This document shows positions 1 through 64,000 of a DNA stretch of 64,000 nt, piece after piece (the first letter of the stretch is position 1; every line of letters starts with the position of its first letter). The translations under genes and the position numbers were made by a program. Origin of the DNA: Limosilactobacillus coleohominis 101-4-CHN (lineage in GTDB: Bacteria; Bacillota; Bacilli; Lactobacillales; Lactobacillaceae). The notes beneath the pieces are model-generated. The model saw only the letters and a program-made list of their open reading frames with translations. It was not told where the DNA came from and ran no database searches. The stretch is taken from NCBI RefSeq assembly GCF_000161935.1, contig NZ_GG698802.1, forward strand, positions 320,594-384,593, in the 5' to 3' direction.

Positions 1-2
1 AT

Positions 3-1412
3 AATCAAGAAACTGTGCATCTACAGGCACGGGTTTCCGTCCACCATCCAAAGCTGGCGATGGTTAGTATGATGTTGGGAGCGTTTGTCGGAATGTTTAG
101 TGAAACTTCATTAAACATCGCCCTTCCCCAACTCATGGCTCAGCTCCACGTTAATCAATCAAAGATTCAGTGGTTAGTGACTGGATACATGTTGATCATT
201 GGGATTATCTTACCCCTTTCGAGTTTAATTACTAAGTGGTTTACAACTCGTCAGGTCATTATCTTTGCCCTGTGCGACTTTATTATTGGATCGATTATCT
301 CCGCGATGGGAAATGGCTTTGCGGTTGTTTTAGTCGGTCGAATGATCCAAGGAATTGGTACTGGATTGATCCTTCCGCTTATGTTCACCGTGGCAATGCA
401 AATCTTTCCGCCGCAAAAAATTGGCGCGGTCATGGGAATGTGTGCACTCGTGATTATGTTCGCCCCAGCTATTGGTCCAACATTAACAGGAATTTTACTA
501 GGCGTTGGTAGCTGGCGCTGGGTCTTCTGGTCATTCGTTCCATTCTTGGTAATCGCGTTAATTTTTGCGATTACTTCATTGGAAAACATCAGTGAATTAA
601 CCAAGCCACACGTCGATGTTATCTCAATTCTAGCATCCGCGATTGGTTTCTCTGGCCTAATTGCTGGGGTTAGTTTTGCGAGTGAAAGTGGCTGGCTATC
701 AGCAAAAGTTCTCGGTTCCCTGATCATTGGGGTACTCGCCCTCGTGTTCTACGGTTACCGCCAACTCCGTCTAGATGAGCCCATCCTCAATCTCCGAGTC
801 TTCAAGCACACAAACTTCCGGACGGGCGCCGCAATTGTCATGATTGATTTTGGAATTATTCTTTCTGCAATGTACTTATTGCCCCAATATATTCAAAATG
901 GGATGGCCTTGCCGGTTGCGTTGACCGGGATAATCATGTTACCAGGTGGATTAGTCAACGCGATTGTCTCAGCCATTGCCGGACGAATGTACGACAACGT
1001 TGGTGCAAAATTACCGGCGCGACTTGGTCTCGTCATTGCGTTAATCGGGGCGATCTTGCTCGCATTTGTATCAACTAAAACTGCAATTTGGTATGTCATC
1101 ATGGCCCACATCATCTTAATGGTTGGGGCACCATTAGCAATGTCGCCATCACAAACGAGTGCTTTGAATTCACTCAGTGGTCGGGAATCTGCGGATGGAA
1201 GTACGATTTTGAACACAATGCAGCAAATTATCGGAGCGTTAGCGACTGCCCTGGCTACCAGTTTCTTGGAAGTTGGTCGTCACGCAGTCACTGGTAGCAA
1301 TGCCTTTACATTTACTAACGGGGTCCACTATGGTTTCTACTTCACCATTGCCCTCGTCGTGATCGGCTTGTTAATCTCACTCAAAATCCAAGACGACGCT
1401 AACAACCACTAA
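3..1412 (+). CDS. MFS drug-efflux transporter, DHA2 family (5' end outside window)
   Basis: Proton-driven multidrug exporter of the 14-helix DHA2 (EmrB/QacA-like) group, in the cell membrane. The protein is almost entirely hydrophobic helices. Near the N-terminus it has a segment reading SETSLNIALPQL, in the place where this family usually has a conserved helix-1 motif, followed by the loop between helices 2 and 3. The frame is open back to the first base with no stop. A GTG at 15 has no ribosome binding site, so the true start probably lies upstream of the window and the gene is partial. A clear hairpin terminator follows the stop. The substrate cannot be told from sequence. Confidence 0.85.
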   Translation, partial: NQETVHLQARVSVHHPKLAMVSMMLGAFVGMFSETSLNIALPQLMAQLHVNQSKIQWLVTGYMLIIGIILPLSSLITKWFTTRQVIIFALCDFIIGSIISAMGNGFAVVLVGRMIQGIGTGLILPLMFTVAMQIFPPQKIGAVMGMCALVIMFAPAIGPTLTGILLGVGSWRWVFWSFVPFLVIALIFAITSLENISELTKPHVDVISILASAIGFSGLIAGVSFASESGWLSAKVLGSLIIGVLALVFYGYRQLRLDEPILNLRVFKHTNFRTGAAIVMIDFGIILSAMYLLPQYIQNGMALPVALTGIIMLPGGLVNAIVSAIAGRMYDNVGAKLPARLGLVIALIGAILLAFVSTKTAIWYVIMAHIILMVGAPLAMSPSQTSALNSLSGRESADGSTILNTMQQIIGALATALATSFLEVGRHAVTGSNAFTFTNGVHYGFYFTIALVVIGLLISLKIQDDANNH

Positions 1413-1417
1413 AATCC

Positions 1418-1450
1418 AGCCCACTCTTGTACAAACAAGGGTGGGCTTTT
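1418..1450 (+). terminator. Rho-independent terminator after the MFS gene
   Basis: A 13-base stem (one mismatch), AGCCCACTCTTGT paired with ACAAGGGTGGGCT, is followed by TTTT. It sits six bases after the MFS stop. Confidence 0.85.
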
Positions 1451-1478
1451 AAAATAGAATTAGAATTTTAACTGAAAT

Positions 1479-2492
1479 GTGGTGACTGAATTGACTCAAC
1501 AAAAATTACTGTTACTCTCGACCGGTGGGACCATTGCTTCCGTTATTTCTGAGGAAGGTCTGGCCCCTGGTGAATCCGGTGAAGACCTGCTTAAAATGGT
1601 TGGCAACCTCCCCTATCAAATTGATGTGAAGGATATTTTAAACCTAGATTCTTCCAATATCCAACCCGAAGAATGGAAAACCATTGCCGAAGACATTTAC
1701 AAGTACCGGCATGATTATGACGGGATTGTCGTTTCTCACGGGACGGACACGATGGCGTACACGGCCTCAATGATGACCTTTATGCTTCAAAATATTGACG
1801 TCCCAGTTGTTTTTACGGGAAGTCAGGTGCCAATTAACGTCTTGCTAAGTGATGCACCAGATAATATGCGACTAGCCTTTGCCGCGGCCGCTAGTTTACA
1901 GCCGGGAATCTACCTAGCTTTTGACAGTAAAGTCATGCGTGGTTGTCGTGCCGTTAAGGTCCGGACAACGGCCTTTAATGCCTTCGAAAGTGTTAATTTC
2001 CCACCCGTCGCTGAAGTGACCTCCGATGGTTTAGAAATCAAAATCCCAGAGCAATGGCAACCAAGGCAGTGCATTTTAAATACTGCAATTGACACAAACG
2101 TTTCTCTAATCAAATTATTCCCTGGCTTTGATCCCGCCCTCCTCCACGCAATGGCAGAAAATGGCTGTCACGGGATTGTGATTGAGGCTTACGGACTTGG
2201 CGGCATGACCTTTATTCGTCGAAATGTTGCTGCTGCCATCGGTGAATTAATCCGCAAAGGAATTCCAGTAATTGCCGCTAGTCAGTGTCTCTACGAACGA
2301 AGCGACCTAACCAAATATGAAGTCGGTCGTCAAGCCCTACTGGAAGGTGCCATTAGCGCTCGTGACATGACCTCAGAAAGTGCAATTACTAAGCTAATGT
2401 GGGGATTGGGCCAAGGCATGGACGTTAAAGACATCGATAAATTCTTTAACACCAACGTTGCTGGTGAAGTCACCATTGATGAGCTAAATTAA
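1479..2492 (+). CDS. ansA: L-asparaginase, type I (cytoplasmic)
   Basis: Hydrolyses L-asparagine to aspartate and ammonia. The first active-site motif STGGTIAS lies at about residues 14-21, with the nucleophile Thr, and the second, SHGTDTM, at about residues 86-92, with the Thr-Asp pair. The length, about 337 residues, is normal for the cytoplasmic type I enzyme, and no signal peptide is present. The start is uncertain: GTG at 1479 and 1482 lack a good ribosome binding site, while TTG at 1491 has GGTGA five bases upstream. It is transcribed alone behind the MFS terminator. Confidence 0.9.
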   Translation: MVTELTQQKLLLLSTGGTIASVISEEGLAPGESGEDLLKMVGNLPYQIDVKDILNLDSSNIQPEEWKTIAEDIYKYRHDYDGIVVSHGTDTMAYTASMMTFMLQNIDVPVVFTGSQVPINVLLSDAPDNMRLAFAAAASLQPGIYLAFDSKVMRGCRAVKVRTTAFNAFESVNFPPVAEVTSDGLEIKIPEQWQPRQCILNTAIDTNVSLIKLFPGFDPALLHAMAENGCHGIVIEAYGLGGMTFIRRNVAAAIGELIRKGIPVIAASQCLYERSDLTKYEVGRQALLEGAISARDMTSESAITKLMWGLGQGMDVKDIDKFFNTNVAGEVTIDELN

Positions 2493-2569
2493 AACCTTGA
2501 TTACTAACTTTTTGTAAGTTAAAATGGAGTCAAGAAATGAAATTCAATCAAACCATTGGAGGGATTACT

Positions 2570-3172
2570 ATGACTTCAAAATTTAACGAAATTGCTGCTC
2601 AACGTCGTTCAATCTATGCACTCGGGGAAAATGTACGCCAGACTCCTGAAGAGATTTTTAACCTCGTCAAGACGACGGTTCGTAACTCACCAAGTGCCTT
2701 TAATAGCCAGACTGTCCGGGCGGTCGTCTTGTTTGGAGATCAATCAGATCGAGTTTGGGATATTGTTGAAAATACCCTACAAAAAATCGTGAAGGAACCT
2801 GCTGCGTTTGAAAAGACAAAGGCAAAAATTGCCACTTTCCGCGCTGGATTTGGAACCATTCTCTACCTTACCGACACGGAGATTGTTCACAATTTAGAAA
2901 AGCAATTCCCTTCTTATGCTGATAACTTCCAACCATGGTCAGAACAAGCCATTGGTGGTGCTCAACAAGCTGTCTGGACAGCACTCGCTGAACAAGGCAT
3001 TGGCGCTAGTCTTCAACACTATAACCCACTGATTGACGACGCCATCCATGAAGCATTTGATTTACCAACAACTTGGCAATTACGTGCAGAGATGCCGTTT
3101 GGTTCAATTGAACAACCTGCTGGTAATAAAGAATATCTTCCGGAAGATCAAGTGTTCAAGTTAATTCAATAA
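2570..3172 (+). CDS. Nitroreductase family protein (Frm2/HY1-like)
   Basis: Flavin-dependent NAD(P)H oxidoreductase of about 200 residues. The N-terminal QRRSIYALG and the stretch NSPSAFNSQTVRAVVL match the FMN-binding region of the fatty-acid-repression type nitroreductases. The C-terminal PFGSIEQPAGNKEYLP is the usual family tail. ATG at 2570 is chosen because GGAGGG lies seven bases upstream; the longer frame from 2537 has no such site. The physiological substrate is unknown. The downstream gap to the convergent DUF915 gene is filled by the structured repeat. Confidence 0.88.
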   Translation: MTSKFNEIAAQRRSIYALGENVRQTPEEIFNLVKTTVRNSPSAFNSQTVRAVVLFGDQSDRVWDIVENTLQKIVKEPAAFEKTKAKIATFRAGFGTILYLTDTEIVHNLEKQFPSYADNFQPWSEQAIGGAQQAVWTALAEQGIGASLQHYNPLIDDAIHEAFDLPTTWQLRAEMPFGSIEQPAGNKEYLPEDQVFKLIQ

Positions 3173-3182
3173 TTATTTATTA

Positions 3183-3344
3183 AAAAGGGAGCGTGACAGA
3201 AGTCATTTATGACTTCGTTTTCACGCCCCCGCAAGCACAAATAGGCCTCCAGAGTTCGGCTTTGCCGAGCACTGGAGGCCATTTGTGTACTGCGCTGTTC
3301 GCTTTTTATTAAAGTAATCGGGTTTGTGTCACAGCGTCGCTTTT
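3183..3344 (+). repeat. Structured intergenic repeat, copy 1
   Basis: About 160 bases fill the gap between the convergent nitroreductase and DUF915 genes. Hairpin I pairs GCGTGA with TCACGC and GAAGTC with GACTTC. Hairpin II pairs CACAAAT with ATTTGTG, GGCCTCCAG with CTGGAGGCC, and CGGC with GCCG. Near-identical copies occur at 19122-19281 and 31421-31577. The differences between copies mostly keep the pairing, so the element is probably a functional RNA or DNA hairpin. A 60-codon minus-strand open frame inside it is judged spurious. Confidence 0.85.
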
Positions 3345-3348
3345 GCAA

Positions 3349-4239
3349 TTAATTACCATTATCCGGATCATTATCCGAATTCTTTTGATTAGATTGCCGC
3401 GGCCCGCTATTCGGGTTGCGGTTATTTTTTAAGATATATCTTTGAATTAAATCGAGGACTTCCGTGTTTTGGGGAAGCGATGAATGTTGAGCCAACTTAC
3501 CAGTAACGGTTACTTGTGTATAGTGCTTGACCGCACCCTGATATACATATTTACCGGCGAGGACACTACTCAATGGTACAATCCCGTCTTCGACATAGTT
3601 TTCCGAACCCGCCACTGAATAAACATCGAGGTCATCTGGTAAATTGTCCCGATATTTAACAAAGTCTTTCAACATTTCCGTCCGCCGACTAGTTGGCTCC
3701 GAGAAGTTATATGGTGACCCAATCGTCATTAGCCGTTTAATCGTAATCTGATCTTCATCAAAGTAATGTTCCAAGAAGTAAGTGTAAACCAGCCCACCAT
3801 TGGAGTGACCGATTCCCTTAAAGTTGTTGAAATCGTAGCGATTCTTTAACTGATTAAAAGCCTTATTAAACATCTTAGCCTGTTTTTTAATGTTGCTATA
3901 TCCATCATGGTTGTTTTCAAAACCCACAACCATAAATGGTTCATTATCACCGTGCCGAACCCGGCCAGTATAGGTAATTTTACCGTCGTTATAAACCTTA
4001 ACCTTGAGCAGGCTGTGACGTTTATGGTCCATACTATTGATCTTTTTGACCATGCCATCAAACCGGTTCACCGTTGCACTACTGCCGGGAATCATAATTA
4101 CCGGCGACATTTTGGACTGCTGACGAGTCCGCAGTTGATGAACATTTTGACACGACCAGCCATAAGAAAGCCCCGTCAAGATTGCAATCAAGATCACTAA
4201 CCAAATGAGTAATCGCCGATGTTTCTTAGTGATTTTCAT
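3349..4239 (-). CDS. DUF915 alpha/beta hydrolase, membrane-anchored
   Basis: Predicted cell-surface serine hydrolase of the DUF915 family common in lactobacilli. It has one N-terminal transmembrane segment at about residues 9-27, then an alpha/beta hydrolase domain with the nucleophile elbow GIGHSNGG. The last 25 residues are Asn/Asp/Gly/Gln-rich and look disordered. Its start overlaps the end of the upstream EIIC gene by 14 bases, so the two are probably co-translated. A second DUF915 paralogue lies at 32237-33094. The natural substrate is unknown. Confidence 0.82.
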   Translation of the reverse strand: MKITKKHRRLLIWLVILIAILTGLSYGWSCQNVHQLRTRQQSKMSPVIMIPGSSATVNRFDGMVKKINSMDHKRHSLLKVKVYNDGKITYTGRVRHGDNEPFMVVGFENNHDGYSNIKKQAKMFNKAFNQLKNRYDFNNFKGIGHSNGGLVYTYFLEHYFDEDQITIKRLMTIGSPYNFSEPTSRRTEMLKDFVKYRDNLPDDLDVYSVAGSENYVEDGIVPLSSVLAGKYVYQGAVKHYTQVTVTGKLAQHSSLPQNTEVLDLIQRYILKNNRNPNSGPRQSNQKNSDNDPDNGN

Positions 4240-5536
4240 TTGTCGAATCCCCCTTCAAGTCTTCACGTGCCCGTGCTTCAACTTTTTCAACGAGTTTAAC
4301 AAACGGAATGTAAAGAATAACATCAATTACCAACAGCACCATCGTAAAGATGAATGCTATCCAGTTGCCACCAGTGGCAATGAATGGCGTCAAAATTCCT
4401 GGTGTACCATTGGGCACTGGATAAACTAACGGCGGAAAGGCATGGATGAAGATCAGGCAGCTCCCTAAAATAATATTGACCACCGGTAAAACCACAAATG
4501 GTAGTAAATAAACTGGATTACAGAATACCTGCGCCCCAAACAAAATTGGCAGACCGATATTGAAGAACCCTGGTGCCATACTCCAGCGGGAAACTTGGCG
4601 GTAATAATGCGAACGGCTGCTCCACAGCACAGCGATTATTAAGGCGAGCGTCAAACCAACCCCGCCGAAAACCGCAAAGCCCGTATATAAAGATGAAGGC
4701 GTAAACGGATACGGAATTCCCCAGGCCGTTTTATGGGTCAATGCATAACCAAGGTTGGCTGCCATTTCATTACTGTAAACCTGCGAGGTCGCGCTGAGCG
4801 GTTCTGCAAAGCCAAGCCACACAAGAATAGTATTAACTACTGATAAAGTGATGTTTAAAAAGTAGTTACTATTCCGGTCAAGGGTTGATCCAATCCACTG
4901 ACTTACGATCCCGTCTAAACCAAATTGCCGGTATAACGCAAATAGGAAGTGGAGTACAAAGGCGCTACCGACTAAAATGATGAATGGCTTTAAGTTTTTC
5001 AATACTGTCTTTATGATTGCTGAATTTGGTTCTGCGAAGTCCATAAAGGTGGCCGAGCGTCCAAGCCGGACAAACATTCGCCCAACTACATACCCCACCA
5101 GGACGCCGATGATCAGCCACGCAGCACTATAGTACTTCATTTCGATAATGTCACTATTCCCTTGAACTCCATGAACAAAGATCAGGGTATAGCAAACAAT
5201 TGCGGCCACACCAGCAATTGGATTTTCCTTATGATAGTACTTGGTAGTTAAAACGGCACTGACTAAACAGGCAAAAGGTGCGGTCCATCCCACTGTTACC
5301 CTCGTCATATCCATAAAAAATGCCCGCCAGAATTGACGAAATGGTAACCAATCCGCAACGTGTAAAACACTGCCCAAGAAACCATTGGTGGACAGTAAAT
5401 TTTCGTACAACAACCACGAAAAGCTACCAACTAAAATTAAGGGGAATAGTGCAATTAAGGTCCGATGCAGGATTTGGATAAATGACCGTTGGCGAAAACG
5501 AACCATCCAATTAATCCACCGTTCTTGATTGAACAT
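4226..5536 (-). CDS. PTS sugar permease, EIIC component (cellobiose/lactose family), orphan
   Basis: Membrane channel subunit of a phosphotransferase system, about 436 residues with about ten hydrophobic segments. The C-terminal NPVYLLPFVVLPVVNIILGS and the NWLGFAEPL-like segment (VWLGFAEPLS here) are typical of the cellobiose/lactose EIIC family. No EIIA or EIIB gene is adjacent, so it must borrow those subunits or act otherwise. It overlaps the DUF915 hydrolase gene downstream by 14 bases. The sugar cannot be assigned. Confidence 0.82.
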   Translation of the reverse strand: MFNQERWINWMVRFRQRSFIQILHRTLIALFPLILVGSFSWLLYENLLSTNGFLGSVLHVADWLPFRQFWRAFFMDMTRVTVGWTAPFACLVSAVLTTKYYHKENPIAGVAAIVCYTLIFVHGVQGNSDIIEMKYYSAAWLIIGVLVGYVVGRMFVRLGRSATFMDFAEPNSAIIKTVLKNLKPFIILVGSAFVLHFLFALYRQFGLDGIVSQWIGSTLDRNSNYFLNITLSVVNTILVWLGFAEPLSATSQVYSNEMAANLGYALTHKTAWGIPYPFTPSSLYTGFAVFGGVGLTLALIIAVLWSSRSHYYRQVSRWSMAPGFFNIGLPILFGAQVFCNPVYLLPFVVLPVVNIILGSCLIFIHAFPPLVYPVPNGTPGILTPFIATGGNWIAFIFTMVLLVIDVILYIPFVKLVEKVEARAREDLKGDSTNENH

Positions 5537-5625
5537 TCAATCACTCCATTCATTAAAACAAATTACTCCATATTATAAGCTGATTAACGAGCCCTGTATA
5601 GTTAATTTCGTGATATTACTACTCC

Positions 5626-5666
5626 AAAAGGCAGTCTCACCAAACGTTCTTGTGAGACTGCCTTTT
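5626..5666. terminator. Hairpin terminator between uvrA-like gene and EIIC gene
   Basis: AAAAGGCAGTCTCAC pairs perfectly with GTGAGACTGCCTTTT around a 11-base loop. It lies three bases beyond the stop of the minus-strand UvrA-like gene, and its A/T runs would let it act in either direction. Confidence 0.88.
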
Positions 5667-5668
5667 CA

Positions 5669-8176
5669 TTATTCATAACGTTTTAAATAGTCAGCTAAAT
5701 ATTTAATCGTTAAACTCTGTGGATCGTTAACCAAGTCTTGCGGTCGACCACTTGCTACAATCCGCCCACCATTCTTACCACCACGCGGTCCCAGGTCAAG
5801 GATATAATCGGCATTGGCAATCAAGTTCAAATCGTGCGTAATTGTAATAATCGTGGCCCCACGATCCAGTAACTGCTGCATAACATTAACAAGGGTCTTC
5901 ACATCTAACGGGTGCAGCCCAATTGTCGGTTCATCAAACACAAATAGCGTAGTTGCTTGATTACGATTGAGGTGTTTAACCAACTTCAAACGCTGCGCCT
6001 CCCCACCTGACAGACTCGGAGTACTCTCACCGAGGTGCAGATAATCAAGACCGACTTCTTGTAAAAGTTGCAGCTCTTTTTCAATCCGTGGTTGATCTTT
6101 AAATACGGGTAGTGCTTCGCGAACGTCCATCTTTAAAATGTCGACAATCGAATAATCATGCCACTTAACTTTTTGAATAGCCTGATTATAGCGATCACCG
6201 TTACATTCTGGACAAACCTGCTGCATATCTGGCAAAAATTGAATATCTAAAGTGACCACGCCAGCACCACCACAGGTAGGGCACGCCCCTTGCTTATTGT
6301 TATAAGAAAAATAAGTCGGCGTATAATGCTTTTTCTTAGCTAAGGGTTGCGCAGCAAAGAGCTTCCGTAAGTTATCCATAATGCTCGTGTAGGTGGCAAC
6401 GGTTGAGCGTTGAGTTTTACCAATTGGTGCTGCGTCAACACTCACAACATCTTTCAATGATGAAACTAACTTGGTCACTTGCTTAGGGAGTTGCTGACCC
6501 TTCGCTTGGGCTTGAATCGCTGGAACTAAGCTATCTAAAATCAGACTTGTCTTCCCTGCCCCAGAGAAACCAGTAATTGCACTAAGTCGGTTAACCGGCA
6601 ACTGGGCATGGACATTCTTGAGGTTGAAATAATTTTGGACGCCAAAGTCAATTTGCTGTTTTGCTGGTTGATCAGCAACTGACCGGGCCAGCAACTTGGC
6701 GGTCCCGTTTAGGTATGGTCCAATCTTGGACTGATCATCATGGGCCACTTGATCCGGCGTTCCTTGAGCAATAACCTGACCACCGGCACTGCCGGATCCA
6801 GGACCAATTTCAATGATCCAATCCGCTGCCTTAATAATGTCAACGTTGTGGTCAACAACCACGAGTGAGTTTCCTTGGTGAACAAGTTCCCGGAAGACGT
6901 TTAACAATCCAGTAATGTTATCCGGGTGCAACCCAATTGATGGTTCGTCAAGGATATACAGCACCCCGGTTGTTTGGGTCCGCAAAGTTCGTGAGAGTTG
7001 AATTCTTTGGAGTTCCCCCGTGGATAAAGTATTCCCATTTCGTGACAGGGTTAGGTAATCCAATCCCAGCTCTAATAACGGTCGTAAGTTGTCCGTAAAT
7101 TCTTTAAATAAGCTTTGCGCCATTTTATGCATATCTGATGGCAGTTCTTTTAATACATCCTGTTGCCAGTCTTTTAGGTCGCCAAGTGTTAATTCACTCA
7201 CCTGAGCAATGTTCAAGCCACCAGCAAGCTGCTTGAGCAACTCGGGCTTTAAACGTGTCCCGTGACAGACTGGACATGTCGAATAATGGAAAAATTCACT
7301 AATCCGTTTTTGAGCCCGTTCACTTTTACTAGATTGTGCAGAACGCCACACCGCGGCGTGGGCATTTTCGTACAGGGCATTAAAGTCATGAAATACCCGC
7401 CCCGTACCTGACCGAAAGTCCATCTTAAATTTCTGCTCTGGTCCGTTAAGCACAAAGTCTTTTTCCTTATCCGTCAAATCCTTGTATGGGACGTGAATCC
7501 GTACACCTGCTTGCTCAGCAACATTCGGCATAAAGTTTCTTCCCGGAAGGTGCCAGGAAGAAACCGCCCCGTCCGCTAGACTCAGATTTTCATCACCAAT
7601 TAATTTACTATCGTCAATTGTCCGGACTTGACCAGTCCCCTGACAGTTAGTACAAGCCCCCGCAGAATTAAAAGCAAAATCTTCCGCGCTAAAGGCATCG
7701 AATTGCGCGCCACATTCTGGACAGGTTAACTTGCCCATATCATCCCCAGACATACTCATTACCTGCGCAATCTCCAAACTCGGCTTGAGCCGGTGACCAT
7801 TCGGGCAGACCGGCGATCCCAACCGAGAAAAGATTAGTCGAATAACGTTAAAGATTTCACTCATCGTTCCAACGGTTGCACGTTCTGAAGGAATACTTGG
7901 CCGTTGTTTCAAAGCTAGTGCCGACGGAATATGCTTGACACTGGTGACTTCAGCTTGAGCACCAATTTTAATCCGCCGCCGGGTGTAGGTCGAAAGGGCC
8001 TCTAAGTAACGGCGTGACCCTTCCTCATATAGAATTCCCATTGCTAATGAGCTTTTCCCCGAGCCAGACAGGCCAGAGACAGCAACAAACTTGTGCAACG
8101 GAATATCGACATCAATATTTTTTAGATTATGAACCCGTGCCCCGCGAACTTCAATTTGCGTTGGTAATTTCTCCAC
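5669..8176 (-). CDS. UvrA-like ABC ATPase lacking the UvrB-binding domain
   Basis: Paralogue of excinuclease subunit UvrA, 835 residues against about 940-950 for UvrA. It has two ABC cassettes: Walker A GLSGSGKSS near residue 33 and GFSGAGKTS near residue 538, with signatures LSTGELQRIQLSRTL and LSGGEAQRLKLVKHL. The CxxC pairs (CPECG/CTNCQG and CPTCGG/CPECNG) are kept. After the first Walker A and Q-loop region, the stretch of about 110 residues that binds UvrB in UvrA1 is missing, as in UvrA2/DrrC-type proteins. It may protect DNA from intercalating drugs rather than drive standard excision repair. It is followed by a strong terminator. Confidence 0.88.
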   Translation of the reverse strand: MEKLPTQIEVRGARVHNLKNIDVDIPLHKFVAVSGLSGSGKSSLAMGILYEEGSRRYLEALSTYTRRRIKIGAQAEVTSVKHIPSALALKQRPSIPSERATVGTMSEIFNVIRLIFSRLGSPVCPNGHRLKPSLEIAQVMSMSGDDMGKLTCPECGAQFDAFSAEDFAFNSAGACTNCQGTGQVRTIDDSKLIGDENLSLADGAVSSWHLPGRNFMPNVAEQAGVRIHVPYKDLTDKEKDFVLNGPEQKFKMDFRSGTGRVFHDFNALYENAHAAVWRSAQSSKSERAQKRISEFFHYSTCPVCHGTRLKPELLKQLAGGLNIAQVSELTLGDLKDWQQDVLKELPSDMHKMAQSLFKEFTDNLRPLLELGLDYLTLSRNGNTLSTGELQRIQLSRTLRTQTTGVLYILDEPSIGLHPDNITGLLNVFRELVHQGNSLVVVDHNVDIIKAADWIIEIGPGSGSAGGQVIAQGTPDQVAHDDQSKIGPYLNGTAKLLARSVADQPAKQQIDFGVQNYFNLKNVHAQLPVNRLSAITGFSGAGKTSLILDSLVPAIQAQAKGQQLPKQVTKLVSSLKDVVSVDAAPIGKTQRSTVATYTSIMDNLRKLFAAQPLAKKKHYTPTYFSYNNKQGACPTCGGAGVVTLDIQFLPDMQQVCPECNGDRYNQAIQKVKWHDYSIVDILKMDVREALPVFKDQPRIEKELQLLQEVGLDYLHLGESTPSLSGGEAQRLKLVKHLNRNQATTLFVFDEPTIGLHPLDVKTLVNVMQQLLDRGATIITITHDLNLIANADYILDLGPRGGKNGGRIVASGRPQDLVNDPQSLTIKYLADYLKRYE

Positions 8177-8210
8177 GTTAACGACTCCTTTCCATTTAAA
8201 TAATATTCAA

Positions 8211-11108
8211 TCATCCGTGCCGACGATTCATTATAATCGTAATCATCGCCCACAGGAATGTCCAGATCAAACCAATTAAGGAGGCGATTGCCCCGAGTTT
8301 TAACCCTGGAATATGGTAATGCAGTACCACGTGGTGCGTTCCCTTCGGAAGCCGAATACCTACGAATGCTTGATTGGTCCGAATAATCGCTGCCTTTTTC
8401 CCATTCACTGTAGCGGTCCAACCAGTTGAATACGGAATTGAGGAGGTCAAAATCCCGGTCCGGGTAGTTGTGATATTACCAGCCACTTGATTTGGACTAA
8501 ACTTAAGGTTCTTGAGACCATGCCGTTGAATCGTTCGGACTTGATTCTGGTAGTGATGACCTAATCTAACGGCAGTGACTTGATATTTCAGTTGATATGT
8601 TCCCAGCTTAGTCGGTTTAAACGTTAATTTTTCGGAGAATTTACCATTGTAATAACCAATGTTAAGGGTCCCATTTTTAACCTTCTTAAACAGTGACAGC
8701 ACACTTTGCTTAGGCTGGTCAACAGTTGCCGTTCCAAACTTACTCTTAAAATTCAACTTAAAACTAATATCTGGCGATCCGTTGAGAACGTGATAACGCC
8801 AATATTTGTACTGGTTAAAACGGTGATTAATATATTGTCCGGGATTAACCGCCATTTCCAATAAATGCTGCTGTTCGTACTTAAGCTGCTCTTTCATCGA
8901 GAATGGTGTGTACTTGATTTTAGAGAAATCAATGTGCACTTCACTACCACTTAATTGCTTCCGGTTACTGGACTTCTCCATTGCTGGAAATTGGAGTTGA
9001 TAGGTTTCATCACTATCAGTGTATTTTAAGTGGTTTGGATTGACTTTATTCAGCCGGTTTGAAATCAACACTGACTTGACCGTTTGGACAGCATTACTTA
9101 AGTCAGCAACCCGCATCCCTTTGGCGTTCTTCTGACTAGCATTGATCACCACCCCACTGGCTAATGCCCGTTCTTTAGCGGAGGCAGATAGTTGTTGGTA
9201 CCGTTGCGGACGAATATAAGTGTCTTGCCAGTATAGAAGTGGAAAGGCATTCTTCGTCTTGTAACGGATCGTCTGCGTGGGGATTAAATCCGTCTTCTTC
9301 TTCGCATCTGCTGGCTGTCCCTGGTCATAATTAATAATTGGTGCGGTTAATTGATCCTGCGTATAGCCGTACGGAATCTTAGTCGCATTATCACCATTGC
9401 TTTGAACAAACAGGTACTTCACCCCAAAGAAGTTATTAAGGACCGTCCGATCATCCGCCTGACGAATCGGGATGTTCGGTGTGTATTGAATGTTTTGAAG
9501 TGAATTACTGAATGCTCCTAGATACTTATTTTGGAGTGAGTAGTATGAATCAATGTTATTCAAGCCGGAAGTTAAGTCATTATCCCAGTTGACGCCCGGA
9601 ATAATCTTGTTTTGACTAATCGTGGACACCCGATAGAAATATTGTTGGTTTAGACCTTGGTCCAGCCCGCCGTACCGATTTTTCGTCATCGTCTGATACT
9701 CGCCACGGTTCAACATCCGACTAGAGAAGCCACCATTATACGGGAAAGCAGCATAGATGGCGTTAAATCCAGCATTTAACAAGATAATCGCCAAAAGCCA
9801 ATAATCAGGATGGTGAACACCATGTAAGTTCAAAATCCATAGGACCATCATTGAACCAATCAAGAAAAAGACTGGCATAAACATCGCATCATCATTTTGG
9901 AAAAAGTACGTGACGAGCAAAACCACCAAATAGATAATGGTCGCCCAATTCAAAATCCATAACTGATGCCGAGAAAGACTAGCGGCATTTTCTAATAAGA
10001 TACAAATTGTCATTGCCAGTGGCAGATAAATCAGTAACGTCCAACGATTAGAAGCGGACATCATCCCGTTAAAAAAGGCCCCAACTGCCGGAATGAGAAG
10101 CATCACAAATGATAAACCGAGGCTAATGGCCAATAACGGGTAACGGCGCGGTTGACTGTACAGGTAAACCAACGCAATAAAACCGATACTGACAATTCCC
10201 AGCGCCGACCAAAACATGAAGTACCACTGACCACCGTTAATCAGCTGTTTTGGTAAGAATAGATAATAGTAGAGCGGATATGTCTTCAGACCATTGGCAA
10301 ATTGAGAACCAGCCCGGGTCGAGTTCATCACCGCATTAAGTTCTGGAACAAGCAATACGGCTGCCAATAAAATGCTGGTAACCGTAGCAAAAGCTAATTT
10401 TCCTAGGACCAGCAGGTAATTGAGTGTCTTGCGATAATGGGTCGCCACCCGTAACACTAAGTATAAAAAGGCCCCAATGCCGAGAACGTAAGCCAGATAG
10501 TAGTTGCTGACCAGCATCCAGAAAAAGGCCCCCACTAGTGGCCAAGCAGAACGATTTTGTAAGACCCGTTCAATTTGCACCACAATTAAAGGAAACAGGA
10601 TAAACGGCGTCGTAAAGAACGGTTGAGCAATACATGCATATAGCAAAAATGCATTCACCATGTAAGCAATCGTTCCCCCGAGGATGACATTATCGCGGAA
10701 TCTGAAATGCTGAGCAAAGTACACAAACGCGAGTCCAACACAATACATCCGCAAAATCAAAATTACCTGATAAGCCATGGTCATCTTATGCGCGGGAAAG
10801 AGTAATGCTAAATATGAGAAAACATCGCCAAGCGTGTAATATGAATAGACTTGAAAGGTATCCGTTCCCAAACCCATTTGCCACGACCAGACCTGATGAG
10901 CATGAAATGGGCGACGGAGAAACTCTAATACCGCCTGTCGATACTTCACCATTAACGGCAAGTGTTGATTCAACGCATCCCGATTTAAAATAAAAGTATG
11001 CCCAAAAATTAAATACGTCCCAAAAATACAAGCGGCAATCATGATGAACAGCAAACTATACTTCAAATACAGTTTTTTTACATCCCGCCGTTTAAACGAA
11101 AAATCCAT
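8211..11108 (-). CDS. YfhO family large membrane protein
   Basis: Polytopic membrane protein of 965 residues. About 12 transmembrane segments fill the first half, a large extracytoplasmic domain runs from about residue 470 to 925, and a final helix precedes the basic tail. This is the YfhO (glycosyltransferase-like, GT-C type) layout; relatives help decorate lipoteichoic or wall teichoic acid. No partner flippase or undecaprenyl-phosphate glycosyltransferase lies nearby. The ATG start has GGAG nine bases upstream. Only 34 bases separate it from the UvrA-like gene, so the two may be co-transcribed. Confidence 0.82.
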   Translation of the reverse strand: MDFSFKRRDVKKLYLKYSLLFIMIAACIFGTYLIFGHTFILNRDALNQHLPLMVKYRQAVLEFLRRPFHAHQVWSWQMGLGTDTFQVYSYYTLGDVFSYLALLFPAHKMTMAYQVILILRMYCVGLAFVYFAQHFRFRDNVILGGTIAYMVNAFLLYACIAQPFFTTPFILFPLIVVQIERVLQNRSAWPLVGAFFWMLVSNYYLAYVLGIGAFLYLVLRVATHYRKTLNYLLVLGKLAFATVTSILLAAVLLVPELNAVMNSTRAGSQFANGLKTYPLYYYLFLPKQLINGGQWYFMFWSALGIVSIGFIALVYLYSQPRRYPLLAISLGLSFVMLLIPAVGAFFNGMMSASNRWTLLIYLPLAMTICILLENAASLSRHQLWILNWATIIYLVVLLVTYFFQNDDAMFMPVFFLIGSMMVLWILNLHGVHHPDYWLLAIILLNAGFNAIYAAFPYNGGFSSRMLNRGEYQTMTKNRYGGLDQGLNQQYFYRVSTISQNKIIPGVNWDNDLTSGLNNIDSYYSLQNKYLGAFSNSLQNIQYTPNIPIRQADDRTVLNNFFGVKYLFVQSNGDNATKIPYGYTQDQLTAPIINYDQGQPADAKKKTDLIPTQTIRYKTKNAFPLLYWQDTYIRPQRYQQLSASAKERALASGVVINASQKNAKGMRVADLSNAVQTVKSVLISNRLNKVNPNHLKYTDSDETYQLQFPAMEKSSNRKQLSGSEVHIDFSKIKYTPFSMKEQLKYEQQHLLEMAVNPGQYINHRFNQYKYWRYHVLNGSPDISFKLNFKSKFGTATVDQPKQSVLSLFKKVKNGTLNIGYYNGKFSEKLTFKPTKLGTYQLKYQVTAVRLGHHYQNQVRTIQRHGLKNLKFSPNQVAGNITTTRTGILTSSIPYSTGWTATVNGKKAAIIRTNQAFVGIRLPKGTHHVVLHYHIPGLKLGAIASLIGLIWTFLWAMITIIMNRRHG

Positions 11109-11124
11109 GCTCCTGCTCCGTTCC

Positions 11125-11165
11125 TAAAAAATAAAGGCGCTGGCAAGAAGACTCTCACCCGCGCC
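11125..11165 (-). terminator. Terminator after tRNA-Pro
   Basis: Read on the minus strand, GGCGC and GCGCC flank a loop that can extend the stem with GG/CC, and the 3' side is followed by a T-rich run. It lies just beyond the tRNA 3' end. Confidence 0.65.
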
Positions 11166-11171
11166 TGTCGA

Positions 11172-11245
11172 TCGGAAAGACAGGATTCGAACCTGCGACC
11201 CCCTGGTCCCAAACCAGGTGCTCTACCAAGCTGAGCTACTTTCCG
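11172..11245 (-). tRNA. tRNA-Pro (anticodon TGG)
   Basis: A full cloverleaf of 74 bases. The acceptor stem pairs CGGAAAG with CTTTCCG, discriminator A. The anticodon stem pairs CCTGG with CCAGG around loop TTTGGGA, giving anticodon TGG. The T-arm is GCAGG TTCGAAT CCTGT. CCA is not encoded. Confidence 0.95.
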
Positions 11246-11310
11246 AAATTACTCGCTGCTAATTAGCAACGAGTTATATATTACCGTTGATTCACTTAAA
11301 TGTCAACGAC

Positions 11311-11565
11311 TTAATTAGCGTGAAGCGCGACCTTAATAATGGCAACTACGACCGCAACCGCAAATAAGATCACGTTGGCCCCCATTAACCAGCGATCCTT
11401 ATTACCTAATTCACTTGACCACAGTGCACTGACGGTTCCTGCTAAAGCAAAGAGCACCCCCAGAAGCATAATCATTTCCTGCTGGGCACCGCCGAGAAAA
11501 AGGACCGCATACAAAATGACTAGCATCCCAATTAAACTTAAAACTAACGCCACTAATTTCTTCAT
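11311..11565 (-). CDS. Small hypothetical membrane protein
   Basis: About 84 residues with three hydrophobic segments (roughly residues 4-24, 31-48 and 61-80) joined by a short charged loop, SSELGNKDRW. It begins just after glpK and is probably in the same transcript. ATG at 11565 is preferred: GGGAG lies 11 bases upstream and AGGA is immediately adjacent. The alternative TTG at 11583 abuts the glpK stop and has no ribosome binding site. No family is recognised with certainty. Confidence 0.65.
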   Translation of the reverse strand: MKKLVALVLSLIGMLVILYAVLFLGGAQQEMIMLLGVLFALAGTVSALWSSELGNKDRWLMGANVILFAVAVVVAIIKVALHAN

Positions 11566-11583
11566 TCCTAATGAATCTCCCAA

Positions 11584-13107
<1,524 letters not shown>

Positions 13108-13173
13108 TTACGTAATACCCTTTTATTTTACAACAAGCGTTTGGGATACGCGACTTTCCTTCATATTTGTAAG

Positions 13174-15006
13174 CTAATTCTGCTTACTTAATTCTCGGCG
13201 GATGGTAGCCACAGTCCCAATGTCCTTAGCAGTGAAGATAATGTGGTCATTGTAATTAATCGTGGTACCGCCAGTCGGCACGATCCACTTATTACCGCGC
13301 CGAATTCGACTAATCGTGATCTGATCAACAAATGGCAGGTCCATCAGTGGACGGTCAGTGTACTTATGGTTGCGTACCCGCACTTCAAACAGGCCTGCTT
13401 CAGTACTGGTCAGCATTTGGTAAACCGCTGGTGATTCGATCAGTGACCGCATAACAGAAGCTTCAACATTAAATGGATTGAAAAGTTCCACCCCTGCTTG
13501 ACTGAGGGTTGCTAATTGTCCTTCATCCACCGTGCGGTTAACTTGCGCGACAATTACCCGGTTAACACCATTTTCCTTTGCTAAATGACCAAACTTAAAG
13601 TTCTTATCATCGCGGCGGAAGCCGGTTACCAAAATGTCGGTATCAAAGAACTTCCCATCCGTTAAGCATTGCTCATCAAGATTTGGCAAGTAAGTGAGCT
13701 GGTCAACCTGACTATTGTAAGTCTTATAATTTTTCTCATCGTCAGTGACCATCCGGACATCAAACCAATTCCGTTGCAATTGTTGAGCCACCGGCACTGT
13801 TAAGACATTTGTTCCTAAGAATACTACCCGTTGCCGAATCAGATCCTCACGATCAAGGTGGTAACCCGAATTAAAGACAATTGGTGCCACAATACATACA
13901 ATCACCGCCGCAAGAATGAACGCATCTGATTGAGTGGCCGTAATCGTATGCAAATTACGAGCAACTTGTAATGATGGTAAGACCAGCGTAATTGTCGTGA
14001 CGGTTAGAAAGCCTCCGGCAAATGAATTTCGGCGTCCAAAGCGGAGCCGGTAGACCGGAAAGGCCCAGAACTTAGCCAGGATAAAGCAAAGCACGAGAAT
14101 CGGAATTAAAAGTAGTGCCTGCGCGTTACTTAATAAGGTCCGTAAATTCAACCGAACCCCGGTCATAATGAAGAAAATTGGAATGAAAAAACCATAACCA
14201 ATTGACGTTAATTTATCACGAGTTGCTTCACTCGGTTCTAATAATTTCATTACCATTCCGGCTAAAAAGGCTCCCAGAATATTTTCAGCCCCGACGGTTT
14301 CCGCAATGATCACGAGCGTAAAAATCAGGAAGAAAGCTAGTCGAATGTCCAAATGAGTCGTGGACTTAGTAACTTTGGTAAACCAATTGTAAGGCTGCTT
14401 AAACCGCCGCAATAAGAAAATGGCTGCTAACAATAAGAGCACGATTAACCAAATCCGGCTCCCGTTGCCCCCATTAACTGACGCGTAAACGGTTAAAGCA
14501 AACATTGGCACCACTTCACCTAGCACAGCTGTCAGTAAGATGGTTTGCCCCATTGGCCGACTCAAAATTTCCTTTTCCTTCAGGGTTGCAATTACAACCC
14601 CGAGGGCAATCGTTGAAAAGAGGATTACTGACAGGAAGACATTGTCGAATAAGCCGGTCATGCGTAGAATGAGGCCTAAAACAAACGCGTTAATTAGGGT
14701 CCCGACAAACGCCATTCCAGCTAGTTTAACAGGTGACCAGCGTTGTTCCTCATTATTATTGCCGGGACGGAAAAGATCAAAATCAATTTCCATTCCCGAT
14801 AGAAACATTAAAATGATCACTCCTAAAGATGACAGTTGGGTCAAATCAGACGTGACCTGAACAATATTGAAACAGCTTTTGCCAATCAGGATCCCCATGA
14901 CAATTTCTGCGACTGCAGTGGGTACTCCAGAAATCTTAAACCGCGCCATTAAGATTGGAATTAATAGCGCTGCTAACATTACAAGAAACATTGATAATCG
15001 AGCCAT
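13174..15006 (-). CDS. Cation:proton antiporter with TrkA domains (CPA2/Kef-like)
   Basis: Monovalent cation/proton antiporter of 610 residues. About 12-13 membrane helices occupy residues 1-385; the sequence GAFLAGMVMKLLEPSE is the family's conserved region. A RCK/TrkA-N-like domain begins with VVFLGTNVLTVPVAQQL near residue 390, and a TrkA-C-like domain lies near residues 525-605. The first domain lacks the full GxGxxG nucleotide motif (it reads GTNVLT), so ligand binding may differ from KefC. The likely role is potassium or sodium and pH homeostasis. Confidence 0.87.
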   Translation of the reverse strand: MARLSMFLVMLAALLIPILMARFKISGVPTAVAEIVMGILIGKSCFNIVQVTSDLTQLSSLGVIILMFLSGMEIDFDLFRPGNNNEEQRWSPVKLAGMAFVGTLINAFVLGLILRMTGLFDNVFLSVILFSTIALGVVIATLKEKEILSRPMGQTILLTAVLGEVVPMFALTVYASVNGGNGSRIWLIVLLLLAAIFLLRRFKQPYNWFTKVTKSTTHLDIRLAFFLIFTLVIIAETVGAENILGAFLAGMVMKLLEPSEATRDKLTSIGYGFFIPIFFIMTGVRLNLRTLLSNAQALLLIPILVLCFILAKFWAFPVYRLRFGRRNSFAGGFLTVTTITLVLPSLQVARNLHTITATQSDAFILAAVIVCIVAPIVFNSGYHLDREDLIRQRVVFLGTNVLTVPVAQQLQRNWFDVRMVTDDEKNYKTYNSQVDQLTYLPNLDEQCLTDGKFFDTDILVTGFRRDDKNFKFGHLAKENGVNRVIVAQVNRTVDEGQLATLSQAGVELFNPFNVEASVMRSLIESPAVYQMLTSTEAGLFEVRVRNHKYTDRPLMDLPFVDQITISRIRRGNKWIVPTGGTTINYNDHIIFTAKDIGTVATIRRELSKQN

Positions 15007-15091
15007 AATACCCCTCTTTCCGAATTCTTCCCCATTTTACAATTTTTTGGGTGTAATATTAACACAATAACTAATTTTAAGGAGCAAGTTC

Positions 15092-16499
15092 ATGAAAAAA
15101 TTTTCTGCATGTACCAGTATTTTGGTTGGAAAAAAGGCCTCCCTTGACGGTACCATCATGATTGGTCGCAATGAAGATGCTAAAGCGGCTTGGCCCAAAC
15201 ACTTTGTGGTCCACCAACGCGGTGAATTAGGTGATCAGTTTGTTTCTAAAGAAACGAAGGTTAAAATCCCCTTACCGACTCCCAGTTTTAAATACACTGC
15301 TACTCCCGAATGGACCAGCAAGGGCCGGCCTCTTTGAGGAAGATGGAATTAATGAATTTAATGTTGCCATGAGTGCCACAGAAAGTGCCTATTCGAATGA
15401 CTTAGTATTAGGATTTGACCCCCTCGTGGAAAATGGATTAAACGAGGAAGGCATGATTACCGTCGTCTTGCCATTTGTTAAGACAGCACGCGAGGGTGTC
15501 CAGCGACTCGGCAAACTAATTGCTCAGTATGGAACCGGCGAAACGAATGGGGTCCTGTTTGCCGATGATAACGAAGCTTGGTATTTTGAAAGTGGTGCTG
15601 GTCACTACTGGGTTGCCCAGCGAATTCCTGACGATGCCTATGCGGTTGCGGGTAACCAACTTGCCATTCAAGAAGTCGACTTTAATGATTCCCGCAACTT
15701 CTTGTATCACCAAGGTATTCAAGAGTTCGTGGAACAGCATCACCTGAACCCACAGCCAACTGGTTTTAATTTCCGGCAAATCTTTGGTACTGCAGACCGG
15801 TCTGACGCTATTTATAGTACACCACGGGTTTGGTCTGGTCATCAAATGTTTAGTGCTCGGCAAGCGACGAATGAAACGCCAGAATCACAATCCCTACCGT
15901 TCATCATGAAACCAGATCAGCTGATCAGTGTCTTTGATGTCCAAGACTACCTTGGTTCTCACTACCAAGGCACCCCGTATGATCCAATCGGAACTGGAGA
16001 TATGCATGATCGGCATCGCTACCGGCCAATTAGTCTCGCCAAAACACAAGAATCACATATTTTGCAGATGAATCGACCGCACGGTAATGATATTCATTGG
16101 TTAGCGATGGGTGTGACCGCCGAAAGTTCTTTCGTACCATTCTTCGCAGATATTAATGAAACTGCGGCTGCTTATCGCCGTGGTAAGCTACCAGCGCAGC
16201 CCAACTCAGCTTATTGGATTTTTAAACACGCCGGGGTCCTCGTGGATAGTGACATTCACAACCTACTACCACTCCTTGAAGATGTGCAAAAAAACGTCAA
16301 TCAGGCGGCCATTAAGTTTATTGAAGAAATGGATCAGGCTAAGTTAAATCTCGATTCTAATTGGGAATATTACATTACCAAACAAAATACAGCCTTCGCC
16401 CAACAAATTTTACGAAAGTACCAGCAACTAACTGCTGAATTAATCACCAAGTTGACTGATAATAGTCCCTTGAATTTTAATACCGACGAGAACCTATAA
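15092..16499 (+). pseudogene. C69 family dipeptidase (PepD type), frameshifted
   Basis: Intracellular dipeptidase of the N-terminal nucleophile class. The start MKKFSACTSILVGKKAS carries the nucleophile Cys7. The frame from 15092 ends at 15337 after a shift near GGG at 15322-15324; the rest, from GLFEEDGINEFNVAMSATES to the end, continues in another frame to 16499. Removing one G restores a continuous protein of about 468 residues, the usual length. The ATG has AAGGAG eight bases upstream. Either the gene is recently inactivated or one base is miscalled in a G run; the downstream frame shows no other damage. Confidence 0.85.
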
Positions 16500-16500
16500 A

Positions 16501-16534
16501 AAAAGCAATCGCATTTCTGCGATTGCTTTTCTTT
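16501..16534. terminator. Bidirectional terminator between pepD-like and rpsN
   Basis: AAAAGCAATCGCA pairs with TGCGATTGCTTTT around a TTTC loop. It lies between the convergent dipeptidase and rpsN genes and partly overlaps the rpsN stop. Confidence 0.9.
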
Positions 16535-16802
16535 ACCAACTCGCCTTTTTGACACCCGGAATTTGCCCCTTATGAGCTAAATTCCGGAAGGTTAAACGTG
16601 ACATGCCAAATTTTCGCATGTACGCATGTAGCCGTCCATCATATTCATCACGGTTATGCAACCGCACCGGACTAGAATTGCGTGGCAACTTTGATAATGC
16701 AATGTAATCACCACTGGACTTTAATTCGCGACGCTTAGCAGCGTACTTCTTAACGAATGCTCGTTGGTGTGCTAATTTAGCAATTTTTGACTTTTTTGCC
16801 AT
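16533..16802 (-). CDS. rpsN: 30S ribosomal protein S14, zinc-free type
   Basis: Small-subunit protein of 89 residues. The C-terminal [20 protein letters not shown] is the S14 signature. The CxxC pairs of the zinc-binding form are absent, so this is the longer zinc-independent form. It stands alone, away from the main ribosomal operons, as the alternative S14 of many Firmicutes does; there such genes are often induced on zinc shortage. No clear Zur operator was recognised upstream, so regulation is not shown here. GAGGAC precedes the ATG. Confidence 0.95.
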
Positions 16803-16922
16803 CTAAATATCGTCCTCCTTCGACAATTAATTTGGTGTTGTAATTTGGTTAATATTAAACATTTCTTCGTCAATTTCTAATCTCTATTATCCCATAATTT
16901 GGGGATTTATCAAGTATTTTAC

Positions 16923-17783
16923 TTACTTTTTATTATTTAATTTTGCAACATAATCACGATATTGAGCTGCGTAGTGATACTTTTGGTTCTGGGCATCCAC
17001 AAGCGGTTGGTTATGGGTATCAACCCGTCCACTCTTAAGAGTGCGGTGATATAACTCAAGATACGGAACGCCAGATTGGTCAGCCAACCGGCCTTCTGCT
17101 ACCCGATCATAACCGACGTGCCGGAAATTTAAGCCTGCAATTCCCTGGTCATCAACTTCCATAATCAGATAGTGAGCCCGGGTATCCGTTTGAAGACGGG
17201 CCCACCCATTAAACGGTTCACCAACTGAACCCGGATTTAAAACCTTCCGTTCATCACTCGCGTAGCGAAGCAGTTCATGATGAACATGGGCATAAATGGC
17301 TACATCAGGCCGCTCCTGATCAAATAATTGATCAAAATTAGTTGAGGCCTTCGTTGGGAAAAGTGCCTGTCCCATATTCAAATCTGGTAAATTATGTGAA
17401 ATACCAAAGACTAGCGGTCCCACTTCAACCGTCCGGTGCAACGGCCACCCAGCAATTTCATCAATAATGGCTGGATCAATTCGTTCACCAATGTATTCGG
17501 CCAACCGTGCAAAATAAACATGTGATGGTCGGTCAAGATCCATCTGTCCCCGTGCACCTCGGACCGTTAGATCATCCCAATTCCCCCGAACAATGATCGT
17601 TGGTGCTAATTTTTGAAAGATCTCCCAAATTTCGTCAATTCCGGGACCGGGCATTAATAAATCACCAATAAACCAGCTTTCGTCCACGTGCTGCTTGATC
17701 GCATCCTGATACATTGCCCGAAAGGCGTGAACATTTCCGTGAACATCTGAAAACACCGCAATTCGTTTTGTCACCATTATCAC
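16923..17783 (-). CDS. Calcineurin-like metallophosphoesterase
   Basis: Metal-dependent phosphoesterase of about 286 residues. The family metal ligands are visible: SDVHGN near residue 12, GDLLMPGPG near residue 41, GNWDD near residue 72, and AHVHHE plus LNPGSVGEPFNGWAR in the second half. This is the YfcE/MJ0936-like group that also includes bacterial nucleoside and Ap4A-type hydrolases, but the substrate is not evident. It is a single gene, and the start may be the second Met. Divergent from the MFS gene at 17882. Confidence 0.85.
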   Translation of the reverse strand: MIMVTKRIAVFSDVHGNVHAFRAMYQDAIKQHVDESWFIGDLLMPGPGIDEIWEIFQKLAPTIIVRGNWDDLTVRGARGQMDLDRPSHVYFARLAEYIGERIDPAIIDEIAGWPLHRTVEVGPLVFGISHNLPDLNMGQALFPTKASTNFDQLFDQERPDVAIYAHVHHELLRYASDERKVLNPGSVGEPFNGWARLQTDTRAHYLIMEVDDQGIAGLNFRHVGYDRVAEGRLADQSGVPYLELYHRTLKSGRVDTHNQPLVDAQNQKYHYAAQYRDYVAKLNNKK

Positions 17784-17848
17784 TCCGCTTTCTCAATCTT
17801 CTTTTAACTTTACCACATTTTTTCAAGAATTAAGTATCGGAAATCTGG

Positions 17849-17854
17849 TATACT
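17849..17854 (+). promoter_or_regulatory. Extended -10 promoter of the MFS gene
   Basis: TGGTATACT gives a strong extended -10 box about 28 bases before the MFS start codon. No good -35 box lies at 17 bases, consistent with an extended -10 promoter. Confidence 0.55.
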
Positions 17855-17881
17855 AATTTCTATATAATTTTTTGAGGAGTG

Positions 17882-19117
17882 ATGAATAAATCTATGGATA
17901 CCACAGATTCGCCAGAACCCCTGCCGAAGGGTTGGCATAAGACCTTTTATACACTTTGGATTGGTTGTTTTATTACCGGAATGGGCTATTCGATGACGAT
18001 GCCCTTCATCTCCTTGTTCATTAATGAACTCGGAACTTTTAACCGGTTTGAACTCAATCTATATTCTGGTCTTGCCTTTGCCATGACCTTTATCTCACAA
18101 GCAATCGTTTCACCATACTGGGGAAACCTCGCCGACCAAAAAGGCCGTAAATTGATGTGTTTGCGGGCCTCTGGAGTCATGGCCTGTACCATCTTTATTA
18201 CAGGACTATCCACCAGCGTTTGGATGATCATTGGAATGCGATTCTTACAAGGAGCATTCTCCGGCTACATTAATAACGCAACAGCACTAATGGCTGGAGA
18301 AACTCCCCATCGTAAATCTGGATGGGTAATGTCCGCAATGATGACTGCCGGAGTGACCGGAAACTTAATCGGTCCGTTAATCGGTGGTGCGTTATCAAGT
18401 CACTTTGGTTACCGAATTCCATTCTTTATCACCGGTGGTTTAATGTTTCTGGTCTTCATTACCACCTGGACCAACACAAGGGAACACTTCACCCCAATTG
18501 ATAAAGAAGCAATGAAACCAATGAAGGATCTTTTACACAAGATTCCAAACGTGAAAATTATCTTTGCCATGTTCATTACCACCATGATCGTTCAAGCATC
18601 CGTTATGAGTATTGACCCCATCGTGAGTCTCTACGTTAAAGAAATGAAGCATGGCACTGGTGACATTGCCTTTGTGGCCGGGGTGGTTGCGGCAACTCCA
18701 GGCCTTGGTAACTTACTGTCCGCTTCGAAAGTTGGCCACATCATGGATGAAATTGGTCCAGAACGAGTTTTAATGATTGGGTTAATCATCGCGACCCTGT
18801 TATTTATCCCGATGACCTTTACCACTTCCCCATGGATGTTAGCCTTCTGGCGTTTCTTGCTCGGCATGACTAATGCTGGTCTGATGCCAGCTGCCCAAAC
18901 GATCTTGACACTGGACGTTCCAGATGAAGCGTTTGGACGAATCTTTTCCTATAACCAATCATTTCAGGCTGCAGGATCGGTTTTTGGTGCCCTGCTAGGC
19001 TCCGTAATTTCTGGTGTATCAACCTATTCAATGGTCTTTGCCCTGACTGGTGCAACCCTCTTTATTAACATTTGGATTGTCGTCATTGGCCGCAGTCGCA
19101 AAAAAGTTCATAGTTAA
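17882..19117 (+). CDS. MFS transporter (MdtG-like multidrug efflux)
   Basis: 12-helix major facilitator of about 411 residues. The loop 2-3 motif appears as GNLADQKGRKLM, and motif C-like GVTGNLIGPLIGGALS lies in helix 5, which marks drug/H+ antiporters of the DHA1 group (MdtG/PmrA-like). The start is uncertain: GAGGAG at 17874-17879 is only two bases from ATG 17882 and 14 bases from ATG 17894. It is monocistronic, followed by repeat copy 2. The substrate is unknown. Confidence 0.85.
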   Translation: MNKSMDTTDSPEPLPKGWHKTFYTLWIGCFITGMGYSMTMPFISLFINELGTFNRFELNLYSGLAFAMTFISQAIVSPYWGNLADQKGRKLMCLRASGVMACTIFITGLSTSVWMIIGMRFLQGAFSGYINNATALMAGETPHRKSGWVMSAMMTAGVTGNLIGPLIGGALSSHFGYRIPFFITGGLMFLVFITTWTNTREHFTPIDKEAMKPMKDLLHKIPNVKIIFAMFITTMIVQASVMSIDPIVSLYVKEMKHGTGDIAFVAGVVAATPGLGNLLSASKVGHIMDEIGPERVLMIGLIIATLLFIPMTFTTSPWMLAFWRFLLGMTNAGLMPAAQTILTLDVPDEAFGRIFSYNQSFQAAGSVFGALLGSVISGVSTYSMVFALTGATLFINIWIVVIGRSRKKVHS

Positions 19118-19121
19118 ATTT

Positions 19122-19281
19122 AAAAGGGAGCGTGACAGAAGTCATTTATGACTTCGTTTTCACGCCCCCGCAAGCACAAATAGGTCTCCAGAGTTCGGCT
19201 TTGCCGAGCACTGGAGGCCATTTGTGTACTGCGCTGTTCGCTTTTTATTAAAGTAATCGGGTTTATGTCACAGCCCCTTTT
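19122..19281 (+). repeat. Structured intergenic repeat, copy 2
   Basis: Nearly identical to copy 1 at 3183-3344. It lies between the convergent MFS and kup genes and fills the gap almost exactly. One change turns a C-G pair of hairpin II into T-G (GGTCTCCAG with CTGGAGGCC), which still pairs. The outer ends, AAAAGGG and CCCTTTT next to GTGACA and TGTCAC, can also pair. Confidence 0.85.
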
Positions 19282-19283
19282 CT

Positions 19284-21287
19284 TTATTTCACATAGTTTT
19301 TGACCTGGCGTTGGTCCAGTGTAGTCCCCTGCCGGTTCTTAATAAATAGTGGCACGGTTTCTTCATAGGTTTGGCTGAATTCTAAACCATAGTATTGGAC
19401 TGGCGAAAGGGTTAAATTTTGCAGTAACAACCGCATTTGAACTAACCACCGTTTCCAGCCGGTAATTTCAGAATTTGGCGATAACCGTTCACGTAGGAAG
19501 ATAAAGCGGAAGTCACCGACGTTTCTGCCGGGTGTGGTGGTGTACTTTTGCGGTTGCAAATCAATCACATTTTCCGCCATTAGTTCCTGAACTACCTGAC
19601 GAAGATAGAGGTTAACACTATTATCAATCTTAAAACCAAGGTACAATTGCAGATTAACCACATTCCGCGTGCCCATCATATCGACCTTGTAATAACTAGT
19701 ATATGGTTCATCCGTTGTGTTCACCGTAATGAACCAGTATACCTGCGCCCGCTTTGGCGATTTATCCAAAATTGAATATAATGTTTCGCGCTTAAGTAAG
19801 TGGTTCTTATTAATCCGGGCCATCATAATCAAATTGCTGACGTACAGTGGCATTGTTACGTCCGCAGAAAGAGTTTGTAACTGTTCTTTATAATCTTCCA
19901 AATTCAGATACTTGCTCTCATCATTCATTTCGTCACGAACCTGACCGCCATAGTACCAACAAATCATCACGAGGAGAATCATCGCCGTAATAATCACGGT
20001 GACGAAACCACCATGAACAAATTTCGCTAAACTGGACAATAAAAAGACCGTTTCAATTGTTGCAAACCCTATTAAGAAAAGCATCGCTAAGATCTTTGAG
20101 CCGTGATTAGCTAAATACTGATGCAGCAACAGAGTGGTCATTAACATTGTGATGGTAATTGCCAGTCCATAAGCCGCTTCCATGTGGGCAGACGTTTGAA
20201 AATAAAATAAGATTCCCGAAGTGGTGAGACATAGGAGCCAGTTAATAGGGCCAATATAGATTTGCCCCCGTGATAACGAAGGATGTCGAACTTTTAAACG
20301 AGGCAGTAATTTTAAACCAATTGCTTCCTCAACCAGGGTAAACGATCCAGTAATTAGTGCTTGTGATGCAATAATCGCCGCTAAGGTTGCAATCAATACC
20401 CCAAAAATGGTTACCGAACCCGGAAGCATTTGGTAAAACGGATTATAACCAGAACCCTGCTGGCCGAGTTCGTTTAAATGATTCAACAAGTACGCTCCTT
20501 GGCCCAAATAATTCAAAACTAATGAACCACAAACCAATGGCCAAGTCAGGTAAATGCTATTCCGTCCGACATGCCCCATATCTGAATAGAGGGCTTCAGC
20601 ACCAGTAGTTGCTAGAAAGACCGCCCCTAAAATTAAAATTCCGGCCCGGTTAGCTGGTGAAAAGAGCAAACGGATTCCGTAAACCGGCGACAGAGCTTTT
20701 AAAATAACCGGTTGTCTCATCAAGTTCAGAACACCGAAGAATGCTAAAAACAGAAACCAAAGGAGCATGATTGGACCAAATGTTTTGCCGATGGCGCTCG
20801 TACCAAACCGTTGAATCATAAAGAGGACCAGTAAAATCAAAAATGTGATGACAATGACCTCATTTTGGTCACTTACCAATACCGAAGAACCAAACTTGAT
20901 TCCTTTCAAACCTTCAATTGCGGTCGTGACCGTCACTGCCGGCGTCAACGTCCCGTCAGCAAGCAACGCCGCGCCGCCTAATAACGCGGGGATGATTAGC
21001 CAGCGAGCTTGACGACGGACTAGCGCGTACAAAGCAAAAATGCCACCTTCACCATTATTATCAGCCCACAGCGCAATTAAGACATACTTAACCGTTGTCA
21101 TCAGCATTAATGTCCAGAAGACCAATGAAATACCGCCGATGATGTAGTCGGTTGTTAAGGATTTCGTACCACCAGCATCGTTAATCAATGCATTCATGAC
21201 ATACAGTGGTGAAGTTCCAATATCACCATAAACAATTCCTAAAGCGACTAACCCACTCGCCAGCAAATGTCGATTTCCCGCTTGCAT
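19284..21287 (-). CDS. kup: Potassium uptake protein Kup
   Basis: Proton-coupled K+ importer of the KUP/HAK/KT family, 667 residues. The family hallmark GIVYGDIGTSPLYVMN lies at residues 18-33, and LADGTLTPAVTVTTAIEG near residue 110. Twelve membrane helices are followed by a cytoplasmic C-terminal domain of about 220 residues. It is monocistronic, with its 3' end beside repeat copy 2. Confidence 0.95.
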   Translation of the reverse strand: MQAGNRHLLASGLVALGIVYGDIGTSPLYVMNALINDAGGTKSLTTDYIIGGISLVFWTLMLMTTVKYVLIALWADNNGEGGIFALYALVRRQARWLIIPALLGGAALLADGTLTPAVTVTTAIEGLKGIKFGSSVLVSDQNEVIVITFLILLVLFMIQRFGTSAIGKTFGPIMLLWFLFLAFFGVLNLMRQPVILKALSPVYGIRLLFSPANRAGILILGAVFLATTGAEALYSDMGHVGRNSIYLTWPLVCGSLVLNYLGQGAYLLNHLNELGQQGSGYNPFYQMLPGSVTIFGVLIATLAAIIASQALITGSFTLVEEAIGLKLLPRLKVRHPSLSRGQIYIGPINWLLCLTTSGILFYFQTSAHMEAAYGLAITITMLMTTLLLHQYLANHGSKILAMLFLIGFATIETVFLLSSLAKFVHGGFVTVIITAMILLVMICWYYGGQVRDEMNDESKYLNLEDYKEQLQTLSADVTMPLYVSNLIMMARINKNHLLKRETLYSILDKSPKRAQVYWFITVNTTDEPYTSYYKVDMMGTRNVVNLQLYLGFKIDNSVNLYLRQVVQELMAENVIDLQPQKYTTTPGRNVGDFRFIFLRERLSPNSEITGWKRWLVQMRLLLQNLTLSPVQYYGLEFSQTYEETVPLFIKNRQGTTLDQRQVKNYVK

Positions 21288-21310
21288 ATTGTCATCCCTT
21301 TTCTGAATCT

Positions 21311-21341
21311 AAAAACAGAGCAAGGATGCCCATCCTTACTC
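21311..21341 (-). terminator. Terminator after the 21354-21920 gene
   Basis: On the minus strand, GAGTAAGGATG and CATCCTTGCTC form a stem followed by TGTTTTT. It separates this gene from kup. Confidence 0.85.
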
Positions 21342-21353
21342 TCAATTTGTAAT

Positions 21354-21920
21354 TTATTTAACTGTCAGTGTAGCGGTATGCTGAACACCATCTTGATTGA
21401 TTTCCACATCATATTGACCAGCATAGGTAAACTTAATTGTTGACTTTTTAGCATGATCATCAGCGCTGATCTTACCATACTGTTGGTGATGTAGATGTCC
21501 CTTGATCACAACCGTCGTTGATTGGGGAACCGTAAACGTGACCTTTGCTTCACCGCTCTTCAACTGCGGCGTCTCAGGCGACCAGCTCACTTTCTTCGGT
21601 TCCGTGCTTTGTGATGGGCGGGAGTGCTTTGACTCTTTAGTGTGCGATTTTGCTGAAGACTGATGATGGTGACTGACCTTAGCAACTTGATCGGCCGCAA
21701 CCGTTTGTAAATGGTCAAAACCAGATGGGTTCGTTGCCCCATAAGCAATTCCAGAAATACTGATAAAGAAAACAATCAACAAAAGCCAACTCAAAAAAAT
21801 CGTGAACCGGCCTGCATTGCTATAGTTACCGGTTTTGCGGATTCGGTGAGCCCGTCTAATCAATAGCAAAATAAACAACACAAAACAAACAATTGCAATC
21901 ACATCTAAATACATTAACAT
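21354..21920 (-). CDS. Hypothetical membrane protein with extracellular beta domain
   Basis: Unrecognised protein of about 188 residues. Two transmembrane helices (residues about 5-22 and 41-62) flank a short basic cytoplasmic loop, RRAHRIRKTGNYSNAG. A Ser/His/Lys-rich linker follows, then a C-terminal domain of about 75 residues (from PQLKSGEAKVTFTVPQS) with alternating beta strands like a small Ig or carbohydrate-type fold. ATG at 21920 is preferred: GGGG lies eight bases upstream. The TTG at 21935 has no site. It is probably an envelope protein; no function is assigned. Confidence 0.7.
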   Translation of the reverse strand: MLMYLDVIAIVCFVLFILLLIRRAHRIRKTGNYSNAGRFTIFLSWLLLIVFFISISGIAYGATNPSGFDHLQTVAADQVAKVSHHHQSSAKSHTKESKHSRPSQSTEPKKVSWSPETPQLKSGEAKVTFTVPQSTTVVIKGHLHHQQYGKISADDHAKKSTIKFTYAGQYDVEINQDGVQHTATLTVK

Positions 21921-21988
21921 TTTAAAATTCCCCAAATTCGTAAACTCAATTAATACTAGTTTAACCGTCTTTGAGAATTTTTTCCATC

Positions 21989-22018
21989 AAAAAAACTCAT
22001 TCAATTAAGAATGAGTTT
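21989..22018 (-). terminator. Terminator after the CNNM/CBS gene
   Basis: On the minus strand, AAACTCATTC and GAATGAGTTT form a perfect stem followed by TTTTTTT. Confidence 0.92.
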
Positions 22019-22025
22019 CAAAGGC

Positions 22026-23378
22026 TTATTTATCATCCGCCGCGGACTGATCCTTTTTGGTGGATGATGAACTTGGTTTTTGAATTTGCACGACACGGAA
22101 CTCACTGACGTACTCATTTTGCACCTCAGTCGGCGTAAACGAGAAGTCGCCAAGCCGAATTGGCCGATCTAACTTCATTGGATACTCTTCTTCTAAGAAG
22201 TACCCCGTCAAAGTTGCCACATCCTTGTCTTCAAATTGTGGAATATCAACATTAAAGTAACGTTCAAAGTCGGACAACGGTGTCTTACCTGAAACCTTAA
22301 AGACCCGATTACCCTTCTTATCAGTTCCTTGTTTTTCAATCATATCAGCTGAAACGTGATAAATTTCTTCACGAACGTTACCAAACATTTCTTCATAGAT
22401 ATCCTTATCAGTCACGATCCCAGAAGTCCCACCGTATTCATCTTGAACAACGGCAATTGGGGCTTCTTTACGCATCATCTTCCGGAGAACATCTGTCAAT
22501 GACTCCCCTTCATAAACCACCGGAATCTTCCGAATAATTTCGCGAATAGAAGATTTAGGATTGATCTGGTTTTGGCGCATGATGTCATAGCTAAAGATGT
22601 AACCAATAATGTGGTCCTTATCGTTATTTTGAACAACCGGATAACGGGTAAACCGTTTCGTAAAGTACAGGTGCGCTGCCTCGGCAATCGCGGCATTGCG
22701 ATCAATCACTTCCAACTGCGTCCGGTCAATCATGATGTCCGCTGCGGTCTTATCATTCATTTCAAAGGCCCGTTGCATGAAAGTAATGTCTTCCTTTTCC
22801 ATTTCACCGGCTTTTTGCGATTGTTGCGAAAGCGATAAAATTTCGTTTTGGGAATAAGTATCTTCTTCAGGATGCGTACTAAAGCCAAGAGCCTTAGTAA
22901 TCGATCCCGCAACAACGGCAAATAACCAGACAAATGGGTAGAAGATCCAGTGGAAGAATTGAATGGGATGCACAATCGCCAATAAAATTGGGACCGGCCG
23001 GTCAATCGCCATATTCTTTGGCACCAAGTCGGTAAAGACCGCATGGAAGAAGGTAAAGATTAAGACCCCAATTACCGGCGCTAGTGGTTTTAAAACATCT
23101 GCTGGAATAAAGTTCATCTTAAGCAATAAGTCCGTAATAAACTCATCACCAATCCACCCTAAAACCAGTGAAGTCATTGTCACCCCAACCTGAGCGGTTG
23201 AAAGGTACTCTGACATGTTTCCAACCATATGCTCGGCTTTTTTAACCACCTTGGTTTGCTTTAATTCCTGGAGCTCACTCGGCCGCACCTTAACAACCGA
23301 ATATTCGAGTAAAGTAAACAAGGCCGCCAGTAGTAAAATAACAACGATAATTAACAAACGTATCCAATAGGATTCCAT
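22026..23378 (-). CDS. CNNM/CBS domain protein (HlyC/CorC family)
   Basis: Membrane protein of 450 residues with the order CNNM transmembrane domain (residues about 1-190), two CBS domains (about 205-330; MIDRTQLEVIDRN and APIAVVQDEYGGTSGIVTD), and a CorC/HlyC C-terminal domain (about 350-430). Relatives act in magnesium or other divalent cation export. DEYGGTSGIVT is the strongly conserved CBS2/CorC signature. It is monocistronic with its own terminator. The old name 'hemolysin' should not be read as a function. Confidence 0.87.
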   Translation of the reverse strand: MESYWIRLLIIVVILLLAALFTLLEYSVVKVRPSELQELKQTKVVKKAEHMVGNMSEYLSTAQVGVTMTSLVLGWIGDEFITDLLLKMNFIPADVLKPLAPVIGVLIFTFFHAVFTDLVPKNMAIDRPVPILLAIVHPIQFFHWIFYPFVWLFAVVAGSITKALGFSTHPEEDTYSQNEILSLSQQSQKAGEMEKEDITFMQRAFEMNDKTAADIMIDRTQLEVIDRNAAIAEAAHLYFTKRFTRYPVVQNNDKDHIIGYIFSYDIMRQNQINPKSSIREIIRKIPVVYEGESLTDVLRKMMRKEAPIAVVQDEYGGTSGIVTDKDIYEEMFGNVREEIYHVSADMIEKQGTDKKGNRVFKVSGKTPLSDFERYFNVDIPQFEDKDVATLTGYFLEEEYPMKLDRPIRLGDFSFTPTEVQNEYVSEFRVVQIQKPSSSSTKKDQSAADDK

Positions 23379-23433
23379 ATATTAATATTCACACCTTTAC
23401 GTAAATAATCTGTTTCTAATTATACCAAACTTT

Positions 23434-24315
23434 TCAATCAACGGTTCGTTCAGCGACAAACTGAAGAAATTTCTCCACGACCGGCGTTAGTTGGATATTT
23501 TTTCGCCACGCTAATAAATGTCCCGTCGTCCGCTCTGGACTAAATGGTACAAAGGTCAAACGGTCGTCATGATACTTTTCAAAAACACCGTAGATTCCTA
23601 AATGATAGTATTTACCGGATAGTAATAAATCGCGACTATTCTGTGGTAAATTAATCTGAATCTTCCAGTCCAACTTATGCGGATCTAAATGGAGGCCATC
23701 TAAAATATCATCGCGAACAATATTTCGCCGGCCAACAATTAATGGTAATTGATATAAATCATGGGCCATGATCGTCTGGCGCTGGGCTAACGGGGCATCC
23801 TTCCGCATAATCAATCCCCACTTTTCACGAACTGGTAAGCTAAAGTAGTTGTACTTAGCGGCTTCAACTGGCTCAATCAAGGCGATTAAATCGCAAAGGC
23901 TCTGGTCCAGTCGCTCACGTAAAGTATCACCATCCCCATCAAAAATATTAAAACGGACTGCCGGATACTGGTCTTGAAAGTCCGCGACGGCCTGCATCAT
24001 AAAGTTAGCGACCGCACTTTCAACCACTCCCAAATTGATGGTCCCAGATAATTCATTTTGGGTATTCACCAATTCACTTTCGGTTTGATCCAACAGCGTT
24101 AAGATGGTGGCAGCCCGTTGTTGAAAAAGCGCACCAGCCTTGTTTAAGCGCATTTGACGCTTCTCGCGATCAAACAGCTGTACCCCTAGTTCCTTCTCCA
24201 GTTCAATAATTTGTCGTGATAAAGTCGGTTGGGTAATGTGTAAATGCTCCGCTGCCTGCGTGATATTATTCCGCTTCGCAACTTCCAAAAAGTACTTTAA
24301 GACGCGTGTCTCCAT
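23434..24315 (-). CDS. LysR family transcriptional regulator
   Basis: DNA-binding regulator of about 293 residues. The N-terminal helix-turn-helix is classic: METRVLKYFLEVAKRNN, then ITQAAEHLHITQPTLSRQI. A type 2 periplasmic-binding-like effector domain follows from about residue 90. ATG at 24315 is chosen because AGGAGG lies upstream at the right spacing; the frame runs on to 24339 with no site. It is divergent from the cupin and carboxymuconolactone decarboxylase-like pair, which it probably controls. The effector is unknown. Confidence 0.88.
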   Translation of the reverse strand: METRVLKYFLEVAKRNNITQAAEHLHITQPTLSRQIIELEKELGVQLFDREKRQMRLNKAGALFQQRAATILTLLDQTESELVNTQNELSGTINLGVVESAVANFMMQAVADFQDQYPAVRFNIFDGDGDTLRERLDQSLCDLIALIEPVEAAKYNYFSLPVREKWGLIMRKDAPLAQRQTIMAHDLYQLPLIVGRRNIVRDDILDGLHLDPHKLDWKIQINLPQNSRDLLLSGKYYHLGIYGVFEKYHDDRLTFVPFSPERTTGHLLAWRKNIQLTPVVEKFLQFVAERTVD

Positions 24316-24388
24316 TGGTATCACTCCTCCTAGAATCATTATACCGAATCATACAAAAAATGCATTAATCAACAATATAAATAAGCAT

Positions 24389-24417
24389 TTCACATTAATA
24401 AAGAAGCTTCATATAAT
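24389..24417 (+). promoter_or_regulatory. SigA-type promoter of the cupin operon
   Basis: TTCACA at 24389-24394 and TATAAT at 24412-24417 are separated by exactly 17 bases. The box ends 32 bases before the cupin ATG. The shared divergent region with the LysR gene is the expected place for LysR binding. Confidence 0.75.
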
Positions 24418-24448
24418 AAAGACAATTAATGAAATGGAGGAAAGTTCA

Positions 24449-24862
24449 ATGGCAAAAAATGAAAATGAAGTTAAAAACAATCTGTTTGGTTTTGGTGACA
24501 AGAATGTCGCCTTTGCGAAGTACTTTATTGGCACCAGCTACCTTAATGGTCTGGTCGGTGCTGATGACAACATTGACGTCAATGTTTCCAATGTTAACTT
24601 CGAACCTGGTTGCCGGAATGATTGGCACATCCACCACAATGGTTTTCAAATTCTTTTAGTCACTGCTGGTGAAGGTTGGTATCAAGAAGAAGGCAAACCT
24701 GCCCAACTGCTTCACCCTGGTGATGTCGTTGCCATTCATGAAGGAGTTAAGCACTGGCATGGTGCGACTAAGGATTCCTGGTTCTCCCACATCGCAATTA
24801 CGAAGGGTACCAGTGAATGGCTTGAAAAAGTCGATGATGACTACTACAACACTTTAGGTTAA
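24449..24862 (+). CDS. Cupin domain protein
   Basis: Small cupin of 137 residues. The metal-binding motif 1 appears as PGCRNDWHIHHNG and motif 2 as LHPGDVVAIHEGVKHWHGA, so the His ligands are all present. ATG at 24449 has GGAGG nine bases upstream; the longer frame runs through the LysR promoter and is not real. It precedes the carboxymuconolactone decarboxylase-like gene by 18 bases, a pairing seen widely in lactobacilli and tied to reactive carbonyl or redox stress in related systems. The reaction is not established. Confidence 0.85.
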   Translation: MAKNENEVKNNLFGFGDKNVAFAKYFIGTSYLNGLVGADDNIDVNVSNVNFEPGCRNDWHIHHNGFQILLVTAGEGWYQEEGKPAQLLHPGDVVAIHEGVKHWHGATKDSWFSHIAITKGTSEWLEKVDDDYYNTLG

Positions 24863-24880
24863 GCGAAAGGAGTTTTTAAA

Positions 24881-25201
24881 ATGGCTCAAAAACAAACAGC
24901 TGGTCGGGATCAGCTTGGGGACTTTGCCCCAAAGTTTGCAGAATTAAACGACGATGTCCTCTTTGGTCAAGTTTGGTCGCGAGAAAAGGAACTTAGCCCT
25001 CGTGACCGGAGTTTTCTAACGGTGACTGCCTTAATCACTAAGGGCGCCTTTGAACAACTCCCTTACCATATGGCAACCGCCAAGAAAAATGGTATTACCA
25101 AGGAAGAAATCGCTGAAATGATCACCCAATTAGCCTTCTACGTCGGGTGGCCAAATGCCTGGTCCGCATTTAACGTTGCTAAAAAAGTTTGGGATGATTA
25201 G
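24881..25201 (+). CDS. Carboxymuconolactone decarboxylase family protein
   Basis: Alpha-helical AhpD/CMD fold protein of 106 residues. LSPRDRSFLTVTALITKG and LPYHMATAKKNGITKEEIAE match the family core. It lacks the CxxC redox pair of AhpD, so it is closer to the decarboxylase-like branch. It is co-transcribed with the cupin upstream. AAAGGAG precedes the ATG. Function in this branch is not known. Confidence 0.85.
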   Translation: MAQKQTAGRDQLGDFAPKFAELNDDVLFGQVWSREKELSPRDRSFLTVTALITKGAFEQLPYHMATAKKNGITKEEIAEMITQLAFYVGWPNAWSAFNVAKKVWDD

Positions 25202-25253
25202 CAAATTTGACGAAGTAAGCCGGTCTGTCAAATATAATTTAAAAAAATAATTT

Positions 25254-25306
25254 CTTGTTAATTACTAATGTCAAAATTGTCTAATAACTTTTCAGTAATT
25301 AACAAG
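25254..25306. repeat. Perfect 13-base inverted repeat
   Basis: CTTGTTAATTACT at 25254-25266 and AGTAATTAACAAG at 25294-25306 are perfect inverted copies around a 27-base AT-rich spacer. It lies between the decarboxylase-like gene and the adhesin. It could be a weak transcription terminator, a regulatory site, or the remnant of a small mobile element. Confidence 0.6.
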
Positions 25307-25342
25307 AGCAAATTGCCTCAACGTTTTAAATATAAAATAATT

Positions 25343-25381
25343 AATACCCCGTTTTCACTTTTGTGTTAATGGGGTATTTTT
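25343..25381 (+). terminator. Terminator after the cupin operon
   Basis: AATACCCC and GGGGTATT form the stem base, TTTCAC and GTGTTAA the upper part, followed by TTTTT. It is the most convincing terminator between the cupin operon and the adhesin. Confidence 0.75.
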
Positions 25382-25493
25382 AACACATTTTGTAAATAGA
25401 TTTAGTCATAGATAATTGGAATTTCACTAAGAAAGGGATTACAATGAGGTCGTTAGTTACATAATGTTTTTAATACTGGGAGGTTATTTTTCA

Positions 25494-26504
25494 ATGGTTT
25501 CAAAGAATAATCAGATTAAATATGAAAAATGGAATGCTAATCGCAAGCCTCACTATGGCCTGCGTAAACTTTCCATTGGGGTCGCATCAGTCTTATTAGG
25601 GACGACTCTATACTGGGGTGGAACAACCGTCTTAGCTGATACAAACGCTCCTGTCACCCCCCCTACTCAGGAAACTGAACAGACCACAACAAATACGTCG
25701 GATAGTGAAAATCAAAAATCTAGTCTTAATTTAACGGATGTTAAATCTCAAAGTAATGCACAACCTAATTCAGCCAATCAGGGGTCCGCAACGAATGAAC
25801 TTGGAGTTTCTAGCGCTAAGGCAGTAGACCCAAACACCTTGACAGAAAGCAAAGCGGCAACTGCAGATGATTCCTTGGCAACAGGCATGACTGTTAGTGA
25901 CTATTATAAAGCTTTGGATGATAAAAACGATTACTATAATCATAGTAATGAAGAAACAAAGAGCCTTAGAATAATTAATCGAACTGTGACAATGCATAAA
26001 CCCAGTGGCGATGAAACAATTACGCAATCAATTCGAGTTAGAGGTGTCGCAGGAAGTAGTCATGAACTAATCGAAAATGGCCCAGTTGGTTATAACTTAA
26101 TGATTGGTTTCATTATTAATAATAATGGTACTAGATCAACTAAAATGCTTTTCAGAGATCGGGTTCAAGCAAAGGCAGTTAATGGAAAAATTGTTTTTGA
26201 TAGTGAAGCGGATAAACAAGGGTATGAGAAATTTATGTCGTATGACAAAAACCCAGATTTTCTTGCCACTCTACCAGCCATTGACGAAAGCCAATTCAAT
26301 GTACCTGGATACTCGTACACGATTTCACCAGCTAATAGTAATCTCGGCGAATGGACGTTCCAACCATTTCAGACCAACTCTGTCAACATCGAAGTCAATT
26401 ACAAAAAGAATGCTAACCACACGGTAACTTATAAATTTGTTGATCAAAATGGTCAGGAAGTCGGTACTGCTACCTCAGTTAGTGGTTCGGCTGGCTCTGA
26501 ATAA
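25494..26504 (+). CDS. YSIRK-type mucin-binding-like adhesin, N-terminal part (stops early)
   Basis: N-terminal 336 residues of a wall-anchored adhesin. The YSIRK-type signal peptide reads HYGLRKLSIGVASVLLGTT, followed by a hydrophobic core and ADTNA cleavage region. A Thr/Ser/Gln/Asn-rich linker follows, then a globular domain and the start of a MucBP-like module (YKFVDQNGQEVG). A TAA at 26502-26504 cuts this module in half; the same frame continues with AVKLTVPTGYQL. ATG at 25494 has GGGAGG ten bases upstream. Without the C-terminal LPQTG the product would be secreted, not anchored. Confidence 0.8.
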   Translation: MVSKNNQIKYEKWNANRKPHYGLRKLSIGVASVLLGTTLYWGGTTVLADTNAPVTPPTQETEQTTTNTSDSENQKSSLNLTDVKSQSNAQPNSANQGSATNELGVSSAKAVDPNTLTESKAATADDSLATGMTVSDYYKALDDKNDYYNHSNEETKSLRIINRTVTMHKPSGDETITQSIRVRGVAGSSHELIENGPVGYNLMIGFIINNNGTRSTKMLFRDRVQAKAVNGKIVFDSEADKQGYEKFMSYDKNPDFLATLPAIDESQFNVPGYSYTISPANSNLGEWTFQPFQTNSVNIEVNYKKNANHTVTYKFVDQNGQEVGTATSVSGSAGSE

Positions 26505-29500
26505 GCTGTTAAGTTGACCGTGCCAACTGGCTACCAGCTAACTTCAGGCAATCTACCAACCACGGTTACCATTCCGGACAACGATCAGACGGTTACAATT
26601 AATGTTAAAAAAGATCAACAAAAGGTCACCATTCAAGTAACGGGAAACAGTAGTATCTATTACGGCGATAGTAGCTGGCAGCAACTGCTTAAGGATAAAT
26701 CTGTCCCGACCGGTTTCCATGTAACGATTACGGCAGCCGATGGAACAACTGAACCAGTTCAACTTACAGATGGCGATCTGGAAGTCCAAGGGACGCCGGG
26801 CAATGTTGGCTCCTATAAAGTTGTTCTCACTGCACAAGGTCTGCAAGATATTAAAGATCAACTGGGAACCGATGATTTTACCTATCCTGACCTTACCGCC
26901 GTTACAAGTTCAGCAACATTAGACATTCAAAAAGCCACCAAAGAGGTCATTTTAAACGGTGGTGGGTACAAGCCATACGATGGTACCAATGATCTGAGTG
27001 CTTTCCAAACACAATTTGGCCTTGCTGACAACAACACCAATAAGGTCACAGTATACAAATCTGATGGCACCCCAGTAACGCTTACCTTGCAAAAAGATGA
27101 CGTTGTATTAACAAACGGTGAAAAGCCAATTAATGTCGGCTCTTATCCAGTGAAATTATCCGAAGATTTCATTAATAAAGTAAAAGTCGCTGATGGTAAT
27201 AACGGTAATAACTATAATTGGAAATTTGGTACAGTTGCTGATTATCAAATTTATGCTGATGATGGCGTGGCTAAATTAAGTGGTCAAAATGCCAAAGTTT
27301 ATAACGGTCAAGCTACGACAACGGCTGAAGTTAATAAAGATGGTAAGATTACCGTTCATGTGACGGCACCAGTTACGATCCAAGGTGACGAACCTGGCGA
27401 AAGTACTACCGTTAAGACGCTTGATTATGGCAACTACACCCTCCAAGATGGTGACTATACTTGGAATACTACCGATGGTAAGGCCCCAACTGATGGCGGA
27501 GTCTACACAATTGCCCTAAACAAGGACGCCATTGTAGCTCATCTCCAAGATTATCTGAACCAGAAAGCCGGAGTTGGCCAAGACAATCAACCAAACGTCA
27601 CAATAAATGCTGATGGTCTTTCCGGTCAAGCAACGTTTACCATCAACACTACGAATACTTACAAATTTGTCGATACGGATAACAAGAACCAACTAATCAA
27701 ATCAGATGTTAAAACTGGTTTGAAAGATCAATCCGAAGATATCACGCTCCAAATTCCCGAAAATTATGAACTGGTCTCTGGGGCATTGCCAACTAAAGCC
27801 ACCTTTGGCCCTACAAACCAAACGATTACAATTAATTTGAAACATAAGCATTCCATCACGACCACGCCAGTAACCGTTACTCGAAAAGTAACGATTACTG
27901 AACCCGGTCAGAAGCCGCAGAGCCAAAGCCAAACGGTTACTTTCCAAAAGACGACTGATACTGATTTGGTAACGAAGCACCAAACCGAGACCTATGACCA
28001 TGATACACAAAAATTAACGAGTGTGACCGTGCCAACCGTGCCTGGATATACCGCTAGTCAAACCTCTGTGCCCGAATTAACGGTTAAACCAACTGATCAC
28101 CCTGCCGATGTTAACGTCACTTATACACCAAATCAGCAAACCGGTAACATCATTTACGTTGACCAAGATAATAATGGTCAACGAGTTGGCACAACTCCAC
28201 TGACTGGTAAAACTGACGAATCAGTAACGATTACTCCACAAGCCCCAACTGGCTATCAGATCGTAGCTGGACAAGGCACGCCAAAGACTGAAAAAGCAAC
28301 CGCCAACGGGATTCCTGATGTTACCGTTAAGGTTGAACACAAGACGGTTACGGTTCAACCAACTGATCCTAAGACACCAAGTGATAAGCTTCCGGACAAT
28401 CCAAGTAAGAATTACCCATCTGGTGTTGCAAAGGATGATTTAAACAAGACGATCAAGCGGACCATCATAGTTAAGAAGCCTGATGGCAGTACGATTGATG
28501 CCAGTCAAGAGGTCCACCTAACTCGCACAGCAACCGTTGATGAAGTTACTGGTAAGGTTACCCAGTATGGTGACTGGACAACCTCATCATTTGACAAGTA
28601 CACAACACCAACTGTTCCAGGCTACACACCAACCCAAGCCGAAGTTCCAAGTGTCGCTACGGTTGATGTCAATTACGTGGATCCAAAGATTGAGATTTCT
28701 TACACACCAAATGAACAAAATGGGAAGATTTCTTATGTTGATAATGGTAAAGAGATTGGCATTACTCCATTGACTGGTAAGACCGACGAAACGATCACCA
28801 TCACGCCTAATATTCCTGCTGGGTACAAACTTGTCCCTGGACAGAATATTCCAAAGACGGAAAAAGCAACCCCTAATGGCATTCCAACTGTTACCATTCA
28901 AGTTGAACATCAAACCACAACTGTTCAACCAACTGATCCTAAGACACCTAATGATAAGCTCCCTGATAATCCGGGAAAGAATTATCCAACCGGGGTCGAC
29001 TACAATGACCTTCATAAGACTATCAAGCGGACAATTACCGTCATTAAGCCTGATGGCTCCAAGATCGATGCTAGTCAAACGATTATCCTGACCCGCTCGG
29101 CAACGATTGATGAAGTTACGGGAACTGTCATTGGTTACAGTGATTGGACTACTGGTCACTTTGCGGCATACGATGCTCCAAAGATTTCAGGATACGTGGC
29201 TAGTCTAGCAGAAGTTCCAGCGATCGATGTTACTAGCGACTTTAGTGATCCCGACATCGTGATTACCTACACTGCCCTTCCAGCATCATCAACTGGTGAC
29301 AGAATTAATCGGGAAGCAATTACGAATGGTAAATTGAATGATCAATTACCAACCCAATCCGAAGCTAACGACCAATCTGAAGCTAAACACCAAGCTGAAT
29401 TACCACAAACTGGTAATACCAACGCTGATCAGTTAGCAACCCTTGGGTTATTAAGTGCCGGCCTCACAAGTTTATTTGGACTTGCTAGCTTACGGAAAAA

Positions 29501-29513
29501 GAAGCATAACTAA
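26505..29513 (+). pseudogene. Adhesin C-terminal part: MBG/MucBP/Mub-type repeats and LPQTG anchor
   Basis: Continuation in frame after the TAA at 26502. In order it has the rest of a MucBP module, several MBG-like or Ig-like beta modules (about 26620-27630), a MucBP-like module (YKFVDTDNKN), a Mub-type domain beginning TPVTVTRKVTITEPG, then two tandem repeats of about 185-190 residues (about 28140-28715 and 28720-29280; shared VQPTDPKTP and KLPDNP). It ends with LPQTG, a hydrophobic span and RKKKHN, a sortase signal. The only usable start is a TTG without a ribosome binding site, so this part is expressed only by read-through or reversion. Over 1,300 residues in total. Confidence 0.82.
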
Positions 29514-29540
29514 TCCTCTCTAATAAGGATTAACCACCTA

Positions 29541-29571
29541 AATGATCTGCCATTTGGCAGGTCATTTTTTT
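29541..29571 (+). terminator. Terminator after the adhesin
   Basis: AATGATCTGCC and GGCAGGTCATT pair around ATTT (one mismatch), followed by a T run. Confidence 0.88.
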
Positions 29572-29619
29572 GTATTTATCGGTAACGATCTAGCCGGTTT
29601 ATAGGACTGCTGAGCGTTC

Positions 29620-29750
29620 TAGAGTCAAACTAAGGGTCACCTTTTGCATATTCAATAATGTTCGGATATTTTCTATGTATATCTTCAATTCAGCATTTCC
29701 AAGATAAATTGGCCATGATATCCGAATAATACCTAGAAAAGCAGACTCTA
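29620..29750 (+). other. Leader region with nested inverted repeats before the ACT/PFL operon
   Basis: The 280-base gap before the ACT gene holds the adhesin terminator and then two nested inverted repeats: TAGAGTC at 29620-29626 with GACTCTA at 29744-29750, and TTCGGATAT at 29661-29669 with ATATCCGAA at 29718-29726. No known riboswitch motif is recognised. It may be a structured leader or chance. Confidence 0.35.
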
Positions 29751-29794
29751 ATATATTAAAATTATTTCAATTAAATGAAAGTGAGGAAAAATTA

Positions 29795-30061
29795 ATGAAA
29801 GCTATTCTTACAGTTTTGGGTGAAGACCAAGTTGGGATTATCGCCCAGATTAGCACAGTCCTAGCAGATAAAAAAATCAACATTCTCGACGTATCACAAA
29901 CCATCATGGACGGTAACTTCGTGATGATGATGTCTGTTCAAGTACCAGCGGCCCTCGATAGCCACCAGTTAAACACTGAATTTACTAAACTAGGAAAACA
30001 AATTGGCGTGGAAATTAACCTGCGGAACGCCAAACTTTATGATGCCATGCATAATCTTTAA
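29795..30061 (+). CDS. ACT domain protein (UPF0237)
   Basis: Small regulatory-type protein of 88 residues made of one ACT domain (VLGEDQVGIIAQISTVLADKKINILDVSQT), a ligand-binding fold usually specific for amino acids. GAGGAAAAATTAATG gives its start. Twelve bases later begins the PFL-like gene, and the two are almost always paired in Firmicutes. The ligand is not known. Confidence 0.9.
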   Translation: MKAILTVLGEDQVGIIAQISTVLADKKINILDVSQTIMDGNFVMMMSVQVPAALDSHQLNTEFTKLGKQIGVEINLRNAKLYDAMHNL

Positions 30062-30073
30062 AAGGAGGTCCCC

Positions 30074-31417
30074 ATGAATTCACAGCAAATTTATGAAACT
30101 AGTCGAATGATCAATAATGAAAATTTAGATGTCCGAACCATTACGATGGGGATTTCATTACTCGACTGTATTGATAGTGACAGTGACCGCGCCTGTCAGA
30201 AAATTTATGAAAAGATTACCACTAAGGCTAAAGATCTTGTCAAAGTTGGCCAGCAAATTGAAGCTGAATATGGCATTCCCATCGCTAATAAGCGGGTCAC
30301 GGTAACGCCAATTTCACTCATCGCCGCAGCCTCGCATGACCATGACTATGTAAAATATGCCAAGACACTCGACCGCGCTGCAAAAGCTTTGGGGATCGAC
30401 TTTATCGGCGGTTACAGCGCGTTAGTCCAAAAAGGCTACCAAACTGGTGATAAGACACTGATTGCCTCCCTCCCGGAAGCACTATCTGAAACTGACTTTG
30501 TCTGCGCATCCGTCAACGTTGGGTCCACCCGTAGCGGAATTAACATGGATGCCGTTTCTCAAATGGGAAAAGTGGTCGTTGAGGGTGCCAAGCGCGATAT
30601 GATGAACAACGCCAAATTAGTTATCTTCTGTAACGCCGTTGAAGACAACCCATTTATGGCTGGTGGTTTTCATGGGGTCAGTGAACCAGATGTTGTAATC
30701 AACGTTGGGGTTTCTGGACCCGGCGTAATCAAAAATGCTCTGGAAAAAGTTAAAGGGGCTTCAATGGATGTGGTAGCAGAAACCATCAAGAAGACCGCAT
30801 TTAAAGTCACCCGGATGGGACAGTTAGTCGGTACCCTCGCCGCTGATCGACTAGGGGTGCAATTTGGGATTGTCGACCTTTCATTAGCCCCCACCGCAGC
30901 TGCTGGTGATTCAGTTGCTGAGGTGCTAGAAGAAATTGTGGTTGCGCAAGTGGGGACCCACGGTACTACGGCTGCATTAGCAATGCTCAACGATGCCGTT
31001 AAAAAAGGTGGCATTATGGCATGTAGCCATGTGGGTGGCTTGTCGGGTGCATTTATCCCCGTTTCTGAAGATGCGGGAATGATTGAAGCCGTGAATGCAG
31101 GAACCCTGAATATTTCAAAATTAGAGGCGATGACGGCAGTTTGTTCAGTTGGTCTCGACATGATTGCGTTTCCTGGTGACACACCGCAGGAAACGATTAG
31201 CGCAATGATTGCGGATGAAGCAGCGATTGGGATGATTAATAATAAAACCACTGCCGTGCGGGTCATTCCGGCACCGGGTAAAAAAGTTGGTGATGAAGTC
31301 AAGTTTGGTGGATTGCTTGGGCATGCCCCAGTAATGGCAGTTAACCCGGCAGTAAGTACCAATCTAATTCAACGTGGTGGATTGATTCCAGCACCAGTGC
31401 ATAGTTTTAAGAATTAA
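30074..31417 (+). CDS. PFL family protein (UPF0210/DUF711)
   Basis: Protein of 447 residues of the UPF0210 family, whose fold resembles pyruvate formate-lyase. Typical segments are [17 protein letters not shown] near the N-terminus and [27 protein letters not shown] in the middle. There is no C-terminal glycyl-radical RVSGY motif, so radical chemistry like that of PFL is not expected. AAAGGAGGT precedes the ATG. Its biochemical role is unknown, probably tied to the ligand sensed by the ACT partner. Confidence 0.9.
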
Positions 31418-31420
31418 AAA

Positions 31421-31577
31421 TAGGGAGCGTGACAGAAGCCATTTAGGGCTTCGTTTTCACGCCCCCGCGAGCGCAAATAGGGCTCCAGAGTTCGGTTTGA
31501 CCGAGCACTGGAGCCCATTTGCGTACCGCGCCATTCGTATTTCCATTTAGTAGAATTACTTATGACACGATCCCTTT
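31421..31577 (+). repeat. Structured intergenic repeat, copy 3 (divergent)
   Basis: Lies between the convergent PFL-like and GNAT genes. Compared with copy 1, GAAGTC/GACTTC becomes GAAGCC/GGCTTC, GGCCTCCAG/CTGGAGGCC becomes GGGCTCCAG/CTGGAGCCC, CGGC/GCCG becomes CGGT/ACCG, and CACAAAT/ATTTGTG becomes CGCAAAT/ATTTGCG. Each paired site changed on both sides, so selection for structure is likely. An 82-codon minus-strand open frame inside is spurious. Confidence 0.85.
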
Positions 31578-31579
31578 GA

Positions 31580-32101
31580 TTATTTAGTAAGCATTTCGTA
31601 AACATAGCTCGTTTCATCAGGACGGTAGACTCCATGAAGAGTGCCCACCCGCGTGAAACCATGTTTCGTAATTAGATGTTGCATTGCCTTATTATCTTCG
31701 TGAGTATCAATCCGAATGGATTCAATATCAGGCCGCTCATTCTTAATATGGTCAATCACAGCAACAAACAGTTTGGAAGCATACCCTTGACCAGCATGAT
31801 CAGAATGAATCGCCACCCGGTGAATGGTTAAGTATGCATCAGTGTCTTTTAACCACTGGCCATCTAATTCATCATATGCATGGTCAGGAGCAGGCAGGAT
31901 CGTAAACGTTCCCACAGTTTCATCATCGTCGGAATGAACTAAGTACGCAAAACCATTTTCAACGTCTTCTTTGACGTGTTGTGGATTAGGGTAGTCACCC
32001 TGCCATTGATCAATCCCCTTTTCGGCCAACTGATTGCGCCCGTCCTTTAGGATTTCAACAACGCGTTCGTAATCTGTCATTTGTGCTTTTTCAATGTGCA
32101 T
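31580..32101 (-). CDS. GNAT family N-acetyltransferase
   Basis: Acetyl-CoA-dependent acyltransferase of 173 residues. The acetyl-CoA loop reads HSDHAGQGYASKLF, following the beta strand with the conserved HRVAI. The C-terminal half ends with GFTRVGTLHGVYRP. Which amine it acetylates is unknown. It stands alone, convergent with the PFL-like gene. Confidence 0.85.
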   Translation of the reverse strand: MHIEKAQMTDYERVVEILKDGRNQLAEKGIDQWQGDYPNPQHVKEDVENGFAYLVHSDDDETVGTFTILPAPDHAYDELDGQWLKDTDAYLTIHRVAIHSDHAGQGYASKLFVAVIDHIKNERPDIESIRIDTHEDNKAMQHLITKHGFTRVGTLHGVYRPDETSYVYEMLTK

Positions 32102-32236
32102 AATGCAACCCTCTTTCCTAATAATTTAATTCACAAGAAACCATTGTACACAAGTTTTGGGCAAATCTCAAATTTCTAACAAAAAGTAACCAAGCGGTTA
32201 TATAATATTCATGAGATTATTAAAGGAGGGTTTAAA

Positions 32237-33094
32237 TTGTCTAAATCAGCACGCTATAGTATTGCAACGATTATCATCATTATCATTTTAGGGATTGTTG
32301 GTGGCGCGTGGTACCAACACAAAAAATCTAGCAAATTTGTTCAGTCCACCACCCCAACCCTGTTTTTCCATGGCGGTGGCAGCAGTTATCATGCTGAAGA
32401 ACATATGGTTAACGCCGCCAAAAAGGCTGGCGTTACTAAGACAGTGCTCCGTGCTAACGTTGCCAAAGATGGTCACGTGACATTACACGGCACCATGCAT
32501 AAAAATTCCATTAACCCAATCGTGGAAGTTAATTATGAAGATAATCGCCAGTTAGACTTTAATAAGCACGGTGTTTGGGCCACCAATGTGGTCAAAGCAC
32601 TGCAAAAACAATATGGGATTAAAAACATCAATATGGTGGGTCACTCACTCGGGAATATTTCCATCATTTATTATCTGCTCCAAAATGCGCAGAATAAATC
32701 AATGCCTAAACTCCGCAAACAGGTGGATATGGCTGGCCATTTCGATGGATTAGATTTCGCACAACTTCCAGCTGAGATTCGTCAACCACAAAATTTAAAG
32801 CTGGATCGCAACGGTAAGCCTAACCACATGAATGCCACATATCGGCAAATGACCAAACTTCGTTCAATCTATCCGACAAATCAAATTCGGGTACTAAACA
32901 TTATCGGTAATATTGGTGGCAAAACCGATGGCACGGTCACAAACGTGTCATCTCTAAGTTTAAAGTATTTAGTTGCACAGCGGGCCAAGTCATATGAAGT
33001 TAAAACTTTCCACGGTAAATTAGCCCGTCATAGTAAACTTCACAGCAACCCAGCAGTAGATAAAGTGTTAATCCAATTCCTATGGGGTAAATAA
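32237..33094 (+). CDS. DUF915 alpha/beta hydrolase, membrane-anchored (paralogue 2)
   Basis: Surface-type serine hydrolase of 285 residues. The N-terminal helix IIIIIILGIVGGAWY anchors it, and the elbow VGHSLGNIS holds the nucleophile Ser. It starts at TTG 32237, with AAAGGAGGG six bases upstream, so the unusual start is well supported. A TATAAT lies at 32201-32206. It is one base from the HhH glycosylase gene. It resembles the copy at 3349-4239 in design but is clearly divergent. The substrate is unknown. Confidence 0.85.
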   Translation: MSKSARYSIATIIIIIILGIVGGAWYQHKKSSKFVQSTTPTLFFHGGGSSYHAEEHMVNAAKKAGVTKTVLRANVAKDGHVTLHGTMHKNSINPIVEVNYEDNRQLDFNKHGVWATNVVKALQKQYGIKNINMVGHSLGNISIIYYLLQNAQNKSMPKLRKQVDMAGHFDGLDFAQLPAEIRQPQNLKLDRNGKPNHMNATYRQMTKLRSIYPTNQIRVLNIIGNIGGKTDGTVTNVSSLSLKYLVAQRAKSYEVKTFHGKLARHSKLHSNPAVDKVLIQFLWGK

Positions 33095-33095
33095 A

Positions 33096-33740
33096 ATGAA
33101 AATCACCTTGTACGAACTTTATCAGATGATGCTGCAACAAATGGGACCGACCGGTTGGTGGCCAGCTGATTCCAAAAATGAAATTATTTGTGAAGCGATC
33201 CTAATTCAAAATACCAATGCGGAAAATGCCGAGCGAGCCACCGCTAATTTACGCATCCAGACCGCTTTTGATGGCAATGCTTTACTTGATTTACCGTCAG
33301 CAAAACTAGAAAATCTGATTCGCCCAGCAGGGTTCTTTAAAAATAAGGGCAAGGCAATTCATAATTTCTTTGCTTGGTATCACCAGTTTAATTATCAACC
33401 TGAATTAGTGGTCCAGCGGTTTGGCAAAGATTTGCGCAAAAAGCTCCTAACGCTCCATGGGATTGGCAATGAAACTGCCGATGTTCTACTGACCTATGTC
33501 TTTGACCAGCCCACCTTTATTAGTGATAAATACGCCCGATCCCTCTTTACCCACTTGGGCATCAAAGGATTAAAAGATTATCAGTCCTTAGCACGACGTT
33601 GTCAACTAACGGTCGCATTTTCCCTAGCGGATGCCCAAGAATTTCACGGGTTAATCGATGAAATTGGTAAAAAATACCTGCGACGAACTGATCACTTTGC
33701 GGATAGTTTTCTTGATGATTACCAGCTAATCCTGCATTAA
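33096..33740 (+). CDS. HhH-GPD DNA glycosylase (endonuclease III-like)
   Basis: Base-excision repair protein of 214 residues. The helix-hairpin-helix is LHGIGNETAD near residue 119, followed by ISDKYARSLF with the catalytic Asp near residue 140. The Lys that makes endonuclease III a lyase is replaced by Asn (GIGNETAD), and the C-terminus has no four-Cys iron-sulphur cluster. It therefore fits a monofunctional alkyl-base glycosylase like MagIII better than endonuclease III. It is the last gene after DUF915 and its 3' end overlaps the convergent GT8 gene by 15 bases. Confidence 0.85.
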   Translation: MKITLYELYQMMLQQMGPTGWWPADSKNEIICEAILIQNTNAENAERATANLRIQTAFDGNALLDLPSAKLENLIRPAGFFKNKGKAIHNFFAWYHQFNYQPELVVQRFGKDLRKKLLTLHGIGNETADVLLTYVFDQPTFISDKYARSLFTHLGIKGLKDYQSLARRCQLTVAFSLADAQEFHGLIDEIGKKYLRRTDHFADSFLDDYQLILH

Positions 33741-34544
33741 TCGACTCGTCATTTGGAAATAATTTTTATATAGAGATGTAAAACGGCCATGGTTAGTAGT
33801 TGCTAACCATGGTTTTTGTCGTCCACAATAGTGCAGAATCACCGTGTTTTTAATCACCCAGTCTAGGGTACATTTACCAAGCGTAATTGTTTCATATACC
33901 CGGAGATTACGAGCATCAAAGTTATACAATTCATCCGGAACGGAAAGAATGTAGCGGCCATAAAGCGCGTTTAAAACATCCTGATCTGGTAACAGGAGAA
34001 TATGGTCGCGAATATAGTCAAAAATGGCATTGGGATCAACTCGTCGGCGAATTTCATCTAAATTCATTAAGAGCACTCCCGAATTATAGTAGCCATCCGC
34101 ATCAAAATTTTGTAGACGAATTTTATTAATCACATCCGTCGCATTCGTCAGATTGGTATGAATGGCAGAAGCATACATGTAATTCTGGAGATCAATTTCA
34201 TAAAGCGGTCGCAAATCATTAATGCATAATAAATCTGCATCCAGGTACAAAATCCGGTGTAATTGCTTCGGCAAATAGAGATGCGCTAATAGCCGATAGT
34301 AAATTGTCGTGGGATAACGATCCGTAACCGGCGCATTTTTAAATGCACTTTCGGGAATCTCCACCTGGTGATAATGCATCCCTAATTTTTGACAACCGGC
34401 GGACAATTCAGCCGAATGAGTAAAATCCTTCGTCACAATGACGTACACATCAATATCATTTGCTGAAGAATTGAGGTAAATGGAGTATAAAACGGTTAGC
34501 AGTTGTTGATAAAAACGATCATCAATCGAAAATAGTAGGTTCAT
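33726..34544 (-). CDS. Glycosyltransferase family 8
   Basis: Nucleotide-sugar-dependent retaining glycosyltransferase of 272 residues. The metal-binding DxD motif reads YLDADLLCINDL near residue 100, and the C-terminal HYCGRQKPW supplies the second metal-site His. FDADGYYNSGVLLMNL is the family acceptor region. The donor is probably UDP-glucose or UDP-galactose by family; the acceptor is unknown. Standalone, with a GAGGA site before the ATG. Confidence 0.88.
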   Translation of the reverse strand: MNLLFSIDDRFYQQLLTVLYSIYLNSSANDIDVYVIVTKDFTHSAELSAGCQKLGMHYHQVEIPESAFKNAPVTDRYPTTIYYRLLAHLYLPKQLHRILYLDADLLCINDLRPLYEIDLQNYMYASAIHTNLTNATDVINKIRLQNFDADGYYNSGVLLMNLDEIRRRVDPNAIFDYIRDHILLLPDQDVLNALYGRYILSVPDELYNFDARNLRVYETITLGKCTLDWVIKNTVILHYCGRQKPWLATTNHGRFTSLYKNYFQMTSRLMQD

Positions 34545-34645
34545 AGTATCCTCCTCATCAAGATTATTATACCGAAGGACTTGCCAATCGGAAACAGATG
34601 ATTTACCCTTAATGCTAACTGGAATTAGAGAGGAAAGTAAAGATA

Positions 34646-35302
34646 ATGGAACCAGCAGAGCAGCTCGATGCTGTGAAACACTATACGATTCAAAAACTCG
34701 GTATGGATCATACCGGCCACGGTCTTGATCACATTCGCCGAGTGGTTAAAATGACCAAACGGCTGGCTAAGGATGAACAAGTCGATGAATTTATCGCTAC
34801 TGCAGCCGCTTACTTACATGACACGATTGATGAAAAACTAGTCATGAGTGTCAAAGAAGCCCAAGATGAACTGCGGGAATTTTTGCGCAAAATTGATTTT
34901 ACCCAAAATCAAATTCACGCAGTCATGGCAATTATTACTCAAATGTCGTTTGCTGATACTTTAGATGGTGAACGACCGACGTTATCACCCGAAGGCCAGG
35001 TGGTTCAAGACGCCGACTGGCTCGATGCCATTGGCGGAATTGGGATTGTCCGGGCCATCTATTTCGGTGGCAAGCATGGTGAACGGATTTATGATCCAGA
35101 AATGGCACCACGGGAAAACATGACGCGTGATGATTACCGCGACCTCCGTCACGAAACCATTATTAATCATTTTTACGAAAAGTTATTAAAAATTAAACCA
35201 ATGTTAAATACCAAGGCCGCCCAACAAATCGCCGCCCATCGTCAGCAAGTTATGCTTGACTTCCTCGATGAATTTAAAGATGAATGGGCATCAATCCGCT
35301 AA
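34646..35302 (+). CDS. HD domain phosphohydrolase
   Basis: Metal-dependent phosphohydrolase of 218 residues. The metal ligands fall at HGLDHIRRV near residue 26 and YLHDTID near residue 57, with QDADWLDAIGGIGIVR further on giving the final Asp. The layout is the YedJ/YpgQ-like group that hydrolyses nucleotides. GAGAGGAAAG precedes the ATG. The substrate is not evident. Confidence 0.88.
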   Translation: MEPAEQLDAVKHYTIQKLGMDHTGHGLDHIRRVVKMTKRLAKDEQVDEFIATAAAYLHDTIDEKLVMSVKEAQDELREFLRKIDFTQNQIHAVMAIITQMSFADTLDGERPTLSPEGQVVQDADWLDAIGGIGIVRAIYFGGKHGERIYDPEMAPRENMTRDDYRDLRHETIINHFYEKLLKIKPMLNTKAAQQIAAHRQQVMLDFLDEFKDEWASIR

Positions 35303-35343
35303 AAAAATAATCAGGAGTAAAATTTACTCCTGATTATTTTTTT
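35303..35343. terminator. Bidirectional terminator between HD gene and membrane protein gene
   Basis: AATAATCAGGAGTAAA and TTTACTCCTGATTATT form a near-perfect palindrome flanked by A and T runs. It overlaps the 3' end of the minus-strand gene at 35324. Confidence 0.92.
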
Positions 35344-35860
35344 CAACTACTTCTGTATAGTGACGTAGCCACAACGTTAATGGTGGAATTAATAAACAAT
35401 CGAGCAACCCATTGAGTAAGGCCGCTGGTAACCCCATTCCCAATATCATTGTAAAATCGTCCCATTTACTTGTAATCAATAAGGCCTGCACAAATACGAC
35501 TGCTAACATCCCAACGAACTGGCACAGCCCCGCAATCAGGCCAAAATTGATGGCCTCCGTATGACTCATATGAACCGTCAACGGCGTTTGCCAACGCAGA
35601 ATCATTGAAACGACCAATAAACTAAGTAAGATTGGCACCACGATTGCCCAATTATGAATATTTAATAACAGCATGGTAACCGCCACTACCACCAAGGTAC
35701 TATAACTTTGCAACAGGTTCATCCCTAAGGCAATAATAATCACCATGATACCGGCAATTTGAACCGTCACGGCTCCCGTTGGCAATGGATAATGCCATTG
35801 CACAAAACATAGGAGTACTGCGAAAACAGTTAGTCCGGACCATAACCCCCATTTTTTCAT
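35324..35860 (-). CDS. Hypothetical polytopic membrane protein
   Basis: About 178 residues with five or six hydrophobic helices and little else, ending in a short polar tail, LRHYTEVVEKNNQE. The helix layout is like small substrate-binding subunits of ECF transporters, but no signature settles it. Its ATG overlaps the DegV stop codon (TAATG), so the two are translationally coupled. This start is chosen over the longer frame to 35893. Confidence 0.7.
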   Translation of the reverse strand: MKKWGLWSGLTVFAVLLCFVQWHYPLPTGAVTVQIAGIMVIIIALGMNLLQSYSTLVVVAVTMLLLNIHNWAIVVPILLSLLVVSMILRWQTPLTVHMSHTEAINFGLIAGLCQFVGMLAVVFVQALLITSKWDDFTMILGMGLPAALLNGLLDCLLIPPLTLWLRHYTEVVEKNNQE

Positions 35861-36735
35861 TATAATGGCTTCTTTCTGGTATCCTGCATCCACCCTAGCG
35901 CAAGAGCTCCTTGACCAAGGTGGACACCAATGACTGGACCAAAATATGACAATTCAAAATCAATGTCAGGATGTTTCTCTTGCAAATCAGCAAGCCACTT
36001 TTGCCCTGCCTCTTCAGCTGCGGCGTGGAAAACGTATGCCCGAACCGGATAATCAGTCTTCGCTAGGGATTCATCAAAAATCTGTTCAACCCGAAGCTTT
36101 GCTTTCTTCATTGAGCGCACCTTTTCAAACGCCTCAATTGCATGGTTGGGATTATCAAATGACAATAATGGCTTAATGCGCAAAATGGAACCAACAAAAG
36201 CTGACGCGTTAGATAAACGACCACCCCGTACCAGATTTTGTAAATCGTCAACTACAAAATCGTCATGAATGGTTGCTCGTAACTTGGTTAATTTATCGAC
36301 GATGGTATCTACATCATCACCCTGGTCGACAAGTTTTGCGGCTTCAATCGCAATTTGCCCCATCAACTTAACCGTGATTTGCGAATCAAATGGCACAATC
36401 TTGATGGTGTCTTTCATCTGCTCCGCGAGCAATTGGATGTTATTTAAAAAGCCAGAAATACTCTTCGCCAAGTGAATACTAATAACCGCATCATAGCCTT
36501 CGTCTGCCAACTTTTGGTACAATGCCATCATTTCACCAATTGGTGGCTGCGAGGTACTTGGAAAGGTTTTTGAGGTTTTTAATTCACGATAAAAATCTTC
36601 TGTCGTGATGTCAACGCCCTCTTGATAATCTTTACCGTCAATCGTAAACGGGATCGGGACGACATGGATATGATAATCCGCAACTTCCTTTGCGGTTAAG
36701 TATGCTGTACTGTCGGTAACAACCGCAATTTTCAT
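35860..36735 (-). CDS. DegV family fatty acid-binding protein
   Basis: Fatty acid-binding protein of the DegV/FakB family, 291 residues. The N-terminal VVTDSTAYLTAKEVADYHIHVVPI and SQPPIGEMMALYQKL segments, the loop SISGFLNNI, and the C-terminal GPVIGVHLGQGALALGW are all family marks. FakB proteins hold an acyl group for a FakA kinase, which is not in this window. ATG at 36735 has TTGGAGGA upstream. It is coupled to the downstream membrane protein. Confidence 0.9.
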   Translation of the reverse strand: MKIAVVTDSTAYLTAKEVADYHIHVVPIPFTIDGKDYQEGVDITTEDFYRELKTSKTFPSTSQPPIGEMMALYQKLADEGYDAVISIHLAKSISGFLNNIQLLAEQMKDTIKIVPFDSQITVKLMGQIAIEAAKLVDQGDDVDTIVDKLTKLRATIHDDFVVDDLQNLVRGGRLSNASAFVGSILRIKPLLSFDNPNHAIEAFEKVRSMKKAKLRVEQIFDESLAKTDYPVRAYVFHAAAEEAGQKWLADLQEKHPDIDFELSYFGPVIGVHLGQGALALGWMQDTRKKPL

Positions 36736-36864
36736 TGTTATTTCCTCCAAATATGATTTTCAAAATGATTTTAATGTAAATAATTGCTTTATTTTTGAAC
36801 TCAATAATACTAAAAAAATACCATATCTTGCTTGATATGACAATCATTAATTAGCTTACAGTGT

Positions 36865-36893
36865 TTTACTGGATTCGTCAAAAAAGGTATAAT
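36865..36893 (+). promoter_or_regulatory. SigA promoter of rqcH
   Basis: TTTACT at 36865-36870 and TATAAT at 36888-36893 are 17 bases apart. The box continues as GGTATAATAGCACGTA, the same 16 bases as in the recU promoter at 58925-58940. Confidence 0.7.
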
Positions 36894-36927
36894 AGCACGT
36901 AAATGTCTAAAAAGGAGGATCTACCCA

Positions 36928-38613
36928 ATGGCTTTTGATGGTTTTTTTACCCATGCAATGGTTAAAGAACTCAATGATACATTACAAACTGGTCGAGTGA
37001 TGCGCGTTAATCAGCCGTATCCAGCCGAAATGGTGATGGTTGTACGGGCACACCGCCATAATTACTCATTACTGGTTTCTGCGAACCCATCCTACCCCCG
37101 AGTCCAACTAACCACCATTCCTTATCAAAATCCGGCAGTGCCAAGTAATTTTGCGATGACAATGCGCAAATACCTTGAAGGGGCCATTATCGAATCAATC
37201 GAACAGGTTGAAAACGACCGAATTGTGAAAATTAACTTTACCAACCGCGATGAACTCGGTGATAACCAAAAATTGGTTATTTATATTGAAATTATGGCCC
37301 GCCATAGTAATGTTTCGTTAGTCAGTGAACCCAATTGCAAAATTATTGAGACAATTAAACATGTTGGTTCAGACCAAAACCGGGTCCGAATCCTATTGCC
37401 GGGAGCACCATTTGTGATGCCACCAAAACAAGAACGAACCAATCCCTACCTGCCTAACCAAAAGTATTCTGATCTCGTTCGTCAATATCAAAAAGATCTT
37501 GATGGTCTGGCACATGCCCTTCAGCAAACCTACCAAGGATTGGCACCAGCAACGGCTCACGAATTAGCCAGTGAGCTGTTGACCGCTGATAACCTGCCAA
37601 CTGCTTATGAACAGTTTATTAATCACTTCAACCACCCAACACCAACCATTCTTACCAATGACCATGGTAAGAAGTCATTCATGGCCTTTCCGCCAGTTGA
37701 TCATCAAGGTTCACTGCAAACATTTCCGACTTTAAGTGCCATGCTTGATACCTTTTACGCCCAAAAAGCGGAAAGCGACCGGACAAAGGAACTCGCTGGA
37801 CAAGTTTTAAAAGTTGTTAAGAACGAACTCAAAAAAGATCGTCGCAAGGTAAAAAAGCTGCATCACCAACTCTCTGAAGCTGCGGATGCAGACTATTACC
37901 GGGTCCGGGGTGAAATTTTGACCACCTTTATGGGCAAAGTTAAGGCCGGGATGACTGACATTGATCTGCCGAACTTCTACGATAATAACCAGCCGTTACA
38001 TATTAAGCTAGCACCGGAGCTTTCCCCATCTAAGAACGCCCAAAAATACTTTACCAAGTACGATAAACTGAAGGACTCCGTTGCGTACGTGAATGAGCAA
38101 TTAGCACTGACACAAAAGGAAATCGACTACTTTGAAAATATATTGAGCCAAATTGAAATTGCCTCCCCCGCCGATGTTCAAGATATTAAGGTCGAACTCC
38201 AAGAACAGGGCTACATTAAACAACGGAATAAAGGTAAGAAGAAGCGTAAAGTTCGTACCAGCAAGCCAGAAGAATTTCATGCTAGTGACGGGACAACCAT
38301 TTTGGTTGGTAAAAATAATTTGCAAAATGATCGCTTAAGTTTTAAGACCGCTAATAAGAATGAATTTTGGTTCCACGTTAAGGATATACCGGGCTCTCAC
38401 GTAATCGTCCGGAGTACAGCACCAACAAACGAAACGATTCAAGAGGCCGCAGAGCTGGCCGCCTATTTCTCCAAGGGACGTAATTCGGATCACGTTCCAG
38501 TGGACTACCTACGGGTCAAACAACTGCATAAGCCAAATGGTGCTAAGCCTGGTTTCGTTATTTTTCGGGGGCAGAAAACACTGAGCGTGACTCCTAAATT
38601 ATTACAAAAATAA
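36928..38613 (+). CDS. rqcH: Rqc2/RqcH homologue (NFACT protein, fibronectin-binding type)
   Basis: Ribosome-quality-control factor of 561 residues; in Bacillus it drives C-terminal alanine tailing of stalled peptides on 50S subunits. The NFACT-N domain starts MAFDGFFTHAMVKELN and continues to about residue 210; a helical coiled-coil arm with many Lys lies at about 280-410; NFACT-R carries FWFHVKDIPGSHVIVR near residue 480. AAAGGAGG precedes the ATG. Older annotations call it fibronectin-binding protein. Confidence 0.93.
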   Translation: MAFDGFFTHAMVKELNDTLQTGRVMRVNQPYPAEMVMVVRAHRHNYSLLVSANPSYPRVQLTTIPYQNPAVPSNFAMTMRKYLEGAIIESIEQVENDRIVKINFTNRDELGDNQKLVIYIEIMARHSNVSLVSEPNCKIIETIKHVGSDQNRVRILLPGAPFVMPPKQERTNPYLPNQKYSDLVRQYQKDLDGLAHALQQTYQGLAPATAHELASELLTADNLPTAYEQFINHFNHPTPTILTNDHGKKSFMAFPPVDHQGSLQTFPTLSAMLDTFYAQKAESDRTKELAGQVLKVVKNELKKDRRKVKKLHHQLSEAADADYYRVRGEILTTFMGKVKAGMTDIDLPNFYDNNQPLHIKLAPELSPSKNAQKYFTKYDKLKDSVAYVNEQLALTQKEIDYFENILSQIEIASPADVQDIKVELQEQGYIKQRNKGKKKRKVRTSKPEEFHASDGTTILVGKNNLQNDRLSFKTANKNEFWFHVKDIPGSHVIVRSTAPTNETIQEAAELAAYFSKGRNSDHVPVDYLRVKQLHKPNGAKPGFVIFRGQKTLSVTPKLLQK

Positions 38614-38643
38614 AGGATTGGGAATATTCCCAATCCTTTTTAT
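38612..38643. terminator. Terminator between rqcH and the carB-like gene
   Basis: AAAGGATTGGGAATATTCCCAATCCTTT is a near-perfect palindrome followed by T. It serves both convergent genes. Confidence 0.92.
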
Positions 38644-41153
38644 TCTATAAACTGCATTTCTGCACCCATCACTTTGAGCGCCGTTGGCGGTTCCTTGATT
38701 TGCAATGCCTTGAACGGGAATAATGCCCGATAGACGGCTGTCCGTTGTTGTGACGGCTGCTTTTCCATTGAGCGTTGCAATAATTTACCGCTAAACTTAT
38801 TAATCGCCAAACGAGCAAGCACTGCGGATAAATCTAATTGCAAAACCTTTGATAGGAATGCAATGTCCGGAGCCGGCAAAGAGCGCACCATTTGGACCTG
38901 GTAATTGCCAAGCGGATCGGTTTTCAACAAAACCTGATAAAGTCCAGGACTGGTTAGCTCACGGACCGATTGCTCACCGAGTGCCATGACCTTTTTGACA
39001 TCAGCTGGCGCTAAGGTGGTTGGATAACGCTTAGCAACGGTCCGATAGTTAAGCTGGTCATCTGCTTGCAACGCAGCCGTCATTCCCAATGGATAAACGT
39101 ATTGACCGTCAAACAAGGCATTATACTCCAAAAGTGGTTCATTGCTGACCACATCCTCCAACTGATCTGCCGTTGGAATAGTGAGTAGCGGCATGGATTC
39201 CGGTAAATGCTTTCGTAAACGTTCTAATAGCTCACCTTGATTGGAAGCCACCATCACCTTGGCCGGATTTTCCACCCGCACAATATCCATAACCGTTTCG
39301 TTCGTTAATGGTTCAACATACCGTTTATCTGAAAACAAACTGGCCATGGTCGGTGAACTAGGATTATCGTTAACCAGCACGATTCGGTAACCATGGTTAC
39401 GTAATTCGTTCATCACCCGACTAATTACATAATCATTAGCATTTCCATTACCAAGTCGGCGGGGACCACTACCAACGACTAAAATTGGTTGACTATCTCC
39501 TGGTCGGCTTTCATTTTCAATTTCAAACGTAGAATAGAAAGTTCGTGAATGCTGATCAAATTCCCCCGCCGATGGATCAACTTCTTTAAATGTTCGGTTA
39601 ATCTGATGCTGTTCGCGTAAACTGAAAATTTGCTCATCATTGGTCTCCCATAATTCCGCAATTTTTCCATCATCAAATCCCCAATACTTAGCCTCTTTCA
39701 GTACCGCCGGGCTTTCTTTCAACTGCCGAATTTCCGTCTGAATTTTTAACAGGCGATTAAATTGCGCTAAATAATAGCGGTCAATCTTGGTTAACTCTGC
39801 TAATTCTTTTTCTGAATATCCCCGACGAATCGCTTCAATTAACGAATAAAGCCGGTCCCCATGGGGATGGATAAGCAGCTGGTCCAATTGATCGTCACTA
39901 ATTCCGTGCATCAATTTGGCCTGGCCATTATGCCATCCAAATTGATAATCCGCGTTCGCTTTAAGTAATGCTTCAATTAAACTGCGGCCAATCCCGATTG
40001 TACTACCGACTGATTTTTTCTGGGTACCCAATTTCTGATTGTTAACGGTTAGTTGGCTAAAAGGAAAAACTGGCATCCGGACCGCTGTCCGATCCATCAC
40101 TGGTTCTGTGACCGCCGTATGCTTCGTTAAACCGTGATCCAGGCGAATATTCCTCAGTAGTTCCCCGGCATATAAATGGCCAACGACCCGACTCACAGGA
40201 TAACCCGTCGCAATTTCAGTAAACGTGCTAATGCGATCAAAGTATGGACTATTTTTGATTACATAGTAGCGATTTTGGTGGGGATCAAAAGCAAACTGCA
40301 CATGATTAATGCCAACGATCCGCAGTTTTCGAGTAATCGCAAATGCCGTATTCCGCATATCTTGAATGTTACGATCCAATAACGTTTGCGCTGGTAGAAC
40401 AGTGATTGAATCACCAGCATGGATCCCAATTGGATCAATGTCTTCAGCAATCCCGAGGCACATCATATTACCTGAGGAATCGCGCATGACCATGACTTCA
40501 ATTTCTTTTAATCCCGCTAAGCTTTGTTGAACCATTACCTGACCGCTACGCGACATTTGAATTCCCCGACTAACGGCAGTTCGTAACTCTTCACTATCCT
40601 GCACAATTCGCCGCATCCGGAGTGATTTGGGAAAGACAGCACGGACCACCACTGGAAAACCAACTGCCCGTGCCATTTCTAATGCTGCCTGATAGTTATC
40701 CACCGTGGCAATCTTTTTCGTTGGTGCCTGTAAACGCCGCAACGTCTGGTTTAATAACATTGGATTATTAACCTGGCGAACTGTCGCTTCAGGTACCCCT
40801 GCAATCCGAATATCGTTCTCAGTTAAAATTCCTGATTCACCAACCGTTTGAAGAATTTCAAAAGCGCGACGACCGCCAAGCGTTGGCACAATCAGCTGCG
40901 GATGACGTTGATTAATCACATCAATAATGCTCTGGGCAGTCAGTGGCAAAATATAGCGTTGCGTAATTGCACTCGTTGTATCGAGTGACGTCGAAAATGG
41001 ATTATCATCCACTAGAACGGTTTCAAAACCGGCTTTTTGCAAGGTCTTCCCAACTTCTAGAGTTGCATAGTCTAGTTCGCCACCCTGCTGTAAGTTGTCA
41101 CTCCCAGCACCAATAATCAAAGCTGTTGGTTTACTTTCAGCCAAAATCTTCAT
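38640..41153 (-). CDS. Degenerate carbamoyl-phosphate synthase large-subunit homologue
   Basis: CarB-like protein of 837 residues (canonical about 1,060). Several segments still match CarB: GIHAGDSITVLPAQTL, LVNDNPSSPT, FPFKAL. But the first ATP-grasp site lost its Gly-rich loop (KSLRMRR instead of TMGGSGGG), and the metal site VIEVNPR became VIKNSPY near residue 297, replacing Glu and Asn. The second ATP-grasp domain is largely deleted and its EVNPRASR motif is QMVRSLPA. The allosteric domain is absent; the protein ends at GAEMQFIE. The reading frame is otherwise intact. It overlaps the carA-like stop by 17 bases. Catalysis is not expected. Confidence 0.85.
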   Translation of the reverse strand: MKILAESKPTALIIGAGSDNLQQGGELDYATLEVGKTLQKAGFETVLVDDNPFSTSLDTTSAITQRYILPLTAQSIIDVINQRHPQLIVPTLGGRRAFEILQTVGESGILTENDIRIAGVPEATVRQVNNPMLLNQTLRRLQAPTKKIATVDNYQAALEMARAVGFPVVVRAVFPKSLRMRRIVQDSEELRTAVSRGIQMSRSGQVMVQQSLAGLKEIEVMVMRDSSGNMMCLGIAEDIDPIGIHAGDSITVLPAQTLLDRNIQDMRNTAFAITRKLRIVGINHVQFAFDPHQNRYYVIKNSPYFDRISTFTEIATGYPVSRVVGHLYAGELLRNIRLDHGLTKHTAVTEPVMDRTAVRMPVFPFSQLTVNNQKLGTQKKSVGSTIGIGRSLIEALLKANADYQFGWHNGQAKLMHGISDDQLDQLLIHPHGDRLYSLIEAIRRGYSEKELAELTKIDRYYLAQFNRLLKIQTEIRQLKESPAVLKEAKYWGFDDGKIAELWETNDEQIFSLREQHQINRTFKEVDPSAGEFDQHSRTFYSTFEIENESRPGDSQPILVVGSGPRRLGNGNANDYVISRVMNELRNHGYRIVLVNDNPSSPTMASLFSDKRYVEPLTNETVMDIVRVENPAKVMVASNQGELLERLRKHLPESMPLLTIPTADQLEDVVSNEPLLEYNALFDGQYVYPLGMTAALQADDQLNYRTVAKRYPTTLAPADVKKVMALGEQSVRELTSPGLYQVLLKTDPLGNYQVQMVRSLPAPDIAFLSKVLQLDLSAVLARLAINKFSGKLLQRSMEKQPSQQRTAVYRALFPFKALQIKEPPTALKVMGAEMQFIE

Positions 41154-42219
41154 CTCCTCGCTGATTCATGAGGTCCATGAACTCATCAAATAATGGATCG
41201 GTTTCATCAGGACCTGGCGCACCATCCGGGAAGAATTGAACAGAAAACGCCGGATATTGTCGGTGACGAAGCCCTTGAACACTATTATCAAGCAAGTCAA
41301 CGTAAGTAATAAAAAGCTTTTGCCGATCAACACTTTCCCGATCCACTTCAAAACCGGCACTTTGACTAGCATAATCAATCTGATCAGTAATAATTTCCTT
41401 AATCGGGTGGTTCATTCCATGATGTTCTACCGGGCGCCGTTTGACAGCTGCACCGTTAGCCATGGCAAATAATTCATGTCCTAAGCCAATCCCGAACACT
41501 GGCACGTGCTGCTGAACTTCTTGAATCATTTTCAAGACTGATTTTTTTAAACTATGCGGATCACCTGGACCACTAGAAAAAACGACTCCATCTGGATCCA
41601 GCCGCAGAATTTCGTCAGCAGTCGAAGTGTATGGTAAAACGGTAACGTTACATTTTCGACGAGAAAGTTCCCGTAAAACCCCATTTTTGAGTCCAAAGTC
41701 AATTACCACAACCGTCTTGCCGACGTCAGGGTTAGGATATGGTTTTGGCGTCGCTACTTGGGCCACCTGCTGATTAGTTAAGACTGTCGCGTGAAGTTGA
41801 TCAAATGCATGGTCATCAGGAACCGGAACAATACTCCCCCGGATGGGTTCAGTGGCGGAACGCAATTTATGAACGAGTGCCCGTGTATCAACGTTCGTAA
41901 TTCCAGGAATATTCATTTGCTGGAGATAGTGACTGAGACTCTGGCGGTGCTGGTCATCAAATGCCGCCAAATCGCGCACAATCACGCCTTTAGCTGCTGG
42001 AACGATTGATTCGTAAATATTCCGGTTAATTGGCACATTGCCAACATTCGGTTGGGTGAAAACAATAATTTGGTTGTCATAGATGGGGTTCGTAATAATC
42101 TCTTGGTAACCAGCCATACTGGTATTAAAAATCACTTCACCAAAAGTGACCGCTGGTGAACCAAAGCCATCACCGGCATAAACCGATCCATCTTCCAAAA
42201 TTAAATAACGGGCTGTCAT
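41137..42219 (-). CDS. Degenerate carbamoyl-phosphate synthase small-subunit homologue
   Basis: CarA-like protein of about 360 residues with the usual N-terminal domain (ARYLILEDGSVYAG, FNTSMAGYQEI) and a class I glutamine amidotransferase fold (SSGPGDP). The catalytic Cys of GICLGHQ is Gly here (GIGLGHE near residue 243, also losing the Gln), and the His-x-Glu of HPE is FPD near residue 329. All three triad residues are thus gone, so glutamine cannot be hydrolysed. ATG at 42219 has GGTGA seven bases upstream; the longer frame from 42240 has none. It follows the rluD-like gene in the position where pyr operons begin in many lactobacilli. Confidence 0.87.
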   Translation of the reverse strand: MTARYLILEDGSVYAGDGFGSPAVTFGEVIFNTSMAGYQEIITNPIYDNQIIVFTQPNVGNVPINRNIYESIVPAAKGVIVRDLAAFDDQHRQSLSHYLQQMNIPGITNVDTRALVHKLRSATEPIRGSIVPVPDDHAFDQLHATVLTNQQVAQVATPKPYPNPDVGKTVVVIDFGLKNGVLRELSRRKCNVTVLPYTSTADEILRLDPDGVVFSSGPGDPHSLKKSVLKMIQEVQQHVPVFGIGLGHELFAMANGAAVKRRPVEHHGMNHPIKEIITDQIDYASQSAGFEVDRESVDRQKLFITYVDLLDNSVQGLRHRQYPAFSVQFFPDGAPGPDETDPLFDEFMDLMNQRGDEDFG

Positions 42220-42269
42220 TGAAATTTCACCTTCTGTCAATTAGTACCTTTTTCATTCTACACCACATT

Positions 42270-43196
42270 TTAATTTGTTCGTGGCAAATCTGTTTGATCC
42301 AAGTGCTTTAACATTTGCGCAAACCAAGTCGGTAAAGGTGCTTCAAACACCATTTCCTTACCTGTAACCGGATGCTTAAAGCCCAACAAACGAGCATGTA
42401 AATACTGGCCATTTCCCTTCAATGTTTTCCGTGGTCCATACAACGGATCACCAGCCAGCGGATGACCAATATATTTCATGTGAACCCGAATCTGATGAGT
42501 TCGACCGGTTTCTAATTTGCAGGCAACTAATGTGTAGTGTAGGTATCTTTTAAGTACCCGAAAATGGGTTACCGCTGGTCGACCGTCGGCCACGACTGCT
42601 TGTTTCTTACGATCCTTGGGTGATCGGCCGAGCGGGGCATCGATGGTGCCCTGGTCTTCTTTGATCACGCCATGAACCAGTGCTACATATTCACGTTGAT
42701 TAGTTTTCGCCTTTAATTGCGCCGCTAATGAACGGTGGGCCCGATCATTTTTAGCGACCATTAATAATCCTGAAGTGTCCTTATCAATCCGGTGTACGAT
42801 TCCTGGGCGATATTCACCATTAATATGCGATAGAGGACAGTGATACAATAGTGCATTCACCAAGGTATGGTTAGGATGACCCGCAGATGGGTGAACCACC
42901 ATTCCCTGTGGTTTATTAACGACCAAGACATCATCGTCTTCATAAACAATTTCTAAGGGAATATTCTCGGGTTCCAAATCAATTTTTTGCGGTTGTTCAG
43001 GAATCACTTGAACAATATCGCCTGCTTGAAGATGGTATTTTGGTTTTACAGACTGCTTATTTACCGTCACGTTACCATCCTCAATCCATTTTTTTATTTG
43101 TGAACGAGACACATCAGATAAGAGCGTGGCTAGTTGTTTATCAATCCGTCCAGTCTCTTGAGCACTAATCTTTAGTTGGGTTGGTTGATTCGGCAT
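42270..43196 (-). CDS. RluD-type 23S rRNA pseudouridine synthase
   Basis: RNA pseudouridine synthase of about 309 residues of the RluA/RluD/YlyB group. An S4 RNA-binding domain (RSQIKKWIEDGNVTVN) comes first, then the catalytic domain with HRIDKDTSGLLMVAK, where the Asp is catalytic, and GRTHQIRVHMKYIGHPLAGDP. ATG at 43196 is preferred for the AAGGGAA seven bases upstream. The start overlaps the lspA stop. lspA followed by this gene is a common Firmicutes pair. Confidence 0.92.
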   Translation of the reverse strand: MPNQPTQLKISAQETGRIDKQLATLLSDVSRSQIKKWIEDGNVTVNKQSVKPKYHLQAGDIVQVIPEQPQKIDLEPENIPLEIVYEDDDVLVVNKPQGMVVHPSAGHPNHTLVNALLYHCPLSHINGEYRPGIVHRIDKDTSGLLMVAKNDRAHRSLAAQLKAKTNQREYVALVHGVIKEDQGTIDAPLGRSPKDRKKQAVVADGRPAVTHFRVLKRYLHYTLVACKLETGRTHQIRVHMKYIGHPLAGDPLYGPRKTLKGNGQYLHARLLGFKHPVTGKEMVFEAPLPTWFAQMLKHLDQTDLPRTN

Positions 43197-43668
43197 TACG
43201 ATTCCCTTCATCCTTCTCTAACAACACAATGATAATTAAAATCACGACACCAACGGTCAAACAAGCGTCCGCAATATTAAATACGGGAAAATTAATTGGC
43301 ATTAATTCAAACATATCAATGACATATCCAAAGCGGAGTCGATCGATGAAATTACCAATTGTTCCGGCAAAAATCAAACTAAAGCTCAATTCAACGAGCC
43401 ATTGGTCCTTAAACCGGTGCATTAGATAAATCAAAACAGCAATGGCAATAATGCTGACAATGGCAAAAAACCATTGCTTGCCTTCTAATAATGACCATGA
43501 CGCACCATCATTCCGCAAGTTGGTTAATTCCACGAGTCCTGGAATTAATGGGCGGGTTTGGTTATGTAAAATGTTATTTGCTACCCACCATTTTAATAAT
43601 TGATCAGCACCAATTAAAAAGACAACCACCCCACAGTATGGCAGCCAGTTAAGTTTATTATTTTTCAT
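43165..43668 (-). CDS. lspA: Lipoprotein signal peptidase (signal peptidase II)
   Basis: Cleaves the signal peptide of diacylglyceryl lipoproteins in the membrane. Four transmembrane helices lie in 167 residues. The catalytic Asp pair is in GNFIDRLRFGYVIDM and FNIADACL. QLLKWWV follows the first helix. It is just after the EbsA-like gene and overlaps the pseudouridine synthase gene. Confidence 0.95.
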   Translation of the reverse strand: MKNNKLNWLPYCGVVVFLIGADQLLKWWVANNILHNQTRPLIPGLVELTNLRNDGASWSLLEGKQWFFAIVSIIAIAVLIYLMHRFKDQWLVELSFSLIFAGTIGNFIDRLRFGYVIDMFELMPINFPVFNIADACLTVGVVILIIIVLLEKDEGNRNAESTNPTKD

Positions 43669-44065
43669 CGTCTTTAATCACCCCATTGGCACGCAACAGA
43701 TGTTGGATGGATCGCAACGAGCGTTCAGTAAATGAAAAAGTCATTACCTCGCCTTGGACTGTAATTGTCATTGTGTGCTTCGTAAATAATGGTTGTCGAA
43801 TCTCCTTCGTTGGAATCACCAAGTATTCCTTTACTAATAAGCGGTTAAAAACCATCTTGCTTGGTGAGATTACTACCGTCCGACGGAAAATCTGCAAAGC
43901 AGCTACGACTAAGAATGCCGCAATAAAAGTTGCCGTAATCCATTGAAAATGGGTAATCTCAAATGCAATAATGATCCCAATGATTAGAATAATGAGCGTC
44001 CAACTCCAATCAATGATCGCTGTTGTTAAATCAGGTTGGTAAAAATACCGTTTTTGTTCTTCCAT
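43658..44065 (-). CDS. EbsA-like membrane protein
   Basis: Small membrane protein of about 135 residues resembling the EbsA family of enterococci and lactobacilli. Two hydrophobic helices (about residues 18-40 and 43-62) are followed by a soluble domain, RTVVISPSKMVFNRLLVKEY. ATG at 44065 has AAGGAG seven bases upstream. It overlaps the start of lspA by 11 bases. The family function is unknown; the name comes from neighbours of pheromone-response genes in enterococci. Confidence 0.75.
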   Translation of the reverse strand: MEEQKRYFYQPDLTTAIIDWSWTLIILIIGIIIAFEITHFQWITATFIAAFLVVAALQIFRRTVVISPSKMVFNRLLVKEYLVIPTKEIRQPLFTKHTMTITVQGEVMTFSFTERSLRSIQHLLRANGVIKDDEK

Positions 44066-44097
44066 TTTGTTCTCCTTCAAAGTATGAGGTTTTAAAA

Positions 44098-44487
44098 ATG
44101 ATTAAATTATTTACAGATGCTGCTACCAAAGATAACCCCGGCCCGACTGGACTGGGAGCCGTGATTCTGGTTGATGGGCAGCAAATTCAATTAACTGATC
44201 ACGTCAAAAATGCCAGTAATCACACTGGTGAATTTCTGGCAGCACAATTTGGTTTTCAGTACCTAATCGAACACTATTCTCCAAATGAAGTCGTGCTCTT
44301 TTATACTGATAGTCGCCTAATGAGTGATGCCATTGGCAAACACTACAGTAAACATTATGCAGACCAACTTAATTCTTTAGAATCCTTAATGCAACACTTT
44401 TCAACCGTGATTACTCAGTGGATTCCAGAAAAAGAGAATCATGGTGCTCACCATCTTGCTAACCAAGCACTCCGGCAAATTGAATAA
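44098..44487 (+). CDS. RNase H-like protein (reverse transcriptase-like family)
   Basis: RNase HI fold protein of 129 residues. It has FTDAATKDNPGPTGLGAVI with the first catalytic Asp, GEFLAAQFGFQYL with Glu, and FYTDSRLMSDAI with the second Asp. The final His/Asp is in ENHGAHHLANQAL. It may remove RNA in RNA:DNA hybrids or be a relative with no known substrate. ATG at 44098 has GAGG upstream; the longer frame overlaps the ebsA-like gene. Divergent from ebsA. Confidence 0.87.
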   Translation: MIKLFTDAATKDNPGPTGLGAVILVDGQQIQLTDHVKNASNHTGEFLAAQFGFQYLIEHYSPNEVVLFYTDSRLMSDAIGKHYSKHYADQLNSLESLMQHFSTVITQWIPEKENHGAHHLANQALRQIE

Positions 44488-44597
44488 CTACCTTCCAGTA
44501 TAACAAAAAGCATTCTGAATAAGGACGCGTTTACTTAATTTTCAACTCAAAAAGCAAAAAAATAGGCAACCCAAGGGTCCAAAATCTCCGGGCCTGT

Positions 44598-44875
44598 CTA
44601 TTTCTCTTGTAAGGCAACTAATTTGGCATAGTAACCATGCTGTTTCATTATTGGTTTTTGTGTTTGGTGATTATTCTTATTATTACCATTGCTAAACTTG
44701 ATGACGTCAATGGGATAACGCTCTCCTTTTGAAACTCTCAGCGAATGCTTTTTGCTAGTCAATGAATAATTTGAACCGCCTGATCCATGATTACCTTTAT
44801 CGGTATGAGGCTTAAAACCATACCGCATTTGCGGATGATACGTCGGTAAATGCTTATCACGTAAACATTTTCATG
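44598..44875 (-). pseudogene. Phage DNA methyltransferase (N4/N6 type), C-terminal fragment
   Basis: The open stretch contains TYHPQMRYGFKPHT, then GERYPIDVIKFSNGN and HQTQKP, the conserved region before the FxGxG binding motif in DNA N4-cytosine or N6-adenine methyltransferases. After QKP the frame diverges (IMKQHGYYAKLVALQEK) and the catalytic part (DPPY) is gone. With the fragments that follow it marks a decayed prophage. Confidence 0.65.
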
Positions 44876-44955
44876 CGTAGACGAAACTGGCTTGTCTATG
44901 CTCCCACCAAGAAACGTTAGCACTTTCCGTGCGGATATGAGTAAACACACGAAAA

Positions 44956-45028
44956 CGCAGACAACAGGGCTCGAACCTGTGACCCTCTGATTAATAATCA
45001 GACGCTCTACCAACTAAGCTATGTCTGC
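44956..45028 (-). tRNA. tRNA with anticodon ATT (Asn by code, unusual)
   Basis: A full 73-base cloverleaf. The acceptor stem pairs GCAGACA with TGTCTGC, discriminator G. The D-arm is GCTT AGTTGGTA GAGC. The anticodon stem pairs TCTGA with TCAGA around loop TTATTAA, giving anticodon ATT, and the T-arm is ACAGG TTCGAGC CCTGT. CCA is not encoded. By code ATT would read AAU (Asn), but bacterial tRNA-Asn normally has GTT. Much of the body looks like tRNA-Lys. It lies at one edge of the prophage remnant. Confidence 0.85.
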
Positions 45029-45324
45029 ATAATTAGCAGTGTTCCACGACTGCTAATAATTGTTGCTGCTAAACCTGTGAAAGCTAGGCAACGGGCTTTT
45101 GGTTCAGGCGGCGCTAGACCAGCAGAAACACCAATTTATAAGCATAACCATAAATTAAGTCAGGAAAGAAATTTAGCATTTATTTGGAGTATTTTGTTAC
45201 GACTTCAACCAATCCGTGGTTACTGGTCTTGAACCTTTTAACGACTTGCTCAGGTCAAATCTTTAATCTTTTCAACAATACCAATATACTGCTTCGAGTG
45301 TCGGCTCAGTGTCGGTTTTTCGTC
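45029..45324. other. Degenerate region inside prophage remnant
   Basis: Nearly 300 bases with no convincing gene. A short inverted repeat (AATTAGCAGT/ACTGCTAAT) begins at 45031. An open stretch on the plus strand runs to TGA at 45230-45232 and reads in part PVKARQRAFGSGGARPAETP; it has no recognised family. Read on the minus strand it is the decayed tail after the ArpU-like gene. Confidence 0.4.
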
Positions 45325-45788
45325 CTACTTTGTCGGTAAATCGTCCGATTTTTCAATTCTCACATGAAAATCTGGAATAATTGCTGAATTAACATGGTAA
45401 ATTTCGCAGCCGGTTTCAACTGTATCAGTGAACTCCCAGCACGCATCATCATCTAATGAATAATACTTATCCCGTCCGCAGTTGAGTAGTCCCACCATTT
45501 GATAAAAATATAACGATTTTCAAGGATTAACCGTGCGTCATGAGAACAACATTTTACAGCGAAATCAACGGCTCACTTAGCATTGTTATAGTCAACGTAA
45601 GTTAGAAATTTTAGTTCTGATGAATTACCAGCACCGCCGCCCGGCACCCCAGTTATATCCATACTTGGGGAGTGCAGTCCCCAGTCTCCAGCTCTTCGAC
45701 AAATTCGTTCGTACTTATCATCGTCATAAAAGAAGTCACGAACTTGGTCGATGGTAGCTTACTTATCAATTTCTGGTAAAAGCCTCAC
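45325..45788 (-). pseudogene. ArpU-like phage transcriptional regulator, broken
   Basis: From GTG at 45788, with AAAGGGGAG upstream, the frame reads VRLLPEIDK, stop, then VRDFFYDDDKYERICRRAGD, then a stop after DYNNAK, and AVDFAVKCCSHDARLILENRY. A frame change near 45490 is needed to continue into NCGRDKYYSLDDDACWEFTD. These match the ArpU family that controls late phage packaging genes. At least two in-frame stops and one frameshift make it dead. Confidence 0.7.
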
Positions 45789-45923
45789 AACAGCACTCCC
45801 CTTTGTTATAATTATTTTTGATTGATATTTAGGGAAGTCGTCCATTGTGACGGCTTTTTTGTTAATCTTCAGTAATCGCTACAAATAACATAAAGATTAA
45901 TCAGCCAATAACCCAGTCGTGAA

Positions 45924-46202
45924 CATGATAATGAATGGCAACACCGATTAACATTGCAACGGCAAGAGTTCTTAAACCAACGTCTGCGCAACGCTAAACG
46001 TGATTTACATATTAACAAGCCATTAACCACCCATATCTTTAGGCACACTCACGTTTCAAAATTAGCTGAATTAGAAGTACCATTATATATAATTCAAAAC
46101 CGATTAGGCCATGCTGACTCGTCAACCACTCGTGACGTTTATTTACACATCACAGAAAAAATTAAACAGAAATATGACGATACTATTTTCAGCTTAAAAT
46201 AA
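45924..46202 (+). pseudogene. Tyrosine recombinase (phage integrase), C-terminal fragment
   Basis: Open stretch ending at 46202 with the catalytic end of a phage integrase: THIFRHTHVSKLAEL carries the His-x-x-Arg box, and RLGHADSSTTRDVYLHIT carries the Gly-His and nucleophile Tyr. The N-terminal arm-binding and core domains, and the first catalytic Arg, are missing; the frame is closed by a stop just upstream. It is the remains of a prophage integrase and lies about 900 bases from the tRNA. Confidence 0.8.
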
Positions 46203-46232
46203 CATGAGTTTGCTGTATTTGTGCTTTAAATT

Positions 46233-46263
46233 AAAAAAAGTCCCGTGATATAATCACGAAACT
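46233..46263 (-). terminator. Terminator after transketolase
   Basis: On the minus strand, AGTTTCGTGAT and ATCACGGGACT form a stem with one mismatch, followed by TTTTTTT. Confidence 0.88.
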
Positions 46264-46272
46264 CATTATATT

Positions 46273-48234
46273 TTAGAGAGTGTTAAATTGGTCAACAACA
46301 CCTTGAGGAGTGAAACCAAAGTCTTTAATAACTTCTGGCCCTTTTCCACTCTTCCCAAACGTATCAATTCCCATTACCTTACCATGTAAACCAACATATT
46401 GGTACCAACTCATGCTAGCTCCCATTTCCACAGCTAGTCGCTTAGTAACTGTACTTGGAAGAATACTTTCTTGATAACTTGCTGTTTGTTCATTAAATAG
46501 ATTCATGGATGGCATTGAAACAACTCGAACATCTTGACCGTCCTTGGCTAGGATTTTTTTAGCTTCGATAGCCAAGGATACTTCAGAACCAGCCGCAATA
46601 ATGATACCATCTGGAGTTGACTTCTCAGAATCAGAAACCACATAAGCACCTTTTTCTACCGGTGCACCAACCGTTTCCTTCAATACTGGCAATTTTTGGC
46701 GAGATGTAACTAGCATTGTTGGACGATCAGTCGTTTTGCCGATTAATTTCCATGCAGATAATGTTTCATTTGCATCTGCCGGACGAATTACATTCAAGTT
46801 TGGCATTGCTCGAAAACTTGTAAGTTGTTCAATTGGTTCATGTGTAGGTCCATCCTCACCAACTGCAATTGAGTCATGCGAACCAATAAAAATTGATGGA
46901 AGATTCATAATAGCAGCAAGTCGAACTGAGGCACGTAAGTAGTCAGTAAATACAAAGAATGTTGAACCAAAGGCGCGGTTACCACCGTGAAGATTCATAC
47001 CATTAACAGCTGCACCCATCCCAAATTCACGAACACCAAAGAAGACATTCCGTCCAGCAGGATTATCCTTAGTAAAGTTACCATCATCAGCTAAGTAAGT
47101 CTTATTAGATGAAGCAAGATCAGCTGCACCACCCCAAAATTCTGGATTATCCTTAGCTAATTCTTGTAAGATATCCTGACTGGCAACACGATTTGCGATA
47201 TTGTCTCCTGGTTGGTACTTAGTCGTTAAATTATCAACATCTAAAGTCTTAGTGGTAAGTTGTTTAGCTTCGGCTGGATACTTATCCGCGTATTCTTTAA
47301 ACATTTGAGACCACTTTTGATATGCTGGCTTTTTGTCAGCAACTGCATCCTCAAAGAATTTGTGAATTTCATCTGTGAAATCAAATGGTGATAAGTTCCA
47401 GTTAAAGAATTCACGCATTTTAGCAACGTTTTCTTCACCTAAAGCAGAACCGTGCACAGCATTGGTACCTGCTTCTGGAGAGCCATAACCAATTGTCGTC
47501 TTAATTTCAATTAATGATGGCTTCTCTGTCTTTTGTGCTTGACGAATTACATCAATAATTGCATCAACATCTGTATTACCATCTGCAACCTTAAAATAAT
47601 CCCAACCAGCAGCTTCGACACGCTTTTTTTCGTCTTCATTAGTACTCAAATCGAGTGGGCCATCCAATGAAACATCATTTGAATCATATAAAACGATTAA
47701 TTTAGATAATCCCTTGTCACCAGCTAGGTTAATTGCTTCCTCACTCAACCCTTCCATTAGGTCACCATCACCAATAATGGTATAAGTGTAGTGATCAATT
47801 ACTGGAAAACCTGGTTTGTTATACATAGCACCCAGGTGCTTTTCAGCCATAGCCATCCCAACGGACATTGCTAATCCTTGAGAAAGTGGACCAGTTGTTG
47901 CATCCACACCTGCTGTGTGCCCAACTTCTGGGTGGCCAGGAGTCTTAGAACCAAGTTGACGAAATTCCTTTAAATCGTCAATCGTCAAACCAAAATTATT
48001 AAAGTACAGCAAGCTGTACAGTAATGATGAACCATGCCCTGCCGAAAGCACAAAGCGGTCACGGTTTAACCATTCAGCATCTTCGGGATTAAAGTTCATC
48101 ACTTTTTCCCATAATCCATATGCCATTGGAGCGGCATCAATAGCCACTCCAGGATGACCACTATTTGCTTTTTGGATCATATCGGTACTTAAAAAACGTA
48201 AAGCATCTACAGCTTGCATTTCTTTTTTATCCAT
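46273..48234 (-). CDS. tkt: Transketolase
   Basis: Thiamine diphosphate enzyme of the pentose phosphate pathway, 653 residues; moves two-carbon units between sugar phosphates in the cytoplasm. The order of segments is complete: N-terminal NSGHPGVAIDAAP, the ThDP motif GDGDLMEGLSEEAINLAGD near residue 155, the Pyr domain FGVREFGMGAAVNGMNLHGG, and the C-terminal end. Its operon neighbours are a UlaA-type PTS, so it may process the phosphorylated sugar that this PTS imports. It is the last gene of that operon and has a terminator. Confidence 0.96.
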   Translation of the reverse strand: MDKKEMQAVDALRFLSTDMIQKANSGHPGVAIDAAPMAYGLWEKVMNFNPEDAEWLNRDRFVLSAGHGSSLLYSLLYFNNFGLTIDDLKEFRQLGSKTPGHPEVGHTAGVDATTGPLSQGLAMSVGMAMAEKHLGAMYNKPGFPVIDHYTYTIIGDGDLMEGLSEEAINLAGDKGLSKLIVLYDSNDVSLDGPLDLSTNEDEKKRVEAAGWDYFKVADGNTDVDAIIDVIRQAQKTEKPSLIEIKTTIGYGSPEAGTNAVHGSALGEENVAKMREFFNWNLSPFDFTDEIHKFFEDAVADKKPAYQKWSQMFKEYADKYPAEAKQLTTKTLDVDNLTTKYQPGDNIANRVASQDILQELAKDNPEFWGGAADLASSNKTYLADDGNFTKDNPAGRNVFFGVREFGMGAAVNGMNLHGGNRAFGSTFFVFTDYLRASVRLAAIMNLPSIFIGSHDSIAVGEDGPTHEPIEQLTSFRAMPNLNVIRPADANETLSAWKLIGKTTDRPTMLVTSRQKLPVLKETVGAPVEKGAYVVSDSEKSTPDGIIIAAGSEVSLAIEAKKILAKDGQDVRVVSMPSMNLFNEQTASYQESILPSTVTKRLAVEMGASMSWYQYVGLHGKVMGIDTFGKSGKGPEVIKDFGFTPQGVVDQFNTL

Positions 48235-48335
48235 CTTAAATCCTCCTACATATAAGAATAACTACTGAGGACCTAATATTCGATTCGGAACCAGTAGTTA
48301 TTCACGTACATATTAATTATTGTTTACTTAAATGA

Positions 48336-49688
48336 CTAATTTGCATCACGTTTTGGCATTAAGGCACTAACAATAATGACGATGACAGTGAATGCGATAA
48401 TTCCACAAGTTACTGCAATCGCACCAAAGTGTCCTAAATTACCAAGTAAAATTCCTGGAACTAAGTAGTCTGTGTCTGCAAAAGTTGATGCGGCCATCTT
48501 CAAGTTACCAAGAACTGGCAAAATGTAAAGTGGTAACCAACTAATCATTAGTGAGTTGACAATCGCACCGATGATCGCACCACGACGACCACCCTTTGAG
48601 TTACCATAAATAGCAGCAGCACCACCACAGAAGAAATGACCAACAACCCCTGGAATAACAACAACGGTGTGCATTGCAACCATAGCAAACATACTTAAAG
48701 TACCTACAATGAAACTAACGAAGAATCCAAGTAAAACAGCATTTGGTGCAAATGGGAAGATGATTGGAACATCCAAAGCTGGCTTTGAGTTTGGAACAAC
48801 CTTCTTGGCAATTCCTTGGAAGGCTGGAACAATTTCAGCTAAGATCATCCGAACACCTTGCAAAACAACTGCGAATCCAGCAGCAAATGTACCAGCTTGT
48901 ACAAGAGCAAAGATAATGTAGTTAGTACCTTTACTTAATTTAGTTTCAACAAAATGAGGACCAGCAATAATAGCCAAAATGATGTAGACAATGGCCATAA
49001 CAATAGTAATTGAAACAGTCGAGTCACGTAAGAAACCTAAAGTCTTAGGGAATTCAATGTCTTCGGTACTGTGCTTCTTGTCACCAAGCCATTGACCAAC
49101 CCAACCAGAAATGGCATAGCCAATGTTACCAGTATGTCCCATAGCCAAGTTATCGGCATGCGTAATTTCACGCATAAATGGTTGACAGAAAGCAGGAGTA
49201 ACTGTCAATAATGTACCTTCAAACAAACCACCAAGTAAAATCGTCTTCCAATTGTTACCCAAGCCAGCGCTAATTAGGATAACAGCAGTTAAACAGGAAA
49301 CGTAAAGCATTGCTTGACCAGTTAAGAAGATGTACTTAAACTTCGTGAAACGTGCTAACAATACATTAACAATCATTCCAACTAACATAATCAAAGCCGT
49401 TACAGAACCATACTTAACCAAAGCAATGGCAACTACGGCTTCGTTACTTGGTACAACACCTTGAACACCTAATGCAAACTTGAACATTTTAGCAAATGGA
49501 GTTAAGGCATTACTTAAAATAGTTGAACCACCAGTTAAAATTAAGAAACCGGCAAACGTTTTAATAGTTCCTTGAATGGTTTCTGTTGCACTCTTCTTTT
49601 GCAACAGTAAACCAATCATCGCAATCAATCCAACCAGCAAAGCTGGAGTTGTTGCAATACTTTCAAATAGATTTAATATTCCATCCAT
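48336..49688 (-). CDS. PTS permease EIIC, UlaA (ascorbate-like) family
   Basis: Membrane channel of a PTS of the L-ascorbate (UlaA/SgaT) superfamily, 450 residues with about 11-12 helices. GNIGYAISGWVGQWLGDKK and the NSLMISWLPLYILPVLG segment are family traits. It works with the separate EIIB and EIIA just upstream. Relatives carry ascorbate or pentoses/pentitols; the operon lacks the ula lactonase, decarboxylase and epimerases, so ascorbate itself is not shown. GGAGGAG precedes the ATG. Confidence 0.9.
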   Translation of the reverse strand: MDGILNLFESIATTPALLVGLIAMIGLLLQKKSATETIQGTIKTFAGFLILTGGSTILSNALTPFAKMFKFALGVQGVVPSNEAVVAIALVKYGSVTALIMLVGMIVNVLLARFTKFKYIFLTGQAMLYVSCLTAVILISAGLGNNWKTILLGGLFEGTLLTVTPAFCQPFMREITHADNLAMGHTGNIGYAISGWVGQWLGDKKHSTEDIEFPKTLGFLRDSTVSITIVMAIVYIILAIIAGPHFVETKLSKGTNYIIFALVQAGTFAAGFAVVLQGVRMILAEIVPAFQGIAKKVVPNSKPALDVPIIFPFAPNAVLLGFFVSFIVGTLSMFAMVAMHTVVVIPGVVGHFFCGGAAAIYGNSKGGRRGAIIGAIVNSLMISWLPLYILPVLGNLKMAASTFADTDYLVPGILLGNLGHFGAIAVTCGIIAFTVIVIIVSALMPKRDAN

Positions 49689-49779
49689 ATTCTTAAACTC
49701 CTCCGTGAGATATATAAGTAGAAGATTGATTAAATAATAATTGCAAAAAGAGATCGATTGTAATCTCTACTTAGATATC

Positions 49780-50076
49780 TTAGTCGTGTGAAATACCTTC
49801 CTTGTCGAGAATGGCATTAACCTTTTCCTTTAATTCGTTAGGATCTACCAAACTCTTTAGAATAACAACCTTTTCCTTTGGAAGACTTCCAGCTGATGTT
49901 TCCAAAGTTGGGTCTAGGAAAAAGTAATCAGCTTGATCACCAGTTGCGCTACCGATATCAGAGTGGTCAACTGTAATATCTTCTTTAACATTTTCCTCTT
50001 TAAGTAGATTTTGAATGTTCATTTGAACCATAAAGCTACTACCTAGACCTGATTGGCAAAGTGCTTCAAACTTCAT
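49780..50076 (-). CDS. PTS EIIB, UlaB-type
   Basis: Phosphoryl carrier of 98 residues. The active-site P-loop CQSGLGSSFM carries the phosphocysteine Cys7. It takes phosphate from EIIA (50090-50530) and passes it to the sugar bound by EIIC. It lies 13 bases after EIIA with AGGAGG between. Confidence 0.92.
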   Translation of the reverse strand: MKFEALCQSGLGSSFMVQMNIQNLLKEENVKEDITVDHSDIGSATGDQADYFFLDPTLETSAGSLPKEKVVILKSLVDPNELKEKVNAILDKEGISHD

Positions 50077-50089
50077 AATAAGTTCCTCC

Positions 50090-50530
50090 TTAATCCTTTA
50101 AAACATCTAGAATCTCATCAACAGACTTTGCTGCTAACAATTTATTTGTCCGTTCACTATCCATTAACACTTGCGATAGTTCTTGAATCACCTTTAAGTG
50201 ACTAGTACTATCTGTAGCCGCTAGGACGAACCATAATTTAACTGGGTGGTCTTTACTAGTTAAATCAACTGATTCATTAGTCTTTAACAATGACAAACCG
50301 ATTCGCTTAACGCTAGGACGTGGGCGTGAATGGGCTAGTGCAATATTAGGGCCAATATTAATATATGGTCCTTTTTCTTGAACAACATCAATCATTGCTT
50401 CAACATAATCTGTTCCGACAGTACCATTATCAACCAATGGTTTAGCTGCCCTACGAATAGCCCCCTGCCAATTCAAAGTATCTCCATCTAGAACTTGAAC
50501 CGTTTCGCTATTCAATAAATCTAGTGCCAA
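50090..50530 (-). CDS. PTS EIIA, type 2 (mannitol/ascorbate family)
   Basis: Phosphoryl carrier of 146 residues. The phosphohistidine lies in NIALAHSRPRPSVKRIGLSLL; the paired His/Arg context fits the EIIA-2 fold. It receives phosphate from HPr and donates it to EIIB. It is the first gene of the PTS-transketolase operon; a promoter with an overlapping cre site lies upstream. Confidence 0.92.
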   Translation of the reverse strand: MALDLLNSETVQVLDGDTLNWQGAIRRAAKPLVDNGTVGTDYVEAMIDVVQEKGPYINIGPNIALAHSRPRPSVKRIGLSLLKTNESVDLTSKDHPVKLWFVLAATDSTSHLKVIQELSQVLMDSERTNKLLAAKSVDEILDVLKD

Positions 50531-50556
50531 ATAATCACCTCATTTCTCTTTTCGCA

Positions 50557-50575
50557 ATTATAGTAAACGATTTCA
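50557..50575 (-). promoter_or_regulatory. -10 box with overlapping cre site of the PTS operon
   Basis: On the minus strand TATAAT (50557-50562) is preceded by TGAAATCGTTTACT (50562-50575), which matches the cre consensus TGWAANCGNTNWCA at all but the last base. CcpA binding here would block the promoter, as expected for a secondary sugar. Confidence 0.65.
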
Positions 50576-50582
50576 CAACCAC

Positions 50583-50602
50583 TCACAAGTGCACTCTTGT
50601 GA
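50583..50602. promoter_or_regulatory. 20-base palindrome in the divergent region, candidate regulator site
   Basis: TCACAAG and CTTGTGA are perfect inverted copies around TGCACT. It lies between the divergent promoters of the PTS operon and the PRD regulator. AAGTGCA is repeated directly at 50588-50594 and 50610-50616. Confidence 0.5.
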
Positions 50603-50603
50603 C

Positions 50604-50632
50604 TTGATAAAGTGCAAAAAGTTAACTATCAT
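50604..50632 (+). promoter_or_regulatory. SigA promoter of the PRD regulator gene
   Basis: TTGATA at 50604-50609 and TATCAT at 50627-50632, spaced by 17 bases. The start codon follows 33 bases later. Confidence 0.65.
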
Positions 50633-50665
50633 ATAACCAAAAGATATTTAACTAGGATAAGGCAT

Positions 50666-52738
50666 ATGCAATTTACAAAAACTAAGCACGGAAACGCATT
50701 AATTAACGAGCTATTACAATCAACTCCAGCAGTTCCTTTAGAAACTCTAAAGGAACACCTTAAACTTTCCAGAAGAAGTATTTTCTATACAATAAAAAAG
50801 ACCAATATTGAATTACAACAGCAAAATTTAGATCCGATTGAAAATGTCAGAGGCAGTGGGTATCAATTATCTCCTGAGACAAGACAAATTTTATCCGATT
50901 CATTAGCTATCGATAAAAAGCCAATTACTTTTACAGATTTATTTAAAAACGGTCTGAAGTTTGAAATACTCAATAGACATGATCGAGTACTGTTACTGCA
51001 ATTTGTATTAATTTCTCGTCCAACTACTTCCTTAAATCAACTTGTTAAAATTTTTAATATTAGTAAAAATACTGTCTTAAAAGATCTAGAAAATATAAAA
51101 AAAGCATTACCTAAGAATATTATTTTAAGTAATGAAAAAAATGGCAAAACTTTAACCGGAAATGAAATAGCTTTGCGAAGATGGGTTTTCGAAAATTTTC
51201 GTGAATTATTATCTCTAATTAGTCCTTACATGAAACTTGATAATGACAAAAACTTCAGTAGACAACTAAGTCTGTTGGAACGTATTACAGGTAATTCATT
51301 TACCGACGATTCATTAGCATTGCTGAATAACTTTATGAAATGGTCAAGCGAAAGAATCCATAATCGTCCATCATGTGAGTTACAACTTACAAACGACGGA
51401 GACGACAATTATTCTTTAACATATACATGGGCGGTTAGCCTGCTAAATGACATTAAAATTTTCTCTTCAGCTGAAGCACATTTTTTAGCAGAAATCGTTA
51501 ATACTCAAGCTTTCCAACATATCAGTGCGGACAATGCTATGATTCCTCCACTAAGGGAGATCTCCGCTAAAATAATAAAAAGATTCAACGAAATTGCTTG
51601 TGTCAGCCTGCCTCCCTCAGATAATACTTTGAATAAAAATTTAACGATTCATTTAGTATCAACTTATTATCGAGTTAAATATAAAATAAATTACCAAAAC
51701 CCACTAGTTAATAAGATTAAAATTGTTTATAAGGAAACTTTTGAAATTGTAAAGTTGGCTATTCAGCCTTTAAATGATTTTGTTCACCAAAAGTTATCTG
51801 ATGACGAAATCGCTCTTATTACTGTTTATTTCAGTGGTGCACTGCGAAATTCACAAGAGTTATCCCGTAGTAAAAGCGGTGTCCTAGTAATTTGTTCCAG
51901 TGGAATTGGAACTTCAGAATTATTGATATCACAACTTCGTAGCCACTATCCTGATGTAAACTTCATTGGGCCTTATAACACTTTTGAGTACGAAAATATC
52001 TCGTACTCAAATATCAAACTAGTATTAAGCACTATCCATTTGCCAATAATGCAGGAAGGTATCCCTGTCATTACCGTACCAGTCATTCCTAGTAATTATG
52101 ATTGGCAGCAAATAGAAGGGACACTGCAAAAAGCTGGTGTAACTTCAATTTCTAACTCTAATAAAGTACAGCCTTCTATAATCATGGATATTATCTCTAA
52201 TCACGCACGAATCGTTGATCCTGAAGGCTTAGAAAATAGTTTAAGGAATTATATTAATAGTGTTTACAATACTAACCAATTTTCTCAACAATTAACAAAC
52301 GCGATCTATACTACAGACGTTATTCAGCAAAATACAGATTGGAAAAACGCTATTCAAATTTCTTTGAAACAATTAGAATATCAGAACATCATTACTGATG
52401 AATACATCAATAAAATAATTGAATTAACTGAAAGTAATGGTGACTATATGGCTATTGGTAAAGGTGTTTTTTTGGCTCATGCAGCTCCAAAAGCTGGAGT
52501 TAAGCATTTAGGTTTTAGCTATACTCTATTTAAAAAGCCATTTTTCATTCAAAATTCTTCAAAACCAATTAATTTCGTAGTAGGCCTTGCTCCAGTTGAT
52601 CAACAAAAACATTTACATATTTTAGAGAATTTATTACAGTTTATTCAAAATGAACAGTTAATGGATCAATTGCATAAAATTAAAAATTATAAAGAACTAA
52701 GTATGCTATTGAGAATGGCCGATCTCATCAATGTTTAG
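50666..52738 (+). CDS. PRD-containing transcriptional activator (MtlR/ManR-like)
   Basis: PTS-controlled regulator of about 690 residues. Order: N-terminal helix-turn-helix domains (LKEHLKLSRRSIFYTIKKT, then NQLVKIFNISKNTVLKDLE), two PRD modules in the middle, an EIIB-like domain (VLVICSSGIGTSELLISQL near residue 410), and a C-terminal EIIA-2-like domain (GVFLAHAAPKAGVKHLGF near residue 600). This is a DNA-binding activator, not an RNA antiterminator. ATG at 50666 is preferred, with AGGATAAGG upstream. The gene is markedly AT-rich next to the core genes. It should control the divergent PTS operon. Confidence 0.9.
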   Translation: MQFTKTKHGNALINELLQSTPAVPLETLKEHLKLSRRSIFYTIKKTNIELQQQNLDPIENVRGSGYQLSPETRQILSDSLAIDKKPITFTDLFKNGLKFEILNRHDRVLLLQFVLISRPTTSLNQLVKIFNISKNTVLKDLENIKKALPKNIILSNEKNGKTLTGNEIALRRWVFENFRELLSLISPYMKLDNDKNFSRQLSLLERITGNSFTDDSLALLNNFMKWSSERIHNRPSCELQLTNDGDDNYSLTYTWAVSLLNDIKIFSSAEAHFLAEIVNTQAFQHISADNAMIPPLREISAKIIKRFNEIACVSLPPSDNTLNKNLTIHLVSTYYRVKYKINYQNPLVNKIKIVYKETFEIVKLAIQPLNDFVHQKLSDDEIALITVYFSGALRNSQELSRSKSGVLVICSSGIGTSELLISQLRSHYPDVNFIGPYNTFEYENISYSNIKLVLSTIHLPIMQEGIPVITVPVIPSNYDWQQIEGTLQKAGVTSISNSNKVQPSIIMDIISNHARIVDPEGLENSLRNYINSVYNTNQFSQQLTNAIYTTDVIQQNTDWKNAIQISLKQLEYQNIITDEYINKIIELTESNGDYMAIGKGVFLAHAAPKAGVKHLGFSYTLFKKPFFIQNSSKPINFVVGLAPVDQQKHLHILENLLQFIQNEQLMDQLHKIKNYKELSMLLRMADLINV

Positions 52739-52812
52739 TAGCAGATGTTCCTCTCTGATTAAATTTATTAAATAGTATTAACAAAATGGCTAAAAAGGGC
52801 TGCAATGAAAGC

Positions 52813-52848
52813 GTAATCAGTAGAGCGCTATTCTTTTTAGCTGATTAC
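52813..52848. terminator. Hairpin after the PRD regulator gene
   Basis: GTAATCAG and CTGATTAC pair around a 20-base loop. It lacks a downstream T run, so terminator function is uncertain. Confidence 0.4.
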
Positions 52849-52891
52849 TCCATTTCCTACGAGAATTCTTTCCGAGTAGTTTATTATTTCG

Positions 52892-52920
52892 AGGGGGGGC
52901 TGTGACATAAGTCCCTATAA
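52892..52920 (+). repeat. Fragment related to the structured intergenic repeat
   Basis: GGGGGGGCTGTGACATAAGTCCC resembles the first 20 or so bases of the three full repeats (GGGAGCGTGACAGAAGTC) but none of the later hairpins are present. Like them it lies in a gap between convergent genes. Confidence 0.4.
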
Positions 52921-52922
52921 TT

Positions 52923-54056
52923 TTATCTAATCTTTTTTCCCCAATATTGGAATAAGTCGGTTCGCAATGCCCCATTGTATAGTTTACGACGTTTGGTTGC
53001 TTTGGCACCATAATAGTGTTCAAACTCTAAATCAGCCGTCAAAATATACTTACTCCACGAAGTCATTGGTCGGTATAATTCACCCATCTGGCGGTATAAT
53101 TCATGGACCGTTTCCCGGTCACTCAACCGTTCACCATAAGGTGGGTTTGCAACAATCACACCGTTAATTTCATCTGTTTGCCAATCCTTAACTGCTAACT
53201 GCTTAAACGTAATATCATGCGTTAAGCCTGCCGCCTGACTATTTCGTTGGGCAATTTCCACCATCTTTTGATCAATATCATAGCCGTGAATTTCCAACTT
53301 AACATCATAATCAGCCTGCGCATCCGCGTCATCCCGAACATCATCAGGTAACCCAGATGGCATCAAATTTGACCATTGCTCACAGGCAAATGACCGATTG
53401 ATCCCAGGGGCAATATTATGTCCCAGTAATGCTGCTTCAATCGGAATCGTTCCGGAACCACAAACCGGGTCAACAAACGGATTGTCTGGAAACCAGTGGG
53501 CTAATAACACTAAAGCAGCCGCCATATTTTCTTTTAATGGTGCACCACCCTTATCCCGGCGGTAACCGCGTTTAAATAAACTTTCACCGGTCGCATCTAA
53601 GGTTAGTAGGACATAATCTTTATTAATTGCGACTTCTAATGGATATAACTGACCGGTTTCCGGAAGCTTCGTTCGTCGATGGTAAACCGCCATCATTTTT
53701 TCAGCAATTGCCTTTTTGACGATTGCTTGGACGCTGGGAACATTATGCAGCTGGGAGCGATGACTCTTTCCCTCCACCGGAAAAGCTGCATCTAATGGTA
53801 ACAATTGATCCCACGCCAAAGCCTTCGTTTGTTCAAAAAGGTCATCAAAGGTCGTTGCATCAAATTCACCAACCACAATTTTAATCCGATCAGCCGTCCG
53901 TAGCCACAAATTGGTTACCATTACATCACGAATGTTTCCGGTAAAACGAACCCGCCCGTTTTCTACTCTGGTGTCATAGCCCAAGCGACGTAATTCCTTG
54001 CCGACAATTGCTTCAATGCCAGCCGCAGCGGTGGCAATTAGTTGATATTCTTGCAC
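52923..54056 (-). CDS. THUMP domain class I SAM-dependent RNA methyltransferase (YpsC/RlmL-like)
   Basis: RNA base methyltransferase of 377 residues, most like the N2-guanine enzymes that act on 23S rRNA. The THUMP domain fills about residues 1-165, and the methylase domain carries FVDPVCGSGTIPIEAAL (SAM binding) and the NPPYGER catalytic motif near residue 309. The NUDIX gene lies 21 bases upstream, so they are probably co-transcribed. Confidence 0.9.
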   Translation of the reverse strand: MQEYQLIATAAAGIEAIVGKELRRLGYDTRVENGRVRFTGNIRDVMVTNLWLRTADRIKIVVGEFDATTFDDLFEQTKALAWDQLLPLDAAFPVEGKSHRSQLHNVPSVQAIVKKAIAEKMMAVYHRRTKLPETGQLYPLEVAINKDYVLLTLDATGESLFKRGYRRDKGGAPLKENMAAALVLLAHWFPDNPFVDPVCGSGTIPIEAALLGHNIAPGINRSFACEQWSNLMPSGLPDDVRDDADAQADYDVKLEIHGYDIDQKMVEIAQRNSQAAGLTHDITFKQLAVKDWQTDEINGVIVANPPYGERLSDRETVHELYRQMGELYRPMTSWSKYILTADLEFEHYYGAKATKRRKLYNGALRTDLFQYWGKKIR

Positions 54057-54077
54057 AATTCATCCCTCATTTATTGA

Positions 54078-54536
54078 TTACTTCAAATTATTTAAATATT
54101 TAACAATGATTGCCCACATTTTTTCATATTGCTGATTAAAAAAGTGGGGTGGCTGATCAGCATCAAAGTATTTTAAACTAGTTGTTTCAGACGGCTTGGT
54201 TGCATAATGATGCTGATCATCTAACCGAACTAAATAAAAAGCGTTCACTGGTTGAACCAGATCACCATTTGGGTATTGATACAAATCCTGATCCAGCATC
54301 CCTAAAAGCTTTACGGGTTGAACCTTTAATCCAGCGTCTTCCCTAAATTCACGGACCAGCGTTTGGTGAAAACTTTCCCCGTATTCCATATAACCACCCG
54401 GAAATCCCCAGTTGCCAGTATCAGCCCGTTCTTGTAATAAGATTTGTCGTTGGTCATTCAATAACGCTCCTGAAGCAGAGGTCATAATCAACGGCATGTG
54501 ACCAACTCGTTGTCGAAGTTCCTTAATATATGCCAT
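54078..54536 (-). CDS. NUDIX hydrolase
   Basis: Nucleoside diphosphate-X hydrolase of 152 residues. The Nudix box is present, though loosely spaced: GGYMEYGESFHQTLVREFREDAG; the usual REVxEExG core reads REFREDAG, so the catalytic Glu pattern is slightly altered. The substrate is unknown. Its start overlaps the HerA-like gene by 14 bases. Confidence 0.85.
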   Translation of the reverse strand: MAYIKELRQRVGHMPLIMTSASGALLNDQRQILLQERADTGNWGFPGGYMEYGESFHQTLVREFREDAGLKVQPVKLLGMLDQDLYQYPNGDLVQPVNAFYLVRLDDQHHYATKPSETTSLKYFDADQPPHFFNQQYEKMWAIIVKYLNNLK

Positions 54537-55692
54537 GTTGGCTCCTTTCCCACCATGCTGGTAAATTAATCCTCGCCGTTACCGCACCATTTAATCCGCA
54601 CTTCATCACTGCCATACCCGTCGCCAAATGATCATTATTTTCATGAGTCCATGGAAAGGCTGCCCATTCTTGCGGCGCCGCTAAATGATGAACAATCAAA
54701 TTGGCGAACTGTGACCGCAATTCACTCGGTAAATCTAATGGTGATTGAGTGGTGATAATTAACGCTAAATTTAGCTTACGCCCTTCCCGCGCAATTTGAA
54801 AAATACCATTATTTTTCAAATCACCATTTGTTGGCAGGTAGCGATGGGCTTCATCAATGACAATTTTAACCGGTAACTGATCAGTAGTAATCCGTAAACG
54901 TTCGTTTAATAAATGCTTCAACAGGATAGAAATAACTGTACCCTGCACTGCCTCATATTGTTTCAATGGGGATAAATCAATCACCAACGTCTGATGGTCA
55001 GCCGGCTGAGTTAAAAACATCCGTAAAATATAATTTAATTCAGTTAGCGGGCCATCCTGCTGCCCCGTCCCAAATAATGATTGAAACGCTGGTTGAGCAA
55101 TTTGGGTTCGTAATTTCACTAGTGATGACCATAGTTGACGAATCTGCTGATAATCATATTCTTGACCACAAACATCATAATTTGCCCGGTGATCAGCAAA
55201 TGGTACCATCAATTCCTCAATTATTTGCTGAGCAAGCAGCTTTATCGGATACGACGAACTCCAGTCAGTCAACTGCGCCACTTGTTGCAGGTATTGATTG
55301 ATTGGATAATTAATCTTTTTAAAGATTTGCAAAGTCCCTTGAAGATTTTGCTTGATCCGTAATGAATTCATTGCTTGGTTCAGTAGTTGAGCAAGCGAAA
55401 GTGGTAAACCAGTAATGCGTAATAACTCAGTTGCACTGAATTGTCCAGCATCAAGATAGGCATTGCCCCCGAGTCGGTAGACCACCGCATTTGGTAATCG
55501 GGTATATTCACCCGTTGGGTCTAACACGATCACCGTTCCAGTAGTTTGCTGCAACTGGCTCAATAATGATAGCGTGGTCGTCGTCTTGCCACTTCCGGTT
55601 TGACCGGTAATCAACAGGTGGGACCCGGTAAGTTCCGCTACAGTTGGTACCTGTTTTAAACTACTGATTGAACGCGCAAAACTCCTCATCAT
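54523..55692 (-). CDS. HerA-like ATPase (DUF87 family)
   Basis: Hexameric FtsK/HerA-type DNA translocase of 389 residues. Walker A is GQTGSGKTTTT near residue 30, and Walker B is VIDEAHRYLP near residue 278, followed by AREGRKLNLALIITTQSP, typical of the family. No NurA nuclease, SIR2 or other classic HerA partner is adjacent; the nearest linked genes are the NUDIX hydrolase (overlapping) and the THUMP methyltransferase. The role in this pairing is not known. GGAGG precedes the ATG. Confidence 0.88.
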   Translation of the reverse strand: MMRSFARSISSLKQVPTVAELTGSHLLITGQTGSGKTTTTLSLLSQLQQTTGTVIVLDPTGEYTRLPNAVVYRLGGNAYLDAGQFSATELLRITGLPLSLAQLLNQAMNSLRIKQNLQGTLQIFKKINYPINQYLQQVAQLTDWSSSYPIKLLAQQIIEELMVPFADHRANYDVCGQEYDYQQIRQLWSSLVKLRTQIAQPAFQSLFGTGQQDGPLTELNYILRMFLTQPADHQTLVIDLSPLKQYEAVQGTVISILLKHLLNERLRITTDQLPVKIVIDEAHRYLPTNGDLKNNGIFQIAREGRKLNLALIITTQSPLDLPSELRSQFANLIVHHLAAPQEWAAFPWTHENNDHLATGMAVMKCGLNGAVTARINLPAWWERSQHGIY

Positions 55693-55722
55693 TAATCCTC
55701 CATCATTAATCCATTATGAACG

Positions 55723-55760
55723 AAAATAGCCAGAATAACAAACGTCATTCTGGCTATTTT
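55723..55760. terminator. Terminator after the LysM operon
   Basis: AAAATAGCCAGAAT and ATTCTGGCTATTTT are perfect inverted copies around a short loop. On the minus strand it ends the LysM operon. Confidence 0.9.
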
Positions 55761-55771
55761 AAGTCGCTTGT

Positions 55772-56247
55772 CTAGCGAAGTTGTTCAAACGTCGTATTTT
55801 TACGATCGATTCCTTGACCGGCATTCGCAATCTGATAAGTAAAACTTCCAGCATACATCTTCTTGCCCAACACGAGGACCCGATTATACTGCCACCGTGA
55901 ATTGTTACCAGATTGCGATTTAGAGAGTGTCAAATGGCTTCCCTTTGCCAAATACTGCCAGGTGCCGTTTTTACTCTCCCCATTTTGTAAATGGTTTGGA
56001 AATCACGATCGTTGGCATTTGCTTTGAGCGCTTTGTCCTTATCTGCTGTCACGACCACTTGATCAGTATTTTTAGAAAACGCCATGTACAATTTATTATT
56101 TCCATTGACACTCGTATATTGGTAGACATGTCCTGGAACTGCACTAGCGACCCGGTGAGTTCCAAATAGATAACCGCCCACTAAGATCACAACAATGGCA
56201 ATAATCACACTAATGGTAATTTTCTTTTTTCGTGTCCACATCTTCAT
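55772..56247 (-). pseudogene. Hypothetical membrane-anchored protein, frameshifted
   Basis: The start MKMWTRKKKITISVIIAIVV gives a membrane anchor, then an extracellular domain. The frame ends early at 55930 with the tail GRVKTAPGSIWQREAI. Adding one C to the run CCCC at 55978-55981 (one G on the minus strand) restores a longer frame, ESKNGTWQYLAKGSHLTL to NTTFEQLR, ending at 55772. The repaired length is about 158 residues. Its ATG shares a base with the LysM stop. The function is unknown; it may be an envelope partner of the LysM protein. Confidence 0.7.
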
Positions 56248-57257
56248 TAGTCGTCATCCTCATCATTATCGTCTTGTGAGTCTACCTGTTGACTATCATT
56301 ATTCTGGTCCTGATCACTGGAACTTTCATGATCACTAGAAGATGAATCATCAGAGTCTTTCTTCGTGTAGACAGTAACTTCACCATCTTTGTAGTCGACA
56401 ACTGCATCTTTTTGGTCATCATCCAGGTGCTTCTTAATGAGGCGTTCTGCCTTCTTAAACTTTCCCTTTGCGACCGCTTTATTAATTGCTTCAGCATCAT
56501 CATCTAAATCAACGGTTTTTAGATGATCGGCATCATCTTCGTCGTATTTAGTAAAACTCAAATTGTCGTCATTATCATCCGCAGCATTACTTAAATCATC
56601 TGCTAAATCATCAGCATCTGTTGGCGCCTTGGATGATTTAGTAGAAGACTTCTGATGATGACTAGTCGAGCTATTGTTGGTACTCTCGTTATCATCTTTG
56701 GCATCACTACTGGTTTCATTATTAGTTGATGATTGATCATTACTAGAATCATTGTTAGTCGTCGTGGTATTAGTACTGTTATCGTTATTAACCGTCACTT
56801 TTGGGCTGACTACAAATTTAACGTTCTTGGGGCCGTTATTGATTGTTGTTTTTGAAATGACAACCTGGTTAGGATCACCGACAACATGATAGTTTTCTGG
56901 TACATTACCGTTCCGATTCAAAATCAGCGTTTGCCCAGCGTAAATCAAATTAATATTTTGAATATGATTATCATAAGCTAATTTTGCAACCGAAATCCCT
57001 GTTGCAGCAGAAATTCCTGACAAAGTGTCGCCCCACTGCACAATGTACTTAGTGCCATTGAGATCATTAGTATTAATATGCTGCATTGCCATATTGTCAG
57101 AAATTTGTTTTGGGGTATTTGCAACCCAATTGGTGATATCAGCCTGTTCTTCAACACTCCCATTGACCGTATCAGCCATTACAATTGGCACCAAAAATGT
57201 GGAGCCATCAAGCACCGCACTCATTAACAAGGCGGAAAGTTGTTTTTTACTAGTCAT
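56247..57257 (-). CDS. LysM domain secreted protein with acidic disordered tail
   Basis: Secreted protein of 336 residues. A signal peptide ends near IVMADTV, and one LysM module (YIVQWGDTLSGISAATG, about residues 70-112) binds peptidoglycan. The rest from about residue 165 is low-complexity: Asn/Ser/Thr, then Asp-rich runs such as DADDLADDLSNAADDNDD. The last half is so acidic that it may bind cations. No catalytic domain is visible. It is co-transcribed with the broken membrane-protein gene. Confidence 0.82.
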   Translation of the reverse strand: MTSKKQLSALLMSAVLDGSTFLVPIVMADTVNGSVEEQADITNWVANTPKQISDNMAMQHINTNDLNGTKYIVQWGDTLSGISAATGISVAKLAYDNHIQNINLIYAGQTLILNRNGNVPENYHVVGDPNQVVISKTTINNGPKNVKFVVSPKVTVNNDNSTNTTTTNNDSSNDQSSTNNETSSDAKDDNESTNNSSTSHHQKSSTKSSKAPTDADDLADDLSNAADDNDDNLSFTKYDEDDADHLKTVDLDDDAEAINKAVAKGKFKKAERLIKKHLDDDQKDAVVDYKDGEVTVYTKKDSDDSSSSDHESSSDQDQNNDSQQVDSQDDNDEDDD

Positions 57258-57354
57258 TACTTGATATTCCTCCCTACAGTAATCAAAATATCACAAATTT
57301 AGTGTACTGCTCCTCTGGTTGAGTTTCAATAATTTTATTAATAATTGCGAATAC

Positions 57355-57378
57355 AAAAAAAGCCCGGAAAACCGGGCA
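57355..57378 (-). terminator. Terminator of rnpB
   Basis: On the minus strand TGCCCGG TTTT CCGGGCT is followed by TTTTTT. It lies just beyond the 3' end of the RNase P RNA. Confidence 0.92.
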
Positions 57379-57384
57379 CCTGAA

Positions 57385-57772
57385 TTGCAAACTTCTGTAG
57401 GCCATGTTTTGTCAAAGTATAATCGTCAGGCACAAATTATACAGTGGTAATCATCTATCTCAGCGTCAAAGACACTCCCCTGGAATCACTTCAATTTGTT
57501 ATCCAAAGCTCCCCGACCGTAGTTTGGGTTTACCGCTTGAGGGGTTTACCGCGTTCCATCAGAATTGTTTCCAATCCTGCTTCGTCACTGTGGCACTTTT
57601 CAGGAATACTAGGGCATAGCCAAAGCCGTAGCCGCTTTTTCCGCCGTCACCGAAAATCGGTGCCCCGCCTTATCGTTTCAGCGAGCACAAACACTACGAG
57701 CATCGCAGCTCGTGCGAGCATGGACCTTCCTAACACAACAATTGCTGTGCTCGATTACCCAAAGTCTGCAAA
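57385..57772 (-). ncRNA. rnpB: RNase P RNA, Bacillus type (B)
   Basis: Catalytic RNA of RNase P. Conserved blocks are visible on the minus strand: GGGTAATCG near the 5' end, GAAGGTCCATGCTCGCAC, GACGAAGCAGGATTGG, GGAACGCGGTAAACCCC and GGTAAACCCAAA. The P1 stem pairs TTGCAGACTT with AAGTTTGCAA, giving ends near 57772 and 57385. Length about 388 bases fits type B. A terminator follows, and the gpsB stop is about 27 bases upstream. Overlapping short open frames are not genes. Confidence 0.93.
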
Positions 57773-57798
57773 TTATTTCAGATTTTTGCGGATCTCAA

Positions 57799-58170
57799 TT
57801 AAAGAAGGTGTGAATCGTTATCGTCGTTATTTAGTTGTGAGCCAAACACCCGACGTTCCAAGTTGGATAGCCGCTTTAAAATATCCATATTAGTGGCATT
57901 GGATACCGGCTGACTATTGGTTGGTGCACTGGCACCAATAGAAGAACCAACCTCAACTTGACGGTTAAGTTCGTCAACTTTTGCTTTGAGCCGTTCATTT
58001 TCGTCTTGAAGGGACTGAACAGTCTTATTAAAGGTATCATAGTCTTTAATGACGTCATCTAAGAATGAATCGACATCATCAACATCGTACCCCTTCCCAA
58101 TGCTTTTTTCTTTAAATTGCTTATGCAAAATATCTTGTGGCGTAAACTTAATGTTATCCAACCTAAACAC
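57799..58170 (-). CDS. gpsB: Cell division protein GpsB (DivIVA domain)
   Basis: Cytoplasmic coiled-coil adaptor of 123 residues that directs PBP1 and other wall enzymes during division and elongation. The N-terminal DivIVA-type domain reads [14 protein letters not shown], then [18 protein letters not shown]; a coiled coil and a C-terminal helix, [15 protein letters not shown], follow. It lies beside ypsA, recU and pbp1A, its usual neighbours. Its ATG is preceded by GAGGTG. Confidence 0.95.
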
Positions 58171-58266
58171 CTCAATCTATAAATAATCCGACAACATATT
58201 ATTCTAGCGGACTTCCTTTATAATTACAAGTATCATGCGCCAGAAACTTAAAATCTCAATAAAAAA

Positions 58267-58851
58267 TTAATAATCCGGATTTTGCTCCTCATTTAACTCC
58301 ATTGCTGCTTCCTGGAGTTCATCAAAATCAATCGTGGTTAACTGGTAGTCATGGTTCTCTTGATATTTAATCGCGGCCCGATAGTCCCACGAAGGCTTAC
58401 TGACTTGTTCGCTCTCGGACTCCCGATCAACATCAAAAACCGTAAGTAATTCATCTGTATGCTCAAGCATAAATCGTTGATAATTCTGTAATTGCTGTGG
58501 TGATTGGTACGGCTGATTGCTGACTGACGCATGAAAATCAACCCGTTGCACAGTCGCCATTAATTTTTCTTGATTCTCTGCTTTCCAACGCGCAGCCACC
58601 TGTGCATAAGGGTCCATAATTGAGGTTTTCAACTGGGGATAAGTTTTCTTGAGCTCATGAGCAACTTCAATTCCCCACCGTTCAACCCCCATTTGCGGTC
58701 CACTAATGACCCAAAATTCATCTGAATGGTTGTTTAGACGCTCAATGAGCGCTTTTTTTAAGACATTTTTAATAACCTTCACTTTCGGGTCATTGTCCTG
58801 AAAAACGCTTAACTCGTAGGCCCGATAGCCAGTTATCCAGACACGATACAC
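58267..58851 (-). CDS. ypsA: YpsA family protein (DUF1273/UPF0398)
   Basis: Rossmann-like protein of 194 residues, related to nucleotide-binding SLOG-type proteins. ITGYRAYEL near the N-terminus and VISGPQMGVERWG match the family. In Bacillus and staphylococci YpsA influences cell division and is encoded beside GpsB, as here. The biochemical activity is not settled. Confidence 0.88.
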   Translation of the reverse strand: MYRVWITGYRAYELSVFQDNDPKVKVIKNVLKKALIERLNNHSDEFWVISGPQMGVERWGIEVAHELKKTYPQLKTSIMDPYAQVAARWKAENQEKLMATVQRVDFHASVSNQPYQSPQQLQNYQRFMLEHTDELLTVFDVDRESESEQVSKPSWDYRAAIKYQENHDYQLTTIDFDELQEAAMELNEEQNPDY

Positions 58852-58880
58852 TTCAATTCCTCCATATTATGATTAACTAT

Positions 58881-58924
58881 TGAATGTATTTTTTATTTCT
58901 CTTGAATGTATTTTTTATTTCTCT
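58881..58924 (+). repeat. Tandem 22-base duplication upstream of recU
   Basis: The 22 bases beginning TGAATGTATT occur twice in a row (58881-58902 and 58903-58924), directly before the TATAAT box of the recU promoter. The copies are identical. Confidence 0.9.
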
Positions 58925-58940
58925 GGTATAATAGCACGTA
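58925..58940 (+). promoter_or_regulatory. -10 region of the recU promoter
   Basis: TATAAT at 58927-58932 lies in GGTATAATAGCACGTA, the same 16 bases found at the rqcH promoter. TTGAAT at 58902-58907 could serve as a -35 box but the spacing of 19 is long; the second duplicated copy makes it ambiguous. Confidence 0.6.
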
Positions 58941-58958
58941 GTCAAGGGAGGAGCCATA

Positions 58959-59594
58959 ATGAGTATTCACTATCCAAGTGGACAGGGGCCACACCTTCAC
59001 CGGACAAAACTGGTGAATCATTTACCCGCTCCACGCCAATCTTCATATAGCAAGCGTGGAATGTCCTTGGAAAAAGAAATTAACGAAAGCAATCAATACT
59101 ACCGAGCCACCCACCAAGCGGTAATTCATAAAAAGCCAACCCCCATTCAATTGGTAAAAGTTGATTACCCAAAGCGAAGTGCTGCAGTAATCAAGGAAGC
59201 CTACTTCAGACGACCTTCAACAACTGACTATAATGGGGTCTACAAGGGTTATTACATTGACTTTGATGCAAAGGAAACCCGCAATAAACGATCATTCCCG
59301 TTGAAGAACTTTCATCAACACCAAATTGATCATTTGATGGCATGTGTTAAGCAAGGTGGTATCTGCTTTGCATTCATTAAATTCACCACTTTGGATTTGC
59401 TATACTTATTACCGGCAACCAAACTTTTTGCCTACTGGCAAGACCAACAAAATGGCGGAAAAAGTTCAATTACTCTGACCACCATTAAAAAAGATGGCAT
59501 TCCCGTCAAATATGGGTTAAATCCACGGCTCCAATACCTACCAGCCGTTGATCGGTTAATTGCCATCTATAAAAAAGGAGAAAAGAATGAATAA
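58959..59594 (+). CDS. recU: Holliday junction resolvase RecU
   Basis: Structure-specific nuclease of 211 residues resolving recombination intermediates. The catalytic region reads FRRPSTTDYNGVYKG followed by YYIDFDAKETRN. In Bacillus RecU the second motif has Glu-Ala-Lys; here it is Asp-Ala-Lys, a conservative change. The N-terminal extension rich in basic residues is typical. GGGAGGAG precedes the ATG. The gene overlaps pbp1A by eight bases, the standard recU-pbp1 operon of Firmicutes. Confidence 0.95.
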   Translation: MSIHYPSGQGPHLHRTKLVNHLPAPRQSSYSKRGMSLEKEINESNQYYRATHQAVIHKKPTPIQLVKVDYPKRSAAVIKEAYFRRPSTTDYNGVYKGYYIDFDAKETRNKRSFPLKNFHQHQIDHLMACVKQGGICFAFIKFTTLDLLYLLPATKLFAYWQDQQNGGKSSITLTTIKKDGIPVKYGLNPRLQYLPAVDRLIAIYKKGEKNE

Positions 59595-61821
59595 TGACGA
59601 ATTTCCCAGCCGTCGCCAAAATGATGAGCTGGAGGAAAGCACTAGTCGCGGACCGCTGATCAAAAAAGTGCTCCTGTGGGCCGTGGGAATTATCGTTTTA
59701 CTAATTATTGCGGGAGCTGTCCTCTTCTTTTACTGGGCATCCAGTGCACCCAAAATCAATCGAAGTGAATTAGCTAGTCAATCCACCACAACGATTTACG
59801 ATGCCAACAATAAAGTGGTTTCCCGTTTGGGAGCCCAAAAACGGCAATATGCTAAATCAAACGAAATTCCAACAACTTTAAAACACGCTGTGGTTGCGAT
59901 TGAAGATCGGCGCTTTTATAAAAATCACGGGGTTGACCCAACACGGATTGTTGGGGCGGCCTTAAATAATGTGTTCCACCATTCTGATGGGACGCAGGGT
60001 GGTAGTACCCTCACCCAGCAATTAGTTAAGCTTTCCGTCTTCTCAACAGCTGCTTCAGATCGAACTTTTAAACGTAAGGCCCAAGAAGCCTGGCTAGCAA
60101 TTAACGTTGATCGAAACTTTTCAAAGAATGAAATTTTGAAGTTTTACATCAATAAAGTCTACATGGGAAACGGGGTCTACGGAATGAAGACCGCGGCTCA
60201 ATACTACTACGGTAAAAATCTAAATGAATTGTCATTGGCCCAAATGGCCATGTTGGCGGGAATTCCACAGTCACCAACTTACTACAACCCGGCGGTAAGT
60301 GATACTAAAGCCGCCACAATCAGGCGTAACCAAGTTTTAAATGCCATGGTGCGAAGCAAGTATATTAGTCAGTCCCAAGCGAACAGCGCTAAATCAGAAG
60401 CCGTGACCGATGGTTTAGACAAAACGCACGGCAATACTAAGTCAAATGATGTTAACGTTAAGGAACCCGTTATTGACGCCTACGTCAAAGAAGTATTGGC
60501 CCAACTAGAACAAAAGGGTTACAACCCCCAAACCGACGGACTTCAAGTGCACACCAACATGGATCTTGGCGCACAGAATAAATTGTATGATGCCGCAAAC
60601 AATTCCGTCTCTTTCCAAAGCAGTCAAATGCAGACTGGAGTGGCGGTTACTAACCCTCGTAATGGTCAAATCGTTGCCATGCTAGGTGGTCGGCATACCG
60701 GAAACATTGTATATGGTTTGAACCGAGCGGTCCAAACTAACCGTTCTTCTGGTTCTACTGCTAAGCCGCTGATGGATTACGGTCCGGCAATTGAATATCT
60801 GAATTGGCCAACCTTCTACACCTTGCGCGATACTAAGTTTGTTTGGCCGGGAACCAATACTGAGCTTCACGACTTCGATAACAAGACCAAGGGAACCATG
60901 ACCATGCAAGACGCACTGGTTCAATCCCGAAACATTCCTGCTATTCGGGCCTTACAAAAGGTCGGCATCTCTCGGGCAACAACTTTCTTGAACGGATTAG
61001 GAATTTCCCAGAAGAAGGCCTTTACATTGAATAACGGGATCGGCTTATATGTTTCACCACTACAAGTTTCAGCAGCCTACGCTGCCTTTGCAAATGGTGG
61101 GACTTATTACAAACCTTACTACATCTCATCAATCACTACTCAGGATGGCAAGACCATTAACTATGGGAAACATGGTAAACGTGCGATGAGCAAGGCGACA
61201 GCATACATGATTACCTACATGCTCAAGGGTGTCATTGACAGTTCCGATGGTACGGGGACCGCTGCCCACATTAGTGGTGTCCACCAAGCCGGCAAGACCG
61301 GGACCACGAATTATCCTTCTGGCCATAGTCAATCTGGGGTTATGGATTCATGGATGGCTGGGTATACGAAGAATTACTCAGTAGCCATCTGGACTGGTTA
61401 TGATCAACCAATGAAGAATTCAATCTCAAGTGCTTATGAAAAGTCCGCGATCTTACTTTACCGCGCAATTATGGAATACTTAGACGGTAAGAACCACGCC
61501 AGTGATTGGCGAATGCCTGATACCGTTGAAGCGGTTCTTTATCGTGGACGGCGTGGCCTTGTTGTTAAGGACTCTAAGTGGGCGCTTGAATACACTGCCA
61601 TCGACGATAGTGATAGTTCATCTAGTTCTTCAAGCAGTGAAAGTTCTAGTTCGAGCTTATCCTCTTCCGTCAGTTCATACTTCGAAAGCAGCAGTAATAA
61701 TTCCTCCAGTGCTGCTAGTTCATCTGCTACCGAAGGCAATAACAATGGTAACGGTGGTGCTACTGGAAATAATACTGAAACATCCGGAACTGGACAAAAT
61801 TCAGCTCCAACAACTCCATAA
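59587..61821 (+). CDS. pbp1A: Class A penicillin-binding protein 1A
   Basis: Bifunctional peptidoglycan synthase of 744 residues, anchored by a helix near residues 35-56. The GT51 glycosyltransferase has IEDRRFYKNHGVDPTRI near residue 104 and GGSTLTQQLVK near 138. The transpeptidase has the SxxK motif in SGSTAKPL near 390, SRN near 447, and KTGTT near 569. The C-terminus (from about residue 675) is a Ser-rich then Asn/Gly/Thr-rich tail, probably in the wall. ATG at 59587 is chosen, with AAAAGGAGAAAAG upstream; the longer frame overlaps recU. Confidence 0.93.
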   Translation: MNNDEFPSRRQNDELEESTSRGPLIKKVLLWAVGIIVLLIIAGAVLFFYWASSAPKINRSELASQSTTTIYDANNKVVSRLGAQKRQYAKSNEIPTTLKHAVVAIEDRRFYKNHGVDPTRIVGAALNNVFHHSDGTQGGSTLTQQLVKLSVFSTAASDRTFKRKAQEAWLAINVDRNFSKNEILKFYINKVYMGNGVYGMKTAAQYYYGKNLNELSLAQMAMLAGIPQSPTYYNPAVSDTKAATIRRNQVLNAMVRSKYISQSQANSAKSEAVTDGLDKTHGNTKSNDVNVKEPVIDAYVKEVLAQLEQKGYNPQTDGLQVHTNMDLGAQNKLYDAANNSVSFQSSQMQTGVAVTNPRNGQIVAMLGGRHTGNIVYGLNRAVQTNRSSGSTAKPLMDYGPAIEYLNWPTFYTLRDTKFVWPGTNTELHDFDNKTKGTMTMQDALVQSRNIPAIRALQKVGISRATTFLNGLGISQKKAFTLNNGIGLYVSPLQVSAAYAAFANGGTYYKPYYISSITTQDGKTINYGKHGKRAMSKATAYMITYMLKGVIDSSDGTGTAAHISGVHQAGKTGTTNYPSGHSQSGVMDSWMAGYTKNYSVAIWTGYDQPMKNSISSAYEKSAILLYRAIMEYLDGKNHASDWRMPDTVEAVLYRGRRGLVVKDSKWALEYTAIDDSDSSSSSSSSESSSSSLSSSVSSYFESSSNNSSSAASSSATEGNNNGNGGATGNNTETSGTGQNSAPTTP

Positions 61822-61827
61822 TTATAG

Positions 61828-61869
61828 AAAACAGTCGCTAATGCCAAGATGGTATTAGCGACTGTTTTT
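61828..61869. terminator. Terminator between pbp1A and the GDSL hydrolase gene
   Basis: AAACAGTCGCTAAT and ATTAGCGACTGTTT are perfect inverted copies followed by T. It serves both convergent genes and overlaps the hydrolase stop. Confidence 0.92.
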
Positions 61870-62994
61870 CTTTTCATTTAACCAATTTTTAACCTGTGGA
61901 ATCAACAGTTTAGCAATTTCTTGACCGCCTGCTGGTGACCAGTGCAGATGATCACCAAAATCGTATTTGGTCAACAAATTATCGTGGGCATCACGGAGTT
62001 GACGTGCTCCATCGACAATCCATGACCGCTGACGCAACCATGCATTAATCGTTCGCCGTTGGCTGGTAATAATTTGCTCTGCCGGTAAGGGATCAGGTAA
62101 ATCAAATAAACGGAATGGTGCAATGGTAGTTGTTAATACTTTGCTTTGTCGAGCACGACAAATGGCAGCCAGTTCTTGATATCCGCTGATAATTTCTTGA
62201 GGGGTTACGTTTTGTTCTGCCATCGTTTTGCTATAAAACGGCAAAATCAGATCGTTTGTCCCGATGATAGCAATGGTCATATTAGGCCGCAACGTTGATT
62301 TCTGAAGACGTTTTAAAAGGCTGCGCCCAAAAGTTTCATATAATGGTTCTTCCATTGGTGCATCATGACAGAGCTGATTACCAGAAATCCCAGTTTGCAA
62401 CCAACAAAGTTGATTTGGATTAGATTGATTGAAATTACGAATCAGTTCGGCGACCACCATCCCGCTTTCAACTAGTGAGTCACCGGTAATCTCAACGTAT
62501 ACAGGGTTAATTGACGAGGATACCTCCAAGCTTTCTAAACTGAACCACCCTTTGCGGTTCCGCCATCGCTCCGTGAGCGGCGGAATGAAATCACTCTGCC
62601 GTGAAAGGGCCGCATTGGTAAGCATTGTTTGATAAGTCGAAGCAAAATCAACATACTCCTGAGGATGATTTGCAATCATCTTAATGTAGACAGGTTGACC
62701 AACCTTGATTGGAAATGTTACTGGATCCGTCCGAATGACACTATGTTCTGGAATTATAATTTGCGGTTGATAATGAGAGGTTATTTGTTGCGCAGCTGTA
62801 AAATGCGGTGTGCTTGCCACCTGCACGTCGTCAAATAATAACACGTGCCGACCAAAGCGATTAGTTAATTTCAGGCGCATTTGGTTCCCACTAATTGTCG
62901 GCGTTACCTTAACCACTTGGCATAATTCATCATAATGAAACGGCAATGCACTCATATCATGTGTTGCTTGATAATGACTTGGCACCCACTGCAT
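61855..62994 (-). CDS. SGNH/GDSL hydrolase
   Basis: Esterase-fold hydrolase of 379 residues. The nucleophile block reads ITGDSLVESG near residue 170, block III reads IIGTNDLILPF near 247, and block V reads GDHLHWSPAGGQEI near 350, giving the Ser-Asp-His set. The first 150 residues form a separate beta-rich domain, often seen in carbohydrate esterases of this group. No signal peptide is apparent, so it is probably cytoplasmic. The substrate is unknown. Confidence 0.87.
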   Translation of the reverse strand: MQWVPSHYQATHDMSALPFHYDELCQVVKVTPTISGNQMRLKLTNRFGRHVLLFDDVQVASTPHFTAAQQITSHYQPQIIIPEHSVIRTDPVTFPIKVGQPVYIKMIANHPQEYVDFASTYQTMLTNAALSRQSDFIPPLTERWRNRKGWFSLESLEVSSSINPVYVEITGDSLVESGMVVAELIRNFNQSNPNQLCWLQTGISGNQLCHDAPMEEPLYETFGRSLLKRLQKSTLRPNMTIAIIGTNDLILPFYSKTMAEQNVTPQEIISGYQELAAICRARQSKVLTTTIAPFRLFDLPDPLPAEQIITSQRRTINAWLRQRSWIVDGARQLRDAHDNLLTKYDFGDHLHWSPAGGQEIAKLLIPQVKNWLNEKKNSR

Positions 62995-63023
62995 TCCTCA
63001 CCCCTCCATTCATTATTACATCA

Positions 63024-63064
63024 ATGGGCTCCAGTGTTTGGCAAAACCAAATTCTAGAGCCCAT
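63024..63064. terminator. Hairpin after lplA
   Basis: ATGGGCTC and GAGCCCAT form the outer stem and TTTGG with CCAAA the inner one. The outer stem resembles that of repeat copy 3. No strong T run follows, so it may act weakly. Confidence 0.55.
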
Positions 63065-63074
63065 GAGTTTATTA

Positions 63075-64000
63075 TTAATGCTGTTCAGCAATTAAATCAA
63101 TCACATCCGCTTGGGGAATTCCCATAAAGTACTTGTTTAAATCAAACTGGTTTAACGCTGCTCGGATAGCTGCGGGTTCATACCGCAAGCCTTTGATTGC
63201 CGCTTCCAAATCTTGGACATTGGCAGTCCCAAAGAAATCACCATAAATTTTTAGGTTTTTAACTAAACCATCTTCAATTAAGAAGCGGGCATCAATCGTA
63301 CCACTCGTAAAGTGGTGTCGTTTCTTAACCGTAAATTCAGGTGATTTACCATAGACCCAATCCCAATTTTTATACAATTGCTTTTCAATTTTATCAATTG
63401 CAGCGTTATCTTCGGTGGTCAAATGATATTCATTTTTCTGAGCCGCTTTTAAGGTATCGGTATGGTAAATGTGCTTAATTAATTCATCCCGAAATTCCAT
63501 TGTCGTTAAATCCTGATATTCCGGTTTCAGATACTGCATGATATTGGTAACTCGTGAACGAACGGACTTAATGCCCTTCGAAGCAATTTTATCCTTTGGC
63601 ACCCGGAGTGCATGCGCAACCAAATCAGTATTTACGTTGTACATTAAGGTTCCGTGAGAGAACGTTTTCCCACCACGGGTATACATCGCGTTACCAGAGA
63701 ATTTTTTACCGTCCACCACGATGTCATTACGACCCGTGACTTCAGCTCCGGTACACCCCATTTCATGCAAGGCGTCGACAACTGGTTTAACGAGGTCTTT
63801 AAAATCACCAAACCGAATTTCATCCGCTGGTACCACAAAACTAAAACATAGATTACCAAGGTCTTGGTACATTGCTCCCCCACCGGAAAGCCGCCTGGTA
63901 ACCGTTACCCCATGTTCCTCACAATATTGTTGATTGATTTCTTCGAGGGTATTTTGATTCCGCCCAACAATAATACAATCTTGCTCGATGTAGAACAACA
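63075..64000 (-). CDS. lplA: Lipoate-protein ligase A (5' end outside window)
   Basis: Attaches lipoate to E2 or GcvH-type domains using ATP. Visible segments are CIIVGRNQNTLEEIN, RRLSGGGAMYQDLGNLCFSF (lipoyl-AMP site), and GRNDIVVDGKKFSGNA, all in the conserved catalytic domain. The C-terminal accessory domain follows (from about TVKKRHHFTSGTIDARFLIEDG). About 307 residues are visible and the frame is open to the last base of the window, so the N-terminus is missing. Confidence 0.92.
   Translation of the reverse strand, partial: LFYIEQDCIIVGRNQNTLEEINQQYCEEHGVTVTRRLSGGGAMYQDLGNLCFSFVVPADEIRFGDFKDLVKPVVDALHEMGCTGAEVTGRNDIVVDGKKFSGNAMYTRGGKTFSHGTLMYNVNTDLVAHALRVPKDKIASKGIKSVRSRVTNIMQYLKPEYQDLTTMEFRDELIKHIYHTDTLKAAQKNEYHLTTEDNAAIDKIEKQLYKNWDWVYGKSPEFTVKKRHHFTSGTIDARFLIEDGLVKNLKIYGDFFGTANVQDLEAAIKGLRYEPAAIRAALNQFDLNKYFMGIPQADVIDLIAEQH

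Follow-up and report, generated by a model that had tools for sequence, protein, structure and literature searches.

Carbamoyl-phosphate synthase (CPS) stands at the start of pyrimidine and arginine synthesis. CPS I of the urea cycle has no Cys nucleophile in its amidotransferase domain. It is an active enzyme that retains its two ATP-grasp sites together with an activator domain; a structure of its switch has reportedly been published (PMC4655335). A dead enzyme of the same pathway can also be kept in a complex: an inactive dihydroorotase is reported to sit in a dodecamer with a class A aspartate carbamoyltransferase (PMC6022934). On the regulatory side, PyrR2 of L. plantarum, a second PyrR besides that of the pyr operon, is reported to be an inorganic-carbon-dependent regulator of that operon (PMC3582564).

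Here we describe a gene pair, carA′ and carB′, that forms a second, apparently dead CPS copy in the gut bacterium Limosilactobacillus coleohominis 101-4-CHN, besides a working copy. Positions refer to the window, the whole stretch of 64,000 nucleotides that was analysed. At the level of sequence, the comparisons show a carAB copy at its ancestral site that has lost glutaminase and synthetase residues and is kept as an intact pair under purifying selection. Leaving any step through PyrR apart, we consider it likely that this is a conserved pseudo-CPS. Such a pair is not described in the titles or abstract openings of the literature searched, a coverage outside which most subscription papers fall. 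If we are right, a conserved protein complex has been overlooked in a bacterial group that is large, well studied and widely eaten.

A second carAB pair at the rluD locus

As the original prediction had it, the carA/carB-like pair is intact, with both frames open and overlapping (Table 1); the overlap may couple their translation. The canonical carAB pair lies 44 kb away, within a pyrR-pyrBC-carAB-pyrD operon. Read from gene order, the location of the dead pair, lspA-rluD-[pyrR]-carA′-carB′-rqcH, is the ancestral pyr-operon site.

Table 1. Features of the carA′–carB′ locus, in window positions
Feature	Position	Strand	Remarks
carA′, pseudo small subunit, amidotransferase fold	41137..42219	-	ATG start gives 360 aa; frame open up to TTG at 42240
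carB′, pseudo large subunit	38640..41153	-	837 aa, open frame
carB′ domain order			pre-ATP-grasp 1, degenerate ATP-grasp 1, oligomerisation domain, pre-ATP-grasp 2, ATP-grasp 2 remnant; without allosteric domain
carA′/carB′ overlap	41137..41153	-	17 bases, from coordinates
rluD-type pseudouridine synthase, upstream gene	42270..43211	-	TIGR00005 350 bits, above cut-off
lspA (signal peptidase II), upstream in conserved block	43165..43668	-	TIGR00077 131 bits, above cut-off
rqcH/EfbA-type gene, convergent, other locus border	36928..38613	+	NF038240 686 bits, RqcH_arch 125 bits, both below model cut-offs
12-pair stem, T-rich tails on both strands	38612..38639	.	consensus match only

CarA′ is homologous to the CPS small subunit over its full length (NF009475, 409 bits with a cut-off of 221; TIGR01368, 355 bits with a cut-off of 307) and has an AlphaFold pLDDT of 88.2. 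Where E. coli CarA has GICLGHQ and GHPE, the window protein has GIGLGHE and FFPD; the changes are C269G, Q273E, H353F and S47I, and the catalytic pair Cys269–His353 is replaced by Gly269 and Phe353. All three triad residues had been thought missing. Cys269 and His353 are indeed lost, but the Asp of FPD is what live Lactobacillales enzymes normally carry: of 81 distinct Cys-bearing CarA, 66 have Asp at position 355, among them the canonical CarA of the same genome (HPD), and therefore only Cys269 and His353 count as losses. Among 219 distinct CarA examined, all 138 non-Cys forms have Gly269. Glutamine, put forward earlier as a candidate ligand, is disfavoured because the positions S47, Q273 and N311, which we take to hold glutamine in E. 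coli CarA, are all changed in the window CarA′. A nucleotide, carbamoyl phosphate or a protein may be the ligand or partner of CarA′CarB′.

CarB′ aligns with residues 9–654 of E. coli CarB, and up to residue 654 the pair shares its folds and domain order with E. coli CarAB (PDB 1BXR/1C30), with best local identities of about 35% (CarA′) and 31% (CarB′). The best solved fold match to CarB′ (pLDDT 89.5) is E. coli CarB (1c30_A; TM 0.87 by query length), and CPS I (PDB 5DOU) matches with a TM of 0.85. Unlike E. coli CarAB, the window pair has lost the nucleophile, the His, the metal ligands, the Gly loop, the second ATP-grasp core and the allosteric domain. In the first ATP-grasp site Q285 is kept, E299, N301 and R303 have become K, S and Y (VIKNSPY), and the Gly loop is replaced by FPKSLRMRRIV, so that the degradation predicted for this site is borne out. 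The same holds for the predicted loss of most of the second ATP-grasp domain and of the whole allosteric domain: Pfam finds a single ATP-grasp stretch and no MGS (allosteric) match, and by fold the second core is mostly missing, the ~180 C-terminal residues being a remnant. Neither ATP site of the window CarB′ is thus intact, unlike those of CPS I, which retains both.

CarB′ falls below curated cut-offs for the CPS large subunit (TIGR01369, 503 of 1027 bits; NF003671, 501 of 599 bits), for which the canonical CarB of the same genome scores 1540 and 1590 bits. The small subunit passes curated CPS models, and automatic annotation is therefore expected to name the dead pair carbamoyl-phosphate synthetase. 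If the pair is dead, metabolic models and predictions of auxotrophy err by treating it as a functional CPS wherever it is the sole copy.

Conservation, selection and origins

The dead pair is not confined to the window: relatives carry the same pair at the same locus, and it occurs in at least one genome each of 32 of the 40 sampled Lactobacillaceae genera. Across genera the locus lies downstream of rluD, the upstream neighbour in most dead-pair loci with flank sequence, and mostly upstream of rqcH. No dead pair was found in the tested genomes of six genera, and it is thus dispensable in some lineages. Of the 67 non-redundant short CarB′ that represent the main clade, 57 carry Lys at position 299 and 10 carry Arg, none having kept the Glu; Arg179 and E215 are each present in 66, H243 in 65, and D246 and S247 in all 67, and position 303 is Tyr in 61.

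For carA′, the 21 pairs usable out of 25 give dN/dS values of 0.009–0.041; for carB′, 20 out of 25 give 0.014–0.098. Both ranges are comparable to the values of neighbouring genes; the pairs left out had saturated dS (3 of 25 for carA′, 4 of 25 for carB′) or, for L061/L062, a dS near 0. Two marks of a pseudoenzyme, loss of catalytic residues and purifying selection, were found.

These values bear on whether the genes are pseudogenes in decay, an old pyr-operon copy that has been eroding since a second operon replaced it and made it redundant. Erosion is graded, from full-length g10 and g21 with few losses to a strongly eroded g9 of about 660 aa, and extends to the six genera in which no pair was found; carB′ diverges faster than carA′: compared with the window genes, copies from the same genus are mostly near 46% identical for carB′ and near 75% for carA′. 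These observations would suit decay, of which a dN/dS near 1 and related strains with intact catalytic residues at the locus had been proposed as signs. The range of 0.009–0.098 instead indicates purifying selection and refutes the simple form of decay. No examined within-family relative has a complete catalytic set at the rluD locus, the least eroded copies (full-length g10 and g21, and a g33 copy with the Cys) each being without some needed residues. Moreover, the main clade has fixed its replacement residues, and the pair is retained in genomes without canonical CPS and PyrB. Because of the low dN/dS and this retention we reject simple local decay, and we give decay hardly any credence.

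With dN/dS far from 1 and no complete catalytic set at the locus, the selection for a non-catalytic role that was originally proposed appears well supported. The pair is best read as a pseudo-synthetase complex kept for a non-catalytic role, probably in ligand binding or regulation, and it is likely that CarA′ and CarB′ still fold, pair and act without producing carbamoyl phosphate.

More than one origin of dead pairs is probable, with Streptococcus and another family among the lineages concerned. A first tree (without L154) fitted one origin; a second, with more lineages and a bootstrap that had not settled, did not. Gly-motif matches whose stretch carried no CarA (L155, L156, L158, L219–L223) were left out, as were four matches outside the family (G559, G462, G417 and G508) from the order-wide scan, whose pattern is blind to the Streptococcus GMGLG form. 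The Cys-to-Gly change, which seems to have recurred, amounts to a natural experiment on how a core metabolic enzyme turns non-catalytic, and less eroded full-length forms (g10, g21) persist. A CarA–CarB fusion considered for g37 was rejected, as a stop lies between the two genes.

Genomes without a canonical synthetase

In 17 genomes the only CarB match (E 1e-50) is of the short kind, and no Cys-type CarA motif was found. Fourteen of these short-pair-only genomes, which are near-complete, are also without PyrB at the cut-off. The other three keep PyrB (G104, G094 and G028), as do six genomes whose dead pairs are more divergent and which lack a Cys motif (G035, G064, G069, G043, G047 and G102), and because PyrB is kept there, a remaining synthetic role is compatible with gene content in those genomes. 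Overall, among 31 genomes without the Cys-type CarA motif, PyrB is above the cut-off in 11, two of which (G036 and G120) carry a second CarA-like gene, and lacking in 20.

With altered chemistry, perhaps starting from ammonia, the pair might still yield carbamoyl phosphate or a related product. Loss of the Cys alone is compatible with ammonia use, as CPS I illustrates, and g21 retains each of the nine residues tested in the first ATP site. The 11 genomes with PyrB fit such a role, as do the dead Streptococcus copies, which lie near pyrR in 11 of 11 cases and adjoin pyrB in 10 of 11. In the window clade, however, all 67 sequences carry a reversed charge at the metal ligand and the second ATP-grasp core has been lost, and 20 of the 31 genomes lack PyrB at the cut-off. 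Moreover, in each of nine examined dead-only genomes with PyrB another transcarbamylase-like match scores under the ATCase cut-off, so that the arginine deiminase route could supply their carbamoyl phosphate. Altered chemistry is, in our estimation, very improbable.

The same 17 genomes weigh on a role as inhibitor or decoy, in which CarA′ or CarB′ would enter mixed complexes with the canonical CarB or CarA of a live CPS. Such a role would draw on the retained fold and much of the architecture, and both pairs are present in many genomes; yet the 17 show no sign of a canonical CPS, and the window CarB′ is without the UMP-sensing domain of the live enzyme. We judge inhibition improbable. The inactive dihydroorotase (PMC6022934) is a different protein, and its partner ATCase is missing from many dead-pair genomes.

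Gene order and a possible link to PyrR

In 67 of 138 loci pyrR lies within 150 bp of carA′, and in 15 more it lies within 1.8 kb with pyrP or pyrB between. It was not found in the other 56, one of which (L205) is a filter miss and some of which have short flanks; no pyrR was found beside carA′ in 45 Limosilactobacillus, Paucilactobacillus, g1 and g3 loci, of which the window is one, or in g37 and g17. Among PyrB-less genomes with locus sequence, pyrR is adjacent in 12 of 13. One genome (G071, g38) has a pyrR adjoining carA′ at the rluD locus and another in the pyr operon, a likeness in arrangement to the PyrR2 case (PMC3582564). At the gathering score, the PyrR-binding site (Rfam RF00515) was found in 1 of 19 Lactobacillaceae pseudo loci tested (L154), and no such leader for the window pair was found in positions 34000–46000 up to E 1. 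It is gene order that suggests a link between the dead pair and PyrR.

A structural or RNA- or translation-linked role, unrelated to pyrimidines and reflected in the neighbours lspA, rluD and rqcH, must also be weighed. These neighbours recur across genera, the window carA′ frame follows rluD after 29 bases with no pyrR beside the pair, and the rarity of PyrR-binding sites at pseudo loci is in keeping with such a role. Against this, descent from the ancestral pyr operon accounts for the gene order, because g10 and g21 have the order rluD-pyrR-pyrP-carA′-carB′-rqcH. We consider a role of this kind unlikely, though worth keeping in view.

If the pair is instead a pseudo-synthetase kept for ligand binding or regulation, the first ATP-grasp site of the window clade could have become a metal-independent pocket, a suggestion that we offer tentatively and with some doubt. 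Lys/Arg299 and Arg179 would replace the Mg ligand and the Gly loop, E215, H243, D246 and S247 are kept, and the pocket would bind a nucleotide or another anion. It would not be general, because Glu299 is retained in g4, g8, g21, g22, g35 and most dead Streptococcus copies. CarA′CarB′ might then relay a signal that would tune pyrimidine salvage or synthesis, the likeliest partner being PyrR, the gene of which is a neighbour of the pair in many genera. A bicarbonate sensor at the old site, also considered, is weakened by R303Y, R303 being presumably a bicarbonate-site residue by analogy with biotin carboxylase.

A broader reading, speculative and rather unlikely, is that dead CPS are metabolite sensors that evolved recurrently in Lactobacillales from a pyr-operon enzyme. 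Lineages would have repeated the Cys-to-Gly change (a GxGxG turn at the nucleophile elbow), the largest clade would have gained a metal-free anion pocket in the first ATP-grasp, and the sensors would act with PyrR on pyrimidine uptake and salvage; the CO2-dependent control of pyr genes attributed to PyrR2 may rest on them. Should the pseudo-CPS reading hold, it also provides a lead, open to testing, on how CO2 is tied to the control of pyrimidine genes in lactobacilli.

At the other end of the locus, the 12-pair stem between rqcH and carB′ is a possible bidirectional terminator; 10 sites like it were found, with 6.4 expected from shuffles.

Architecture and catalytic residues

In the window, both genes of the dead-looking carbamoyl-phosphate synthetase (CPS) pair, carA′ and carB′, are intact open frames that overlap by 17 bases, bearing out the original prediction of long, undamaged genes. 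By Pfam, CarA′ has the CPS small-chain domain and an amidotransferase domain; CarB′ has a pre-ATP-grasp stretch in two places, a single ATP-grasp and an oligomerization domain. Neither a second ATP-grasp stretch nor an MGS domain, both sought with Pfam, was found in CarB′, in line with the prediction that the second ATP-grasp is largely gone and the allosteric domain absent. AlphaFold gives confident models for CarA′ (pLDDT 88.2, pTM 0.88) and CarB′ (pLDDT 89.5, pTM 0.91). Among solved structures, the CarB′ model fits E. coli CarB best (1c30_A; 26% identity, TM 0.87 normalized by query length); given this fit, its C-terminal 180 residues are most probably what is left of the second half.

Features of the window pair and of compared loci
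Feature	Sequence	Position	Strand	Remark
carA′	window	41137–42219	−	ATG start; frame extends to TTG at 42240
carB′	window	38640–41153	−	
tRNA gene	window	44956–45028	−	directly upstream of lspA block; Rfam RF00005, 71.5 bits
canonical carAB	window's genome	C12:406321–410579		~44 kb from dead pair
semi-dead pair	L236 (G033, genus g33)	7237–11561		
full-length dead pair	L154 (G010)	6472–10754		
tetrahydrofolate riboswitch	L163	2003–2103		Rfam RF01831
tetrahydrofolate riboswitch	L164	9650–9744		Rfam RF01831
tetrahydrofolate riboswitch	L161	2681–2778		Rfam RF01831
pyrB-pyrC-pyrD run	L240 (G104:C5:1–14000)	6691–9859		without carAB

Aligned with E. coli, CarA′ carries Cys269 (the nucleophile) to Gly, Gln273 to Glu, His353 to Phe and Ser47 to Ile. 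The claim that the whole CarA triad is lost stands for Cys269 and His353 and falls for Glu355: Asp is normal there, occurring in 66 of 81 distinct Cys-bearing sequences and in the genome's own live CarA. At CarB positions 129/169/215/243/285/299/301/303/306, CarB′ has P/R/E/H/Q/K/S/Y/R where live enzymes have R/R/E/H/Q/E/N/R/R, so the Glu/Asn metal site of the first ATP-grasp is indeed gone. CarA′ passes NCBIfam as a CPS small subunit on overall score, and CarB′ falls under the cut-offs of both large-subunit models; that the pair still makes carbamoyl phosphate is very improbable. The same 1.73-Mb genome has a canonical pair, ordered pyrR-pyrB-pyrC-carA-carB-pyrD, with all tested catalytic residues present.

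Selection and a possible first-site pocket

By the Nei–Gojobori method, dN/dS, the check named with the original prediction, is 0.009–0.041 for carA′ (21/25 pairs usable) and 0.014–0.098 for carB′ (20/25 usable). The neighbouring genes give 0.008–0.084 (rluD) and 0.028–0.047 (rqcH), ranges that leave out saturated pairs and the near-identical pair L061/L062. These low values favour the proposed selection for a non-catalytic role, and we consider it likely that the pair is a pseudo-synthetase complex retained for such a role. The closest named relative, Candidatus Limosilactobacillus excrementigallinarum, shares 99% (CarA′) and 97% (CarB′) identity. Across Limosilactobacillus, identity to the window is mostly ~75% for CarA′ and ~46% for CarB′, so constraint seems to fall mainly on the amidotransferase-like subunit.

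The short CarB′ sequences of the main clade, to which the window's own belongs, were reduced from 100 to 67 non-redundant ones. In these, Lys (57) or Arg (10) occupies position 299, Arg stands at 179 in 66 and Tyr at 303 in 61, with E215 (66/67), G241 (66/67), H243 (65/67), D246 (67/67) and S247 (67/67) kept. This pattern would fit a metal-free anion pocket, with the Mg ligand lost, positive charge fixed and ligand-side residues kept. The Lys/Arg299 change is not general among dead copies, because Glu299 is retained in those of genera g4, g8, g21, g22 and g35 and in most from Streptococcus. In g21, all nine tested first-site residues are kept; the CarA Cys/His and the second site are lost.

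Distribution and locus

Most of the CarB homologues listed for 151 Lactobacillaceae genomes from 40 genera are either ~800–900 or ~1,055–1,080 residues long. The CarB search, two DNA-pattern scans (Gly and Cys motifs) of these genomes and homology searches of a selected 69 together place a dead pair in at least one genome of at least 32 of 40 genera. In this tally g7 is counted on the pattern and a short CarB frame alone, and a second copy in g40 is left aside. None was found in the tested genomes of g11, g12, g25, g29, g30 and g31. Some CarB copies are full length: two g21 genomes (G021, G089; loci L212, L213) combine Gly269 in CarA with an intact-looking first and a degenerate second ATP site, and in the G010 copy both catalytic Glu residues (299, 841) are replaced by Ala. 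The single semi-dead pair of G033 has the same two Ala changes in a full-length CarB and a CarA with Cys269, Leu353 and Asn355, possibly a snapshot of early loss.

Where flanks are available (some are too short), the dead pair mostly comes after rluD and before rqcH; Weissella loci have rluD and no rqcH within the flank, and g10 and g21 show the order rluD-pyrR-pyrP-carA′-carB′-rqcH. In Vagococcus and Streptococcus suis it is live carAB that follows lspA-rluD, and in B. subtilis rluD precedes the pyr operon. By this gene order the dead pair occupies the ancestral position of the pyr operon. Of 138 distinct dead loci, 67 have a pyrR that stops no more than 150 bp from carA′; in a further 15 the distance is up to 1.8 kb and pyrP or pyrB intervenes. 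In the other 56 no nearby pyrR was found; 45 of them, the window's locus included, belong to Limosilactobacillus, Paucilactobacillus, g1 or g3, one (L205) is a filter miss, and some of the remainder have short flanks. Only 1 of 19 tested Lactobacillaceae pseudo loci has an Rfam PyrR leader: L154 of G010, where the PyrR-binding site precedes pyrR. Tetrahydrofolate riboswitches occur near the locus in three genera.

Dead CarA outside the family

CarA similarity places genus g43 in Streptococcus, with a member 99% identical to S. suis. Of its 26 genomes searched, 24 have a CarA, 11 of them in the Gly269 form; among nine of these dead copies dN/dS is 0.012–0.059 (28/36 pairs usable). Ten of its genomes (L234, L255–L263) carry pyrR-pyrB followed by dead carA/carB with motifs GMGLGAQ, GMGLGGQ or GIGLGAE, and no other CarA match was found in them at E 1e-20. 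In g49, from another Lactobacillales family, all four genomes with a CarA (five searched) have Gly; these were picked up by the Gly pattern and are hence biased, Streptococcus and most others having been found by homology.

The dead label takes six changes on a CarA tree of 49 rows, at least three of them forced by well-supported branches, and a single change fits 0 of 200 bootstrap trees (bootstrap not settled). A smaller, earlier tree is compatible with one origin, and the count is limited by rooting, transfer and long branches. On these alignments, dead CarA probably arose more than once. All 138 distinct non-Cys CarA sequences carry Gly, using all four codons; since one-step changes from Cys codons also give several other residues, this suggests either that Gly is preferred or that the tree overstates the number of origins.

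Genomes without canonical CPS and possible roles

PyrB (aspartate carbamoyltransferase, ATCase) was tested in 42 chosen genomes. Among those without a Cys-type CarA motif, 20 of 31 lack PyrB at the cut-off; the other 11 carry it. Just one CarB match at E 1e-50, a short one, is listed for each of 17 of these genomes. Fourteen of the 17, all 98–99% complete, lack PyrB (G013, G015, G020, G024, G034, G041, G044, G051, G053, G060, G076, G084, G086 and G135), and three carry it (G104, G094 and G028). Because the short pair is kept in genomes without canonical CPS, a role as general partner or inhibitor of the live enzyme is unlikely.

In 12 of 13 PyrB-less genomes with an available locus (12 of the 14, and G017), pyrR adjoins carA′. 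Given this gene order, the persistence in PyrB-less genomes and the main-clade pocket residues, the version of the pseudo-synthetase reading that we favour, tentatively and with considerable doubt, is that the pair would act as a PyrR-linked ligand sensor. Against it stand the absence of pyrR at the site in the window's genus, the rarity of the PyrR leader and the limited spread of the pocket change. A tie to CO2 control by way of L. plantarum PyrR2 (PMC3582564) is a lead only. The nearest precedent within the pathway is a dihydroorotase without activity, which forms a complex with aspartate carbamoyltransferase (PMC6022934). Searches of an open-access library brought up no description of a dead CPS pair; the pair would belong with the pseudoenzymes.

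PyrB without a canonical motif also accompanies more divergent dead pairs in G035, G064, G069, G043, G047 and G102. With G104, G094 and G028 this makes nine genomes that either draw carbamoyl phosphate from another source or have pairs wrongly called dead; all nine show an extra transcarbamylase-like match under the ATCase cut-off. The pyrB-pyrC-pyrD run of G104 lies in a Limosilactobacillus genome in which the only CPS pair found is a dead one.
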